From NCBI GenBank assembly GCA_001972305.1, contig BDDD01001955.1:148055-212054 (forward strand): DNA of 64,000 nt, in the 5' to 3' direction. The translations under genes and the position numbers were made by a program. Shown piece after piece: positions 1-64,000 of the stretch. Below the pieces are notes generated by a model. It was not told where the DNA came from and did no database searches. It saw nothing but the letters and a program-made list of their open reading frames with translations. The DNA comes from Cephalotus follicularis. Taxonomy: Eukaryota > Streptophyta > Magnoliopsida > Oxalidales > Cephalotaceae. How positions within the stretch are numbered: position 1 is the first letter of the stretch; each line of letters begins with the position of its first letter.

Positions 1-463
1 TGATACTTCATTATCATATACCTCGAACTGCATTTATGAGTTTATTCACTTAGCCGAGTGAGGACAAAGGCTAACACCTACTGTAACAGATTGATGGTGT
101 GGGATTTGATATGGAGCACGCAAGGAGACTTAAGGAGAAGACTGAGTTGTTTCTCTTATTTTTTGTACTGGATCAATGAACAATGACTATGTTAATTGGA
201 TTATTGTAACGTGGTTTATTTCATCCTGTACTGTTTTATCACGCTCTGTTATGGGAGATCGACTATGATGTTGGGTTTTATATAAACTTGTTGGGTATCA
301 CGTAGTATGGGATGCGTGATACATATTTAAATTCAGCTTATTTCATGTTATTGCTTTTGCTATTGAAGGTTTTTCTTCATACGTAATATCGCATAAGCTG
401 AATTATGTTGTGTTGATTGCCTTACCGCTTTAATGTTGTCCTCTTCGAAAATGGGGTGTGACA
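1..463 (+). repeat. G1 5' LTR, 3' portion
   Basis: This matches 10741-11145 in the G1 3' LTR, including the 'gtgaggacaaaggctaac' segment and the 'gggatgcgtgatac' segment. It ends in GGGGTGTGACA directly before the primer-binding site, which is the usual CA-3' LTR end. The 5' part of the LTR lies outside the window. Confidence 0.92.
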
Positions 464-466
464 GAG

Positions 467-478
467 TGGTATCAGAGC
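467..478 (+). other. G1 primer-binding site (initiator tRNA-Met)
   Basis: TGGTATCAGAGC lies three bases after the LTR end and is complementary to the 3' end of plant initiator tRNA-Met, the usual primer for minus-strand DNA synthesis in plant LTR retrotransposons. Confidence 0.93.
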
Positions 479-574
479 ATATTCCATATATGCTTAGCTA
501 GGATACTTTCCTTGGCAATCAATAGATTGTTTTCCTAAAGTTGTGACTAACCGTCATCCTTCTTATAGGAACAA

Positions 575-1088
575 ATGGACCGAAGGAGAACACGTGCTAG
601 GGCTAGAGCTGTTGGAGCCAATGCACCTGAGGGAGCGAATATGCCACAAGGAATGAATGTTCCCCGGGATGATAGGGATCCAATGACCTGGATTACGGAT
701 TATTTCCAGCAACAGATGGCCTTAAATATGGCTAATGTGGAGGAGATGCGCCAGTACCACGCACAAGCTCGGCCGCAACATAGAGCTCCCGATCACTACC
801 CGGGAGAGGATAGTAACCAGTTTGGAAGGGACATTGAAAGGTTTATGAGATAGAATCCACCCAGTTTCCGGGGAGAACCTGATGCTACTGTGGCTGAGAG
901 ATGGCTACAGGACTTGGAGAAAATCTTTGAAGCAATGGACTGCAATGACACTCAAAAACTGAAGTTTGCTGTATACCGACTATAAGGTGAGGCCACTCAT
1001 TGGTGGGAGATGGTCAAGGCGAAATGGGAATCTCAGAGGCTTGACAGTACTTAGGGAAGATTCCAGACAGAATTCTTGGAGGCATATG
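575..1088 (+). pseudogene. G1 gag, first part (broken)
   Basis: Gag would form the particle. ATG 575 lies about 100 bases after the primer-binding site and matches the start of the G2 gag at 13842 (MDxRRxRxRxxxV). The reading frame runs to a stop at 851-853, where G2 has a glutamine codon after RFMR. The same frame then continues with recognisable gag (NPPSFRGE, then a WLQxLEKI and THWWEMVKAKW region typical of retrotransposon gag), broken again by a TAA near 984 and a TAG near 1053. At 1089 it is interrupted by solo LTR S1 and resumes at 4424. Confidence 0.85.
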
Positions 1089-4000
1089 TGTCACATCCCG
1101 TTTTCCAAACGACGTATAAATGGTAGCAATTAACATAAATAATCCGGCTTATCAAATATGACGATAAATTTTAAACCTTTTAGACAGATATATCAGTTGC
1201 GGAAGCCTTTAATTATAAGCCGAACTAACAACGTAACACGCATCCCATACTGCGTGTTACAATAAAATAACATCACTGTTAACTGCTCAAGAAACGGAGC
1301 ATGATATAACCATCATTTAGACCATAAACATCTAGCATAGAGAAGTTCAGACATATAAATCAATTACCAAAGCATTGTTCCAAAACTCCAAATACAATAT
1401 CCAAAATGAACAAGTACAAAACATCATCCTCTCCAACATGAGTAGGATTATCATAATACAAAAATAGCTTAAACAACCTTCAGATAATAGCTCCCAAAAT
1501 AGCTTTAACCGCACTTGTCCGATTATCTCTGTCAATCTGAAATAGTAGGGGGGTTAGCCTTTGTCCTCACTCGGCTAAGCATAAAATACATTTTGGGATC
1601 AAGTAATGAATGTCATGAAATGAATGCATTCATGATGCAGTACGTGAATGACATAGGATATACATGAACGCATATATACATCCGCAAGCAGGTATAACCC
1701 ATGGGTCACAAAAGCACAAATACGAGACTATCCCCAAAGGGGCCAGATACAACGATCAGGTCACGAAGGACACATCAAGCCAGATCAAAGTTGCTGACAC
1801 CCAGGCTCAACAACCGGTTACTTGCACAACAGTGCTTAGTAACCAGATGGGAGTCCCTAGCTACTTGCCCAACAAAACTCAGTAACCATTTAATGGGAAA
1901 CCCTAGCTACTTGCCCAACAGAGCTTAGTGGCTAACGTATACGAAACTTCCAACTGCTTCCCAACAGAGCTAAGTAGTGGAATTCCTGGCTACTTACCCA
2001 ACAGAGTTTAGTAACCCAAACAAGCCATCACAAGTAATTAGCATATAAGAAATACATGCAACAAACATCCCAAATAAGCATCAGTCCTTTTAAACATAGT
2101 TTACCATTTCAGCTACTCACCCAACAGAGTTTTAGTAGTTATCAAATTTTCGCAGTCCTTTTCAAGAAACTTATAAGTGTAAATTCTTGAAAATATATGC
2201 TTATATATTTGCCCAAAATACCAGGGTCCCTTTTCAATCATTTTCAAGTAATTTAGTGTATCATAAAATACTTGCAAACCGTATATTAAAAATATACTCC
2301 GATCCTTTAAAAATACTCATGTTCGTATAACATAATTTAAATTATGTGAAACCGTTTCGCAATCCTTTTTGGAAAATATTCATTTCCGTCATAATCCATT
2401 TTCAAGTAATTTATTATGTATAAAATACTTGTCGATATTACATTTGTTCAAATGTATAACTAGTCTTTGCACGGTATTTAATCCTTTGAAATTATTTATT
2501 TCAGTATACATAATTTCAAACAATTGAAATCATTTGTACAGTCCTTATTAGGAAATATATGTATTTCCACACAATATCATATACATATTTCTCAAATCTA
2601 AATCATTTAAGAAATCATGCGGTATCACAACGAAGCAAATCACAACAGTATTAAATGCAACCATATGCTCAAACTTGCCTAGGGTCGCTTCTAGAATCGT
2701 TCCAGAGCTAACGGGTCCAAAATGGGTCAAACCATACAACCCAGGAGGAAAGACGTCGATGTCTTTCCAAACGCGTCGATGTCCATTGCCCCAAAAGCAT
2801 CGAGGTTCGTTTCCAAAGTCACAGCTCAAAAAAGTACGAATGCGTTGACGTCTTTCTGTAGGCGTCGATGCCTACGAACCCAAAACCCTTAGGTATCGAC
2901 GTTCATCACAACCCGTCGACGTTTAAGGTAGGAACCTTAATACGTCCTCGCGTTATGTACAAGTCCAATGCATAGCAACAAAAGATGTCGATGCCTTCCA
3001 TAGACGTCGATGTTTAAGTGATTCCAGCAGGTATCCATTCATCCAATCTCCAATTCCAAGGGAGAAAACATCCTCCATCCACACATGCAATTCAAGATAT
3101 ATTGCTGACAGTGTAACATACATAACATGTTATCTACATATATAACCAGATCATCAACCCACCAGTAATCCATAAAGTCCAAAAGCAACATTGCAGTTCT
3201 GCAAATGTTTGAAATAGACATCGATGCTTAACTAAGGCGTCGACGTCTATTGCCTCATCATATAAAGACGTCGATGTTTACTACAAAAGCGTCGACATTT
3301 TAAGAGCCCAGAACACTGTCTCTTTCGTTCTATCCACAAACAGGGGTATTCAACCCTTATGCACTTACATTCAAGCAAGGGATTCACACAGAAATCAACA
3401 TGCATGCATGATCTTTACCAATAGGCGTTCATATCATCAACCAAGCATTTAGTTCAACTCCAAACCAGCATGCAATTCATGCATTTCATTCATGGCAACA
3501 CATTAGTTTGAACTCAAAATGCACGTATACTTCCCCTACCTCTGGTTTCAAGTTAGAAACCTTGAAAGTCCACCTCTTTGTGTCCCCGGGGTTGATCACA
3601 GCAGCTCCAAGGTTATCCCGTAGCTGCACCTCCACCTCCAAGTTTCCAAGAACTCCACTGGTCCAGTAATGGCAGAACTCCCTCTCCTCACCCACTGTTT
3701 CTTTCTCTCACTAGTGTTTTGTCGAACCAGGGATGAAGAGAGGAGGCATTTTATGTAGGTCTCACATCCTTTTTCCTTCACTGTCCCGTTGCATGCCTCT
3801 CACAGGCTCCATTTCCCATTTCTTTTCTCTTTCCCAGTTCTGTCTCACTTCTTTTGCAGGATCAGGCATTGAAGGTGGCACACAGCCTGCATGCACTCCC
3901 AAGTGTCATGCCCTTCCTTCCATTCCAGTACCTGCTTGCCTGGCTTCAAGCTAGCATGCTCAACACGTATCGTCCATGTCCCAAGGCACCTGCAAAGGCT

Positions 4001-4418
4001 TTTAAAAGTTTTCCCCTTGCACGTTATTTGTCAGCAAAGTAACTTGCCCGACGTTTATTTAAAAGACGTCGACGTCTTCCATAGACGTCGATGTCTTTTC
4101 CCCTTTATACGTGAGGGTCGATGCCTTTGCCTACGTCAACGTGCATGTACACATGCATTCACGTACGCCTTTGCTCCCATAGGCCTCGACGTCTTTCAAA
4201 AGACGTCGATGCGTTTAGTGCAAACTGCGCCATTTTGCCTCTAATTGCACCTTTTAGAATTTCTTTAACATCTCCATCATTCCTTCTTCCAAGCTCTAAC
4301 CCTTTAAATTTTTGGAAAGTATCATTTAAGTTAAAAAAAATCATGCCATTCCCATAAATTCAATAATAGTATTTCAATGAAATTGAAATATCACATTGTG
4401 TAAAGCTTGGGCGTTACA
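1089..4418 (-). mobile_element. S1: solo LTR, minus orientation, inside G1 gag
   Basis: The segment starts TGTCACATCCCG and ends GGGCGTTACA; in reverse this is a TGTAACGCCC...GATGTGACA LTR of the G1/G4 type. It is flanked by the 5-bp TSD ATATG at 1084-1088 and 4419-4423; removing the segment and one copy of ATATG restores the gag reading order. No internal coding region remains, so it is a solo LTR left by LTR-LTR recombination. It holds many paired GTCGAC-core motifs (2749-3300 and 4062-4212) and six stem-loops (1816-2140). Short reading frames inside it show no similarity to anything I know. Confidence 0.93.
1816..2140 (-). repeat. Six tandem stem-loops with a shared loop in S1
   Basis: Six hairpins share the loop consensus TGCCCAACAGAGCTT (plus-strand reading) but differ in their stems: 1816-1822/1838-1844 (GGTTACT/AGTAACC, perfect), 1862-1865/1881-1884, 1904-1911/1927-1934 (TAGCTACT/AGTGGCTA, one wobble), 1953-1959/1972-1978 (ACTGCTT/AAGTAGT, one wobble), 1988-1994/2010-2016 (one mismatch) and 2111-2117/2134-2140 (one wobble). 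G1's own 3' LTR has comparable hairpins at 10438-10463 and 10470-10493. Confidence 0.75.
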
Positions 4419-4423
4419 ATATG

Positions 4424-5141
4424 TTCCACAGATTGAACAGGAGAACCGGGAGACGGAGCTCTTGGAGTTGTGACAGGGGGAAATGACGGTGACTGAGTAT
4501 CAGCCAAGGTTCATTGAGCTAGCTAGGCATTCACCTTATCTGGTAGCTGATGAAGTGAAGAAGATAAGGAGATTTCTGAGGGGTCTGTGACCGGATCTTC
4601 GGTCATGGATCAGAGCTATGGAGTTGGGAACTTTTGTGGAGGTTGCTCAGAAAGTGAGATTGCTGGAGAGCATATCCAATGAGGACCGATCAGAGAGGTC
4701 CCGAGCACAACAAAATAAATAGAGCCTGACGAGACCAGCTTCTTCGAAATGGCAAGGCGGTGGTTCTCTGACGAAATCATCGAAGAACAAATCTGGGCAG
4801 ACTGCCACACAGGGTACTCCTTGTCAGGGGAGTAATGCGGGAACTGGAGCTTGTTATCACTGTGGTCGTAAAGGCCAATTACAGAAATATTACTGGAGGA
4901 TGAACAAACTGTGTTTGAGGTGTGGGGCATCTGGCCATTCCGTGAGAGATTGCCGAAGAGTCAGGCTACAGCACCTACTGGACCAGCTAGTAGCAGAGAT
5001 GCCGCAGCGGGGCCTTCACAGCAAAGGGACACCGGCAAGGGCGTTGCGAAAGGTAGAGTTTTTACCCTTTCATAGACAGAGGTTCCGGAGTCTACCTCGG
5101 TCATTGGAGGTACACTGTATATTTATGGTTTTTCTGCTAGA
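4424..5141 (+). pseudogene. G1 gag, second part with zinc knuckle (broken)
   Basis: This continues gag after S1. The conserved block with ELLEL, an EMTVTEYQ-like segment, LARHSPYLVADEVKKIRRFL and PDLRS matches G2 (14381-14600) and G4. Stops interrupt it near 4471 and 4588. A CCHC zinc knuckle is seen at 4912-4953 (CLRCGASGHSVRDC, spacing CX2CX4HX4C), which would bind element RNA for packaging; an upstream second knuckle (CYHC...) is degenerate. A frameshift after the knuckle separates it from the protease frame. Confidence 0.85.
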
Positions 5142-8100
5142 GTGTTGATGGACCCTGGAGCATCACATTCTTTTATTTCATCACAATTTGCATCATGTTT
5201 AGATGTAACACCAGACTGTATGCCATATATCTTGGATGTGAGCACACCTACTGGAGTTTCCATGTATACAGATACCGTATGTAGGAGTTGTGAGGTATCT
5301 ATGGCAGGCATTTCATTGTATGAAGATTTGATAGTATTGCCTATCCGCGACTTCGATGTTATATTGGGGATGGATTGGCTGTCAACAAGTCATGCTTACA
5401 TGGACTGCTACAGCAAGACTGTTGATTTTCGTCTGCCCAATGGCACTGTTTTCCAGTTTAAGGGAGACAAGGGGTTTTCTACACCGATTATATCCTTCAT
5501 CCGTGCATCAAGGTATCTCGAGAAAGGATGCGAAGGATATCTTGCTTATGTAATTGACCAGAGCAAAGAGAAGGGTTTGAGCCTGGAGGAGATCCCAGTG
5601 GTGTGTGAATTTCCAGATGTATTTCCTGATGACTTGGGATCTTTGCCGCCGAAGAGGAATATGGAGTTTGTTATCGATCTTATACCAGGTACAGCTCCTA
5701 TTTCTAAAACACCGTATAGAATGGCTCCTGCAGAATTTAGGGAACTAAAATTGCAGTTACAAGATCTAATCGATAAGGGTTTTATTCGACCCAGTGTTTG
5801 TCTGTGGGGTGCGCCTGTACTGTTTGTCAAGAAAAAGGTTGGGTCGATGAGACTCTGCATCGACTATAGAATGTTGAACAAGGCAACTATCAAGAACATG
5901 TATCCCTTACCCCACATCAAGGATTTGTTTGACCAGTTGTAAGGAGCGAGAGTATTCTCGAAACTTGATTTGAGGTCAGGTTATCACCAGTTGAGGGTGA
6001 GGGAAGGGGATATTGAGAAGACTGCTTTCCGGAACCGGTATGGTCACTATGAGTTCCTCGTGATGCCTTTTGGTGTTACCAATGCACCGGTTGCGTTCAT
6101 GTCATTGATGAACGATGTGTTTCGACCGTACCTGGACCAGTTTGTCGATGTGTTTATTGACGACGTACTAGTATACTCAAGGAGTGAGGAGGAGCATGCT
6201 TTCCATCTGCGGTTGGTTTTGTAGATTCTTCGAGAGCAGCAGATGTATGCCAAATTGTGTAAGTGTGAATTTTGACTTGACCATGTGATCTTTCTTGGTC
6301 ACATTGTATCTGGAGAGGGTTTGGCGGTGGATCCGTCGAAGATAGAGGTGGTACGAGATTGGCCCCAGCCGAAGAATGTGACGGAGGTACGCAGTTTTCT
6401 TGGCTTGGCGGGGTATTACAGGAGGTTTATCCAGAACTTTTCAAGGATAGCCGAGCCCTTGACTAGACTAACCCAGAAGAAGACCCAGTTTGTTTGGGAC
6501 AAAGATTGTGAAGCTAGTTTTTGTCAACTCAAGGATCGGTTAGTTTCCGCTCCTATCTTGGCATTACCTGAGGGTAATGAGGGCTTTGCAGTCTATAGTT
6601 ATGCATCGGGTAAGGGCTTGGGCTGCGTGCTGATGCAGCAAGGAAGAGTAATCGCTTATGCTTCCAGGAAGCTGAAGCTGTATGAAGAAAACTACCCGAC
6701 TCATGACCTTGAACTTGCAGCTATTATCTTTGCCCTTCAAAAGTGGAGACACTACCTGTATGGGGCGCAGTTTGAGATCTTTACCGATCATAAGAGTTTG
6801 AGGTACCTATTTTGTTAGGACACACTGAACATGAGGCAACTCCAGTGGGTGGAATTCTTTAACGATTATGATTGCAATATTCAGAACCACCCGGGGAAAG
6901 AAAATGTGGTCGCTGATGCCTTGAGTCACAAGGCTATGGTTGCCAGCACGATGGTGTCACAATGGAAGATGTTAGAAGACTTCCAAGAGTGGTCTCCGTT
7001 TAATCAATCTCCGGGGATTTTTGTGGCCGACATGTGGGTACGGCCTGTGTTACTCGATCACATAGGGGATGCACAACCACATGATCCTGAATTGCAGCGG
7101 ATCCGAGAGAATCTGGATTCAGAGTCTGATTTTTGAGTACACGCAGATGGTATTCTGAGATTTCGGGAACGGGTGTGTCTTCCGAATGATAACGAGTTCA
7201 AGAGTGAGTTGCTTTACGGGGCTCATAAGTCCCGGTATAGTATCCATCCCGGTAGCACCAAAATGTACCAAGATATGAAGAAGACTTACTGGTGGCCTGG
7301 CATGAAGCGTGAAATTGCCGAATACGTCGCAAAGTGTTTGACTTGCCAGATAGTCAAGGCCGAACACCAGAAACCAGCAGGACTGTTGCAGTCATTACCA
7401 GTGCCGGAGTGGAAATGGGAACACATCGCGATGGACTTTGTTTCTGGACCTCCACTGACTAGGCACCATCATAATGCCGTTTGGGTTATTATTGATAGAC
7501 TCACCAAATCAGCACACTTTTTGCCTATGCACGTCACTGATTCTGCGAGCAAGTTGGCTCGACTATATGTGAAGGAGATTGTGAGACTGCACGGTGTTCC
7601 GGTGAGCATCGTTTGCAATAGGGATTCGATCTTCACTTCCAACTTCTAGAAGAAATTCTAGACAGCCTTCGGAACGAGATTGAATCTCAGTACTGCTTTT
7701 CACCCTCAGACAGACGGACAGTCATAGCGTACCATCCAAACCTTGGAGGATATGCTTCGGGCTTGTGTGGTCGATTTTGCTGGAACCTGGGAAGACCATA
7801 TCCCTCTGATAGAGTTTTCTTAATAACAGCTATCACGCGAGTATTGGTATGGCTCCATACGAGGCACTGTATGGGAGGAAGTGTAGGTCACCCGTCTGTT
7901 GGGATGAGGTTGGTGATTGACCATTGCTTGGGTCGGATTTGGTGGAGGAGACTTCGGAGAAAGTCAAGTTCATCAGAGAGAAGTTGCTTGTAGCACATAG
8001 TCAGCAGAAGAGCTATGCCGACAGTGTGAAGAGAAGGCCTTTAACCTTCAATGTTGGAGATTACGTGTTTTTGAAGGTATATCCGTGGAAAGGGGTGCAA

Positions 8101-8469
8101 AGATTCGAGAAGAAGGGCAAGTTAGCGCCACGCTATATTGGTCCTTCTGAGATTCTGGAGAGGGTTGGGGAGGTAGCGTATCAGCTAGCCTTGCCTCCTA
8201 CTTTGTTGGGCGTACATCATGTCTTCCATGTATCGATGCTACGAGGTTATATCCGAGATCCATCGCATGTCCTGGATTATGACTCGGTTACGATGAGGGA
8301 TGATCTTTCCTACGAGGAGTCACCCGTGAGAATCTTGGATTGGAAGACACAAGTATTGAGGAACCGGATCATTCCGATGGTAAAGGTTCAGTGGCAATTT
8401 CATCAGCAGGATGCAGCGACTTGGGAAGGTGAGGATGATATCCGAGAACGTTACCCGTATTTGTTTTAG
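5142..8469 (+). pseudogene. G1 pol: protease-RT-RNaseH-integrase-chromodomain (broken)
   Basis: Protease: DPGASHSF from 5151, then DVILGMDWL. Reverse transcriptase: about 5777-6224, with [18 protein letters not shown] and the catalytic FIDD at 6153-6164 intact; stops at 5940 and 6222. RNase H: about 6570-6830, in which the first catalytic Asp is Tyr (codon 6600-6602, YSYASG instead of YSDASG), while LELAA and FTDHKSL remain. Integrase: HHCC region about 7219-7350; first Asp at 7434; the second catalytic Asp is Asn (7617-7619, CNRD); the catalytic Glu is a stop codon (7725-7727); spacing fits D,D(35)E. The chromodomain is about 8330-8469, ending RYPYLF. At least eight stop codons make it dead. 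Confidence 0.93.
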
Positions 8470-8497
8470 TATTGTGTTAATTTCAAGGATGAAATTT

Positions 8498-8514
8498 CTT
8501 GAAGGAGGGGTGGA
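8498..8514 (+). other. G1 polypurine tract
   Basis: A purine-rich stretch (TTGAAGGAGGGGTGGA) lies directly before the TGTAACG start of the 3' LTR; this is where plus-strand DNA synthesis is primed. The same position and motif are seen in G2 (35162-35178) and, reversed, in G4 and G5. Confidence 0.85.
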
Positions 8515-8688
8515 TGTAACGCACGGTATTTTCGTTATTGTAATATTTCGTTTTAAGATGTAATCTTATGTTGAATTAATGAAAATATTGGAGATTTTGA
8601 CCTCAATGATGTTTTCCAAACCCTAAATATTGTTTTGAGGAAAGGAATGTGTATGTTAAACCAAAAGGGTACAGTTTTGGGATAAACG

Positions 8689-8840
8689 CGTCGATGTCTT
8701 TGGGAAGCCGTCGACGTCTATGGGAACACGGGCGCACGTGAATGCATGTACATGCACGTCGATGTAGATGAAGACATCGACACCCTCTTATGAAAGAGGA
8801 AAAGACATCGACGTCTAAGGAAAGACGTTGACGTCTTTGA
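8689..8840 (+). promoter_or_regulatory. GTCGAC-core motif cluster 1 in G1 3' LTR (function unknown)
   Basis: Near-palindromes of the form GACRTCGAYGTC occur with TCGA cores at 8691, 8711, 8759, 8777, 8808 and a TTGA variant at 8828. Neighbouring pairs are 18-20 bp apart. Two more clusters lie at 9594-9690 and 9893-10025. The motif contains GACGTC, the ACGT-core C-box type bound by plant bZIP factors (known), but binding here is only a guess. Confidence 0.6.
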
Positions 8841-10001
8841 AAAGAACATCTGTCATGTTATCCACTGACAGAATAACATGCAATGGGGCAACTTTTGAGG
8901 CATCATCCAGGCATCTTGACATGCACAATGCGACGTGTTGATCAAGCTGGTGTGTTGCCAGGCATGCTCCAAAACGTGTTCCTCAACTGGTGCATGCAAT
9001 GGGATGTGCCATCTCTTCACCTACAACCTGCAGAAGAAAAGGGAATGAGAACCAAAAACAGGAGGGTGAGAGGGGTGAGCACGGGTGTGTATGGGTGCAT
9101 GTGAAACAAGAGAGAAGGGGAGGACTACTGCCAGCATAAAACACCTCTTCCTTCCCCTCATTCTCAGCTAAACACAGTGAGAAAAGAGACAGAACAGAGA
9201 AAGAAGGAGAGAAGATAGAACCACCATTGTTGAGCACTTGGAGCGTGGACCTTGGAGCTCCTAGGATTGGAACTTGGGCAAGTTAGGAGCTGCTGTGAGC
9301 AACCCTTGGAACACAAAGAGGTGGACTTTCTAGTTCCTAGCTTGGAACAACAAGGTAGGGCAAAGTGATGATTCTTATACATGCATTTTGAGTTTTAAGA
9401 TAATGAATGCCATTGGTGAATTGCACGATTATGGGTGAATTGTAATCTCTGGATTTGTTGTGAGGGCTACTGTGATGTACTAAGTAACCATGCGTGCATA
9501 ATGTACGTAAATATTTGAACTGGTTTGTGTAATGGATGGTTTGGTTATGACCTGGTGTGTTAAAACCATGGAAATGACGTTCTGGGCTGAACAGACATCG
9601 ACGTCTACATAAAGATGTCGATGCCTTCATGTGTGAATGCGAAAGACATCGATGTTTGACTAAAAACATCGACGCCTTTTCTGGGTATTCGTAGAACAGT
9701 AGTGCTTACTGCAGATGGTGAATTGCCCACTTGTGGTTGCATGTTTATTCATGAATCGATGTTCTGGTTACATATTCTAATAACCAGTAGCATGCCTTAC
9801 ACCTTGAGAGGGTGAGGTTTGTTTACATGAAGGTTTAGGGGCCGGATTCTTCCCTCTAGAATAAAGATTCGCGAACTGATACCTCCTGGTATCATAAAGA
9901 CATCGACGTCTTTGTAAAAGCATCGATGTCTTTGGTCCAAAAACACCTGGGAATAACTGCACGAAATGTTGGGGCCTTAGGGTAAAGACGTCGACGCCCT
10001 G

Positions 10002-10025
10002 GGGATAAGCATCGACACTTATCCC
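10002..10025 (+). repeat. Inverted repeat around a TCGA core in G1 LTR
   Basis: GGGATAAG (10002-10009) and CTTATCCC (10018-10025) form 8-bp arms around CATCGACA. The matching place in the G2 3' LTR (36511-36534) has perfect 11-bp arms. Confidence 0.75.
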
Positions 10026-10437
10026 TCTGTTTGGAAAAGTTTCACTCGAATAGGACCCGTTAGACCCGAAATGACTCTAGAAACGATCCTAGATGCATTC
10101 TGAGAATATGTTTGCATTATTACTGTACTATGAATTGCATTGTGGTTGATTGCTAAAAAGTGTTAACCATTTTGAAAAGCTTGCATGATTATTATAATCA
10201 TTAATTGTATGAAAATGTATATTTGCCAAATACATATATATTTTCAAATGACTGGGGAAAGTATTTTCCAACGACGGAGAAATTTTTAAAGGATTGGCAA
10301 TACAATAAAATTGTATTGTTTTAGGTTTTATAACTTATTACAACCTGAGAACAGAACAATATATTTTAAACAAATATATTTGATCAAGTAATTATATTTA
10401 TGTGCTTGACTTGTACTGTACGGTGTTTGTGGTTGTT

Positions 10438-10493
10438 GGTTATTGGTCGCTGTGCTAATAACCTGTTGATTGTTTAGCCGTCGTGCTAAGCAA
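10438..10493 (+). repeat. Two hairpins in G1 3' LTR
   Basis: GGTTATT/AATAACC (10438-10444 with 10457-10463, perfect) and TTGTTTAG/CTAAGCAA (10470-10477 with 10486-10493, one wobble) enclose loops that both contain a GTCG...GTG string. They resemble the hairpin series of S1. Confidence 0.65.
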
Positions 10494-10696
10494 CCTGTAC
10501 GGAGGACTTGCTCCAAACTGTTCGCAAACGGGGATGGGGTAAGAGCGCATGACATTGGGGCCAGGAGGTGGCGACGGTCATGACGACTTCTTTGTCCGGT
10601 TCCTTTTGGGACATACTTACTGCTTGTGTTGATGTAGCCTTATGAGGTTATATCTATACTGTGAACAAGCATATATTTTACATATGTATATTCTGC

Positions 10697-10714
10697 GATA
10701 TATATATATATATA
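10697..10714. repeat. AT dinucleotide repeat
   Basis: About nine AT units inside the G1 3' LTR. Confidence 0.9.
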
Positions 10715-11145
10715 CTGTACTACATCATAATGCATTCATTCATGATACTCATTATAATATAACTCGAACTGCATTTATGAGTTTATTCACTTAGCTGAGT
10801 GAGGACAAAGGCTAACCCCTACTGTAACAGATTGATGGAGTGGGATTTGATATCGAGCACGCAAGGAGACTTAAGGAGAAGACTAAGTTGTTTCTCTTAT
10901 TTTATGTACTGGATTAATGAACAATGACTGTGTTAATTGGATTATTGTAACGTGGTTTATTTCATCCTGTACTGTTTTATCACTCTCCATTATGGGCGAT
11001 CGACTATGATGTTGGGTTTTATATAAACTTGTTGGGTATCACGTAGTATGGGATGCGTGATACATATTTAAATTCAGCTTATTTCATGTTATTGCTTCCA
11101 CTATTGAAGGTTTTTGCTTATGCGAAATATCGCATAAGCTGAATT

Positions 11146-11185
11146 TTTGTTTAACGTGGTTTATTTCAATGAATAATGACAATAT
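11146..11185. other. Rearranged junction between G1 and G2
   Basis: This holds 'aacgtggtttatttca' and 'atgaataatgaca', pieces resembling 10905-10965 of the G1 LTR in swapped order, followed directly by the truncated G2 LTR. Neither element keeps its true end here, so it looks like a deletion or recombination scar. Confidence 0.6.
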
Positions 11186-13015
11186 TGTATATCACTTTCT
11201 TGGCGCCTTCAAATGCACATGAAACGTGTTAGCGATGCTTGCACGGCGCTAGGCATGCGCAAGGCAAGTGGCCTTAGCAATTGCATGCAAAGGGATGTGG
11301 CTATCATCACCTGCAATTGCAGAAAATGAGACGAAAGAACAAAAAACTAGGAAAGAGGGGAAATGGGGAAATGGGACCTGGGAGATGCATGCAACAGAAA
11401 TAGAGAAGGGAAGAGAAAGTTTCCCAAAGCATAAATGCTCCTTTCTTCATCCCTGGTTCGGCTAAACACCTGACTGTGAACAAGAAAGGAAAAATAGTTA
11501 GGAGAGATAAACACTTCCTCCATTGTTGAGTGGACCAAAGCTTGGAGAGCTTGAGGATTGGAGATGCTCGAACCAAGACTTAAAGAGGTGGACATTCTAG
11601 TTCCTAACTTGGAAAAAAGAGGTAGGGGACATTAGTGAATTTGTACACGCAAATTGACATCAAAAGTTACTGGTTTTTTTTATTTCTGGTATGCATGAAT
11701 TGCATGTTAAATTTGGATGGTTGGATTGCTAATATGTTTACTGTGAACTGTAAACTGATCATGCATGTGTAATCTAAGTCAATAATCGAATTGGATTTGC
11801 ATGATTATTGAGTTGTTTTCCCTAGTTTTGGTTGGAACAATGAAAGTGACGCCCCTGGACTGTTTAAGCGTCGACGCTCACGTTAAGCGTCAACGCCTTC
11901 ATGTGTAAAAACGGAAATAAACATCGATTTTCAAGAAAGCGTTGACGACTTGCATGAACAATTGCAGAGCTGGGAAAATTTTTTATGGTTTGCATGCAAT
12001 GTTCACTGGTGATTTGCATGAATGGTTGATGGACTGATGAATTGGTTACATGTATGGATAACCTGTAGTGTGTATCACATCCGTGAGTAAGATTTATGGG
12101 ATTTCATGGAAGTTTGGAGGTTGGATTTTCCCATGGAATGGAGACTGCTGAAGTGATATCATCTGGTATCACGAAGCGTCGACGCCTTTGGTAAAGAGTC
12201 GAGGCCTTTAGTTTTGATACGCCTGAAATTGAATGCATGAAACATTGACACTTTGAGGTGATAAGCGTCGATGCCCAGAGGATAAGCGTGGTTTGAATGA
12301 TTTTACTGGGATTGGACATGTTAGCTCCAAAACGACTCTAGAAACGACTCTAGGCACGTTTGAGCATATGGTTGCATTGCACTTGCATTTTATTGGGTCT
12401 GGATTGTGGATTGTTGATTGAACTGGATTGTTTAATTGCTTTAAAAATGACTTATCATTTTTAGGGAGTTGCACACTTGAATTGTTGCAAATCGCTATTT
12501 TGCATAAACTGCTATGTTCAAACTGAAACGTAGTTTTGAAAATGGATTGATGCATGTTTTGAATAAACATGCCGTTTAAAAAGGATTGTTACATATTTTA
12601 AACAAATGTGTCGTTTGAAGTATTTTACGATGCATATTTTACTTGGAAAAGGGATTGTTTCATATATTGGCAAATATATACGTTTTCAAGTGTTTATTTT
12701 TATAAATGACTTGAATTGGATTGTGATTGAGGATTGTGCCGTATTAGTTGCAACGGTGGAGATGCCATCGACTCTAGTGGGTGGGTTGGACTCTTGGGGC
12801 CAGGAGTTGGCGAGAGGAACCCATGTGTTGTAGTCAATAGTCGTCGTTCTAACTACTTTGGATTGGGGCCTGCTTCGAGTCATCCGGAGAGTGGTGGCCG
12901 GAGTGAGGAGCATAGTGTCTGGGCCAGGAGTTGGCGGCGCCTTCGTAGTTATGCAAATGGATTGTTGGATTGTAGCCATTTGGCCTATTTGCTCTATTGG
13001 CCGTTATACATGTAT

Positions 13016-13065
<50 letters not shown>

Positions 13066-13610
13066 GTATTATTATCAGATACTATGTATTGCATCCACGA
13101 TTGCATACATTACATGACATGCATTATCTTGGATCCCGAATTATATTTATGACTTTACTACTTAGCTGAGTGAGGACAAAGGCTAACGCCCCACTATTGC
13201 AGATTGATACGGCAGGTTTTATGGCTACGGGCTATGGGATTGAAGAGAAGACAGAGATATTTTCTCTTATGTACTATTCTCGAACAATGAACATTGTTAT
13301 TTGTATTTGGGTTATTGTATTTGATGGATAATATGTTTATCCTGGATAATGGTATTTTGTAATCATACTTATTATCATGCTCCATTTTCTGAGAAATCGA
13401 CGAGGATGTTGGGTTTGTAATAAACAAATCGGTATCACGTAGTATGGGATGCGTGATATGTTAATGAATTCAGCTATTTATATAATGCTTCCGCTATTGT
13501 TATATGTTGGAAAGTTTTTAAATTTTTCCACAAATGGTATAAGCTGGATTATGTTATGTTGATTGCTATTACCGCTTTAATGTTGTACATTGTAAAAACG
13601 GGGTGTGACA
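11186..13610 (+). repeat. G2 5' LTR (left ~310 bases missing)
   Basis: This matches the G2 3' LTR from 35494 onward ('tgtatatcacttt', then a lysine-rich shadow region) and ends in GGGGTGTGACA at 13610. GTCGAC-core motifs occur at about 11869-11955 and 12175-12275. A CA/TA microsatellite at 13021-13065 is absent from the 3' LTR. The region 11186-13610 holds no gene; its short reading frames are incidental. Confidence 0.9.
13021..13065. repeat. (CA)15(TA)7 microsatellite
   Basis: Fifteen CA units are followed by about seven TA units within the G2 5' LTR. The partner LTR has only 'cacatatatatg' at the same place (about 37255-37266). Confidence 0.97.
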
Positions 13611-13614
13611 ACAG

Positions 13615-13626
13615 TGGTATCAGAGC
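13615..13626 (+). other. G2 primer-binding site (initiator tRNA-Met)
   Basis: TGGTATCAGAGC lies four bases after the 5' LTR end and is complementary to initiator tRNA-Met. A degenerate second copy ('tggtaaaagagc') lies near 13692. Confidence 0.92.
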
Positions 13627-13841
13627 TTATATTCCTTTTATAAGCTATCGCTAGGATACTATCCTTGGCAACTAAATGATTGATACTACAATGGTGGTAA
13701 AAGAGCATATTCCATATATGCTTAACTTGGCAATTAAACGGATGGAAAAGGGAATTGTCCAAATTAATAAATTCCTTGACAATTAACGAATTTCTTCATT
13801 GAGATGATTACTAATGACATCATTTTGTATAGGAACCAATT

Positions 13842-15070
13842 ATGGACGGAAGAAGAAGGCGTGGAAGGCCAAGTGTTGTTGAGGAGAATATTCCGCAAGC
13901 AGCAAATGTTCCCCAAAATGTGAATGACGAGAGGGATCTGATGGCCCGTATTGCAGATTTCTTTCAGCGGCAGATGGCTGTTAATGCGGCTCCTACGGAG
14001 GAGTTGAGACGAAATCGTGCTCAGGCTCAGCCACAATACCAGGCTCTCGTTCATCACCCTCGGGAGGACAGAATTTCATTTGGGAGGAATTTTGAGAGAT
14101 TCATGAGGCAGAATCCCCCGAGTTTTCGAGGAGAGCTTGATGCTACCATTGCTAAGAGGTGGTTACAGGAACTCGAAAAGATCTCTGAGGTAATGGATTG
14201 CACCGATGATCAAAAGCTGAAATTTACAGTATACCGACTATGGGGAGAGGCCACTCACTGGTGGGAGATGGTCAAGGCAAGATGGGAGTCAGCTAGACTC
14301 GATAGTACGTGGGAGAGATTCCAGAGAGCGTTCCTCGATTCCTATGTACCTTGGGTTGAGCAGTAGAGAAGGGAGACAGAGCTTCTTGAATTGCGTCAAG
14401 GGTAGATGACAGTGGCAAAGTATCAAGCAAGGTTCATGAAGCTAGCCAGACATTCACCATATCTGGTAGCTCATGAAGTAAAGAAGATAAGGAGGTTCTT
14501 GAGAGGGTTGCGACCGGATCTTCGGTCGAGGATTAGGGCTATGGAGCTGGGTACTTTTTCAGAGGTCGCTCAGAAAGCGAGGCTGCCAGAGAGCATATCC
14601 AGTGTTGACCGAGCGTACAGGGCCCATGCATAGCAGAGCAAGCAGAGCCCTACACAGGCTAGATAGGATTCTTCGAAGTGGCAGGGTAGTGGATCTCCTA
14701 CAAAGTCATCCAAAAATAGATCACAGTAGACTGCCACTCATTGTACTCCTAGTAAGGGGAGTAATGCACAAACTGAAGTTTGTTTTCATTGTGGTCGGGC
14801 TGGACTTCAACAGAAGGATTTCTAGAAGAAGAATGGTTTATGTTTGAGGTGTGGGACAGTTGGACATTTAGCGAGGGACTGTCTGAGGAGTCAGTCTACA
14901 GCACGTACGGGAGCTGCGGGTGGTAGCAGTGGTGCGCCTGGACCATCACAGCGGAGGGATACCGGCAAGGGTATCGTGAAAGGTAGAGTTTTTACTTTGG
15001 CTCAAATACTGGTTTCGGAGGCTACCTCAGTTGTTGGAGGTATACTATACATTTTTGGTTTTCTGCTAGA
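13842..15070 (+). pseudogene. G2 gag (broken)
   Basis: ATG 13842 opens a 174-codon frame (RRRRGRPSVVEENIPQ at its start) through the gag core (NPPSFRGE, WLQELEKI, THWWEMVKARW) to a TAG at 14364-14366. It resumes in the same frame with ELLELRQG and, after another TAG near 14404, a block ending EVAQKARLPES. Further stops and frameshifts follow. The zinc knuckle CLRCGTVGHLARDC (CX2CX4HX4C) lies at 14841-14882 and is intact, but an upstream stop separates it from the core. The product would coat and package element RNA. Confidence 0.88.
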
Positions 15071-16236
15071 GTGTTGATGGATCCTGGAGCATCGCATTCA
15101 TTCATAGATTCACGATTTGCATCATGCTTAGATATGACACCGGATTGTATGCCTTATGCGCTTGATGTGAGTACACCTGCTGGAGTTTCCATGTGTACGG
15201 ATTATATGTATAGGGGTTGTGTGATATCCATGGCGGGTATTTCCTTATATGCTGATTTGATTGTATTGACCCCTTCATGATTTTGATGTCATCTTGGGAA
15301 TGGATTGGTTGTCAGCCCATCGTGCTCACATGGACTGTTACAACAAGCTGTGGATTTTTATCTACCTAATGGACCTACTTTTCAGTCCATGGGAGACAAG
15401 GGGTTTTCTAGACCAATTATATCCTACATCGGTGCGTCGAGGTATCCTGAGAGGGGATGCGAAGGATATTTAGCCTATGTTATTGATCGGAGGAAGGAGA
15501 AAGGTAAAGTCTTGGAGGAAATTCTTGTTGTAAATGAATTTCCTGATATAATTTTCGCAGATTTGGTGTCCTTACCACCAAAAATGAGTATGGAGTTTGT
15601 CATTGATCTAGCACCTGGTACGGCTCCTATTTCAAAGGCACCTTGCCGAATGGCTTCTACAGAGTTGCAAGTTTTTGAAATTGTAGTTACAAGACCTAAT
15701 TGATTAAGGTTTTGTGCGACCTATTGTTTCTCTGTGGGGAGTACAAGTTCTATCTGTGAAGAAGAAGGATGGATCGATGAGGCTTTGTATCGACTACCGG
15801 ATTATGAATAAAGCAACGAACAAGAATAAATATCCTCTTCCGCACATTGAGGATTTGTTCGACCAGCTGCAAGGGTCGAGAGTATTTTCTAAACTCGATT
15901 TGAGGTCGGGTTATCATCAGCTGAGGGTGAGGGAAGGAGATATTGAGAAGACTGCCTTCCGGACGAGTTATGATCACTATGAGTTCTTAGTAATGCCATT
16001 TGGTGTTACCAACGCACTGGCAGCATTCGTGTCATTGATGAATGTTGTGTTTCGACCGTACCTGGATCAGTTCATCATTGCGTTTATTGACGAAATATTA
16101 GTGTACTCGAGGAGCGAGGAGGAGCATGCTTTCCATATGAGGTTGGTTTTGTAGATTCTCAGAGAGCGGCAGCTGTATGCCAAGTTCGGCAAGTGCGAAT
16201 TTTGGCTTGACCATGTGATCTTTCTTGGTCACATTG
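15071..16236 (+). pseudogene. G2 pol, part 1: protease and N-terminal RT (broken)
   Basis: Protease begins with [18 protein letters not shown]; a frameshift falls near 15270 just before the expected DVILGMDWL, which reappears in another frame (MDWLSAHRAHMDC). The RT follows with [46 protein letters not shown] and FIDEILVYS near 16084-16110. In that motif the second catalytic Asp of FIDD is Glu. A stop near 16152 and the G4 insertion at 16237 (after CATTG) end this part; pol resumes at 31129. Confidence 0.88.
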
Positions 16237-16292
16237 TGTCACACCCCGTTCATCGAGAAGGTAACAGTAAAGCAGTAAGGCAATTAACACAT
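16237..16292 (-). repeat. G4 3' LTR, outer end
   Basis: Read in reverse, this 56-bp piece matches the end of the G1 5' LTR ('gccttaccgctttaatg...ggggtgtgaca'). It is cut at 16293 by the G3 insertion; the rest of this LTR is at 23515-25176. Confidence 0.88.
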
Positions 16293-17479
16293 TGTAATAC
16301 CCTGCTTGCCTGTACGTATTTTCTTACGGGTTTTATTTGTTTTCGTTTAAGTAATTGTATGTTTTTTCGTTGGGTTTATGTTTTGGGCTGACTGATACCA
16401 GCCTTAATTTTGGGTATGTTGGTATGGGTATTTTGTTTGGTGTATTTAGTCATGTTATCATTATTATTACAAAACCGTTTTACCAAATACATAATTATTA
16501 TCTTACATTTATATATAATTTTATTAAATTGTATTTTTAGAAATTGTTTTAAAACAAAATCCTTTTTTTTATTTCTTTCCTTTTATTTTTCCTCTCAAAC
16601 TCTCCCTCTCTTTCACGACATCTCTCTCCCTCTCAATCACTCTCTCCCGTATCCCATTCTTTCCTATCTCCCTCTCCCTCACAACTCTATCTCTTTCCTT
16701 CTTATCTCCCAAAAAATCAGCCCTATTTCCTTATCCAGCAGATTGGATTTTCCCTTTTTGCTATCCTTCCCGTTTTGGTCTCTTGTTGATAAATATGTAG
16801 GCCAAAGTCTTTGTTTCTGCGATATCTCTTTGCTGTGATTGCTGCCGAACCTGCCATTGGAAGAGTCATTGTGTTTTTGGTGTTCTTGCTTCATTAATCA
16901 GGTTAGTTTCTTCATGGTTTCAATGTAGGAATCCTTTTTGGCAATGTTGGTATAGTTGGCAGGCTTGAATTTTTATGTCTTCCTTTTGTTTTTCTTTTTG
17001 ATCATCCATTGTGTCATTCGTATTGGTGTTCCTGCAACTGTTTTTGACATCCAACAGGTTGGTTTCCTATATTGTTATGTCTTGGCAATTGGTTTTGGAT
17101 TGTTGCCATCAAAATTTTTGTATATTGGTTGCTAGAGGAGTAGTTTTGATTTCTACCTCCTGCTTTCTATCAATAATAATTCCTGTGGTTGTAACGATCT
17201 GTAGACACATAGGACATGTTATGTAATCTGGTTTTGATGCATGTGATCATCATAAATTGACATAATTGAAAGTATGCAATTGTATGTTATGGTTTAAAGT
17301 CGTTGTCACCTTAAATAATTTTCTTTCAACATGTCTTTGTCGAATTCTGTGTTGTAACAATGTTTTACATGCCATATGAAGTTGTTTTGCATGTTGGTAA
17401 TCTTCTGGTGTCGAAAAATCCGAGTCTTGGTTGCTAAAATTGCACAAAATCGCACTGAACTGCTGTTCTGTCACCAGAA

Positions 17480-17687
17480 CAGCCGACTGCCCATATGAAC
17501 AAGTCGACTGTCTAGTTTGAATAGTCGACTGCATTGTGCAAACAGCCGACTATCTTGTGTTGAGTAGTTGACTGGACCCCTGATTCAGTCGACTGCCTGC
17601 AGTTTGGGTTGAGTAGTTGACTGGCCCTGTTGTGTAGTCGACTGCCACCCCTTGTTAGTTGACTGGATTTTTGAAACAGACGGCTGG
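17480..17687 (+). promoter_or_regulatory. Ten-copy YAGTCGACTG array at 21-bp register (function unknown)
   Basis: Core positions (TCGA or one-base variants) are 17483, 17504, 17525, 17546, 17568, 17589, 17617, 17638, 17659 and 17680: spacings 21, 21, 21, 22, 21, 28, 21, 21, 21. The 10-bp palindrome YAGTCGACTG is kept (variants TTGA, CCGA, ACGG) while the 11-bp spacers are unrelated to each other. That pattern is unlike a simple tandem duplication and suggests selection on motif and helical phase; the binder is unknown. Confidence 0.8.
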
Positions 17688-18278
17688 AATGTCCTGTAGC
17701 TTTCTGTTTTCATCCGTTTATTCTTTCGATGATCCGGGTCTATTTCTAAACATCGTTATGATTCTGTTTTATGCTCAAAAAGAATTTTAGACCCTTATTT
17801 GAACATTGTTATGTTTTTTAGATTATTGTGCTACGTGAAGCAAAATAAATTTACCGGATATTCGTAAGTTAATCTGTGGTCGCATAAGGTACGGATTCTT
17901 CGTTCCTTGATACACTCTTACTGATTCGATTCTTTTTTGAAAATAAATACAGATTCTTGTTTTGGGTTATTATTCAGTTTTGTGAATATGCTTCCTTTTG
18001 GTTTATGAACTCCGTTATATTTGGATTTTGAAAATAAAGTCACTTGATATTTTATGAAGTAACAATTTCTGACTTTATAATGTGTTTACGAAAAGTTATG
18101 CAATCATCTCTTTATTGTGAAATTAAATGAGTTGATTTTTCTGATTATGAAAGTATGTGAAACTATATCGTTTGAGAACGATTTATGATAATGTTTGGGA
18201 ATACATTTTCTATGTGTTTTAAATGATTTGATGAAATCATAGTTTTTGAAATGGTGAAATACTGAGCTTTTATAACCA

Positions 18279-18297
18279 CCTATGGGGGTACCATAGG
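18279..18297 (+). repeat. Hairpin in G3 LTR
   Basis: CCTATGG (18279-18285) and CCATAGG (18291-18297) form a perfect 7-bp stem with loop GGGTA. Confidence 0.75.
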
Positions 18298-18954
18298 CAT
18301 GCTGTGAGCCTGGCACGGGGGCATGACACTTCCCGTAACGGTGTGATTTGTTTACGGCGTCTCTCTAGGATATCCTTTGATAGGATTTTGGATAGAGGCG
18401 TATAGATCGATCCTAGTTATATGTTATTGGGTTATGTTTTGGGATATGGGAATTGTATGTGTTGTGCCGTATACTGCAATTCCATTTGGCAATGTGGGTA
18501 TCGCGAACCCTTGCTACTATATGATATGTTATGGGTTTTGGTGCTCAGTTATGGATCCTATGTTTGGGAAAGGTACACTTTATGGTTTTCAAAGTTATGA
18601 ACTTGGTTTATATGTTTTTCTGTGGGCATTTATAAAACATGTTTAAAATATCGTTTTGGAAATCTTCTTGCTTTAAAATATCGTTTACTGTTTTATATTC
18701 TATATCCGTACTGAGGTTTGCTCAGCCGCGTTTTTGTTTCCATGGGCAGGTGATCAGGAGCAAAGGGGCAATGTGTGATGAGAGTGACTCCCATATGTCT
18801 GAGGATCATCTAGGAGCTGATCCCTCTGTGTTTATGTGGTCGTAGTGGGGACCCGTTTATTAAACAATATATTAAATTGATTTCTTACCTTTGGATTACG
18901 CATAAGTTTCAGTTTATGATCAGATTTTATATGTTTTGGATATGCTTTAAACCA

Positions 18955-19761
18955 NNNNNNNNNNNNNNNNNNNNNNNNNNNNNNNNNNNNNNNNNNNNNN
19001 NNNNNNNNNNNNNNNNNNNNNNNNNNNNNNNNNNNNNNNNNNNNNNNNNNNNNNNNNNNNNNNNNNNNNNNNNNNNNNNNNNNNNNNNNNNNNNNNNNNN
19101 NNNNNNNNNNNNNNNNNNNNNNNNNNNNNNNNNNNNNNNNNNNNNNNNNNNNNNNNNNNNNNNNNNNNNNNNNNNNNNNNNNNNNNNNNNNNNNNNNNNN
19201 NNNNNNNNNNNNNNNNNNNNNNNNNNNNNNNNNNNNNNNNNNNNNNNNNNNNNNNNNNNNNNNNNNNNNNNNNNNNNNNNNNNNNNNNNNNNNNNNNNNN
19301 NNNNNNNNNNNNNNNNNNNNNNNNNNNNNNNNNNNNNNNNNNNNNNNNNNNNNNNNNNNNNNNNNNNNNNNNNNNNNNNNNNNNNNNNNNNNNNNNNNNN
19401 NNNNNNNNNNNNNNNNNNNNNNNNNNNNNNNNNNNNNNNNNNNNNNNNNNNNNNNNNNNNNNNNNNNNNNNNNNNNNNNNNNNNNNNNNNNNNNNNNNNN
19501 NNNNNNNNNNNNNNNNNNNNNNNNNNNNNNNNNNNNNNNNNNNNNNNNNNNNNNNNNNNNNNNNNNNNNNNNNNNNNNNNNNNNNNNNNNNNNNNNNNNN
19601 NNNNNNNNNNNNNNNNNNNNNNNNNNNNNNNNNNNNNNNNNNNNNNNNNNNNNNNNNNNNNNNNNNNNNNNNNNNNNNNNNNNNNNNNNNNNNNNNNNNN
19701 NNNNNNNNNNNNNNNNNNNNNNNNNNNNNNNNNNNNNNNNNNNNNNNNNNNNNNNNNNNNN
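18955..19761. other. Assembly gap (807 N)
   Basis: Unsequenced run. By position it should hold the G3 LTR 3' end, the primer-binding site and the gag leader. Reading frames spanning it have no meaning. Confidence 0.99.
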
Positions 19762-19796
19762 CAGTTTGATATCACGTGTTTCGGTTTCTTTCGTAG

Positions 19797-20981
19797 ATGG
19801 TACGCACAAGAAACACTCCTCAGAGAACTGCACCAGCTGGGGCTCGAAATGAAGTCAGAAACGAGCCTTCTGTGGAAGAGTTAGTTCGTCAGGCAGTTGC
19901 TCAGGAAGTGAATCGTGTTATGCAACAACAGAATCGGGAACAAGTTGTTGAGGAGAATGCTCCGGCAGAGGTTCAGAGGGATATGGAAATTGGGGATAGG
20001 CATGGCACACCTACTCATGTTTGGCTTGAGCGGTTTCAGAAACAGAGGCCGCAGTCTTTCAGTTTGGCTATGACACCAGTGGAAGCTGAACACTGGATAG
20101 CACATATGGAGAAGATCTTTAATGTTCTGAGGTATGACGATCAACAGAAAGTAAGGTTGGCGGCTTACAAACTCGAAGAGGATGCTCAGAAGTGGTGGAA
20201 TACTCTGAATTTGGCTAAGGGTGAAGGTTATGCTGATACTTTGTTATGGTCTGGGTTCTGGGAAGTCTTCTATCAGTAGTATTTCCCCACTGCTGATAAG
20301 GAGGCATATGCTAGAGAGTTCGTCAATACCACGCAGAAAGATGGAGAAACGGTTTCGGAGTTCTTGGCCCGTTTCACTAGATTGGCTGGGTTTGCTGAAC
20401 AAGCTGAAAAGTTCAAGTGGAAGATGCATTACCAGTTTAGAGGGAAGCTGATAAACTCCAGGTTTGCGGATGTAGCTGAGGTTGCTAATGCTGCGAAAAA
20501 CATTGAGCTGGAGAGATCGGACTTCCAGGCAGCACGTCAGGAAGGGGATAAGAAGCGGTATAGGAGTGAACAAGATTATGGACAGCAGGGCAAGGGTCAA
20601 TGCAGTTCATGGAACAGGGGCAGAGGAGGTAAATAGCATAAGAGGAATCACAAGCAGACTAAAGATGGTAATCAACAGCGTCAGCAAGGAAATGATCAGA
20701 AGAATGCACAGGGAGCTGATGGGGCTAACCCTGATGTTCAGATTGCTAGATGTGATGCTTGTGGTAGGTATCATCCTGTCGGTACCTGTTATAAAGTCAG
20801 TGGGGCTTGTTTTGTGTGTGGACAGATGGGACACTTTGCGAAGGATTGTCAGGATCCTTGTGCTAAGGAAAGGAAGGGTAATGGTATGAATGTAGGGCAG
20901 CGCAACGTGGGAGGTCGAGTCTTTGCGATTACGACTCATCAGGCAGCTAATGCTCCAGGTACGGTTTCGGGTTTTTCATGA
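19797..20981 (+). pseudogene. G3 gag with zinc knuckles, fused to a protease remnant
   Basis: ATG 19797 opens MVRTRNTPQRTAP. A coiled, charged N-terminus (EELVRQAVAQEVNRVMQQQ) is followed by the gag core (FLER-like HVWLERFQKQRP, EAEHWIAHMEKIF, DAQKWWNTL). The frame stays open to 20981 apart from a TAG at 20277-20279 and a TAA at 20634-20636. Two zinc-binding segments follow near 20750-20850: a CDACGRYHPVGTC element and an intact knuckle CFVCGQMGHFAKDC. The frame ends just after [10 protein letters not shown], where a deletion has removed protease and half of RT. It is only lightly decayed compared with the other gags. Confidence 0.9.
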
Positions 20982-23233
20982 GTTTCTGGATCGGTTTGTG
21001 ATTGTGTTCATCGATGATATCCTTGTGTATTCGAAATCTAAGGAAGAACATGAAGATCAACTTCGAATAGTGCTTGGCATTCTGAGGAAGAATCAGCTAT
21101 ACGCAAAGTTCTCGAAATGTGAGTTTTGGTTGCAACGGGTGGCGTTTTTAGGCCATGTGGTTACAGCGGACGGGATTACTGTGGATCCTGCTATGGTTGA
21201 AGCTATTACTAAATGGCCGAGACCTGCTACAGTATCGAAAGTTAGGAGCTTTTTGGGTTTAGCTGGTTACTATAGGCGATTCGTGGAAGGCTTCTCCTCC
21301 ATAGCCTTGCCACTGACTCAGCTTATGAGGAAGGGAGCAAAGTTTGTGTGGAATGATGAACGGGAAGCAAGCTTCGAGAAACTAAAGAACGGTCTTGTGT
21401 CTGCACCGATTCTTCGTTTGCCATCTGGGTCGCGAGGATACCAGATTTACAGTGATGCTTCTAAAAAGGGTTTGGGTTGTGTTCTGATGCAGCACGGTCA
21501 TGTGATAGCATATGCTTCAAGACAATTGAAGCCTTATGAGTTGAATTACCCTACACATGATCTCGAGTTGGCGGCAGTTGTGTTTGCATTGAAGATTTGG
21601 AGGCACTACTTGTATGGAGAAACTTGTGACGTCTTTACCGAGTAAAGCAAACGTGGCAGCTGATGCTCTGAGTAGGAAGAGTTTTGGGAGTGTGGCGGCT
21701 TTGGTTACTCAGTCACATTTGATAGCTGATATGGAGCGATTGGATTTGAATCTGTTTGTTCGGGGTTCAGATGGATATATGGCTGGCATGTGTATGGAAC
21801 CTACCCTTATATCTTGAATTAAGGCAGCTCAGGGTGATGACGATGAGCTTTGGGCCTTGGTTCAGAATGTTGAAAAGGGTAAACAGTCGGAGTTCCGTGT
21901 GGATGAGCATGGGGTGATCTGGTTGGGTAGTCGGTTGTGTGTTCCGGCAGATACTTCTATCAGAGATGCTGTCTTGTCTGAAGCGCATAGCTCTCCATTC
22001 TCTATACATCCGAGATCTACAAAAATGTACAGAGACTTAAAGGAAAATTTCTGGTGGAATGGAATGAAGAGGGATGTAGCAGAATTTGTCGGGAAGTGTT
22101 TGGTCTGTCAGCAGTCCAAGATCAAACACCAACGTGCTAGTGGTTTGTTACAGCCCTTGGAAGTTCCAGTATAGAAATGGGAGAGTATTGCGATGGATTT
22201 TGTTACGGGCTTGCCAAGAACTTACAGGAGAAACGATGTTATTTGGGTTGTTGTGGATCGGTTGACCAAATTAGCTCACTTCTTGGCAATCCGAGAGGAT
22301 TTTTCTTTGGACGGCTTGGCGGAGATTTTCCAGCAGGAGATTGTGAGACTTCATGGGACTCCTGTATCTATTGTTTCGGATAGGGATCCCCGTTTCACTT
22401 CACGTTTTTGGAAGGGATTTCAGAAAGCTTGGGGTACTAGGCTAAATTTCAATACAGCTTTCCATCCATAGACAGATGGGCAGACGGAGAGGACCATTCA
22501 GACCTTAGAAGATATGTTGAGCTCTTGTGAATTGGACTGGACTGGAAGCTGGGATGAGTATTTGAGCCTAGTGGAGTTCGCCTACAATAATAGTTGGCAT
22601 GCTAGTATTCGTATGGCTCCGTTTGAAGCTCTTTATGGGAGGAAATGTCGAGCTCCGACATGCTGGGATGAAGTCGGAGAAAGGGTTATCGAGGGACCAG
22701 AAAAAGTACGAATCACTACTGAGAAAGTGGCAATCGCAAGGGAGAGGTTGAAGACAGCTCAATCTCGACAGAAAAGTTATGCGGATAAACATCGAAAGGA
22801 TTTGGAGTTCAAACTAGGTGAACATGTGTTCTTAAAAGTTTCACCTTGGAAAGGCGTCCGACGGTTTGGACTGAAGGGAAAGTTGAGTCCTCGGTTTATA
22901 AGACCATTTGAGATTCTGGAGAGGGTTGGAGCAGTTGCGTATTGGTTAGCTTTGCCTCCACAGGTATCTCATGTTCATGATGTGTTCCATGTGTCCTTGT
23001 TGAGGGGTTACCAGTATCATCCCCTACACGTGGTCCACTATCCTTTGGACAACATTCGGGAGGATTTATCTTATGATGAGGAGGCGGAGGCTATTTTGGA
23101 TCGACAGGAGCGGGTTACGCGTAGCAAGACCGTTCCGTTTGTGAAGGTGTTATGGAAGAACCATCCTGAACATGCGGCTACTTGGGAGATCGAGGAGCAC
23201 ATTCGGGAACGATACCCTCGTTTGTTCGTTTAA
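20970..23233 (+). pseudogene. G3 pol remnant: C-terminal RT, RNase H, integrase, chromodomain
   Basis: Pol begins abruptly within RT (VFHEFLDRF, then FIDDILVYS with both Asp intact); protease and the N-terminal RT are deleted. RNase H has YSDAS and LELAA intact but is cut near 21642: about 26 codons covering the rest of TDHKSL and the linker are missing, and the frame resumes at [13 protein letters not shown]. Integrase: HHCC from about 21990, MDFVTG, VSDRDPRF and TERT, so all three catalytic acids remain, with stops at 22173 and 22469. The chromodomain ends RERYPRLFV at 23233. Confidence 0.92.
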
Positions 23234-23270
23234 GGTATGTATATGTTAAGATTTTGGGACGAAATCTTCT

Positions 23271-23283
23271 TTTTAGGGAGGGT
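23271..23283 (+). other. G3 polypurine tract
   Basis: TTTTAGGGAGGGT follows the pol stop by about 40 bases, where the 3' LTR should begin; the LTR itself is absent. Confidence 0.7.
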
Positions 23284-23514
23284 GCGTGCACGCCCCTGCA
23301 TTCACGTGTACCTCAATTCTCATAGGCGTCGACGTCTTTCCAAAGACGTCGATGTCTTTATCCCAAAATAGCGCCGTTTCAAGCTTTGACATACACATTC
23401 CATTTCCAAGACCATAATTAGGGTTTGCAAGTATCCTCAACATACTCATAAAATCAAGTTTAAGATTACATCATAAATCGAAGTATAAAATTCAGGAAAA
23501 TACTGGGCGTTACA
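23284..23514 (-). repeat. Orphan LTR fragment (G1/S1 family), minus
   Basis: It matches the right end of S1 (4130-4418) in the same reversed orientation: a 'cattcacgt' segment, the pair TCGACGTCTTTCCAAAGACG near 23325, and the terminal GGGCGTTACA. It lies between the G3 3' end and the inner part of the G4 3' LTR, so it must come from a further insertion that was mostly deleted. Confidence 0.75.
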
Positions 23515-25176
23515 AAATCGTTTTCCAAAGATATTTAAAAATACGATATCAATATTCGTTTTGTACTAAAAATAGCAGTTTCAATTCATGTATGCATTTC
23601 TAAAGTATCAACACATTACAAATCATTCGAGTACAAATAGTACAAAACAGGCAGTAAACAGTGTATATGCAATGTATACAAATGCTCAAGTACACCCTAA
23701 CAGGAATCGGGATCATTCCGCATCGTTTAAGGGCAAACAGCAGTCCATCCAGTCAGCTGGAATCCTCACCAGTCGACTGTTCTGGGTCGAGCAGTACTAG
23801 TAGTCGGCTGGTTCCTTCTACCAGTCGACTGTCCATTAGGCAGTCCACTGTTATCCTTCAACAGTCGACTTTTACAGTACACCCATACGAAAACATTACC
23901 CAGATTTCACTTTCCACCATTTTCTGGGCAGGATGAAGTATGAACAGTCGACTGCTTTCCATTGGTAGTCGACTGGTTTCATTGAGTAGTCGACTGCCTT
24001 CCTTCGACAGTCGACTGCTCTGCGAACCAGTGGCATGCAAATCGATCCATCTACTCCAACGGATCATGGTAAGCAGATAATTCAAGCTCAAGGACAGGGA
24101 TACAACTACAGGTTATCATATCATCCGTATAACAGTTCATCCAACATTCATTTCATCATGCAAGCCAATCTCATGATAAGGTTCAACATGCATACACTTA
24201 ATCACATTTGAATCTCAGTAGGCATGCATAGCAGTTGAAGACAGTAGCAACCACATTCTAAAATCAGTAGCTACAACTCACAAAACCAGGCATTTTGAAT
24301 CATGGAACATGCAGTAAATTTAAACTCAAAATGCCATTACAACTTCCCCTACCTTTGATTCCAAGTTAGGAATCTGTAAGTCCACCTCTTTGTGTTCCAA
24401 CAGTAACGTTCTGAGCGACCCAGAAGCTCCAACTCCAAGCCCAGCAGCTCCAAGAACAGCCCAATAGCTCCAACCCGAGCTCCAAGCTTCAACAATGGTG
24501 AACACTCTCTTTTCTTCGTGTTTTTCTCACTACTGTCCTCTTGGTTCCTTGTCCTATCAGTATCTGGCGAAGGAGGTGAGGAGAGACGTTTTAAGCAGAC
24601 ATTTTAAGCAGAGGTTTTCTCCTCATTCTCCCTTAGCTCCCTCACATGGCACTAAATGCCATATTCTCACCTCTAACACTTGCATGCACACACACATGTC
24701 AATCCACCTCTTCCCCTCAGTTTCTGCAGGTTCTAGCATTCATGTGCATGGCATACACATTTCATCTAGCATCAGATGGCGCCTGTAAGACGCTTTTATA
24801 AGTGGCTGCATGTGATCTCGTCAGATGCAAATAAAACAGGGCACAATCCAGTCGGCTGCCTTTCCCTGGCAGTCGGCTGTTCGCCTGGCAGTCTGTTGCC
24901 AAGTGTCACGACAGTTGGCCAGTCGACTGGTTCATCCCACCAGTCGACTGCTCCCATACGCAGCCATCCAGTCGGCTGGTCTCCCGTGCCAATCGACTGC
25001 CTCCAGCTTATTTGCCACGTAATCACACTTCCAAGTGTATAATCGATTTAAAAACAACATCGTTATAGTTTGGGAAAACATCATCAAATTCGGAAAAAGC
25101 TGTCATTTTATTAATCCCACAAATAAGGTACAATTACATTGTGAAATTACAGTACATGAAAATTACGGGCGTTACA
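23515..25176 (-). repeat. G4 3' LTR, inner part
   Basis: It begins 'aaatcgttttccaaag' and ends GGGCGTTACA; it is almost identical to 29478-31123. It carries three clusters of CAGTCGACTG-type motifs: 23750-23870, 23945-24018 and 24849-25000. Identical 97-codon frames in both LTR copies merely reflect LTR identity and are not taken as a gene. Confidence 0.9.
23945..24018 (-). promoter_or_regulatory. Four CAGTCGACTG motifs at exact 21-bp spacing (function unknown)
   Basis: TCGA cores lie at 23948, 23969, 23990 and 24011, each 21 bp apart, with unrelated spacers. Two sister clusters in the same LTR have cores at 23753, 23773, 23804, 23825, 23844, 23865 and at 24852, 24873, 24892, 24923, 24944, 24972, 24993; 21 is the commonest spacing and 28 recurs. 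Confidence 0.8.
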
Positions 25177-25193
25177 TCCACCCCTCATTCAAA
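25177..25193 (-). other. G4 polypurine tract
   Basis: The reverse reading TTGAATGAGGGGTGGA lies immediately before the TGTAACGCCC start of the 3' LTR, as in G1. Confidence 0.85.
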
Positions 25194-25222
25194 AGAATTT
25201 TGTCCTCGAAATTAAAACAAAC

Positions 25223-28200
25223 CTAGAACAAGTGCGGGTAGCGTTCTCGGATATCCTCCTCACGCTCCCAAGTTGCTTCATCAGGTCGGTGGAACTGCCA
25301 CTGAACCTTGACCATGGAGATGGTTCGGTTCCTCAAAATCTGCATCTTCCGATCAAGAATCCGCACAGGCAACTCTTCGCAAGATAGATCATGTTGCACC
25401 GGAACAGTATCATGATCCAGGACATGTGACGGGTCCGGGATATATTTCCTCAGCATAGATACATGGAAGACATCGTGCACTTTTGACAGTGCAGGAGGTA
25501 AGGCAAGCTGGTAGGCTACCTCCCCAACTCTTTCCAAAATCTCAAAAGGACCAATGTAGTGAGGAGCTAATTTGCCCTTTCATCAAAACCTTTGCACGCC
25601 CTTCCATGGTGAAACCTTTAAGAACACATGATCACCCACACTAAAGGTCAAAGGCCTCCTCTTGACACTGTCCGCATAGCTCTTCTGCCGGCTCTGGGCA
25701 GCAAGCAGCTTCTTTTTGATTGACTTGATCTTCTCTGAAGTTTCCTCCACTAATTCAGTCCCGAGTAAAGGTCGCTCCCCGACCTCATCCCAACACACAG
25801 GAGATCTGCATTTCCTCCCATACAGTGCTTCAAACGGTGCCATGCCGATACTGGAGTGATAGCTGTTATTGTAAGAGAACTCTATCAGAGGAATGTGATC
25901 CTCCCAAGTACCAGCAAAATCAATAATGCAAGCCCGTAGCATATCCTCCAAGGTCTGGATGGTACACTTAGACTGCCCATCGGTCTGAGGGTGGAAGGCA
26001 GTACTCAGGTTCAGCATCATCCCGAAAGCTGTCTGAAATCTCTTCCAGAAGTTGGAAGTGAAGATGGCATCCCTATCACATACGATGCTGACTGGAACAC
26101 CGTGCATACCCACTATCTCCTTTACGTACAAACGAGCTAGCTTGCTCGCAGAATCGGTAACATGTGTAGGCAGAAAGTGTGCTGATTTGGTGAGTATGTC
26201 CACGACAACCCACACGGCGTTATGACGATTTCGAGTCAGAGGAAAACCCGAAACAAAATCCATCGTAACATGTTCCCATTTCCGCTCTGGAATGGGCAAA
26301 TGTTGTAACAAACCTGCCGGTCTCTGGTGCTCGGCCTTAACTATCTGGCAAGTCAAACACCTTGCCACATATTCGGTGATCTCCCGCTTCATGCCAGGCC
26401 ACTAGTAACACTTCTTCATGTCTTGGTACATTTCGGTACTACCAGCATGAATACTGTACAGAGATTTATGAGTCCCGTGAAGTAACTCATCCTTTAGTCT
26501 TGGTTCATTCGAAAGACACACACGTCCCTGATATCTCAGAATACCATCAGCATGCACTCGAAAATTGGACTCTGAATCAAAATTCTCTCAGATCTGTTGC
26601 AACTCCAGATCATGTGGTTGTGCATCTCTGATGTGATCCAGTAACACAGGCTGTACTCGCATGTCAGCTAAAAAGATCCCCGGCGACTGATTAAACGAAG
26701 ACCATTCTTGGAAGTCTTCTAACATCTTCCATTGCGACACCATCGCACTGACAAGAATAGCTTTGCGGCTCAAGGCATCAGCGACTACATTCGCCTTCCA
26801 CGGGTGGTACTGAACACTGCAATCATAATCATTAAAGAATTCTACCCACCAGCGCTGCCTCGTGTTCAGTGTATCCTGACAAAATAGGTACCTCAAACTC
26901 TTGTGATCGGTAAAGATCTCAAATTGTGCCCCATAAAGATAGTGTCTCCACTTCTAAAGGCGAAGACAATAGCTGCAAGCTCAAGGTCATGAGTCGGGTA
27001 GTTTTCTTCGTACGGCTTCAGCTTCCTAGAAGCATACGCAATCACCTTTCCTTGCTGCATCAGCATGCAGCCCAAGCCTTTTCCCGATGCATCACTATAG
27101 ACTGCAAAGCCCTCGCTACCCTCAGGTAATGCCAAGATAGGAGTGGAAACCAACCGATCCTTCAGTTCACGAAAACTAGCCTCACAGTCTTTGTCCCAGA
27201 CAAAAGGAGTCTTCTTCTGGGTCAGTCTGGTCAAGGGATCGACTATCCTTGCAAAGTTCTGGATGAACCTCCTGTAATATCCCGCCAATCCAAGGAAACT
27301 GCGCACCTCCGTCACATTCTTTGGTTGCGGCCAATCTCGTACCACTTCAGTCTTTGACGGATCCACCGCCAAGCCTTCTCCAGATACTATGTGACCGAGA
27401 AAGATCACATGGTCAAGCCAAAATTCACACTTGCCAACCGATGCTCTCTGAGAACCTGCAATACTAGCCTCAGATAATGAGCGTGCTCCTCCTCGCTCCT
27501 CGAATATACCAGTATGTACACCACAACAAACTGGTCCAGGTATGGTCGAAATACGTCATTCATCAATGACATAAAAGCTGCCGGTGCATTGGTAACACCA
27601 AACGGCATCACCAGGAACTCGTAATGACCATACCGTATCTGGAAGGCAGTCTTCTCAATGTCTCCTTCCCTTACTCTCAGTTGGTGATAACCTGACCTCA
27701 AGTCGAGCTTGGAAAACACCCTCGATCCTTGAAACTGATCAAATAACTCCTCAATGTGGGGTAAGGGATACTTGTTCTTGATAGTTACCTTGTTCAACAT
27801 TTGGTAGTCGATACAGAGCCTCATCGACCCATCATTCTTTTTGAAAAACAGTACAAGTGCTCCCCACGGGGAAACACTTGGTCGAATAAAACCCTTATCG
27901 ATTAAGTCTTGCAACTGCAATTTCAGTTCCCTCAATTCTGCAGGAGCCATTCTATACGGTGCTTTAGAAATAGGAGCTGTACCTGGTATCAGATCGATAA
28001 CAAACTCCATATTTCTCCTCGGTGGCAAGGACCCGAAGTCATCAGGAAATACATCTGGAAATTCGTACACAACTGGAATTTCCTCCAAGCTCAAGCCTTT
28101 CTCTTTCCTTCGACCAATCACATAGGCCAGATATCCCTCACATCCCTTTGCTAGGTATCTCGATGCCCGGATAAAAGATATGATCGGTGTTGAGAACCCC

Positions 28201-28523
28201 TTGTCTCCCTTGAACTGAAAAGTCGTTCCATCGGGCAGACAAAAATCCACAGTTTTATTGTAGCAATCCATGCAGGCATGGTGTGCTGATAGCCAATCCT
28301 TCCCCAATATAACGTCGAAGTCACGGATAGGTAGCACAATCAAATCTGCATACAAGGGAATGTCTGCCATATACATCTCACAACTCCTATATACCGAGTC
28401 AGTATACATGGAAGTCTTAGTCGGTGTACTCACATCAAGTATGTATGACATGCAGTCAGGGGTAACATCTAAGCAAGATGCAAAACGTGCAGATATAAAA
28501 GAATGTGATGCTCCAGAATCCAT
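25223..28523 (-). pseudogene. G4 pol: protease-RT-RNaseH-integrase-chromodomain (mildly broken)
   Basis: This is the best preserved pol here. Protease has MDSGASHSF (catalytic DSG intact, Asp codon near 28518). RT has CIDYQMLNK and [12 protein letters not shown], but the FIDD active-site segment is reduced to a single Tyr (VVVYILVYS, about 27500-27525): an in-frame loss removing both catalytic Asp. A short deletion near 27420-27440 shifts the frame. RNase H retains YSDASG (Asp codon 27091-27093) and LELAA. Integrase has CLTCQ, MDFVSG and CDRD, but the catalytic Glu is Lys (codon 25967-25969, DGQSKC). A frameshift near 25580 precedes the chromodomain, which ends RYPHLF at 25223. Confidence 0.93.
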
Positions 28524-29466
28524 CAGTACTCTAGCATAATAGCCATATATATACAGAGTACCTCCAACAACAGAAGTCGACTCTGGAACCTCTGTCTGAG
28601 CAAGTACAAAAATTCTACCTTTTGCGATGCCCTTGCCGGTATCCCTCCTCTGTGACGGTCCCGCCGCCGCACCGCTACTACTCCCCGGTCCAGTAGGCGC
28701 TGTAGTAGGACTCTTTGGGAAGTCCTTAACTGAATGACCAGGTGCCCTGCACCTCAAGCACCAACCATTAAATCTCCAGCAATCTTTTTGTTGATGGCCG
28801 GTACGACCACAGTAATAGCATCCTCCAGATCTAGCATTACTCCCTTGGCTAGGAGTACCCTGTGAAGCTGTTTGTTGAGACTTGTTCTTCGACGACTTTG
28901 TCGGAGAACCACCATCTTGCCATATTGATGATGCCGGTCAGGACTGGGTAGGACTCTGTTTACTCTCCGTTGCACGAGCTCTCTCAGCCCGGTCCTCGCT
29001 GGATATCGTCTCCAGCAGTCTTGCTTTCTGAGCCACCTCCACAAAAGTCCTCAGCACCATAACTCTAATTCTCGACCGAAGGTCCGGTCGCAGGACTCTC
29101 AGGAACCTCCGAATCTTCTTCTCCTCATCAGCTACCAGATATGGTGAGTGTCTGGCTAGCTTCATAAACCTGGCCTGGTACTCGGCCACAGTCATCTCCC
29201 CTTGACGTAACTCAAGAAGCTCTGTCTCCCTTCGCTCTTGCTCAATACGCGGAACATAAGTCTCCAAGAACTCTGTCTGGAATCAGTCCCAAGTACTGTC
29301 CAGTCTCTGTGATTCCCATTTTGCTTTAACCATCTCCCACCAATGAGTGGCCTCACCCCATAGGCGGTACACAGCAAACTTCAGTTTCTGAGCGTCAGTA
29401 CTGTCCATCACCTCAAAGATCTTCTCTAGATCTTGCAGCCATCTTTCAGCAATCATAGCATCAAGA
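28524..29466 (-). pseudogene. G4 gag, N-terminus deleted
   Basis: The frame begins mid-gag at LDAMIAERWLQDLEKIFEVMD because the LTR has been joined to it near 29466. It goes on through THWWEMVKAKWES and the block ELLELRQGEMTVAEYQARF to SKQSPTQS, where a TGA stops it at 28938. Two knuckles follow: [14 protein letters not shown] (intact) and [14 protein letters not shown], in which the last Cys is Phe. From the second knuckle the frame runs open into protease, so gag and pol appear to be one frame in this lineage. Confidence 0.88.
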
Positions 29467-31123
29467 GTTTCAGTAGTGGAAATCGTTTTCCAAAGATATT
29501 TGAAAATACGATATCAATATTCGTTTTGTACTCAAAATAGCAGTTTCAATTCACATATGCATTTCTAAAGTATCAACACATTGGAAATCATAATTCGAGT
29601 ACAAACAGTACAAAACAGGCATTAAACAGTGTATATGCAATGCATACAAATGCCCAAATGCACCCTAACAGGAATCGGTATCGTTCCGCATCGTTTTAGG
29701 GCAAACAGCAGTCCATCCAGTCGGCTGGAATCCTCACCAGTCGACTGTTCTGGGTCGAGCAGTACTAGTAGTCGGCTGGTTCCTTCTGCCAGTCGACTGT
29801 CCATTAGGCAATCGGCTGTTATCCTTCAACAGTCGACTGTTACAGTACACCTATACGAAAACATTACCCAGATTTCACTTTCCACCATTTTCTGGGCAGG
29901 ATGAAGTATGAATAGTCGACTGCTTTCCATTGGTAGTCGACTGGTTTCATTGAGTAGTCAACTGCCTTCCTTCGACAGTCGACTGCTCTGCGAACCAGTG
30001 GCATGCAAATCGATCCATCTACTCCAACGGATCATGGTAAGCAGATAATTCAAGCTCAAGGACAGGGATACAACTACAGGTTATCATATCATCCGTATAA
30101 CAGTTCATCAAACATTCATTTCATCATGCAAGCCAATATCATGATAAGGTTCAACATGCATACACTTAATCACATTTGAATATCAGTAGGCAAGCATAGC
30201 AGTTGAAGACAGTAGCAACCACATTCTAAAATCAGTAGCTACAACTCACAAAACCAGGCATTTTGAATCATGGAACATGCAGTAAATTTAAACTCAAAAT
30301 GCCATTACAACTTCCCCTACCTTTGATTCCAAGTTAGGAATCTGTAAGTCCACCTCTTTGTGTTCCAACAGTAACGTTCTGAGCGACCCAGAAGCTCCAA
30401 CTCCAAGCCCAGCAGCTCCAAGAACAGCCCAATAGCTCCAACCCGAGCTCCAAGCTTCAACAATGGTGAACACTCTCTTTTCTTCGTGTTTTTCTCACTA
30501 CTGTCCTCTTGGTTCCTTGTCCTATCAGTATCTGGCGAAGGAGGTGAGGAGAGACGTTTTAAGCAGACATTTTAAGCAGAGGTTTTCTCCTCATTCTCCC
30601 TTAGCTCCCTCACATGGCACTAAATGCCATATTCTCACCTCTAACACTTGCATGCACACACACATGTCAATCCACCTCTTCCCCTCAGTTTCTGCAGGTT
30701 CTAGCATTCATGTGCATGGCATACACATTTCATCTAGCATCAGATGGCGCCTGTAAGACGCTTTTATAAGTGGCTGCATGTGATCTCGTCAGATGCAAAT
30801 AAAACAGGGCACGATCCAGTCGGCTGCGTTTCCCTGGCAGTCAGCTGTTCGCCTGGCAGTATGTTGCCAAGTGTCACGACAGTTGGCCAGTCAACTGCTC
30901 CCATACGTAGCCATCCAGTCGACTGGTCTCCCGTGCCAGTCGACTGCCTCCAGCTTATTTGCCACGTAATCACACTTCCAAGTGTATAATCGATTTAAAA
31001 ACAACATCGTTATAGTTTGGGAAAACATCATCAAATTCGGAAATATCCGTCATTTTATTAATCCCACAAATAAGGTACAATTACATTATGAAATTACAGT
31101 ACATGAAAATTACGGGCGTTACA
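29466..31123 (-). repeat. G4 5' LTR (3' part deleted)
   Basis: It is nearly identical to 23515-25176 and ends GGGCGTTACA before the CATTG duplication. At its left it runs straight into mid-gag ('gagtttcagtagtgg'). Compared with the other copy it lacks 21 bp at about 30893, exactly one interval between two CAGTCGACTG motifs. Motif clusters lie at 29718-29836, 29912-29988 and 30818-30950. Confidence 0.92.
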
Positions 31124-31128
31124 CATTG

Positions 31129-32435
31129 TATCTGGGGATGGCTTGGCGGTGGATCCGTCGAAGACAGAGGTTGTGCAGGATTGGCCGCAACCAAGGAATG
31201 TGACTGAGGTACGTAGTTTTCTTGGCTTGGCGGATTACTATCGGAGGTTCATCCAGAACTTCTCGAGGATTGCCGTGCCATTGACAAAGTTAACCCAAAA
31301 GAAGACTTTGTTCATATGGGACGAGGATTTTGAGAGTAGATTTCGGGAGTTGAAGGATCGGTTGGTTACTGCTCCTATCTTGGCATTACCTGAGGGTAGT
31401 GAGGATTTTTCGGTTTACAGTTATGCTTCGGGTAGAGGATTGGGTTGCGTATTGGTGAAACGTGGTACAGTGATAGCTTATGCTTCATGGAATCTAAAGC
31501 CATATGAAGAGAACTATCCGACACATGATCTTCAACTGGCAGCGATTGTATTTGCTCTTCAGAAATGGAGGCATTATTTGTGTGGGGTGCAGTTTAAAAT
31601 TTTTACTGATCATAAGAGTTTGAAGTACTTGTTCTGCAAAGATTCATTGAATATGAGGTAGCGAAGATGGGTTGAGTTCTTTAACGATTATGATTGTAGT
31701 ATCCAGTACCATCCTGGAAAGGCGAACGTTGTTGCTGATGCATTGAGTCATAAAGCTATGATAGCTAGTACGATGGTGTCTCAGTGGAGGTTGTTGGAGG
31801 ATTTCAAGAGTTGGACTTCGTTTGCACGATCACTGGGAGTTTTTGTTGCTAGTATTCGTGCACAGCCAGCGTTGTTTGATGAGATAAAGAATGCTCAGTG
31901 GTATGTTCCTGAATTACAGAAGATTCGAGAGAATCTGCGGTCGGAGTCAGATTTCCAGGTACGCTCTGATGGTATATTGAGATTTCGGGGATGGGTGTGT
32001 CTTTCGAATAACGATGGTTTGAAGGGTGAGTTATTATATTAGGGTCATAAATCTCAGTAATCACTCATCCTGGTTGCACGAAGATGTACCAAGACATGAG
32101 ACATAACTATTGGTGGTCTGGTATGAAGCAAGATTTTGCCGGATATGTTGCTAGGTGTTTGACTTGTCAGAGGGTCAAAGCCGAACACCAGGGACCAGCG
32201 GGGCTATTGCAGTCATTACCAGTGGCGGAGTGGAAATGGGAAGACATCACTATAGACTTTGTTTATGGATTTCCACTGACTCGGTATCATTATAATGTCG
32301 TGTGGGTTATCATGGATAGACTCACAAAAGCAGCACACTTTCTACCGACACATGTCACGGATTTGGCGAGCAAGTTGGCTCGATTATATGTGAAGGAGAT
32401 AGTGAGACTGCACAGTGTTCCGGTTAGCATCGTAT
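31129..32435 (+). pseudogene. G2 pol, part 2: RNase H and integrase N-terminus (broken)
   Basis: Pol resumes after the CATTG duplication with [15 protein letters not shown] and the connection region ([15 protein letters not shown]). RNase H has lost two catalytic residues: the first Asp is Tyr (YSYASG, codon 31422-31424) and the Glu is Gln (LQLAA), while FTDHKSL remains. Stops occur near 31661 and 32042. The integrase zinc region (YWWSGMKQDFAGYVARCLTCQ) and core start (IDFVYG) follow, then the CGTAT duplication and the S2 insertion. Confidence 0.9.
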
Positions 32436-34270
32436 TATTAAATTAGGGTGAACCTGTAAGCCATGAGAAGGCTGTAGACATATGTTGTTGACATATGACA
32501 CAATCCTGTCGTACATACTTAGTTCCATTCGTGTTCTAATGTGCACATTTATTAATATTGGAAAGAATATATGGCTCATCCCAACCAACCAAAAGGAATG
32601 GAATAATTATTCTTAATTAACTGTATACAATATATTGCCCTATCACATCAAATGGTTGGATCTCTTGCCAAGGAGGCCATGAGAATGAGATCCTTATTCA
32701 CTGTGACTAAACTTGTTCCAAGTCATAGGTTCACAATCTTTGGGCCATTGTAGAACCGTGATAAAGACTTGGCACATTACGCTTGCTCCCAAGGAGGGAG
32801 GATGGATCATCTCATAGACCATTCGGTATTATCCTAAAGCAAATACGAGGTGCGGGAGTGGTTGCATGATGCCGAATAGACCCATCAATAGGATCCCTAT
32901 TTGGATAGTCTATACCCATGTCAATAGGGGTTCCTATGGTCTCGTTAGTGTATAGTCTATGGTGACTAGTAGGTCCACGCCTACGTTGTTCCTTTGACCT
33001 GAGCGGCTAGCATGCATTATGTTCCGCCTTCCCCCGCACTAGCCACGTGTTGGCAAAAGGGTTGTCTTTGGGTCTTGTGGTAGCTGCATTGAGATGTATG
33101 AGTGAGCGCGCAACAAGGAATCGTCACACCCGGGCAGAGGGTGACCAGCTCTATTTATCTGTGTACGTTGCAGACTTAAAATCCTGATCAGGTTATAGAT
33201 GGATCAGAGACGGGGTAGTTTCCATGGGAGGTGTGTCATAGTCTCGGTGCGATAATAGATATTTAGCATGACAGCTAAATCTAGGGGTGACATTCATCCA
33301 AACCCTAGACCGTTGATCAGAGCTAAGTATGACGAGGGAAACACTACACATATGACGATGACTGGATAAAACGACTGGCTATTCGGTCCCTGATTGATAG
33401 ACGTGGTGATACACGGATCCAGGGGATAGATCTAGTTTCTGGTGTTTTCTCCTCCTCCCTTCTCTCCCTGGCCGTAGATCTAGTTTTTGCCGTTTCTTGC
33501 TCACGATGTCTCTTCACTGCCGGTGATCACAGTGGATGGAGCCAAACAATGGCTCTATCCATTTTGATCTTTGTTTAGCGTTTTCCCGGTCATTTTCTGG
33601 CTGGTCTTCGTACATTGAGTTCACCTTGTCGACCCAGTGCGTTTTGCGCCGTGACTTGGCGTTCCGCGCCGAGTCACGGCCAGTCTTTGGTTGGGTTGTG
33701 TAAATCGTGCTGTGTAGGTGCTGGTTGTCGAGGTGCGACGTCGCGGCGACCCTGTTTTCGCCGCTGTGTTGACTCGCCACCGTCTGATCGTGGTGTTGCA
33801 GGCCGATTCTCACCAAGTCTCGGCCACCAGTGTGTAGATCAGGTGTTAGGCGTCGCCACCACTGTTTGCCGTCTTTCAGCTCACTTACCGGAGCGTCTCC
33901 ACCAGAAATGGATAGAGCAGATTTTTTGGAGTCAGGTGGTGTCAAGATCGGACCTAACGGGGACTGTCCAAAATCTGACAGTTGTTCCGATGATCGGCTG
34001 TTGCTTCGACAAGCGCGTAGCAGAAAAGTGGTGGAGCCTCCAACGTTGGTATGGTTGCTTCCCTTATGCTTTTATGTTTACCGATATGGTTTCAGTTTAA
34101 TTTTAAATGCATGCCCTATTTATGTTTTACTTCGATTGTTAATTAAACGAATATCCTAGGCTTTTCTATTTGGTACTAAGATGTCAGTGTGGTGTTTTTG
34201 AAAAATTAAAATTATACACACTAGCGTCCTAGGACCAAATTGACTGGGAACCCTTGCCTGGTTTCCAACA
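32436..34270 (+). mobile_element. S2: solo Ty1/copia LTR inside G2 integrase
   Basis: It ends TTTCCAACA like the C1 LTR and shares long blocks with it (for example 32652-32790 with 57547-57680). Its start is TATTAAATTAGGG, so the usual TG has become TA. The flanking duplication is CGTAT (32431-32435) and GGTAT (34271-34275), one mismatch. No coding region is present, so it is a solo LTR. A 161-codon frame at 33615-34100 is not accepted as a gene. Confidence 0.9.
33648..33680 (+). repeat. GC-rich hairpin in S2
   Basis: Arms GCCGTGACTTGGCG (33648-33661) and CGCCGAGTCACGGC (33667-33680) pair over 14 bp with one G-T wobble around loop TTCCG. It lies in a GC-rich island of the LTR. Confidence 0.75.
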
Positions 34271-34275
34271 GGTAT

Positions 34276-35133
34276 GTGATCGGAATTCGATCTTTACTTC
34301 CAACTTCTGTAAGAGATTTCAGATAGCCTTAGGGAACGAGATTGAATCTTAGCACAGCATTTCACCCACAGACAGATTGACAGTTAGAGAGTACCATACA
34401 GACCATAGAGAATATGCTCCGAGTTTGTGTGATCGATTTTGCCTGTACTTGGGAGGACCATATCTCTTTGATAGAATTTTCTTATAATAACAGTTATCAC
34501 TCGAGTATTGGTATGGCTCCATTCGAGGCACTGTATGAGAGGAAGTATAGATCACCCATCTGTTGGGATGAGGTTGGTGAGCGACCTTTGCTTGGGTCGG
34601 ATTTGGTGGAGGAGACTTTGGAGAAGGTCAAGTTCATGAAAGAGAAGTTACTAGCAGCACAGAGTCGACAGAAGAGCTATGTCGAGAGTGTGAAGAGGAG
34701 ACTATTGACCTTCGATGTAGGAGATCACGTGTTCTTGAAGGTATCTCTGTGGAAGGGGGTACAAATATTGGGGAAGAAGGGCAAATTAGCGCCACGCTAT
34801 ATTGGTCCCTTCGAGATTCTGGAGAGAGTTGGGGAGGTAGCTTATCAGCTTGCCCTTCCTCCTACGTTGTCAAACATACATGACGTCTTTCATGTTTCGA
34901 TCTTGTGAGGCTACGTCGGGGATCCTACACACATCTTGGATCATGACTCAGTTCCTATGTGAGATGACCTATCTTGCGAGGAGTTACCGGTGTGGATTCT
35001 ACATTGGAAGACGCAGACATTGGGGAACCGAACTATTTCTATGGTGTTGGTTCAATGGCAGTTTCATCGACCGGATGAAGCGACATGGGAACGTGAGGAT
35101 GATATCCGAGAGCATTACCCGCATTTGTTTTAG
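34276..35133 (+). pseudogene. G2 pol, part 3: integrase core end and chromodomain (broken)
   Basis: It resumes with the CDR segment of the integrase core, then TIQTIENMLRVCVIDFACTWEDH, IEFSYNNSYHSSIGMAPFEALY and WDEVGERPLLGSDLVEE. A frameshift lies in the catalytic Glu region near 34340-34390. The C-terminal part ([44 protein letters not shown]) is open until a stop near 34908; the chromodomain continues in frame with one more stop (near 34962) and ends HYPHLF at 35133. Confidence 0.9.
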
Positions 35134-35161
35134 TATTGTTTTAATTTCAAGGATGAAATTT

Positions 35162-35178
35162 CTCGAAGGCGGGGTGGA
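35162..35178 (+). other. G2 polypurine tract
   Basis: CTCGAAGGCGGGGTGGA lies directly before TGTAACGC of the 3' LTR. Confidence 0.85.
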
Positions 35179-37286
35179 TGTAACGCTTTGGATTTTTTGA
35201 GTTAATAAGAATGTCAGAATTTTCAACTTTGACGATGTTTTCCAAACTCAAATAGTGTTGATTTTCGAAGCGAAAATGCTAAAGAAATGATAAAGTGCAA
35301 GATTAAGTCAAAACGGCACAGTTTTGAGATAAAAGCGTCGACGGCTTCAGTAAAGCGTCGACTCCTAATCAATCAGAACGCGCGCTTAATTTAAACACAT
35401 GAGGGTCGACGCCTACATTCAAACCGTCGATGCTAAGTGTTGAATCATAGTCATGTTAGAACACTGACGGGAAAACGTGGGGCAAGGGAAAAGTGTATAT
35501 CACTTTCCCGGCGCCTTCACATGCACATGAAACGTGTTAGCCAAGCTTGCAAAGCGCTAGGCATGCGCCAGGCAATTGGCCTTAGCAATTGCATGCAAAG
35601 GGATGTGGCTTTGATCACCTCCAATTGCAAAAAATGAGAGGAAACAACAAAAAACTGGGAAGGAGGGGAAATGGGGGAATAGGACCTGGGAGATGCATGC
35701 AACGGAAAAAGAGAAGGGAAGAGAAAGTTTCCCAAAGCATAAATGCTCCTCTCTTCATCCCTGGTTTTGCTAAACACCTGAGTGTGAACTAGAAAGGAAA
35801 AACAGTCAAGAGAGATAAACACTTCCTTCATTGATGAGTGGACCGAAGCTTGGAGAGCTTGAGGATTGGAGCTGCTTAGACCTGGGAGCTCAACCACCAC
35901 TGTTCCAGGACTTAAAGAGTTGGACATTCTAGTTCCTAACTTGGAACAAAGAGGTAGGGGACTGTAGTGAATTTGTACAGGCAAATTGAGATCAAAAGTT
36001 ATTGGTTTTGTCATTTCTGGTATGCATGAATTGCGGGTTAAATTTGGATGGTTGCATTGTTGGATTGCTAATATGTTTACTGTGAACTATAAACTGATCA
36101 TGCATGTGTAATATAAGTCAATAATCAAATTGGATTTGCATGATTATTGAGTTATTTTCCCTGGTTTTGGTTGGAACAATTAAAGTGACGCTACTGGATT
36201 GTTTAAGCGTCGACGCCTTCGTGTGTAAAAAGGGCAATAAACGTCGACGTTCAAGAAAGCGTCGACGCCTTGCATGACCAATTGCAGAACTGGGAAAATT
36301 GTTTATGGTTTTCATGCAATGTTCACTAGTGATTTGCATGAATGGTTGATGGACTGATGAATTGGTTACATGTATGGACAACCTGTAGTGTGCACCACAT
36401 ATGTGAGTAACATTTCTAGTATTGCATGGAAGTTTGGGGGTTGGATTTTCCCCTGGAATGGAGACTGCTGAAGTGATATCTTCTGGTATCGCAAAAGTGT
36501 CGACGCCTAGAGGATAAGCGTGGACGCTTATCCTCCTAGTTTGAATGGTTTTACTTGGATTGCCCCCGTTTGCTCCGAAACGACTCTAGGCACGTTTGAG
36601 CATATGGTTGCATTGCACTTGCATTATATTGGGTATGGATTGTGGATTATTGATTGAAATGGATTGTTTAATTGCTTTAAAAATGTCTTATCATTTTTAG
36701 GGAGTTGCACTCATGAATTGTTTCAAATCGCTATTTTGCATAAACTGCTATGTTCAAACTGAAACGTAGTTTTGAAAATGGATTGATGCATGTTTTTAAT
36801 AAACAAGCCGTTTAAAAAGGATTGTTACATATTTTAAACAAATATGTCGTTTCAAGTATTTTATGATGCATATTTTACTTGGAAAAGGGATTGTTTGATA
36901 TATTGGCAAATATATACGTTTTCAAGTGTTTATTTTTATAAATGACTTGAATTGGGTTGTGATTGAGGATTGTGCCGTATTAGTTCTGGTGGTGGAGATG
37001 CCATCGACGTTAGTAGGCGGGTTGGACTCTTGGGGCCAGGAGTTGGCCAGAGGAACCCATGTGTTGTAGTCAATAGCCGTCGTGCTAACGACTTTGGATT
37101 GGGCCCTACTTCGAGTCATCCGGAGAGTGGTGGCTGGAGTGAGGAGTACAGTGTCTGGGCCAGCAGTTGGCAGCGCCTTCGTAGTTATGTAAATGGATTG
37201 TTGAATTGTCGCCATTCGGCATGTTTGCTCTATTGGCCGTTATACATGTATATTCACATATATATGTATTATTATCAGATACTATG
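35179..37286 (+). repeat. G2 3' LTR, part 1
   Basis: It starts TGTAACGC and matches 11186-13080 of the 5' LTR; it breaks after CTATG, where G5 is inserted, and resumes at 51895. Joined length is about 2633 bp. Motif clusters (AAGCGTCGACGCC type) lie at 35336-35432, 36206-36268 and 36498-36534. No gene is present. Confidence 0.93.
36511..36534 (+). repeat. Perfect 11-bp inverted repeat in G2 3' LTR
   Basis: AGGATAAGCGT (36511-36521) and ACGCTTATCCT (36524-36534) pair perfectly around GG. The 5' LTR copy near 12280 has lost its right arm; G1 has a shorter version at 10002-10025. Confidence 0.85.
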
Positions 37287-40173
37287 TGACACGCCCCGTT
37301 CCCGACCACCCCTGTCAGAGGACGGCAGTGCCAGGAGGAACGATCCTCCACCCGGATCCTTAACCTCAGCCACCAAACACCAACACTAAATCCCTAACAC
37401 TTAAGCCAAGGGAGCAGGCGTGAAAATGCACTGCATAGGAGAACTAAGCTCTCCAAACTAACACGCACTCAAGGCATTAAAACAAGAAATACTCAAGCAC
37501 CGAAAACGACGGCGTATCCCTAACCTTAATCCTGGGATCAATCTAAATGCCCGGGGACAACCGCCTTGCTGAGGACAACCACCCTAGGTCCCCGAACTTT
37601 CAACTTACACTATGGAGAGATAAAATCTCACAAAGACCCAGGACACAAAAGATCCACCAGGGCTCATACTTCAAAACTCCTCAAGGGACCTTGCGGGATA
37701 GAGGTCGGGAGGTCGGGCAAAACTAAGGAAAACCTTAAACTCTCTTTCAACGCCTATGAACTACGCCCGAGGAAAAAAACCCAGGGACACCACCCGACAT
37801 CAATCTAGGATTAGACTGACCCGTACTTAAAAGTCAACCTAAGGTCTGACTAGCTTGTGAACCTTACCCTCCTTTCCTCGGCATTTCAGCAGAGGTGTCG
37901 TTAGTTCCAGAGGGCCCGAGAAGGGTCTCCTAAGGATTCACCGAAGGCCTGGGCTGAGGAGACCTGCTCCTCTGCCGAGAGTTAGACAACTCCAAAACAT
38001 GCTTCTCACCTCCGCATCCCAAACACTTAGCAAAAATTAACAACATACAATAAAGGAAGATCTCATAACATAAAGCATATAAAGCATCAAGTGATTTATA
38101 CAAAATCCTTTGACAAAAAGAGGTTACACATCTTAGCATCATAAAATTTATACAAAAGCCCCCTAGAATGCCCCAAAATGCATGAAGGTTGCGCATGGCC
38201 AAGGAGCCATCCTTAGGTTCTTGCGTCCGGCGTCTACCTCTGTCAACACGCTTTCTCCTAGTGGATCTCAAGAACTCTGCAACACTGCTTCCTCTAAACA
38301 CAAAACTGATAGGGGATTAGCCCAACTGACTAGTGAGTAAGATTGAGGGAATTCCCAAGCAACCAACCACAGTGCTAAGAACAAGGTAAACGTGCCAAAT
38401 CCCCAAATGGGCCAAGGTCACCTCATGACTACCGTTCTACAAAAAAAGGGCTAGGGGTGAACTTGTACAAGAAATATTAATCACAAAAGAAAGCCCGAGG
38501 AGACAACAGAGCTACCAAACTCTATGATTGGTCTCAAGGAAAGATAACATCAACAAGTTATAACAATTATGCCAAGGAGCCGAGGATCAACAAAATGATA
38601 AGACTACAAGGATCAACAATTATCAAGAGGACTACTGGTACTGCATCAGTCACAAGCACAATTCCACACGCACACATGCACACATCATACCCACACATTT
38701 CCATACCCGGAACCACCTCGGCAACACACATAACAGCTCCACTGAAATCCATCAACGTGATCATGGGCTACAGGACTGTACACATCCCTCATATACGCAT
38801 ATAGATACCCACTTCCAGAGCACCGTATGAACATCGCTGGAAGGGCTATGCGAGCACACCTCCCTCGGCAATCACACGTTGGCAAACCTCACATCATGAA
38901 CATCGACCGAAGGGCTACATAAGCACTTCCTTGTCGGCAATCACGAGTTTAGCACTACACCATACGAACATCAATCGAGGAGCTACCTCGTTGGTAATCA
39001 TACATCGCTAGTATCGTCCAAGGGGCCCGCGAATCACCTCTCAACTCCTCACTTGTGGAGATGACCGAGGAGAACTTTAGCTCAGAGCTAAGTGTATCAC
39101 CATTTAAAACATCTTGGCTAGCAGTCTCATGTCCGAGGACTCCATCATGACCTGACCACAGAAAGTAGCGGATCCTCGGCTGCTCTCACACATCATTCCG
39201 TCATCGACCAACGAAATGAGAAGATCTGGGTATGGAACCCAGGCACAGTCACACTCAACAGTTCATCATAGACAATGGCATTGCTGAATGGAATTGGGAT
39301 CGAACCCCACTCCTCTGCCCGCCATAATAAGTCTCATACACATCCACGTACCAGTAACCAGTGTCCAGAGAAGAACAACACATGATATCAAGAAAGGATG
39401 AAATACATGGAATTTAAGGAAGAACAACAATTGACCTGACATCGAGTCCTCTGCTCGGGTAACAGTATTTCAAACATGCTATGAACAACAAGACAACAGG
39501 AAAAGAAATCCTGGTCAAGGATAATATCATGGAAAGGCATATAAACAATGTACTCTTAGTATCAAATGATAGAAAAGGAAAACATCCCACTCACTAGTAT
39601 CTGCAGTCTCCTGCTAGCTTCCTTGTTGTGCGGACTCAACGCCTGGATCTTCTTCTACTAGATCAACACCCACTTCTTAGCCATAACAATCAACAACATT
39701 CGAGGAGCATGCATGAATCACAAACATGCACAAGCACTACAATAAAACTCCTCCTCGGCCTCGCAAGCCGTTAAACTACCGTTGAAGCTTCGTACCAACA
39801 CCAAGCCAAGAAGAACACTCATCTGCTAAACTCGTAGACTAGTAAGAAGGTTCCAACCTCAGAAGATGAACAAGCTTTCTAGATGAAACGGTGAAGAAGA
39901 AGAAATATGAAGAAAATCTTTCTCAAAGTGCTCCTTCCAACGTGAGTAGACAGAAGTGACCAACTGCCCAACTTCTTCAACAAGCTTCTCACACTTCCCA
40001 AGACACACACACAAAACTTCCCTTTCTTCCTTCACTCTTTAACCATCACTTGTACAAAAGGCCTTAAGCCACAAAGCCCAAACCAAACCCAACCGAGGAG
40101 AAATGAGAAAAAGAAAAATAAATTCTCGAAGGCCCAACATCAATTTATCCAAAAATTAATACGGGTCGTTACA
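37287..40173 (-). repeat. G5 3' LTR
   Basis: It runs from TGACACGCCCCG to GGGTCGTTACA and matches 45078-45713 plus 49638-51889. It contains a three-unit degenerate tandem repeat at 38827-39030. No gene is present in this 2.9 kb. Confidence 0.94.
38827..39030 (-). repeat. Three ~69-bp tandem repeats in G5 3' LTR
   Basis: Units start at 38827, 38896 and 38964, each opening 'a(t/c)gaacatc', then 'ggctac/gctat', 'cggcaatca'. The same array is present in the 5' LTR at about 50540-50740. Confidence 0.75.
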
Positions 40174-40192
40174 TCCTCTCCCCCTTCAAGGA
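40174..40192 (-). other. G5 polypurine tract
   Basis: The reverse reading CCTTGAAGGGGGAGAGGA lies directly before the 3' LTR start TGTAACGACCC. Confidence 0.85.
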
Positions 40193-40210
40193 ATTTTTTC
40201 CTCAAAATTC

Positions 40211-43200
40211 TTACTCTGGTTCGGGGAACAAGTCGGGGTAACGTTCCCTCATCTGGTCCTCACGCTCCCATGTAGCTTCCTCTGCTACATGATTCCTCCA
40301 CAAGACCTTCACCAACGGAATGGTCTTGTTCCTCAGAACTTGTTCTCGGTGATCCAGAATCTGTTCACGGGCTTGCTCATAAGCCAAAACCGGTAGATCC
40401 TCCTCAGATAACCCGATTGGTTCAACCAACACATGGGAGGGATCAACAACATACTTCCTCAGCATGGATACATGGAACACATCGTGTGCTGTGTCTAACT
40501 CAGAAGGTAACGCCAGACGATAAGCCACTGGCCCGATCCTCTGCACGATCTCAAAGGGACACATGTACCTTGGGCTAGGTTTTCCGCGCTTACCAAAACG
40601 AACAATTCCCATGTATGGTGATACCTTGAGGAACACCTTATCACCTACTGAGAACTCCAAGTCCTTCCGACACTTGTCTACATAGCTCTTTTGCCTACAC
40701 TGAGCCGTGCACAGATGATCTCGGATCACCTTCACCTTCTCTTCCGCATCACAAATAAGCTCTGGTCCCAACGACTGGTTTTCTCCCACCTCATTCCAAC
40801 ATAAAGGAGTTCGACAACGTCTTCCATATAAACCCTCATAAGGAGCCATACCAATGCTCGCTTGGTAGCTGTTGTTGTAGGCGAACTCGATCAAGGTTAG
40901 GTGGTCATCCCAACTTCCTCAAAAATCCATAACGCATGATCTCAACATGTCCTCAAGAATCTAGATAGCACGCTCAGACTGCCCATCGGTCTGAGGATGG
41001 TATGCTGTACTGAGTCGCAACTCCATACCCAATGTCCTCTACAAGCTCTGCAAGAACCTTGATGTGAACCTCGGATCTCTTTCAGAAACTATGCTGCTGG
41101 GAATCCCATGTAACCTGATCACGCTGTCCAAATACAACCGTGCTAACTTGTCCAAAATAAAGTCCTTCCTTCTTGGCAAGAAGTGAGCAGACTTGGTCAG
41201 ACGATCCACTGTAACCCAGATAGCATTATGCTTACTCCTCGACCGAGGAAAGCCTGTGACAAAGTCCATAGATATGTTATCCCATTTCCACAATGGAATA
41301 GGAAGCGGTTGGAGAAGACATGAGGGCTTTTGTCGCTCAGCTTTCACCCACTGTCACGTCAGGCACCTTGCCACCAACTTGGCAATCTCATGCTTCATGC
41401 CTCGCCACCAAAAGAATTACCTTAGATCACGGTACATCTTGGTACTTCCAGGATTCATCGACCAAGGAGAACGATGACTTTCCTCCAAAATCTCTTGCTT
41501 GATCATCTCAACGTGTGGTACACATATCCTCTGCCCAAACATTAAAGCACCATCACCTATGATGTGGAAGTCAGTCCGAGAACCCTCTCTGGCTTGCTTC
41601 ATTAACTTGGCCAACCTCCAGTCCTTCTATTGGGCTCCTTGGATCTTCTCTTCCCAAACAGACCTCACTCGTAGAGAAGCCAGCATTGCTCCACTGTCCT
41701 CGGCAGACAGCTCTGCCCTCAAAGATCTCAACTGTACCAACATCGGCAAGTAAACCAACTGTACAAGAGCCAAGGAAATAGAAGACTTCCTGCTTAAAGC
41801 GTCAGCAACCACGTTGGCTTTACAAGGATGATACTCGATGGTACAATCATAATCCTTGATAAGCTCGATCCATCTCCTCTGCCTCATATTAAAATGTGGT
41901 TAAGAAGACAAATATTTCAAACTCTGGTGGTCAGTAAAGATCTGGCAGACTTCACCATACAGTTAATGATGTCATATCTTCAAAGAACTCACCACCGCAG
42001 CTAACTCCAAATCATGGGTAGGGTAGTTGAGCTCATGAACCTTCAACTGCCGAGAAGCATAGGCAATGACCTTCCCTTGCGACATTAGAACGCAACCAAG
42101 GGCATGCAGAGAAGAATCACTGCAAACCACGAAACCAATACCGGGAGAAGGAAGGGTCAACACCGGAGCTAACGTTAACCTATCCTTCAACGCTTGGAAG
42201 CTCTTCCCACAGTCCTCTGACCATAGGAACTTCACATCCTTCCTTGTCAACCTTGACAGAGGAGCCGCTATTGCAGAGAATACTTCAACGAATCTTCGGT
42301 AATAGCTAGCAAGTCTGAGGAAACTGCGCACCTCAGGCACACTCTTTGGTCTTTCCCAGGACAACACGGCTTCAACCTTCCTCTGGTCCACCTCGACACC
42401 TTGGCCCGAGATCACATGGCCCAAAAAAATAACCTTGTCCAACAAAAACACACACTTACTAAGCTTAGCATACAACTCATGGTTTTTCAAGGTCTGCAAA
42501 ATGATCCTCAGATGTTCCTCATGCTTGGCCATACTTCACGAGTACACCATCACGTTGTCTATGAACACTACCACAAAAGTGTCCAAGAAAGGTTGGAACA
42601 CCCGATTCATCAAATCCATGAAAGCGGCCGGTGCATTGGTTAACACAAACGGCATAATTGAGAACTCATAGTGACCATAACATGATCTAAAAACTATCTT
42701 CGGGATGTCCTCTTCCCTCACCTTTAACTGGTGGTATCCAGACCGAAGATCTATCCTAGAGAACACACAGGCGTCTCGCAACTGGTCAAACAAGTCATCG
42801 ATCCTCGGCAACGGGTACTTGTTATGCACAGTGACCTTGTTGAGCTGCCTATAGTCGATACACAAATGCATAGCTCCATCCTTATTCTTAACAAACAGAA
42901 TCGGAGCACCTCAAGGAGAACTACTAGGCCAGATAAATCCTTTATCCAACAAGTCTTCCAACGGGGCCTTTAACTCGTTCAACTCTGCCAGTGCCATGCG
43001 GTAAGGAGCAAGGGATATAAGAGCTGCACCAGGGATCAATTCAATCTCAAATTCTATCTCCTTGCCTGGAGGAGGACCTGGTAACTCATTGGGGAAAACA
43101 TCGGGAAACTTGCAAACCACGGGTGTGTCCATTACCTCTGGCTCAGACATCCGAGTGTCTACCACATGAGCTAAGAATCCTTCCGCACCTTTCCCCAATA

Positions 43201-43228
43201 TCTTACGTGCAACCATAGCCGACATCAT
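40211..43228 (-). pseudogene. G5 pol: RT-RNaseH-integrase-chromodomain (broken)
   Basis: The RT palm has [10 protein letters not shown] and [12 protein letters not shown], but the catalytic FIDD is FIDN (second Asp to Asn, codon 42554-42556), with a stop after VMVYS. RNase H shows CSDSS and LELAA. After a break near 41970-41890 the linker [13 protein letters not shown] follows. Integrase: WWRGMKHEIAKLVA zinc region with a stop at the Cys position, MDFVTG, SERDPRF (second catalytic Asp to Glu) and DGQSER (Glu kept), with stops. The C-terminal 227 codons are open: [48 protein letters not shown], and a chromodomain ending RERYPDLFPEPE at 40211. Confidence 0.93.
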
Positions 43229-43249
43229 CTTCAGAGGTGTCGAGCACTG

Positions 43250-44641
43250 CTAGCAGACTAACTCCATGCCTGACTCATCGGGCAAACAAAAGGAAACAAC
43301 CTTTTGCGAACAATCCACCACTGCTCGATTCTTCACCAGCCAATCCATGCCTAGGATGGCATCGAAGTCTTCGATCTTGAAGGGGATAAGGTGGGATAAA
43401 AAACTCTTCCCTTTAGTTGTAACATCACAACCCCTGTAGACTCGTCCTACACGGTAACTCTGTCCTGTAGGAACAGATACAATGATCTCTTCATTCAAAG
43501 AACTCAACTCACCACATGCATGTATGCAAAATGCATGGGCAACAAAAGATAAAGAGGCTCCCGTGTGAAACAAAATCGTGGAATCCCTGCCAAAGATAAA
43601 AGCCTTACCTATAGCCGTGTCTACGGATCCAAGAGCATCCTCTCTATTCAGAGGATAGACTCTGGCAGTCACTGCAGGTCTGCCGTGCTGACAGCTGCCA
43701 CTGGCCTTGGATGAACCCACTTGCGAAGCCATTGATCCATCTCTGGCCCCCGCAGATTGTGTACTGGAAGCAGCTGGTCCAGGCGCTGTTGAGGTCTACT
43801 AAACCTATGGACAGTTCATCTTGATGTGTCCTACCTGGGCACAATGGAAACATTCTCGGGTCTCTGCCATATAGTTGCCAAATTGAAAACAACCACACCT
43901 ATGGCACCTTGGAGGCTGTTGAGAAACTGATGAACTCTGAAGCGTGCTCTGCGGCGCACCACGAGCGGTAGGATGATTTCTCTACTACAGAGGAAACGTC
44001 CCCTACTCATCAGACTTAGCCTGTCCTCGGTTTCCACTATCGATTGGTTTATGGGAGAAACGCTTCCTCCGTTTTCCCTATCCTCTGAATGAACCCTCCC
44101 CTTCAGTAGCTTGTTGTCCATTTCTCTTCTGTCCTCTGTCCTACCAGTTCCTCTGCTCCGTAATACTTTACTCAACTCTCTCGACAGATTCCACCAAACT
44201 GCCAAAGATGGTCCAGTTTGTCGCTGCCTCAGTATGTCTCACCTCGGGCCATAGCCCATCCAAGAATTTCTGACACCTCTCCTCTTGGTCTGCAACAAAC
44301 GTCGGAGCAAAGTGAGACAGCTCCATAAAACGGTACTCATACTGGGTCACAGCCATGTTCCCCTGTCGTAAGTGCAAGAACTCTCTCCTCTTTTCTTTAA
44401 CAAAAGTAGCTGGGAAGAAATACTGACGGAACTCTCTTTTAAAAACATCACAAGTGATCGCCGCAACATCGGCATGCCTAGCCTGGAGAGCTTCCCACCA
44501 TCGAAGAGCATTCTTCCTTACCAAGAAGTTTGCAAGACTAACGTGTGACTCGTCAGAAACTCCCATCTGTACAAAGATCATCTCAAGATGATTCAGCCAT
44601 GCCTCTGCATCCGCCGGATCGTTAGTACCCTCAACGGTCAT
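43250..44641 (-). pseudogene. G5 gag and protease (broken)
   Basis: The gag core is seen from 44641 down: GTNDPADAEAWLNHLEMIF, NALRWWEALQAR, FKREFRQYFFP and EFLHLRQGNMAVTQYEYRFMEL, a typical chromovirus gag. A stop falls near 44168, and the following frames carry an intact zinc knuckle CFHCAQVGHIKMNC at about 43809-43852. The protease frame (43732-43250) has the active site FHTGAS instead of FDTGAS: the catalytic Asp is His (codon 43565-43567). It continues with DFDAILGMDWL. A TAG near 43250 and a frameshift separate it from RT. Confidence 0.88.
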
Positions 44642-45060
44642 AGTGCCTAAATGCTATAGGCGTTCAACTGGTAGAGTTTGAGGTCAAGAACCTCTCAACA
44701 CTTGTGCTATCATCGTAGAAAACTGCGTGCACTCAGCTTGACTACCCGTACCTATCGGAGGAGGTACCTGCGCTGCTGACTACACTACTGGGACCTCGGC
44801 TGCCACCGCCGGTCCATCCTCTTGTCCAACCACTCCAGGGTTTGCCTGCACACCAAGTTCAATAGGAGGCAGTTCTTGATCCACATGTGGTGGGGAGGTT
44901 TCTCTTCCTCTAACCCGACCATGTCTTCTGGGTTGATGTTGAGGCACCAACTACCTTCATATGCAGGGTTGGGGTATTTCCAACAAGTATACTACATGAA
45001 ATGCATGTAATGCATACCCCCAAAAGTCTCCAAAGAAAACACAAGGAAACTAAACCGGTA
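44642..45060 (-). pseudogene. G5 gag N-terminus and leader (no clear start)
   Basis: By position this is the short leader and first ~100 codons of gag. I cannot find an uninterrupted start; several stops occur. In minus orientation a low-complexity Ala/Thr/Gln-rich region is suggested near 44760-44830. Confidence 0.5.
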
Positions 45061-45072
45061 GCTCTGATACCA
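45061..45072 (-). other. G5 primer-binding site (initiator tRNA-Met)
   Basis: GCTCTGATACCA is the reverse complement of TGGTATCAGAGC and lies five bases from the 5' LTR end at 45078. Confidence 0.93.
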
Positions 45073-45077
45073 AAAGC

Positions 45078-45713
45078 TGACACTCCCTATTCCCGACCAC
45101 CCCCGCCGGAGGACGGCCGTGCCAGGAGGAACGATCCTCCACCCGGATCCTTAACCTCAGCCACCAAACACCAACACTAAAGGCTTAAAACCTAAGCCAA
45201 GGGAGCAGGAGTGAAAACGCGTTGCAGAGGAGAACCAATCTCTCCAAACTAACACGCACTCAAGGCATTAAAATGAGAAATACCCGAGCACCGAAAAGGA
45301 CGGTGTACCCCTAAAGTTAAGCCTGGGATCAATCTAAATGCCCGACGACAACCGCCTTGTTGAGGGCAACCACACTAGGTCCCCCAACGTTCAAATTACA
45401 CTATGGAAAGATAAAATCTCACATAGCCTGAGCACACAAAAGATCCACCAGGGCTCATACTTAAAAACACCTCAAGGGACCTTGCTGGTTAGAGGTCAGG
45501 CAAAACTGAGGAAAACCGTAAACTCTCATTCAATGCCTACGAACTACGCCCAAGGACAAAACATACGGGGACACCACCCGACATCAAGTCTAGGATTAGA
45601 CTGACCCATACATAAAATGCAACCTAAGGTCTGACTAGCTGGTGAACCTTACCCTCCCTTCCTCGGCATTTCAGCAGAGGTGCCGTTAGTTCCAGAGGGC
45701 GCGAGAAGGGTCT
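45078..45713 (-). repeat. G5 5' LTR, inner part
   Basis: It starts TGACACTCCCTATTCCC and matches 37287-37924; it is interrupted after GGTCT by S3 and continues at 49638. Confidence 0.93.
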
Positions 45714-46104
45714 TGTAACGCCCGTAATTTTCATGTAATGTAATTTCACAATGTAAATGTACCTTATTTGTGAAATTAATAAAGGAATGGATTTCCAAGA
45801 CTTTGATGATGTTTTCCAAACTCTAATAATGTTAAATCTTAGAGTAAAAATGCTAAAACAATGTTAAAAGGATAAAACGACACTGTTCTGGGGGAAATGC
45901 GTCGACGCCTTTCTTAACACATCGACGTCCTTGAAGCAAAAGGAGCGCACGTAACTGCATGAACATGCACGTCGATGCATGCGAGGACATCGATGCCCTT
46001 GTCTAAAAAGGGGAAAGACGTCGATGTCTTTGTAGAAGACGTCGATGCATTAACATCGAATGTCAGGCATGTTACTCTGCTGACAAATAACGTGCAAAGA
46101 GAAA

Positions 46105-48148
46105 CGTTACATCCTTAGGTACTTTTTTTTTTCTAAAAGTACATAACATCATAAAATCACGTCTTTGTAAAATCGTACATAATCTTCAATTCATCTTTAC
46201 ACATAGTCATCTTATAAAAGGACGTCATAACCATATCATAGGTCTACATTACATAGGATCGTTCTTTTACATAAACACATATTACGGCGGAAAAACATTA
46301 TTCTTATTACATAACAAAACATAATGCGAATATCATCGCATAGCCTTCGTTTATCAAAAATTCCTTCTTAAGAGCTTCCTCTAAGCTCGCATTCTCCACT
46401 CATTCATTTCCTGAAAACATTTTATTTGAAAACAGCATTGAAAGGAATGAGCTCAAAATAGCTCAGTAAGGTGTTTTTATAGTAAACACATTTCATCATA
46501 ACATTTTTCTAGCCAAAATATATATAACTAGAACATTTCGTAAAACATATCATTTTCTAGTTAATATCATAACTAGATCATTTCGTAAACATAAACATTA
46601 TTAAAAACCTTAATGAACCCTTTATACCGCTTCACCGGGGCATTGTGCACTCCCCGATTACTATCCTTACATCACATGCATGTCCGCGAGCACTTTACGC
46701 TTCATTAACATTGAGCACTTCGCTCCATTCCCCTTGGAACAAAATCCAAGGGCGGTTCATTCATCATTTAATTTGAGTGATCAGCTCAAAGCAATCATAA
46801 AAATCATTTCATAACATCTCTTTCACAATCCATAAACTTTTCTTTCATTTGAGTAATTGACTCAAATAATTCATAAAAATCAGTTTTGCATCATTTTGCG
46901 AAAGCTAGTAATTCATATAGAAATAAGCCTTTTCAGTAAAAACTTAAAACATGAACATTAAAGTAGACATATTTACGAATTCAGAAAGCTCAAGATCACA
47001 ACAATTGGTAGAGAATTGAATCCTCTACGAATTTTTGAAAGTGGCTGATTTCTTAAGGAAACAGGGCATGAGCAGTAAAATGAATCCTTGATTCTCATCA
47101 AGAATTCGACATAATTTCGAGATGCATAAAACATAACAGTTAAAGAGGACATCTTAAGGTTTTCTAGCCATTTAATTTTTCATCAAGAAACGAGTGAGAT
47201 ATGATTTAAATAAGCTACTGCATAATCCAGGAATAGAACAGTGCCTGAACAGCAATTTAAAACTTGGATTTCCATCAAGAAAACAATAGAATCTTGAAAC
47301 ATGCAAAGCATAACATTTAAAGAATACATCTTAAAGTTTCCAGAACAGCAAACCATTCGAAAATACATTGAGAATTGAACAAGTTATCAATAAAAGAATC
47401 TGCTGCAAAATTAAGAACAAAACAGGGGAAGCTTTGACATTAGTGGGTGTAAGATTTCCTTACCTTAGCTTTAGAATTCCTTTCTCTATTGCTTTCCACA
47501 AATTCTACACTTCACACTCTGCAGGATTACTCTCTTTCTCAGCTCAAATTAACTGAGTTCAAGGTTCTTTGCCATTAAATAGAAGGATGGCTTATGGGGT
47601 AAGTTTCTTCCCCCCTCTCACACACTTAATTCTCTCTCCATGTGACAAAATTTAACCAATCCAAGTGTTGCACTTGTTAGATCCCCAGATAACACCTTAT
47701 AGCATCCTCCCCTGGCCTGCCACGTGTCCCCAATTAAAGAATTTTACTTACAAAATGACAAAAAGTCAGATTTTACCTTTGTCTGCAGCTTAAAGCGTCG
47801 ACCGTTTCCTTCTAAGCGTCGGTGCCTAAGGGTTTTACCTGAGTTTTTCACCTCTATCCCGACTAAAGCGTCGACTCTTTATCCCAAAGCGTCGACGGTT
47901 TGAGTGCTTTGTCCAATTTACCCTTGCACTGGTTTAAAGCGCAGATAGAAGGGGTTTAAGCATCGACTTTTACTTCCACAGCGTCGGCGCTTTAAATGGA
48001 ACTGTCGGCGCTTTAGACAGTTTTCCTTCTCCCCCGTACTCCCCGAGCGTAGGGTCATACTACGGGTCCCTTAAACTATTTGCCAATTTACACAATAGAA
48101 ATCATTTTTCATAATTAAATATCTTAAATGGAAATTTGGGTCATTACA
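46105..48148 (-). mobile_element. S4: LTR-like insertion in S3, minus
   Basis: Read in reverse it starts TGTAATGACCC and ends near GGATGTAACG. Its 5' end and general make-up resemble the G3-type LTR (TGTAATACCC) more than the LTR around it. It holds no pol or gag, so it is a solo or partial LTR. No clean TSD is seen, and S3 sequence is missing beside it, so a deletion followed. It has an exact 21-bp GTCGAC-core array at 47790-48012. Confidence 0.7.
47790..48012 (-). promoter_or_regulatory. AAGCGTCGAC motif array at 21-bp register in S4 (function unknown)
   Basis: Cores lie at 47798/47819, 47871/47892 and 47963/47984/48005; every neighbour spacing within a group is exactly 21 bp. Spacers are unrelated. 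The motif reads (A)AAGCGTCGACNNTT, sharing GTCGAC with the G3 and G4 arrays but with different flanks. Confidence 0.75.
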
Positions 48149-49637
48149 CTAAGGTTCCCTCCTTAACGCATCGACGCCGTGAACAATACGCTGTCGTTCT
48201 AAGGTTCCAGACCTTGAGCGTCGACGCGTATGAAATGGACATGGACGCCTTCTGCAGTAGAACGCGCTGACTCTAAGGACTTGGACATCAACGTTAATGA
48301 AAAGACATCGACGCCTTTTTAATGGGCATTGACGTCTTCGGTACTGTTTGGGGATTTCTTTATCTAACAATACGAAACGATCCCGATTCCTGTTAGAGTG
48401 CATTTGAGCATTTGTATGCATTGCACATACACTGTTTACTGCCTGTTTGTATTGCTTGAGATCGGATTATGATTTCTAATGTGTCTTTGCTTTAGAAATG
48501 CATATGTAAATTAAAACTACTATATTGAGTACAAATCAAATATTGATATCGTATTTTCAAACATCTTTGGAAAGTGATTTCCACTACTGAAACTGTTTAA
48601 AAGTATTTTCTACTGAAAATGCAATATTTCAAATGTTGTCACTTTGAAACATTTTGGAAATAACCTGTCTGTTGTGGATCTAAACGATCACTACTATCCT
48701 GTTCACTGTACTGTTACTGCTTGAATTCACTTTTGCTCTGTGAATTGTTATGTGTTTGTGCTTGAGCCACTGGTTGCATGGCGGAGGCTGCCAGCGCCGG
48801 CTAGTGGTAGGGTTGACCTAGGGGCCAGGAGTATGGCTGGGTAACTCACTGTACTGTTGCCTCGCTCGGTTTCCTGGAGTAGGGACCGGAGTGGGAGTTG
48901 TAGCATGGGGCCAGGAGTAGGCAGCGTTACGCATACTGCCTGTTGTTGTGGTCCTATGTTGACATCCTGTACTGCCTATTGGTCCTTCTTGGACATTACT
49001 GTGCTTGTTGATGTAGCCCTGGCTGGGTTACTACTATACTGTTGTCGCATGCATATATTTTCATATGTATATATATGCCCCACTGATATTTTTCTGTACT
49101 GTTAAACTTATTTATTTTTTCATATATATAAATTGGGATTTCCACTGCACTGCATCATTCATGCATTCATATCATGACATGCTTGAATTTTAATCCCGAA
49201 CTACTTTTATGACTTAGCTGAGTGAGGACAAAGGCTAACCCCCTACTTTACAGATTGATGCAGTGGACCCGTTGGATTGGCATGGATGAAGAGCAAGTGC
49301 TATGTTGTTCTTAGTTTTACTATTCCCCTGTTGTGTAATAAACTGAGTTGTAAAGGGTTTCTGATGTATCATTCTCATGAATGTAACTTATGATGGATTT
49401 AAACTTGTACTGTGGTCACGCTCCGTTTACTGGGCGATTAACAATGATGGGCTTGTTTTGAGTAGCGTGTAGTATGGGATGCACGTTACGGGTTTACAGC
49501 TTATGAATTTTATGCTTCCGCAACTGACATCATGTTATAAGTTTAAATTTTATGGGTTTTACATGAGCTGTATTTATGTGTTAATTGCCTTACCGCTTTA
49601 AATGTTGTCTTCTCGATGAACGGGGTGTGACAGGTGT

Positions 49638-51889
49638 CCTAAGGATCCACCTAAGGCCTGGGCTGAGGAGACCGGCTCCTCTGCCAAGAGTCAGACAACT
49701 CCAAAACACGCTCCTCACCTCCGCATCCTAAACACTTAGCGAAAAGCAACAACATACAATAAAGGAAGATCTCATAACATAAAGCATATAAAGCATCAAG
49801 TGATTTATACACAATCCTTTGACAAATAGAGGTTACAGATCTTAGCATCATAAAATCGATACAAAACCCCCCCCAAAATGCTCCAAAATGCATGAAGGTT
49901 GCGCATGGCCGAGGAGCCATCCTTAGGTGCTTAAGTCAGATGTCTACCACTGTCAACACAGTTTCTCCGAGTGGATCTCAAGAACTCTGCAACCCTGCTT
50001 CCTCTGCACACAAAACTGAGAAGGGATTGGTCCAACTGACTAGTGAGTAAGATTGAGGAAATTCCCAAGCAACCGACCACCACGGTTCTAAGAACAAGGT
50101 AAACGTGCCAAATCCTCAAATGGGCCAAGGACACCTCATGAACACCATTCTACAAAAAAAAAACGGCAGGGGTGAACTTGTACAAGAAATATTAATCACA
50201 AAAGAAACCCCGAGGAGACATCAGAGCTACCAAACTCTATGATTGGTCTCAATAAAAGATAACATCAACAAGTTATAACAATTATGCCAAGGATCCGAGG
50301 ATCAACAAAATGATCAGACTCTAAGGATCAACAATTATCAAGAGCACTATTGGTATTGTATCAGTCACAAGCACAATTCCACACGCACACATGCACACAT
50401 CATACTCACACATTTCCATAGCAAGAACCACCTCGGCAACACACATAACAACTCCGATGAAATCCATCAACGTGGTCATGGGCTACAGGACTGTACACAT
50501 CCTTCATATACGCATATAGATACCCAGTTCTAAAGCACCGTATGAACATTAATGGAAGGGCTACGCGAGCACACCACCCCCGGCAATCACACGTTGGCGC
50601 ACCTCACATCATGAACATCGATCGAAGGGCTACATAAGCACTCCCTTGTCGACAATCACGAGTTCAGTACTACACCATACGAACATCAATTGAGGAGCTA
50701 CCTCGTTGGTAATCATACAGTGCTAGTATCGTTCAAGGGGCCCGCAAATCACCGCTCAGCTCTGCCCTTGTCGAGATGATAGAGGAGAACTTCAGCGCAG
50801 AGCTAAGTGTATCACCACTTAAAACATCTCGGCTGGCAGTCTCATGTCCGAGGACTCCATCTTGGCCTGACCAAAGAAAGTAGCGGATCCTCGGCTGCTC
50901 TCACACATCATTCCATCATGGACCAACGAAATCAGAAGATCTGGGTATGGAACCCAGGCACAGTCACACTCAATAGTTCATCATAGACAATGGCACTGCT
51001 GAATGGAATTGGGATCGAATGCCCACTCCTCTTCCCACCATAATAAGTCTCATACACATCCACATACCAGTAACCAGTATCCAGAGAAGAACAACACATG
51101 ATATCAAGAAAGCATGAAATACATGGCATTTAAGGAAGAATAGCAATTGACCCGACATCAAGTCCTCTGCTCGGATAACAGTATTTCAAACATGCTATGA
51201 ACAACTAGATCATAGGAAACGAAATCCTTGTCAACGGTAATATCATGGAAAGGCATATAAACAATGGACTCTTAGTATCAAATGATAGAAAAGGAAAACA
51301 TCCCACTCACTAGTATCTGCAGTCTCCTGCTAGCTTCCTTGTTGTGCGGACTCCGCGCCTGGATCTTCTTCTACAAGATCAACACACACTTCTTAGCCAT
51401 AACCATCAACAACGTTCTAAGAGTATGCATGAACCACAAACATGAACAAGAACTACAATAAAACTCCTCCTCGACCTCGTAAGCCGTTAAACTACCGTCG
51501 AAGCTTCGTACCAACACCAAGCCAAGAAGAACACTCACATGCTAAACGCGTAGACTGGTAAGAAGGTCCCAATCTTAGAAGATGAACAAGCTTTCTAGAT
51601 AAAATGGTGAAGAAGAAGAAAGATGAAGAAACTCTTTCTCAAAGTGCTCCTTCCAACGTGAGTAGACAAAAGTGACCAACTGCCCAACTTCTTCAACAAG
51701 CTTCTCATACTTCCCAAGACACATACACAAAACTTCCCTTTCTTCCTTCACTCTTTAACCATCACTTGTGTGAAAGGCCTTAAGCCACAAAGCACCAACC
51801 AAACCCAACAAAGGAAAAAAGAGAAAAAGAAAAAAAAATTCTCCAAGGCCCAACATCAATTTATACAAAAATTAATGCGGGTCGTTACA
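49638..51889 (-). repeat. G5 5' LTR, outer part
   Basis: It matches 37925-40173 throughout, with scattered substitutions and small indels, and ends GGGTCGTTACA before CTATG. No gene is present. Confidence 0.94.
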
Positions 51890-51894
51890 CTATG

Positions 51895-52419
51895 TATTGC
51901 ATCCATGATTGCATACGTTACATGACATGCATTAACTTGGATCTCAAATTGTATTTATGACTTTACTACTTAACTGAGTGAGGACAGAGGCTAACCCCCT
52001 ACTATTGCAGATTGATGCGACAGGTTTTATGGCTGCGCGCTATTGGATTGAAGAGAAGACTGAGATGTTTTCTCTTATGTACTATTTTTGAACAATGAAC
52101 ATTGCTATTTGTATTTGGGTTATTGTATTTGACGGATAATATTTTTATCCTGGATAGTGGTATTTTGTAATCATACTTCTTATCACGCTCCATTTTGTGA
52201 GCAATCGACGAGGATGTTGGGTTTGTAATAAATAAATTGGTAACACGTAGTATGGGATGCGTGATACGTTAATGAATTCAGTTTATTTATATAATGCTTC
52301 CTCTATTGTTATACATTTGAAAGTTTTTAAATTTTCCCACAAATGGTATAAGCTGGATTATCTTATGTTGATTGTTATTACCGCATTAATGTTGTACATT
52401 GTGAAAAAGGGGTGTGACA
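51895..52419 (+). repeat. G2 3' LTR, part 2
   Basis: It continues the LTR after the G5 insertion and matches 13080-13610 of the 5' LTR, ending GGGGTGTGACA. Confidence 0.93.
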
Positions 52420-53606
52420 ATCTTGCACAAGATGAAAACATTAGTTGCAAATATGTTATCATCAAAATTAGGATTGAGACATAAATGTCAATAATTTTGA
52501 TTAGCCATCGAAAATTGAAATTATTTGTGTTTATTCAAAGTTTATATTAGATATAATTTTTGAATGTCTTATGCATGATGGTAGGCTATGAGACTTGACC
52601 TAGTTTTTTATTTCTTTTGTGAATGTTTAGTTTTAATCATCACTTTAATGGTTTATTTGGTTTGTAATAAGGTTGCCTACGAGTGCCATATTTCTTATTT
52701 TTTAATTCCTCTCCAGGATATGATCTCTTCTCCCTCTAATTTTTATTAGATTCTTACTTAAATGTAGAAATTTCATTTTGTAACCAAAATAAAGAATGAC
52801 AAAGGAGGAAGACGAAGAAATTACAAGATCGATGAAGGCCATGAATGCATGGTGCATTTTATAGTAAATTAGAATTAAATAGTTCACCATGAAGACCAAA
52901 TGATCGCATTGGCTCCTGTGGATCACTTTTAGTTTTAATCCCTAGTCAGGCAGTTTTATTTCTATGTTGGACATAGGTTGCATTAGATGGATTATCTAAA
53001 CACGTCAAGCATGCTCAGCCGTGATTAATTGAACTTCGTTAACATAACAAATCAATTAATTAAAGGCCTAGTAATATTAAAATGTGAGCCTCAAATTCCT
53101 CCAAATCTTAAATAATAAGACTTAAGGCCAAGGACACAAGTTAGTGACCCAACGTGGCCTTCCACAGTCCTCGTTGAGTGGCATGGGTATATTGTGGGAG
53201 GTCATGCTATAACCGAGGCCTGCAATCTCTCTGGTGTCATGTCAATGTCAGTGTGAGGCATTTCAAGGAGATTGCAATGTTTTGTCACTTGGACATGTAC
53301 ACGTGTGGGTGTCAATACGTGCAGATTTGTTTGATGACTGTGGGTATGGACTTATGCTGGCTCTAATGGTTTATCGAGCTATAGCCGAGACCATACTGAG
53401 CTGCTAGATAGAATCTATGATTGGATCTTACACAGCGAGGGTGGGACCCTACGCAGTGTTAATTGGCGAGCTAGCCTTCCCATCTTGGGTATTATGGTTT
53501 GTCATGCTATAGCTAAGGCCATAACATGCAAAGTTGGATTACAATCCCCACTAGAAGGTTGGATACCTCCCGAATTGAATATGGGGGTCTAGAATACGAT
53601 TAGAAT
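52420..53606 (+). mobile_element. Fragment of a copia leader (C1-related)
   Basis: From about 52540 it aligns with the C1 leader at about 60360-61200 (for example 'gatggtaggct', 'aaacacgtcaa', 'ggccttccaca'), but is clearly diverged. It lies between the G2 right end and an unclassified segment. It keeps three stem-loops at places equal to those in C1. No coding region is present. Confidence 0.8.
53191..53524 (+). ncRNA. Three stem-loops, diverged copy of C1 leader
   Basis: Stems: 53191-53198/53219-53226 (8 bp, two wobbles), 53366-53370/53390-53394 (ATGGT/ACCAT) and 53492-53497/53519-53524 (TTATGG/CCATAA). The loops share TCATGCTATA/CGAGCTATAGC. Stems differ from those in C1 yet still pair. 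This would be a structured part of element RNA, not a separate RNA gene. Confidence 0.65.
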
Positions 53607-54153
53607 TGTCATGCTCTGAACCGTGGAATGGGCCCCATGACCAGACACGTGGCATTCTATACATATATTTATTAATTACATAATCCAACCGCCATGAAAA
53701 AATTAAATGAAATTTATAATATTATATGTGGATATAATTTTTCCAAATAAAAAATGTGGATATCCCAGTACATCCAATAAAGTCTCAAAAGAACTCTTGC
53801 ACAAGCCGGCAGGTTATACATAATCCTTACTTATTCAATGGGTCTTCAGGTCTGCACTGCCGAGGAGTACTTGCACTATCTTTTATCTTCTAGGTTTCTT
53901 AGATGCTTCACCTGGCCCTGAACCTGGCCCATTACAATGAATGGGTCAGCAACCCTTAGGTTATGTCGACTACTACACGCCGAGACATACCAATAGAGGA
54001 GATACAATATAACCAGAGAAAATGAGTGCATGCCATTTTATAATCAATCGATATTGAACAATCATGTCGGCTTCTCTGGACTATGAGCAGACCGCTAATT
54101 CTAAATAAATTGAGCATAAGGGTTGGTCTGATTTCTATGTCAGGTTCACCCTT

Positions 54154-56610
54154 TGTAACGCCCCGTAACCTTTTTGGAGATTTAAAAGTTTTATTTTGAT
54201 GTTAGATATGCTTTCCTTTGGTTTTGGGCTAAATTAAGAATTATTGTAAAGAGGGAGGATGTTAAGCCCAAAGGTTTAAGTGAGATTATTAGACTTTTAA
54301 AGGACTTAAGTACAAAGATTGTTGAGGAAGATTACAAGTTCCAAGGCTTATGATGGCTTAGTTAAGATTAGCAAAGTTTTGTCTTGCTGTTGGAATTTGT
54401 AGCCCTAGTTTCAGCAGATTAGAGTGAGAGATAGAGCTATGGTTTCTTCTTCTTCCCTATTCTTCTAGCGTGTGAACCAGTAGAAGCTTGAAGTGTCCTA
54501 GCTCAGTAGAAAGAAGGAGCAGACGAGGAGAAAGAAGAGAAGGTTCTCGCCAGAGGATAGTAGCAGAGAACTGTGAGTGGGACAACCTTTCCTTATAAGT
54601 TGTTTTGATCCTCTTGATATTTTTCTTGTTAACTTGTATCAGTTTTCACTTTCAGTGCAGTCAGTGAGTTTAGCTGGGAATTTGTTTCCTTAGCATTTTA
54701 TGTAAGTCTCCTTTGTGAGAGGAGTGAATTCAGAGCACTAGAGCTCAAGATTTGTTCCAAGTGATTAGTCACTTTCCTGAGTGGTAACAGTACGTGCTCA
54801 CCCCCCTCCTCAGCGTACCCACTATTTATCATGGGTTGTTGAGTGAGTCTGCCCCCAAGTTCCATACATAGATCTCCTTTACACTGTGGCTAGGACCGTG
54901 TATAGCGGTTTGAGTGCAGCCGTGCAGATATGTACATAGATCCTACCTCCTCGGGGTTTCATCACCTAGGATGAGAAGTCGGGCAAGTCTGTCCCCAGGT
55001 TCCATACCTGGATCTCCTTACACTGTTCCTAGGACGGTGTACAGTGGTTTGAGTACAGCAAAGCTAAGTTACCCGAGATTACAGAATAGGGCCTTTAGTA
55101 AGTTTTTAGAGGAGGAGCTAGTCCTCGGTTTATTCTATTCGGTGAGTAAGTAAGTACAGATGAGAACAAAGGTTCTCGGCAGGCAAGCTGCCCAGTTTAC
55201 GGCTAAGGCCGAAGATCAGCTCAATTCAGGCCACTATAAGTTGGCTACTATGTATACATGCATCATCAAGCCACTATAAGCTGGCACATGTATTATGTAA
55301 AGAAAGAAAAGAAGCAAGTAAGTTCCGAGATCATTTTTTGTTCTCCTCGGCCCTTTAGCCGAGAAGAACCCCTTTTCAGAGCATTCTTTAACAATTGTAC
55401 TCTTGAGTTTTATTCAGTTTTCATGAGTACTCTAGCATCAGCTAAGTAGAGAAAAGAGTAGGTTTTCATGTACTTTGAGTGTCTCTTCTTTTTTATACCA
55501 TGACATATATGTTGTACAGTCTTTTCCTAGTTGGGATATTTACTCATGTTCAAGGTAAGCTTTCTTCAGCGCATTCATTTTAAGAATGCATCAGAGGATG
55601 TTTTGCTCTGAATCACTTAGTCAGTTGGACTAATCCCCTCACAAATTGTTTTGCAGACCAGCCAGCAGGAGGAGATCCTCCAGCTCAGCATTATAAAGCT
55701 AAGCAAGGGTAGTTTTTGAGCTCGGCACCTCGGGACATCAGCTCGGGTGTTTACCTCTGTATTTCATTGGGCATTCTTTTGGGTTCCTCTACCTTCTTTT
55801 TGTTGTAGAGTAGCCGAGAGCTATTTTTTGTTATGATATGTTTAAACAAGAGATTTATGTTATTCTTTTGAGGTAGAGAGAAAGCTTTTGTAGTTTCTTT
55901 TTCCGAGTGGAGAAGGCAGTGTATGTTTCTTGTCAAAGGACAATCAGGTTAAGTAACAGTACTTTTGAGAAAGATATAGATGTTTCTAGTCTGTGGATAA
56001 GTTTTACCTTGTGTTTTGATGTATGTTTCATGTTGTAAGTTCTGTGTTATCAGGTCTGTCTGAGGAGCTAGTGAGTCCGCAGATAGAATAGTGGAGGATA
56101 GCATAGTGTGTTAAGAGCTAATGTTTAAGCTTAGGAGGTCTTACCCGAGGAGACAGGGAACCCTCAGTGAGGTTGTGGCCTAAGGACGTATGAGGCAGAG
56201 AAGGAGTCCTCGGAAGTTTGGCAAAGGAGTTAAGAGAGAGGTTCGAGGATGACTTGAAGTTTATAGTGCTACAGTGTTTTAAGTTAAGTTGTGCATTTTG
56301 ATGCCAGTGTAGTGAGGTGCTCTTTTTAAAGTGCAAAGGAGAGGAGAGCCGAGGATAAGGTGTGTCCTCGGATGTTGAGCAGACCTTGGTGTGTAAGTGA
56401 TTATGTGGGGAGCACGTGAGTGTTATCCTCGGATGTTAATAATGCGGCGCATTTTTCCAAAGCTTTCTCCTCAGGTTTTTGGCGTGACGCATCCCTGGAG
56501 CAATCCTTTGAGGGTTGCTCGGGCAGTTTCAGTTGAGAGGGTTGTTGGCATGGAGCGCCACCCCTGGCAGGGTACATCTCCCATAGTTGTAGCGGAAACA
56601 GGTCCTGACA
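54154..56610 (+). mobile_element. S5: solo LTR inside a tandem repeat
   Basis: It starts TGTAACGCCCCG and ends GGTCCTGACA; flanks are CCCTT (54149-54153) and CCATT (56611-56615), a TSD with one mismatch. Removing it restores 'ttcaccctt-aggttcacc', the unit of the surrounding repeat. Phrases such as 'ttggactaatcccctcac' resemble G5 LTR in reverse, so it is probably a relative of G5. A ~75-bp block is duplicated at 54845-54921 and 54986-55060. No gene is seen. Confidence 0.85.
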
Positions 56611-56615
56611 CCATT

Positions 56616-56950
56616 AGGTTCACCTATATTAGTCTGACTTCTATGAGAGGTTCACCTTTAGATTCACCTGCCTACGGAATTCACCCTTAGGTTCACCTGC
56701 CTGCAGAATTCACCCTTAAGTTCACTTGCTGGCAGAATTCACCCTTAGGTTCACCTGCTCTGACGTAATTCATCTTTAGGTTCACCGATTAAGTGGGATT
56801 CGCCCGAGGTTCACCTTCCATGAGGAATTCACCCTTAGGTTAACCTGCTCTGGCAGAATTAACCCCTTTTTGGGCTTAGCAGCTGAGGGACAGTCTCTAT
56901 GCCAAATTCACTACTTAAGTTCACCTGCTATAGAATGTGTCCTATCAATT
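56616..56950 (+). repeat. Degenerate tandem repeat 'ttcacccttaggttcacctg'
   Basis: About nine units of roughly 30-36 bp share 'ATTCACCCTTAGGTTCACCTGC' split by variable bases. The left edge of the array lies at 54120-54153, beyond S5. Confidence 0.8.
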
Positions 56951-57144
56951 CTGTGTGTGTATTCGAATTGAGTGGAGAAGGTGGTCTGCTCGGTGCTCTC
57001 TGGGCGCAGTATCATTAGGACTAGTCAGCTTGGCATGCATAGAATGATTGTACTCGGCCTCAGCTTGCGTGGGCTGGTCCATTCTAGAGTACTGATTGCT
57101 CTGAGTGCCTGACTTGTATGCTTGGTGACCTTATGGACAGGTCT

Positions 57145-57339
57145 GCTTGGGAGACTCATGGTTTGGCATGCTCAAACGACTCATGGTCGGGCATTACTCG
57201 GATGACTCATGGTTTTGCATTGCTTGGACGACTCTTGGTCTAGCAACGCTCGGATGACTCATGGTTTTGAATTGCTCGGATGACTCATGGCCTGCCAAAT
57301 GCTCGGATGACTCATGGTCTGTTATTGCTCGAACGACTC
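57145..57339 (+). repeat. 26-bp minisatellite, about 7.5 copies
   Basis: The unit is GCTCGGATGACTCATGG plus a variable 'ttttgcatt'-like tail. The eighth unit is cut after 'gctcgaacgactc' by the start of the C1 LTR. Confidence 0.9.
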
Positions 57340-59823
57340 TGTTAGATAGGGGTGTCTCTGCATGCCACGAGGTGTGGTTGTACGCATATGTATCGACACT
57401 CTTTATGTAAACATTCTTAATTCCATTATTGTTTTATGTGCATATTTTATTAAAGATGGCATTTTGTTATATGTATTATCCCAAACCATAATACTGGATC
57501 AATTAATCATCATGTTAATGGAATACACATATAACGCCCAGTCGAAAAATGGTTGGATCTCATACCTAGGGAGGCTATGAGAATGAGATCCTTACTCCCT
57601 TCTGACAAAACATTCCAAGTCATAGGTTCACTTTCTTTGGGCAATTGATGAACCATAAAGACTTGCCGTGTTATGCTTGCTCTGGATGTCAGGGAGGTTG
57701 GATCATCTCATTACCATTTGGGTTTACCCTAAAGATGATGTGGGGTGCGAGCACGGAGGCATGACACAGAACCGACCCACCATAGGATGCCTATTTCGAA
57801 TGCTCGTACCTTTGTCAATAGGACTCCTATAGTCTCGGTAGTGTTTAGTCGTAGGAGACTAGTCGATCATATGTGATTTACGTTGTATCCTTAGACCTGA
57901 ACGGCTGGCATACATTGGGTAGCAACTGCATGGATTTGGTTTCCGCCTTCCCCAGTACTAGCCACGTGGTGGAAAAAGGGTTGTCTCCTGGCCTTGTGGG
58001 AGCTACATTGAGATGCATGTGCAAGTGCGCGATATGGGATCGTCACACCCTTACTGAGGGGTGACTAGCTCTATAGCATTTATGTTTGTTGAGACTTAAA
58101 TCCTTGCCAGGTGTAGGCAGATTGGAATAAGGGGTTCCTGGGATGTCTGCCAATAGTCTCAGTGCGACATGAATTTTATAGCTATCACGGTTTTACCTGG
58201 GGTGACATTAATCCAAACCCTAGTCCCCGGTCAGAGCCAAGGATGACGAGGGATACATGACACAGACACCAATGACTGTGAGGAGAGTACATGTTATCTA
58301 GCAAACGTATGATAGATGTGGTACTATGGTCCCCAGAACCGGGGTGGTGATTGGATATCACACCGGGGCCATTTAGATAGTTGAAAAACTATTGGGGTGG
58401 TCGTACCATAAATTTGTGATGTTCTGGGAAATATATCATTGTATCAAAATCCAACCTGACTTTCGGGTCCCTCCTGGTTGTGGAATCAATTGACGTGTGA
58501 AGAGCACATGTCATTTAGTGAGAGGATGACATCAAGAGGATGTTACTTGGTTAGTGAACATTTATTTTGCTAAACCTTATTATTTCATTTGATATAAGTT
58601 CAAGCTGCACCATAAATAAAATGTTACAGGCTAAGGGGTAATTTTGTCATTTATGAATTATTGTGTAATTCATGGAGAGAGAGAGAGCATTTGGGCCAAA
58701 ACCTATACCTCGGTATGGCTAGGGTTTGGGGTGCCTAAATGTAGTTGTTAATCATGTTAAAGTAACTAAATTAGTTACTTGGAGGTTAGAATGGAACTAG
58801 CATGTCATAGTTGATTTTTCAACTTAGTTAGTTTCTAAATAGCATGTGTTGTATATAACTTGGCTATTAATCCTCCACATGGCTGGCCCTCTTTGCTTGG
58901 TTGAAAGTGAATGTATGTTGTCAACTTGTCATTGGTTGAAAGGACAGAGAGCATGAGATATTTATATGTTACTTGGAGCGCAAGGCATTACAAGGCTTTT
59001 TAAGATAAGTAACTTTGTCTTATTCTCTTAACTTCTCAACTCCACTCATTCTCTTCTCTCTCAACTTCGGCCTTATCTCTCTTTTTTCTTTCTTCTTCTC
59101 CATTCTCACAGTTGCTTTAAGCTTCCATTAATGGAGATGAGAGCTCCAAAGCCCAAGAAGAAAGAAGCAAAAAGAACTCTCCTCTCACCCTCCATTACTC
59201 TTATTAGGTGGAGTTTCTCATTTGAACTCTTCCTACTTTAAGTATAGTTTTTAGGTTTTAGTTTTAGCCTAAACACCTTACCAAAAGTCTCTTGCCATCT
59301 CTTTGGAAGCATATTTTGTGAAGGAGGAAAGCTTGGAAATCAACTTGGATCATCACACAAACTTGGAGTGAAGGAGTAAAGAACAATTGGAATATTTTCT
59401 ATCATTTCCTTGATTCCTTTTAAAAGTGGTGTGTGAGTTGGTTGCAATGGTTTTTCCGAGCCATTGCCCTTATTCTTGAAGCCTTGATTTGCAGGTTTTA
59501 TGTGTCTATAAAACCTTAGGGTAGGGTTTCGGGGTTTGGATATAATGGTGAATCAATTAGGGTGTGTGTGCCATCCTAATTGAGAATTGGTATGTGACCA
59601 ATTTTAGGGATAGGGTTCCCTTCATAAATCCGAAGCATGAATGCTTTGTAACCTGCCAAGGGTTCATTTAAATGTCCAATTAGAGATCCTAGGATGCAAT
59701 TGGGACATTTGTGAACATAGGTTATGGGTGGTTCCTTCACCGGAATAAAAAATTTCTAAATTAGTCACCCAAAACCCTAATATGCACGAATGATTTTCTT
59801 CCGCTGCTTTCCCAATTCCAACA
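57340..59823 (+). repeat. C1 5' LTR
   Basis: It starts TGTTAGATAGGGG and ends CCCAATTCCAACA just before the primer-binding site. Blocks match solo LTR S2, which is about 650 bp shorter. No gene is present. Confidence 0.92.
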
Positions 59824-59825
59824 AG

Positions 59826-59837
59826 TGGTATCAGAGC
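59826..59837 (+). other. C1 primer-binding site (initiator tRNA-Met)
   Basis: TGGTATCAGAGC lies two bases after the LTR end. Confidence 0.94.
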
Positions 59838-61323
59838 GACTAATTGGCATTTATTGGACCTTAATTTGATGTTTAGTGGATTGGTTTGATTTGTGTTTAC
59901 AGAAGCCTAAATTTTCATGCCCAAACCCTAAATGGTGAAGTTGACAAAATGAGATGAAATGGAATGTTATGTTCTAATTCATTTTTTGTCAATGGATAGA
60001 ACTTTGGTAAATGCCTATTTACATGGATTGTTTGATGATCCAAAGGTTAATACGTTGGATGTTGATGATACAATGGGAATTCCAACATCCCTACGTACTA
60101 TTTAGGATCTCAAATGGACCTCGAGAAGTTCTTTCTAATAGTGTAATATTTATTCAAGAGGAATAATAAATATTAGTTTATTCTAATATAAAATTGCATA
60201 TTTTTCACTTAATTAAATCAATGTTGGGGATTAATCTATGAATGTAGTGTTGAACTACATATAGGGTGGCTAGATATTAATTTATTTAGTGGGAGTGAAA
60301 TTCCCTATTGGATGGTAGATAAATCGGCAATCCATTGAACATTAAATTCTTACGTGTTTATTCATTAAATATATTGTGTTATATTTTTTGAATTTATTAT
60401 GAATGATGGTAGGCTTGGCACTAGACCTAGATGTTATGGTTTCTTTTATGTATGCATGGTACAATATTGGAATAAAGTAGATGTTAAATGATATCACATA
60501 GGAGACCCGGTGGTCACGTTTGGCTCAAGTGATCACAATAATAGTTAAAGTCCCAAGTCAGACCATTTTCTAGGTTGCATGAGATGGATGATTTTACATT
60601 TTATCCAAACACGTCAAAACATGCTAAGCCGTACAAATAGGATTGGAAAATAATTAAATTTATCTAATAATGGCTTTTGGTAAAACCTAAAATGTGAGAC
60701 CTAAATTCCTCCAAACTTGTTAAAATAATAAGTCTATAAGAGGTGGGGCACAGTCGGTGTCCTATCGTTGGCCTTCCACAATCATCGTTGAATGGTGTGG
60801 GTATATTGAGGATAGCACAGCCCACCGCTGAGGTCCTCCATATAACCATTTCTATTAAATTTCTGTGTGAGGTGCACTGGAAGGAAATGAAGCTCCCTTG
60901 TGGGTATCAAAAGGGGTTCATTTATTTGATGTTTGTGGGTCTGACTTATACCTGGATCGTATGGTTATTGTCATGCCCACCGCTGAGACCATAAGGGCCT
61001 GGCAGGCCGAATCTTGTATCGGATCTTACATGAAGGGCAAGAGGTCCTAAATTTAAATTGATACTCGTGTCTACCTATCTAGTTATTGTGGTTTGTCATG
61101 CCCACCGCTGAGGTCACAATAGTTGTGATATAGATTCCGATCCCCACTAGGAAGCAAGGGGCTTCCCGAATTCTACATGGAGGTGTGGGATATGATTTGA
61201 ATAGTGGAAGCAGGCATATTTCTAAAAACTAAGAATTATGGTAATAACTAATAATGGAACGATTTGCTAATTTTACTCTCTTGTTTCCTCTTTATAGGTT
61301 GCTATATTATATATTCTGCAATT
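59838..61323 (+). other. C1 untranslated leader
   Basis: About 1.5 kb between primer site and gag start with no open frame of note. Its second half has a threefold repeat around GCCCACCGCTGAG, each forming a hairpin (60808-61120), and resembles 52540-53606. Confidence 0.8.
60808..61120 (+). ncRNA. Three stem-loops with common loop in C1 leader
   Basis: Stems are GAGGA/TCCTC (60808-60812 with 60834-60838), TATGGT/ACCATA (60960-60965 with 60988-60993) and ATTGTG/CACAAT (61085-61090 with 61115-61120). Loops share GCCCACCGCTGAG. Unrelated but complementary stems around one loop point to RNA structure; a role in packaging, dimerisation or translation is possible but unknown. Confidence 0.7.
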
Positions 61324-62165
61324 ATGTCTGTAAGCATCTCAATAGCACGAATACTTGAAACAAATAAGCTAGAGGGTCCAAACTTTTTGGATTGGCAGCG
61401 CAATCTGAGCCTTGTACTCACGAGCATGAAAATGGCTCATGTGATGACTGATACAACCCAGGTTTTGGGAGCTAACTCAACCGAAGAGCATAAGGCCAAA
61501 GTGGCCAAATGGTTAGACGAGGATAAGCAGGCTCGATGCTTAGCAATTGCGGGTATGGTCCTGGAATCGTAACGTTATCATGAAAAGCATGAGACTCTTG
61601 GCGCCATACTTCTGAGACTGCAGGAGTTATATGGTGCTAGAACTAGAACCCAGCGGTTAAACTTATCCCGTCAACTCTTTTGGTTGAAATTTCCTGAGGG
61701 TGCATCAGTTCATGCTCATGGGCTGAAGATAATTGATCTCATTGAGCAGTAGCTCAGTTGGATCTAATCATGGATGACGGTTATTACATTGACCTGATGT
61801 TATCGTCCATCCCTCGGTCATTCTCCCAATTCATCACAAATTTCCACATGAACAAGGTGGAGTGTACTCTAACTGAACTTGTGGAAATGCTTTGAACAGC
61901 CGAAGCTGACGTGGACCATGGGAAGTCCTAGTCGAATGTTATGATGCTTCCATCTTCTACTGCCTGCACAAACCCCAAAAGGGGCGGATCTTCAAGATCC
62001 AAGTCCAAGGGTAAGGGCAAGAGGCCCATGAAGAAAGGGAAGAAACCATTGAGAGCAGTGTACGAGGAAGAGATCCAAAACAAGATCCGACAGCTTTCTG
62101 ATGAGAAGGCCTGGTATTACTGTGATAAGCAGGGTCACTGGAGATCAAAGTGTCCCGAACTCTGA
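61324..62165 (+). pseudogene. C1 gag (broken)
   Basis: ATG 61324 begins MSVSISIARILETNKLEGP, followed by NFLDWQRNLSLVLTSMKMAHV, the conserved start of many plant copia gags. A TAA at 61570-61572 breaks the frame; further gag follows in frame (LRLQELYGARTRTQRLNL, WLKFPEGASVHAHGLKI), then stops near 61750 and 61893. The Lys/Gly/Ser-rich tail leads to the zinc knuckle near 62110-62160: WYYCDKQGHWRSKC, where the first Cys of CX2CX4HX4C is Trp. The stop at 62163-62165 ends gag. Confidence 0.9.
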
Positions 62166-63582
62166 AAGACCAGTGCTAGAGGTGCCTCTTCTTCAGGTAC
62201 CTTTATGATTAAATCATTTCTAGCTTGTAATGTCAGTTCAACTTGGGTAGTTGACTCTAGTTGTGGGACTAACATCTGAAACTCTATGCAGGGGCTAAGA
62301 GGAGCCAGATGCTCGGTGCAGCTGAAGCATTGGACTTACGCCTAGGTGAGGGGTCGCGAATTCACACCAGCTATATGGGCATTTTTGAGTTATGTTTTGT
62401 TAATGGGCATGTATTAAAAATCGATCCTTGTTACTTTGTAAAGAACCCTGTAAGGAATGTTGTTTCACTTTCCTATTTGTATAAGATTGGTTGGATGATA
62501 ACCTTTACTGCATATGGTTGCAGTCTTATACATAACAACGTTCTTATATGTGAAGGGCACATAGATAACAGGATACATGTTTTAAATACAAATGAACAAA
62601 TTTCATTAACAATGCAACAAGGGACTAATAAAAGACAAAGAGAGATCATTGATGTAAACTCTTCATATATATGGCATTGTAGATTAGGTCATCCTAGCGT
62701 GGCTATATTTACACGGTTGGTTAAGGATGGCCTTTTAGACATCAAGGACGTGGAGTCCTTTCCACCCTGTGAGCCATGTTTGATTGGCAAGATGACCAAA
62801 TCTCCCTTCTCTGGGGTGGGAGAAAGGGCCGTGGACATACTGGAACTTTTTGACAGAGACGTTTGTGGTCCAATGTTGGTCAATGCATCTGGAGGTTATT
62901 CCTACTTCATAACATTTACTGATGATTTGTCACGGTATGGGTATGTGTTTCTGATGAGACAGATGCTGAATCTTTTAAAAGATTTAAAGAATTCAGACAA
63001 GAAGTAGAGAAACAGACGGGGAAGCCCCTCAAAATTCTTTGGAGTGATCGAGGGGGCGAGTACCTATCTACTGAATTCCTGGGTTATCCAAGGAAAAACA
63101 GAATTCTCTCTCAGTGAACACCTCTCGGAAAACCACATAATAATGGTGTATCCGAACAGAGGAATCGGACATTGATGAATATGGTCCGGTCCATGATGTA
63201 TGTTGCTGATCTTCCAATCTCTATTTGGTGTTATACAGTATAGACGGCAGCGCACATCCTAAACCGGATTCCTTCGAAATCCGTCCCCTTCACACCTTTC
63301 GAGGTATATAAAGGGAAGAAACCCAGTCTAAGCCATTTGAGGGTTTGGGGCTATCCAGCTTATGTCAGAAGGAAGGAACCTTCTAAGGTGGAGGCGGGAG
63401 GGGATCGCTGCTGGTTTGTGGGGTATCCTAAAGAGTCAAGAGGACACTATTTTTACCGTCCCAGCGAACGAATGGTTTTTGTTTCATGGAATGCTACATT
63501 CCTAGAGAAGGAATACCTACTTGTAGGGAGCAGTGAGAGCATGGTGGAACTAAGAGAGTTACCACCTGGTGAAAACCCATAG
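62166..63582 (+). pseudogene. C1 protease and integrase (broken)
   Basis: The protease active site appears as VVDSSCGT near 62250, where copia proteins usually have DSG or DTG followed by a small residue; a TGA follows at once. Another frame from 62309 carries the GAG-pre-integrase zinc region (WHCRLGHPS ... CEPCLIGK, His and Cys pairs intact) and the integrase core start (DVCGPM, YFITFTDDLSRYGYVFL). A frameshift near 62960 is followed by LWSDRGGEY and NNGVSEQRNRTL, so the three catalytic acids are present. Two stops follow, and the C-terminal region HLRVWGYPAYVRR to 63582 is open. Confidence 0.9.
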
Positions 63583-64000
63583 GACGATGAGGAATTAGAG
63601 GTGGCACCCTCTAGAGACACAGTTGGGGAAGGATACCAACCTAAGATGGCATCTCAGTTAGGCGCTTCTGAAGTGATGAGATTAGGCAGGGTTTCGATAG
63701 CTCCAGAGAGATATGGTTTTCTCGTGGAAGGGACTGATGAACCCAATGATATAGATGATAAGCAGTGAAGAGCACTGATTCCAGGGCATGGTTAGAGGCC
63801 ATGAAATCCGAGATGGACTCCAGGTATGCCAACCAAATATGGAACTTGGTAGATGCACCCGAAAGGGTAAACCCTTTTGGTTGCAAATGGATCTTCAAGA
63901 GAAAGATCGGCGTTGATGGTAAGATAAAGACTTATAAAGCGCGATTGGTCACGAAAGGGTATAGGAAATGACATGGGATCGACTATACCGAAACTTTCTC
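63583..64000 (+). pseudogene. C1 reverse transcriptase, N-terminal part (cut by window end)
   Basis: After a linker with stops, a frameshift near 63770 leads to SRAWLEAMKSEMDS and NQIWNLVD, then GCKWIFKRKIGVDG and KARLVTKGY, the conserved start of copia RT. A TGA near 63971 interrupts it; HGIDYTETF follows in frame. The catalytic YxDD is outside the window. Confidence 0.92.

Follow-up and report, generated by a model that had tools for sequence, protein, structure and literature searches.

Several LTRs of Ty3/gypsy chromoviruses from Cephalotus follicularis carry arrays of short TCGA-centred palindromes, which come in three word flavours (CAGTCGACTG, GACRTCGAYGTC and AGCGTCGACGCC, here classes I to III) and whose neighbours mostly lie 18–22 bp apart. 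Going by the sequence, we consider it reasonably probable that such an array is a binding platform, built into the LTR and working at the DNA level, for a sequence-specific nuclear protein with an enhancer or derepression role. Directly visible in the 64-kb stretch of DNA analysed here (the window) are the arrays, their spacing, their concentration in LTRs, the up to two positions per LTR, the directionality of the sites and the differences in word. From these we infer protein binding, activation or derepression by this binding and a change of word with a change of partner: the binder would come from a gene outside the element, probably one of the host, several copies of it would occupy neighbouring sites about two helical turns apart, where together they would activate the retrotransposon's transcription or keep it open, and the words would follow a change of the partner or of its specificity.

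The window holds plant LTR retrotransposons nested in one another. In a Pfam scan of ten open frames (five of element B, four of element A and one running through the array) elements A and B were recognised as Ty3/gypsy chromoviruses, presumably of the Tekay/Del type. The frames of B gave gag, zinc knuckle, protease, RT, RNase H, integrase and chromodomain, those of A zinc knuckle, RT, RNase H and chromodomain, with a C-terminal chromodomain frame of Ty3/gypsy type in both; the first gag frame of A and the frame through the array had no Pfam match. Among the best 120 of 7,897 matches, the nearest named proteins to the protease/RT frame of B are from Cephalotus follicularis, with at most 90% identity over 65% of the query. 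Rfam (gathering threshold) and ARAGORN gave no match in the window. Plus-strand elements are element 1 (gag-pol to 8514, 3' LTR from 8515), element X (broken off at 16237 and resuming at 31124), element A (LTR from 16293, gag ATG at 19797) and LTR E (45714–49632). On the minus strand lie element B (LTR homology at 23515–25176 and 29480–31123, 96% identical), element Y (LTRs at 37924–40173 and 49633–51889), a lone LTR (4418 down to about 1126) and the LTR fragment D (23285–23514). Except for B and Y, boundaries were deduced from homology and terminal TGTAA. By gag-pol, element 1 and B are the closest pair (80.1% over 4,240 bp), X is about 74–78% identical to either of them, with one element 1–X stretch of 82.7%, and Y and A are both about 64–71% identical to the others. 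At 29463–29480 the homology of the B 5' LTR passes directly into mid-gag, LTR end, primer site and gag start being absent, and 56651–57339 holds two unrelated tandem repeats whose periods are about 29 and 26/52 bp.

Array A (17480..17686, plus strand) consists of ten class I sites (CAG[TC][CT]GACTG-like), defined as 10-mers with zero to two mismatches to CAGTCGACTG and starting at 17480, 17501, 17522, 17543, 17565, 17586, 17614, 17635, 17656 and 17677. It follows a TATA-like box at 16510 by about 970 bp in the visible part of the element A 5' LTR (16293..18954, plus strand), a single copy with deduced boundaries that starts with TGTAATACCC and whose end is hidden by an N gap (18955–19761). The earlier note had placed the array in an LTR, and we agree, the assignment resting on anatomy, as no second LTR of element A was found within the window. 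Element A is flanked by minus-strand LTR sequence, namely its last 55 bp (16238–16292) and its first 230 bp (23285–23514); the 3' LTR of A and most of the surrounding LTR are missing, so that either a deletion or a faulty assembly is probable here. The ten copies and their gaps (21, 21, 21, 22, 21, 28, 21, 21, 21) are exactly as first described. The two-turn register of 21 bp proposed for them stands for seven of the nine gaps, the exceptions being 22 and 28, the latter of which breaks the helical register. At up to one mismatch AGTCGACT occurs nine times in this LTR stretch, where 300 dinucleotide shuffles averaged 0.44 and never gave more than 4, and at least eight of nine gaps of 20–22 arose in none of 200,000 trials in which ten sites were placed randomly within the span; shuffles and random placement thus rule out a chance origin of the arrays. 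The spacers are unrelated, as the earlier note had seen (average identity between pairs 0.293, with 0.290 expected, p 0.44), which rules out an ordinary tandem repeat with a copied unit. Tandem Repeats Finder picks up only pieces of the array (17477–17532 and 17608–17666).

To see how far this extends, all 256 eight-base palindromes were scored, with 40 shuffles each, in eight LTR sequences from four elements and two lone LTRs, in the two Y LTRs and in three gag-pol regions, fragment D being left out. A TCGA-centred palindrome was enriched at or near the top in all eight LTR sequences; in the gag-pol regions and the Y LTRs no palindrome rose above the shuffle maximum. AGTCGACT ranks first in A (9 vs 0.4 expected), B 3' (15 vs 0.6) and B 5' (13 vs 0.2), and CGTCGACG in the lone LTR (14 vs 0.3), X 3' (10 vs 0.2) and E (12 vs 0.3), while in element 1 (9 vs 0.3) and X 5' (5 vs 0.2) it ties with ATATATAT. 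Three LTRs, that of A with 9 and those of B with 15 and 13, hold 37 of the 45 AGTCGACT-like matches of the window. TCGA-centred dyads number 90 in the window, where 27.9 are expected and 60 shuffles gave at most 42; 65 of them are in array LTRs, 2 in Y and 23 elsewhere. The spacing recurs as well: distances of 20–21 bp between neighbours are found again in other LTRs, and 15 pairs of TCGA dyads lie 18–22 bp apart in the window (0.05 expected, maximum 1), with none at 8–17 or 23–29 bp. Since gag-pol does not place the array-less Y clearly further away than A, the array feature is, by this comparison, not universal in this chromovirus group. Palindromes of CATGCATG/TGCATGCA type, presumably RY-element-like, are also enriched in the element 1-type, X and E LTRs (8740–8766, 4120–4170, 45940–45980 and other LTR places).

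The sites of each LTR, taken within two mismatches of the class consensus with weaker ones dropped (e.g. near 47871), form up to two clusters, the first at LTR positions of about 160–350 and the second starting 1.0–1.2 kb from the LTR start (2.1 kb in E). Array A occupies only the second position, element A having no upstream cluster. Element B (minus strand, class I) has six sites at 24849..24999 and ten at 23750..24017 in its 3' LTR, and five at 30817..30946 and ten at 29718..29985 in its 5' LTR, whose first cluster is shorter by one exact 21-bp unit, showing that units can be lost. In the 3' LTR of element 1 (plus strand, class II) six sites lie at 8687..8835 and seven at 9594..9998; the lone LTR (minus strand, class II) has five at 4065..4213 and ten at 2752..3278. 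LTR E (plus strand) combines six class II sites at 45898..46049 with seven of mixed class II/III at 47815..48336. Class III is represented by four sites in the X 5' LTR (11867..12275, plus strand), the start of which is missing, and by seven in the X 3' LTR (35334..36507, plus strand), where an isolated eighth at 37000–37011 may be chance. Fragment D holds two class II sites 20 bp apart (23325..23356, minus strand). Site totals are thus 10 in A, 16 and 15 in the LTRs of B, 13 in element 1, 15 in the lone LTR, 13 in E, 8 in X 3' and 4 in X 5'. The spacing of the first cluster is 20/48/18/31/20 in element 1, 20/50/18/31/21 in E, 20/48 in X 3', 20/68/30/19 in the lone LTR and 21/28/21/50/21 in B, so that a framework of 20/48–50/18/31/20–21 is common to element 1 and E and its first part also to X. 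The idea that all sites face one side of the helix is not supported: gaps of 28, 18 and 48–50 recur, and periodicity is not sharp at 10.5.

Different words can stand at the same places. Identity between the LTRs of E and B is 84.3% in the first 121 bp and 82.4% in a block of 216 bp near the 3' side, with no BLAST match between these blocks, and at the places where B has CAGTCGACTG, E shows words like GACRTCGAYGTC. Element 1 and B differ in class despite being the closest gag-pol pair, and A and B share class I with no BLAST match between their LTRs at E <= 0.01; the word may therefore have turned over faster than gag-pol, or arrays may have been exchanged between elements. A change of word between LTRs that are still 82–84% identical at their ends makes activator switching or escape from silencing directly testable.

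Concerning the promoter, TATA-like boxes occur in only three of the eight sequences scanned. The one in B 3' (near 24800) follows the first cluster by 49 bp and E has one further on, the first cluster being upstream of the box in both; the scan found none in element 1, the lone LTR and X 3'. A donor-like RAGGTAGGG occurs six times in the 64 kb, both strands searched, always in an array LTR and in sense direction: on the plus strand at 9352 (element 1, as AAG/GTAGGG), 11619 (X 5') and 35951 (X 3'), on the minus strand at 3534 (lone LTR, as GAG/GTAGGG), 24347 (B 3') and 30315 (B 5'). In element 1 and the lone LTR the second cluster comes after it. Element A has a donor-like AG/GTTAGT at 16902 instead, and LTR E gave no match to the donor patterns tried. 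All three intact gag starts (element 1, X and A) have an acceptor-like TAG 0–9 bases before the gag ATG, near 568, 13831 and 19796. In element A the putative leader intron would span 16902..19796 (plus strand) and end in an acceptor-like CGTAG adjoining the gag ATG at 19797, and the second cluster, which in this element is array A, is probably contained in such an intron.

The sites themselves are directional, which weakens the earlier picture of a fully symmetric site for a dimer. When 26 class I sites from A and B 3' (B 5' being left out as sister copy) were read in LTR sense direction, deviations numbered 13 in the 52 cells of the two inner left positions and 1 in the 52 cells of their mirror positions on the right (p 0.0009; for A by itself p 0.09, for B by itself p 0.01). 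The 5' flank is rich in purines, and the 3' flank does not mirror it. Of the 43 class II sites, 38 retain the central CpG, 17 the outer one on the left and 27 the outer one on the right (central against outer p 3e-5; left against right p 0.05). Decay of methylated CpG, which had been offered as the source of the variants, is not supported by these counts, nor by array A, where TTGA replaces TCGA in three of ten copies and TCAA in none, a one-sided pattern unlike that of simple CpG decay, and where two copies have GCCGAC, which is not CpG decay. The expectation that motifs are better conserved than spacers was borne out slightly in class II, where the first clusters of element 1, E and the lone LTR, compared in pairs, are 79, 74 and 85% identical in the motifs and 64, 67 and 81% in the spacers, one of three comparisons being below p 0.05. 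It failed for the two LTRs of B, which differ at 11 of 150 motif positions, 6 of 269 array spacer positions and 23 of 1,222 others (motif against all other positions p 0.0006, non-CpG alone p 0.03), so motifs decay faster than their surroundings after insertion. Faster variation of the motifs in B speaks against a binding platform, as do class II motifs that are hardly more conserved than their spacers, the TATA-like box in only three of eight sequences and the lack of an upstream cluster in A.

As to the partner, an AP2/ERF factor of the CBF/DREB type would be one testable candidate and the easiest to test, the CRT/DRE-like core naming a first protein family. RYCGAC, which we take to be a CBF site as such, is present on the sense strand in 54 of 81 sites and on either strand in 64 of 81. 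Exact GTCGAC is found in 4 of 10 sites in A, 9 of 16 in B, 7 of 8 in X 3', 2 of 13 each in element 1 and E and 2 of 15 in the lone LTR, and GTCGAC or GCCGAC in sense direction in 6 of 10 in A and 13 of 16 in B; such a factor would suit classes I and III better than class II. AP2 domains bind as monomers, so that the symmetric arms are left unexplained by CBF. A bZIP C-box reading of class II is disfavoured, with the outer CpGs varying most and class I lacking GACGTC, and the W-box (TTGACY) matches only the TTGA variants. Two sources tabulate RCCGAC as the core of CRT/DRE and GTCGAC as preferred by HvCBF2, an AP2 activator (PMC4222965, PMC4553201). The array itself can serve as bait for the binder, with the three motif classes as built-in specificity controls.

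Of the explanations that compete with a host-encoded binder, the one that survives best, though we regard it as improbable, is anti-silencing of the VANC type, in which a protein encoded by a transposon, in another copy or element, would bind the family-specific array and remove silent marks, changes of word leading to separate systems. Short noncoding motif arrays that differ between related elements are also described, in the text available, for the targets of VANC6 and VANC21, and some sunflower Tekay elements are described as encoding an extra protein with a nuclear signal; against this, Pfam recognised no extra, VANC-like protein in the nine frames of A and B. The VANDAL parallel drawn in the earlier note therefore stands for the motifs, which differ between related families, and not for the protein. 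No homologue came up in searches with two open frames that cross arrays, and no relative in protein-guided scans of viral and genome contig collections; three loci from a pattern scan of viral contigs were all in non-plant-looking coding DNA (L001 a 21-bp coding repeat, L002 an 18-bp coding repeat, L003 GC-rich). Still less probable is a role in RNA, where copies in the transcript would pair into hairpins for dimerisation or packaging, or for small-RNA processing: genomic RNA contains all LTR sequence and four of four arrays folded more stably than shuffles (z -3.76, -5.55, -3.36 and -5.82), but good folding is expected of any palindrome array, the common T to C change gives an A–C mismatch with the standard word in sense RNA, and the first clusters of B and E lie outside the R-U5 leader. 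Multiplication of a functionless 20–21 bp unit by slippage with later drift of the spacers is very unlikely, even with the exact 21-bp unit that separates the LTRs of B, the quick motif decay after insertion and class II spacers that look partly alike by eye, because slippage would have copied the spacers too (those of A are random-like, those of B give p 0.07), related LTRs carry different words at the same places and irregular gaps of 18, 31 and 48–50 are common to families.

Returning to the binding platform, we put forward tentatively a wider form of it, in which this chromovirus group would have a modular, family-specific address system in its LTRs, with docking arrays of near-fixed spacing, one before the promoter and one in the leader intron, the word being exchanged whole between close relatives at kept positions and each family being locked to a different dedicated activator or anti-silencing protein. 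If true, it would be a retrotransposon counterpart of VANC/VANDAL.

Compared with known systems, some array words contain the GTCGAC or RCCGAC of CRT/DRE, and the constrained right half fits CGAC; many sites, above all in class II, lack exact GTCGAC or RCCGAC, and palindromic arms and arrays at 20–21 bp are outside its definition. VANC proteins of Arabidopsis VANDALs (Mutator-like) target short noncoding motif arrays that diverge between related elements and whose units are gained and lost, and the text available does not describe motifs such as YAGTATTAY as palindromic (PMC5735166, PMC10398659). The likeness, noncoding motif arrays differing between related elements, is a functional parallel only, as VANDALs are DNA transposons encoding VANC and ours are LTR retrotransposons. 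A paper on maize Sirevirus palindromes is reportedly to be found in Genome Research (2016). LTR elements inserting at palindromes are reportedly the subject of another paper (PMC6911290). The closest known kind, which looks alike in its way of working, are the repeated motif (RM) boxes of Sirevirus (Ty1/copia) LTRs, according to the accessible part of PMC2829016 family-specific palindromes with at least eight copies per element that are grouped early in the LTR, ahead of the TATA box, and are called Sirevirus-specific within the Ty1/copia set examined. The RMs of Vitis (CGGTCGACCG) and Tnd-1 (ACAATCGATTGT) are both TCGA-centred there, the latter also lacking the CGG-CCG signature. Like RM boxes, the sites described here are palindromes in at least eight copies per element (four in X 5') with high mean 10-mer identity (0.80 in A, 0.87 in B). 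Their placement relative to the promoter gives a mixed picture: in B and E a TATA-like box follows the early cluster, the scan showed no such box in element 1, the lone LTR or X 3', and array A lies beyond its box. Unlike RM boxes, the words here are TCGA-centred without the CGG-CCG signature, and the arrays have a deep second cluster (the only one in A), near-fixed spacing and directional sites. The hosts also differ, being Ty3/gypsy chromoviruses and not Ty1/copia elements, and the accessible open-licence literature yielded no description of palindromic LTR arrays in Ty3/gypsy. Palindromic LTR arrays, described as a Sirevirus feature, are thus now seen in Ty3/gypsy chromoviruses.
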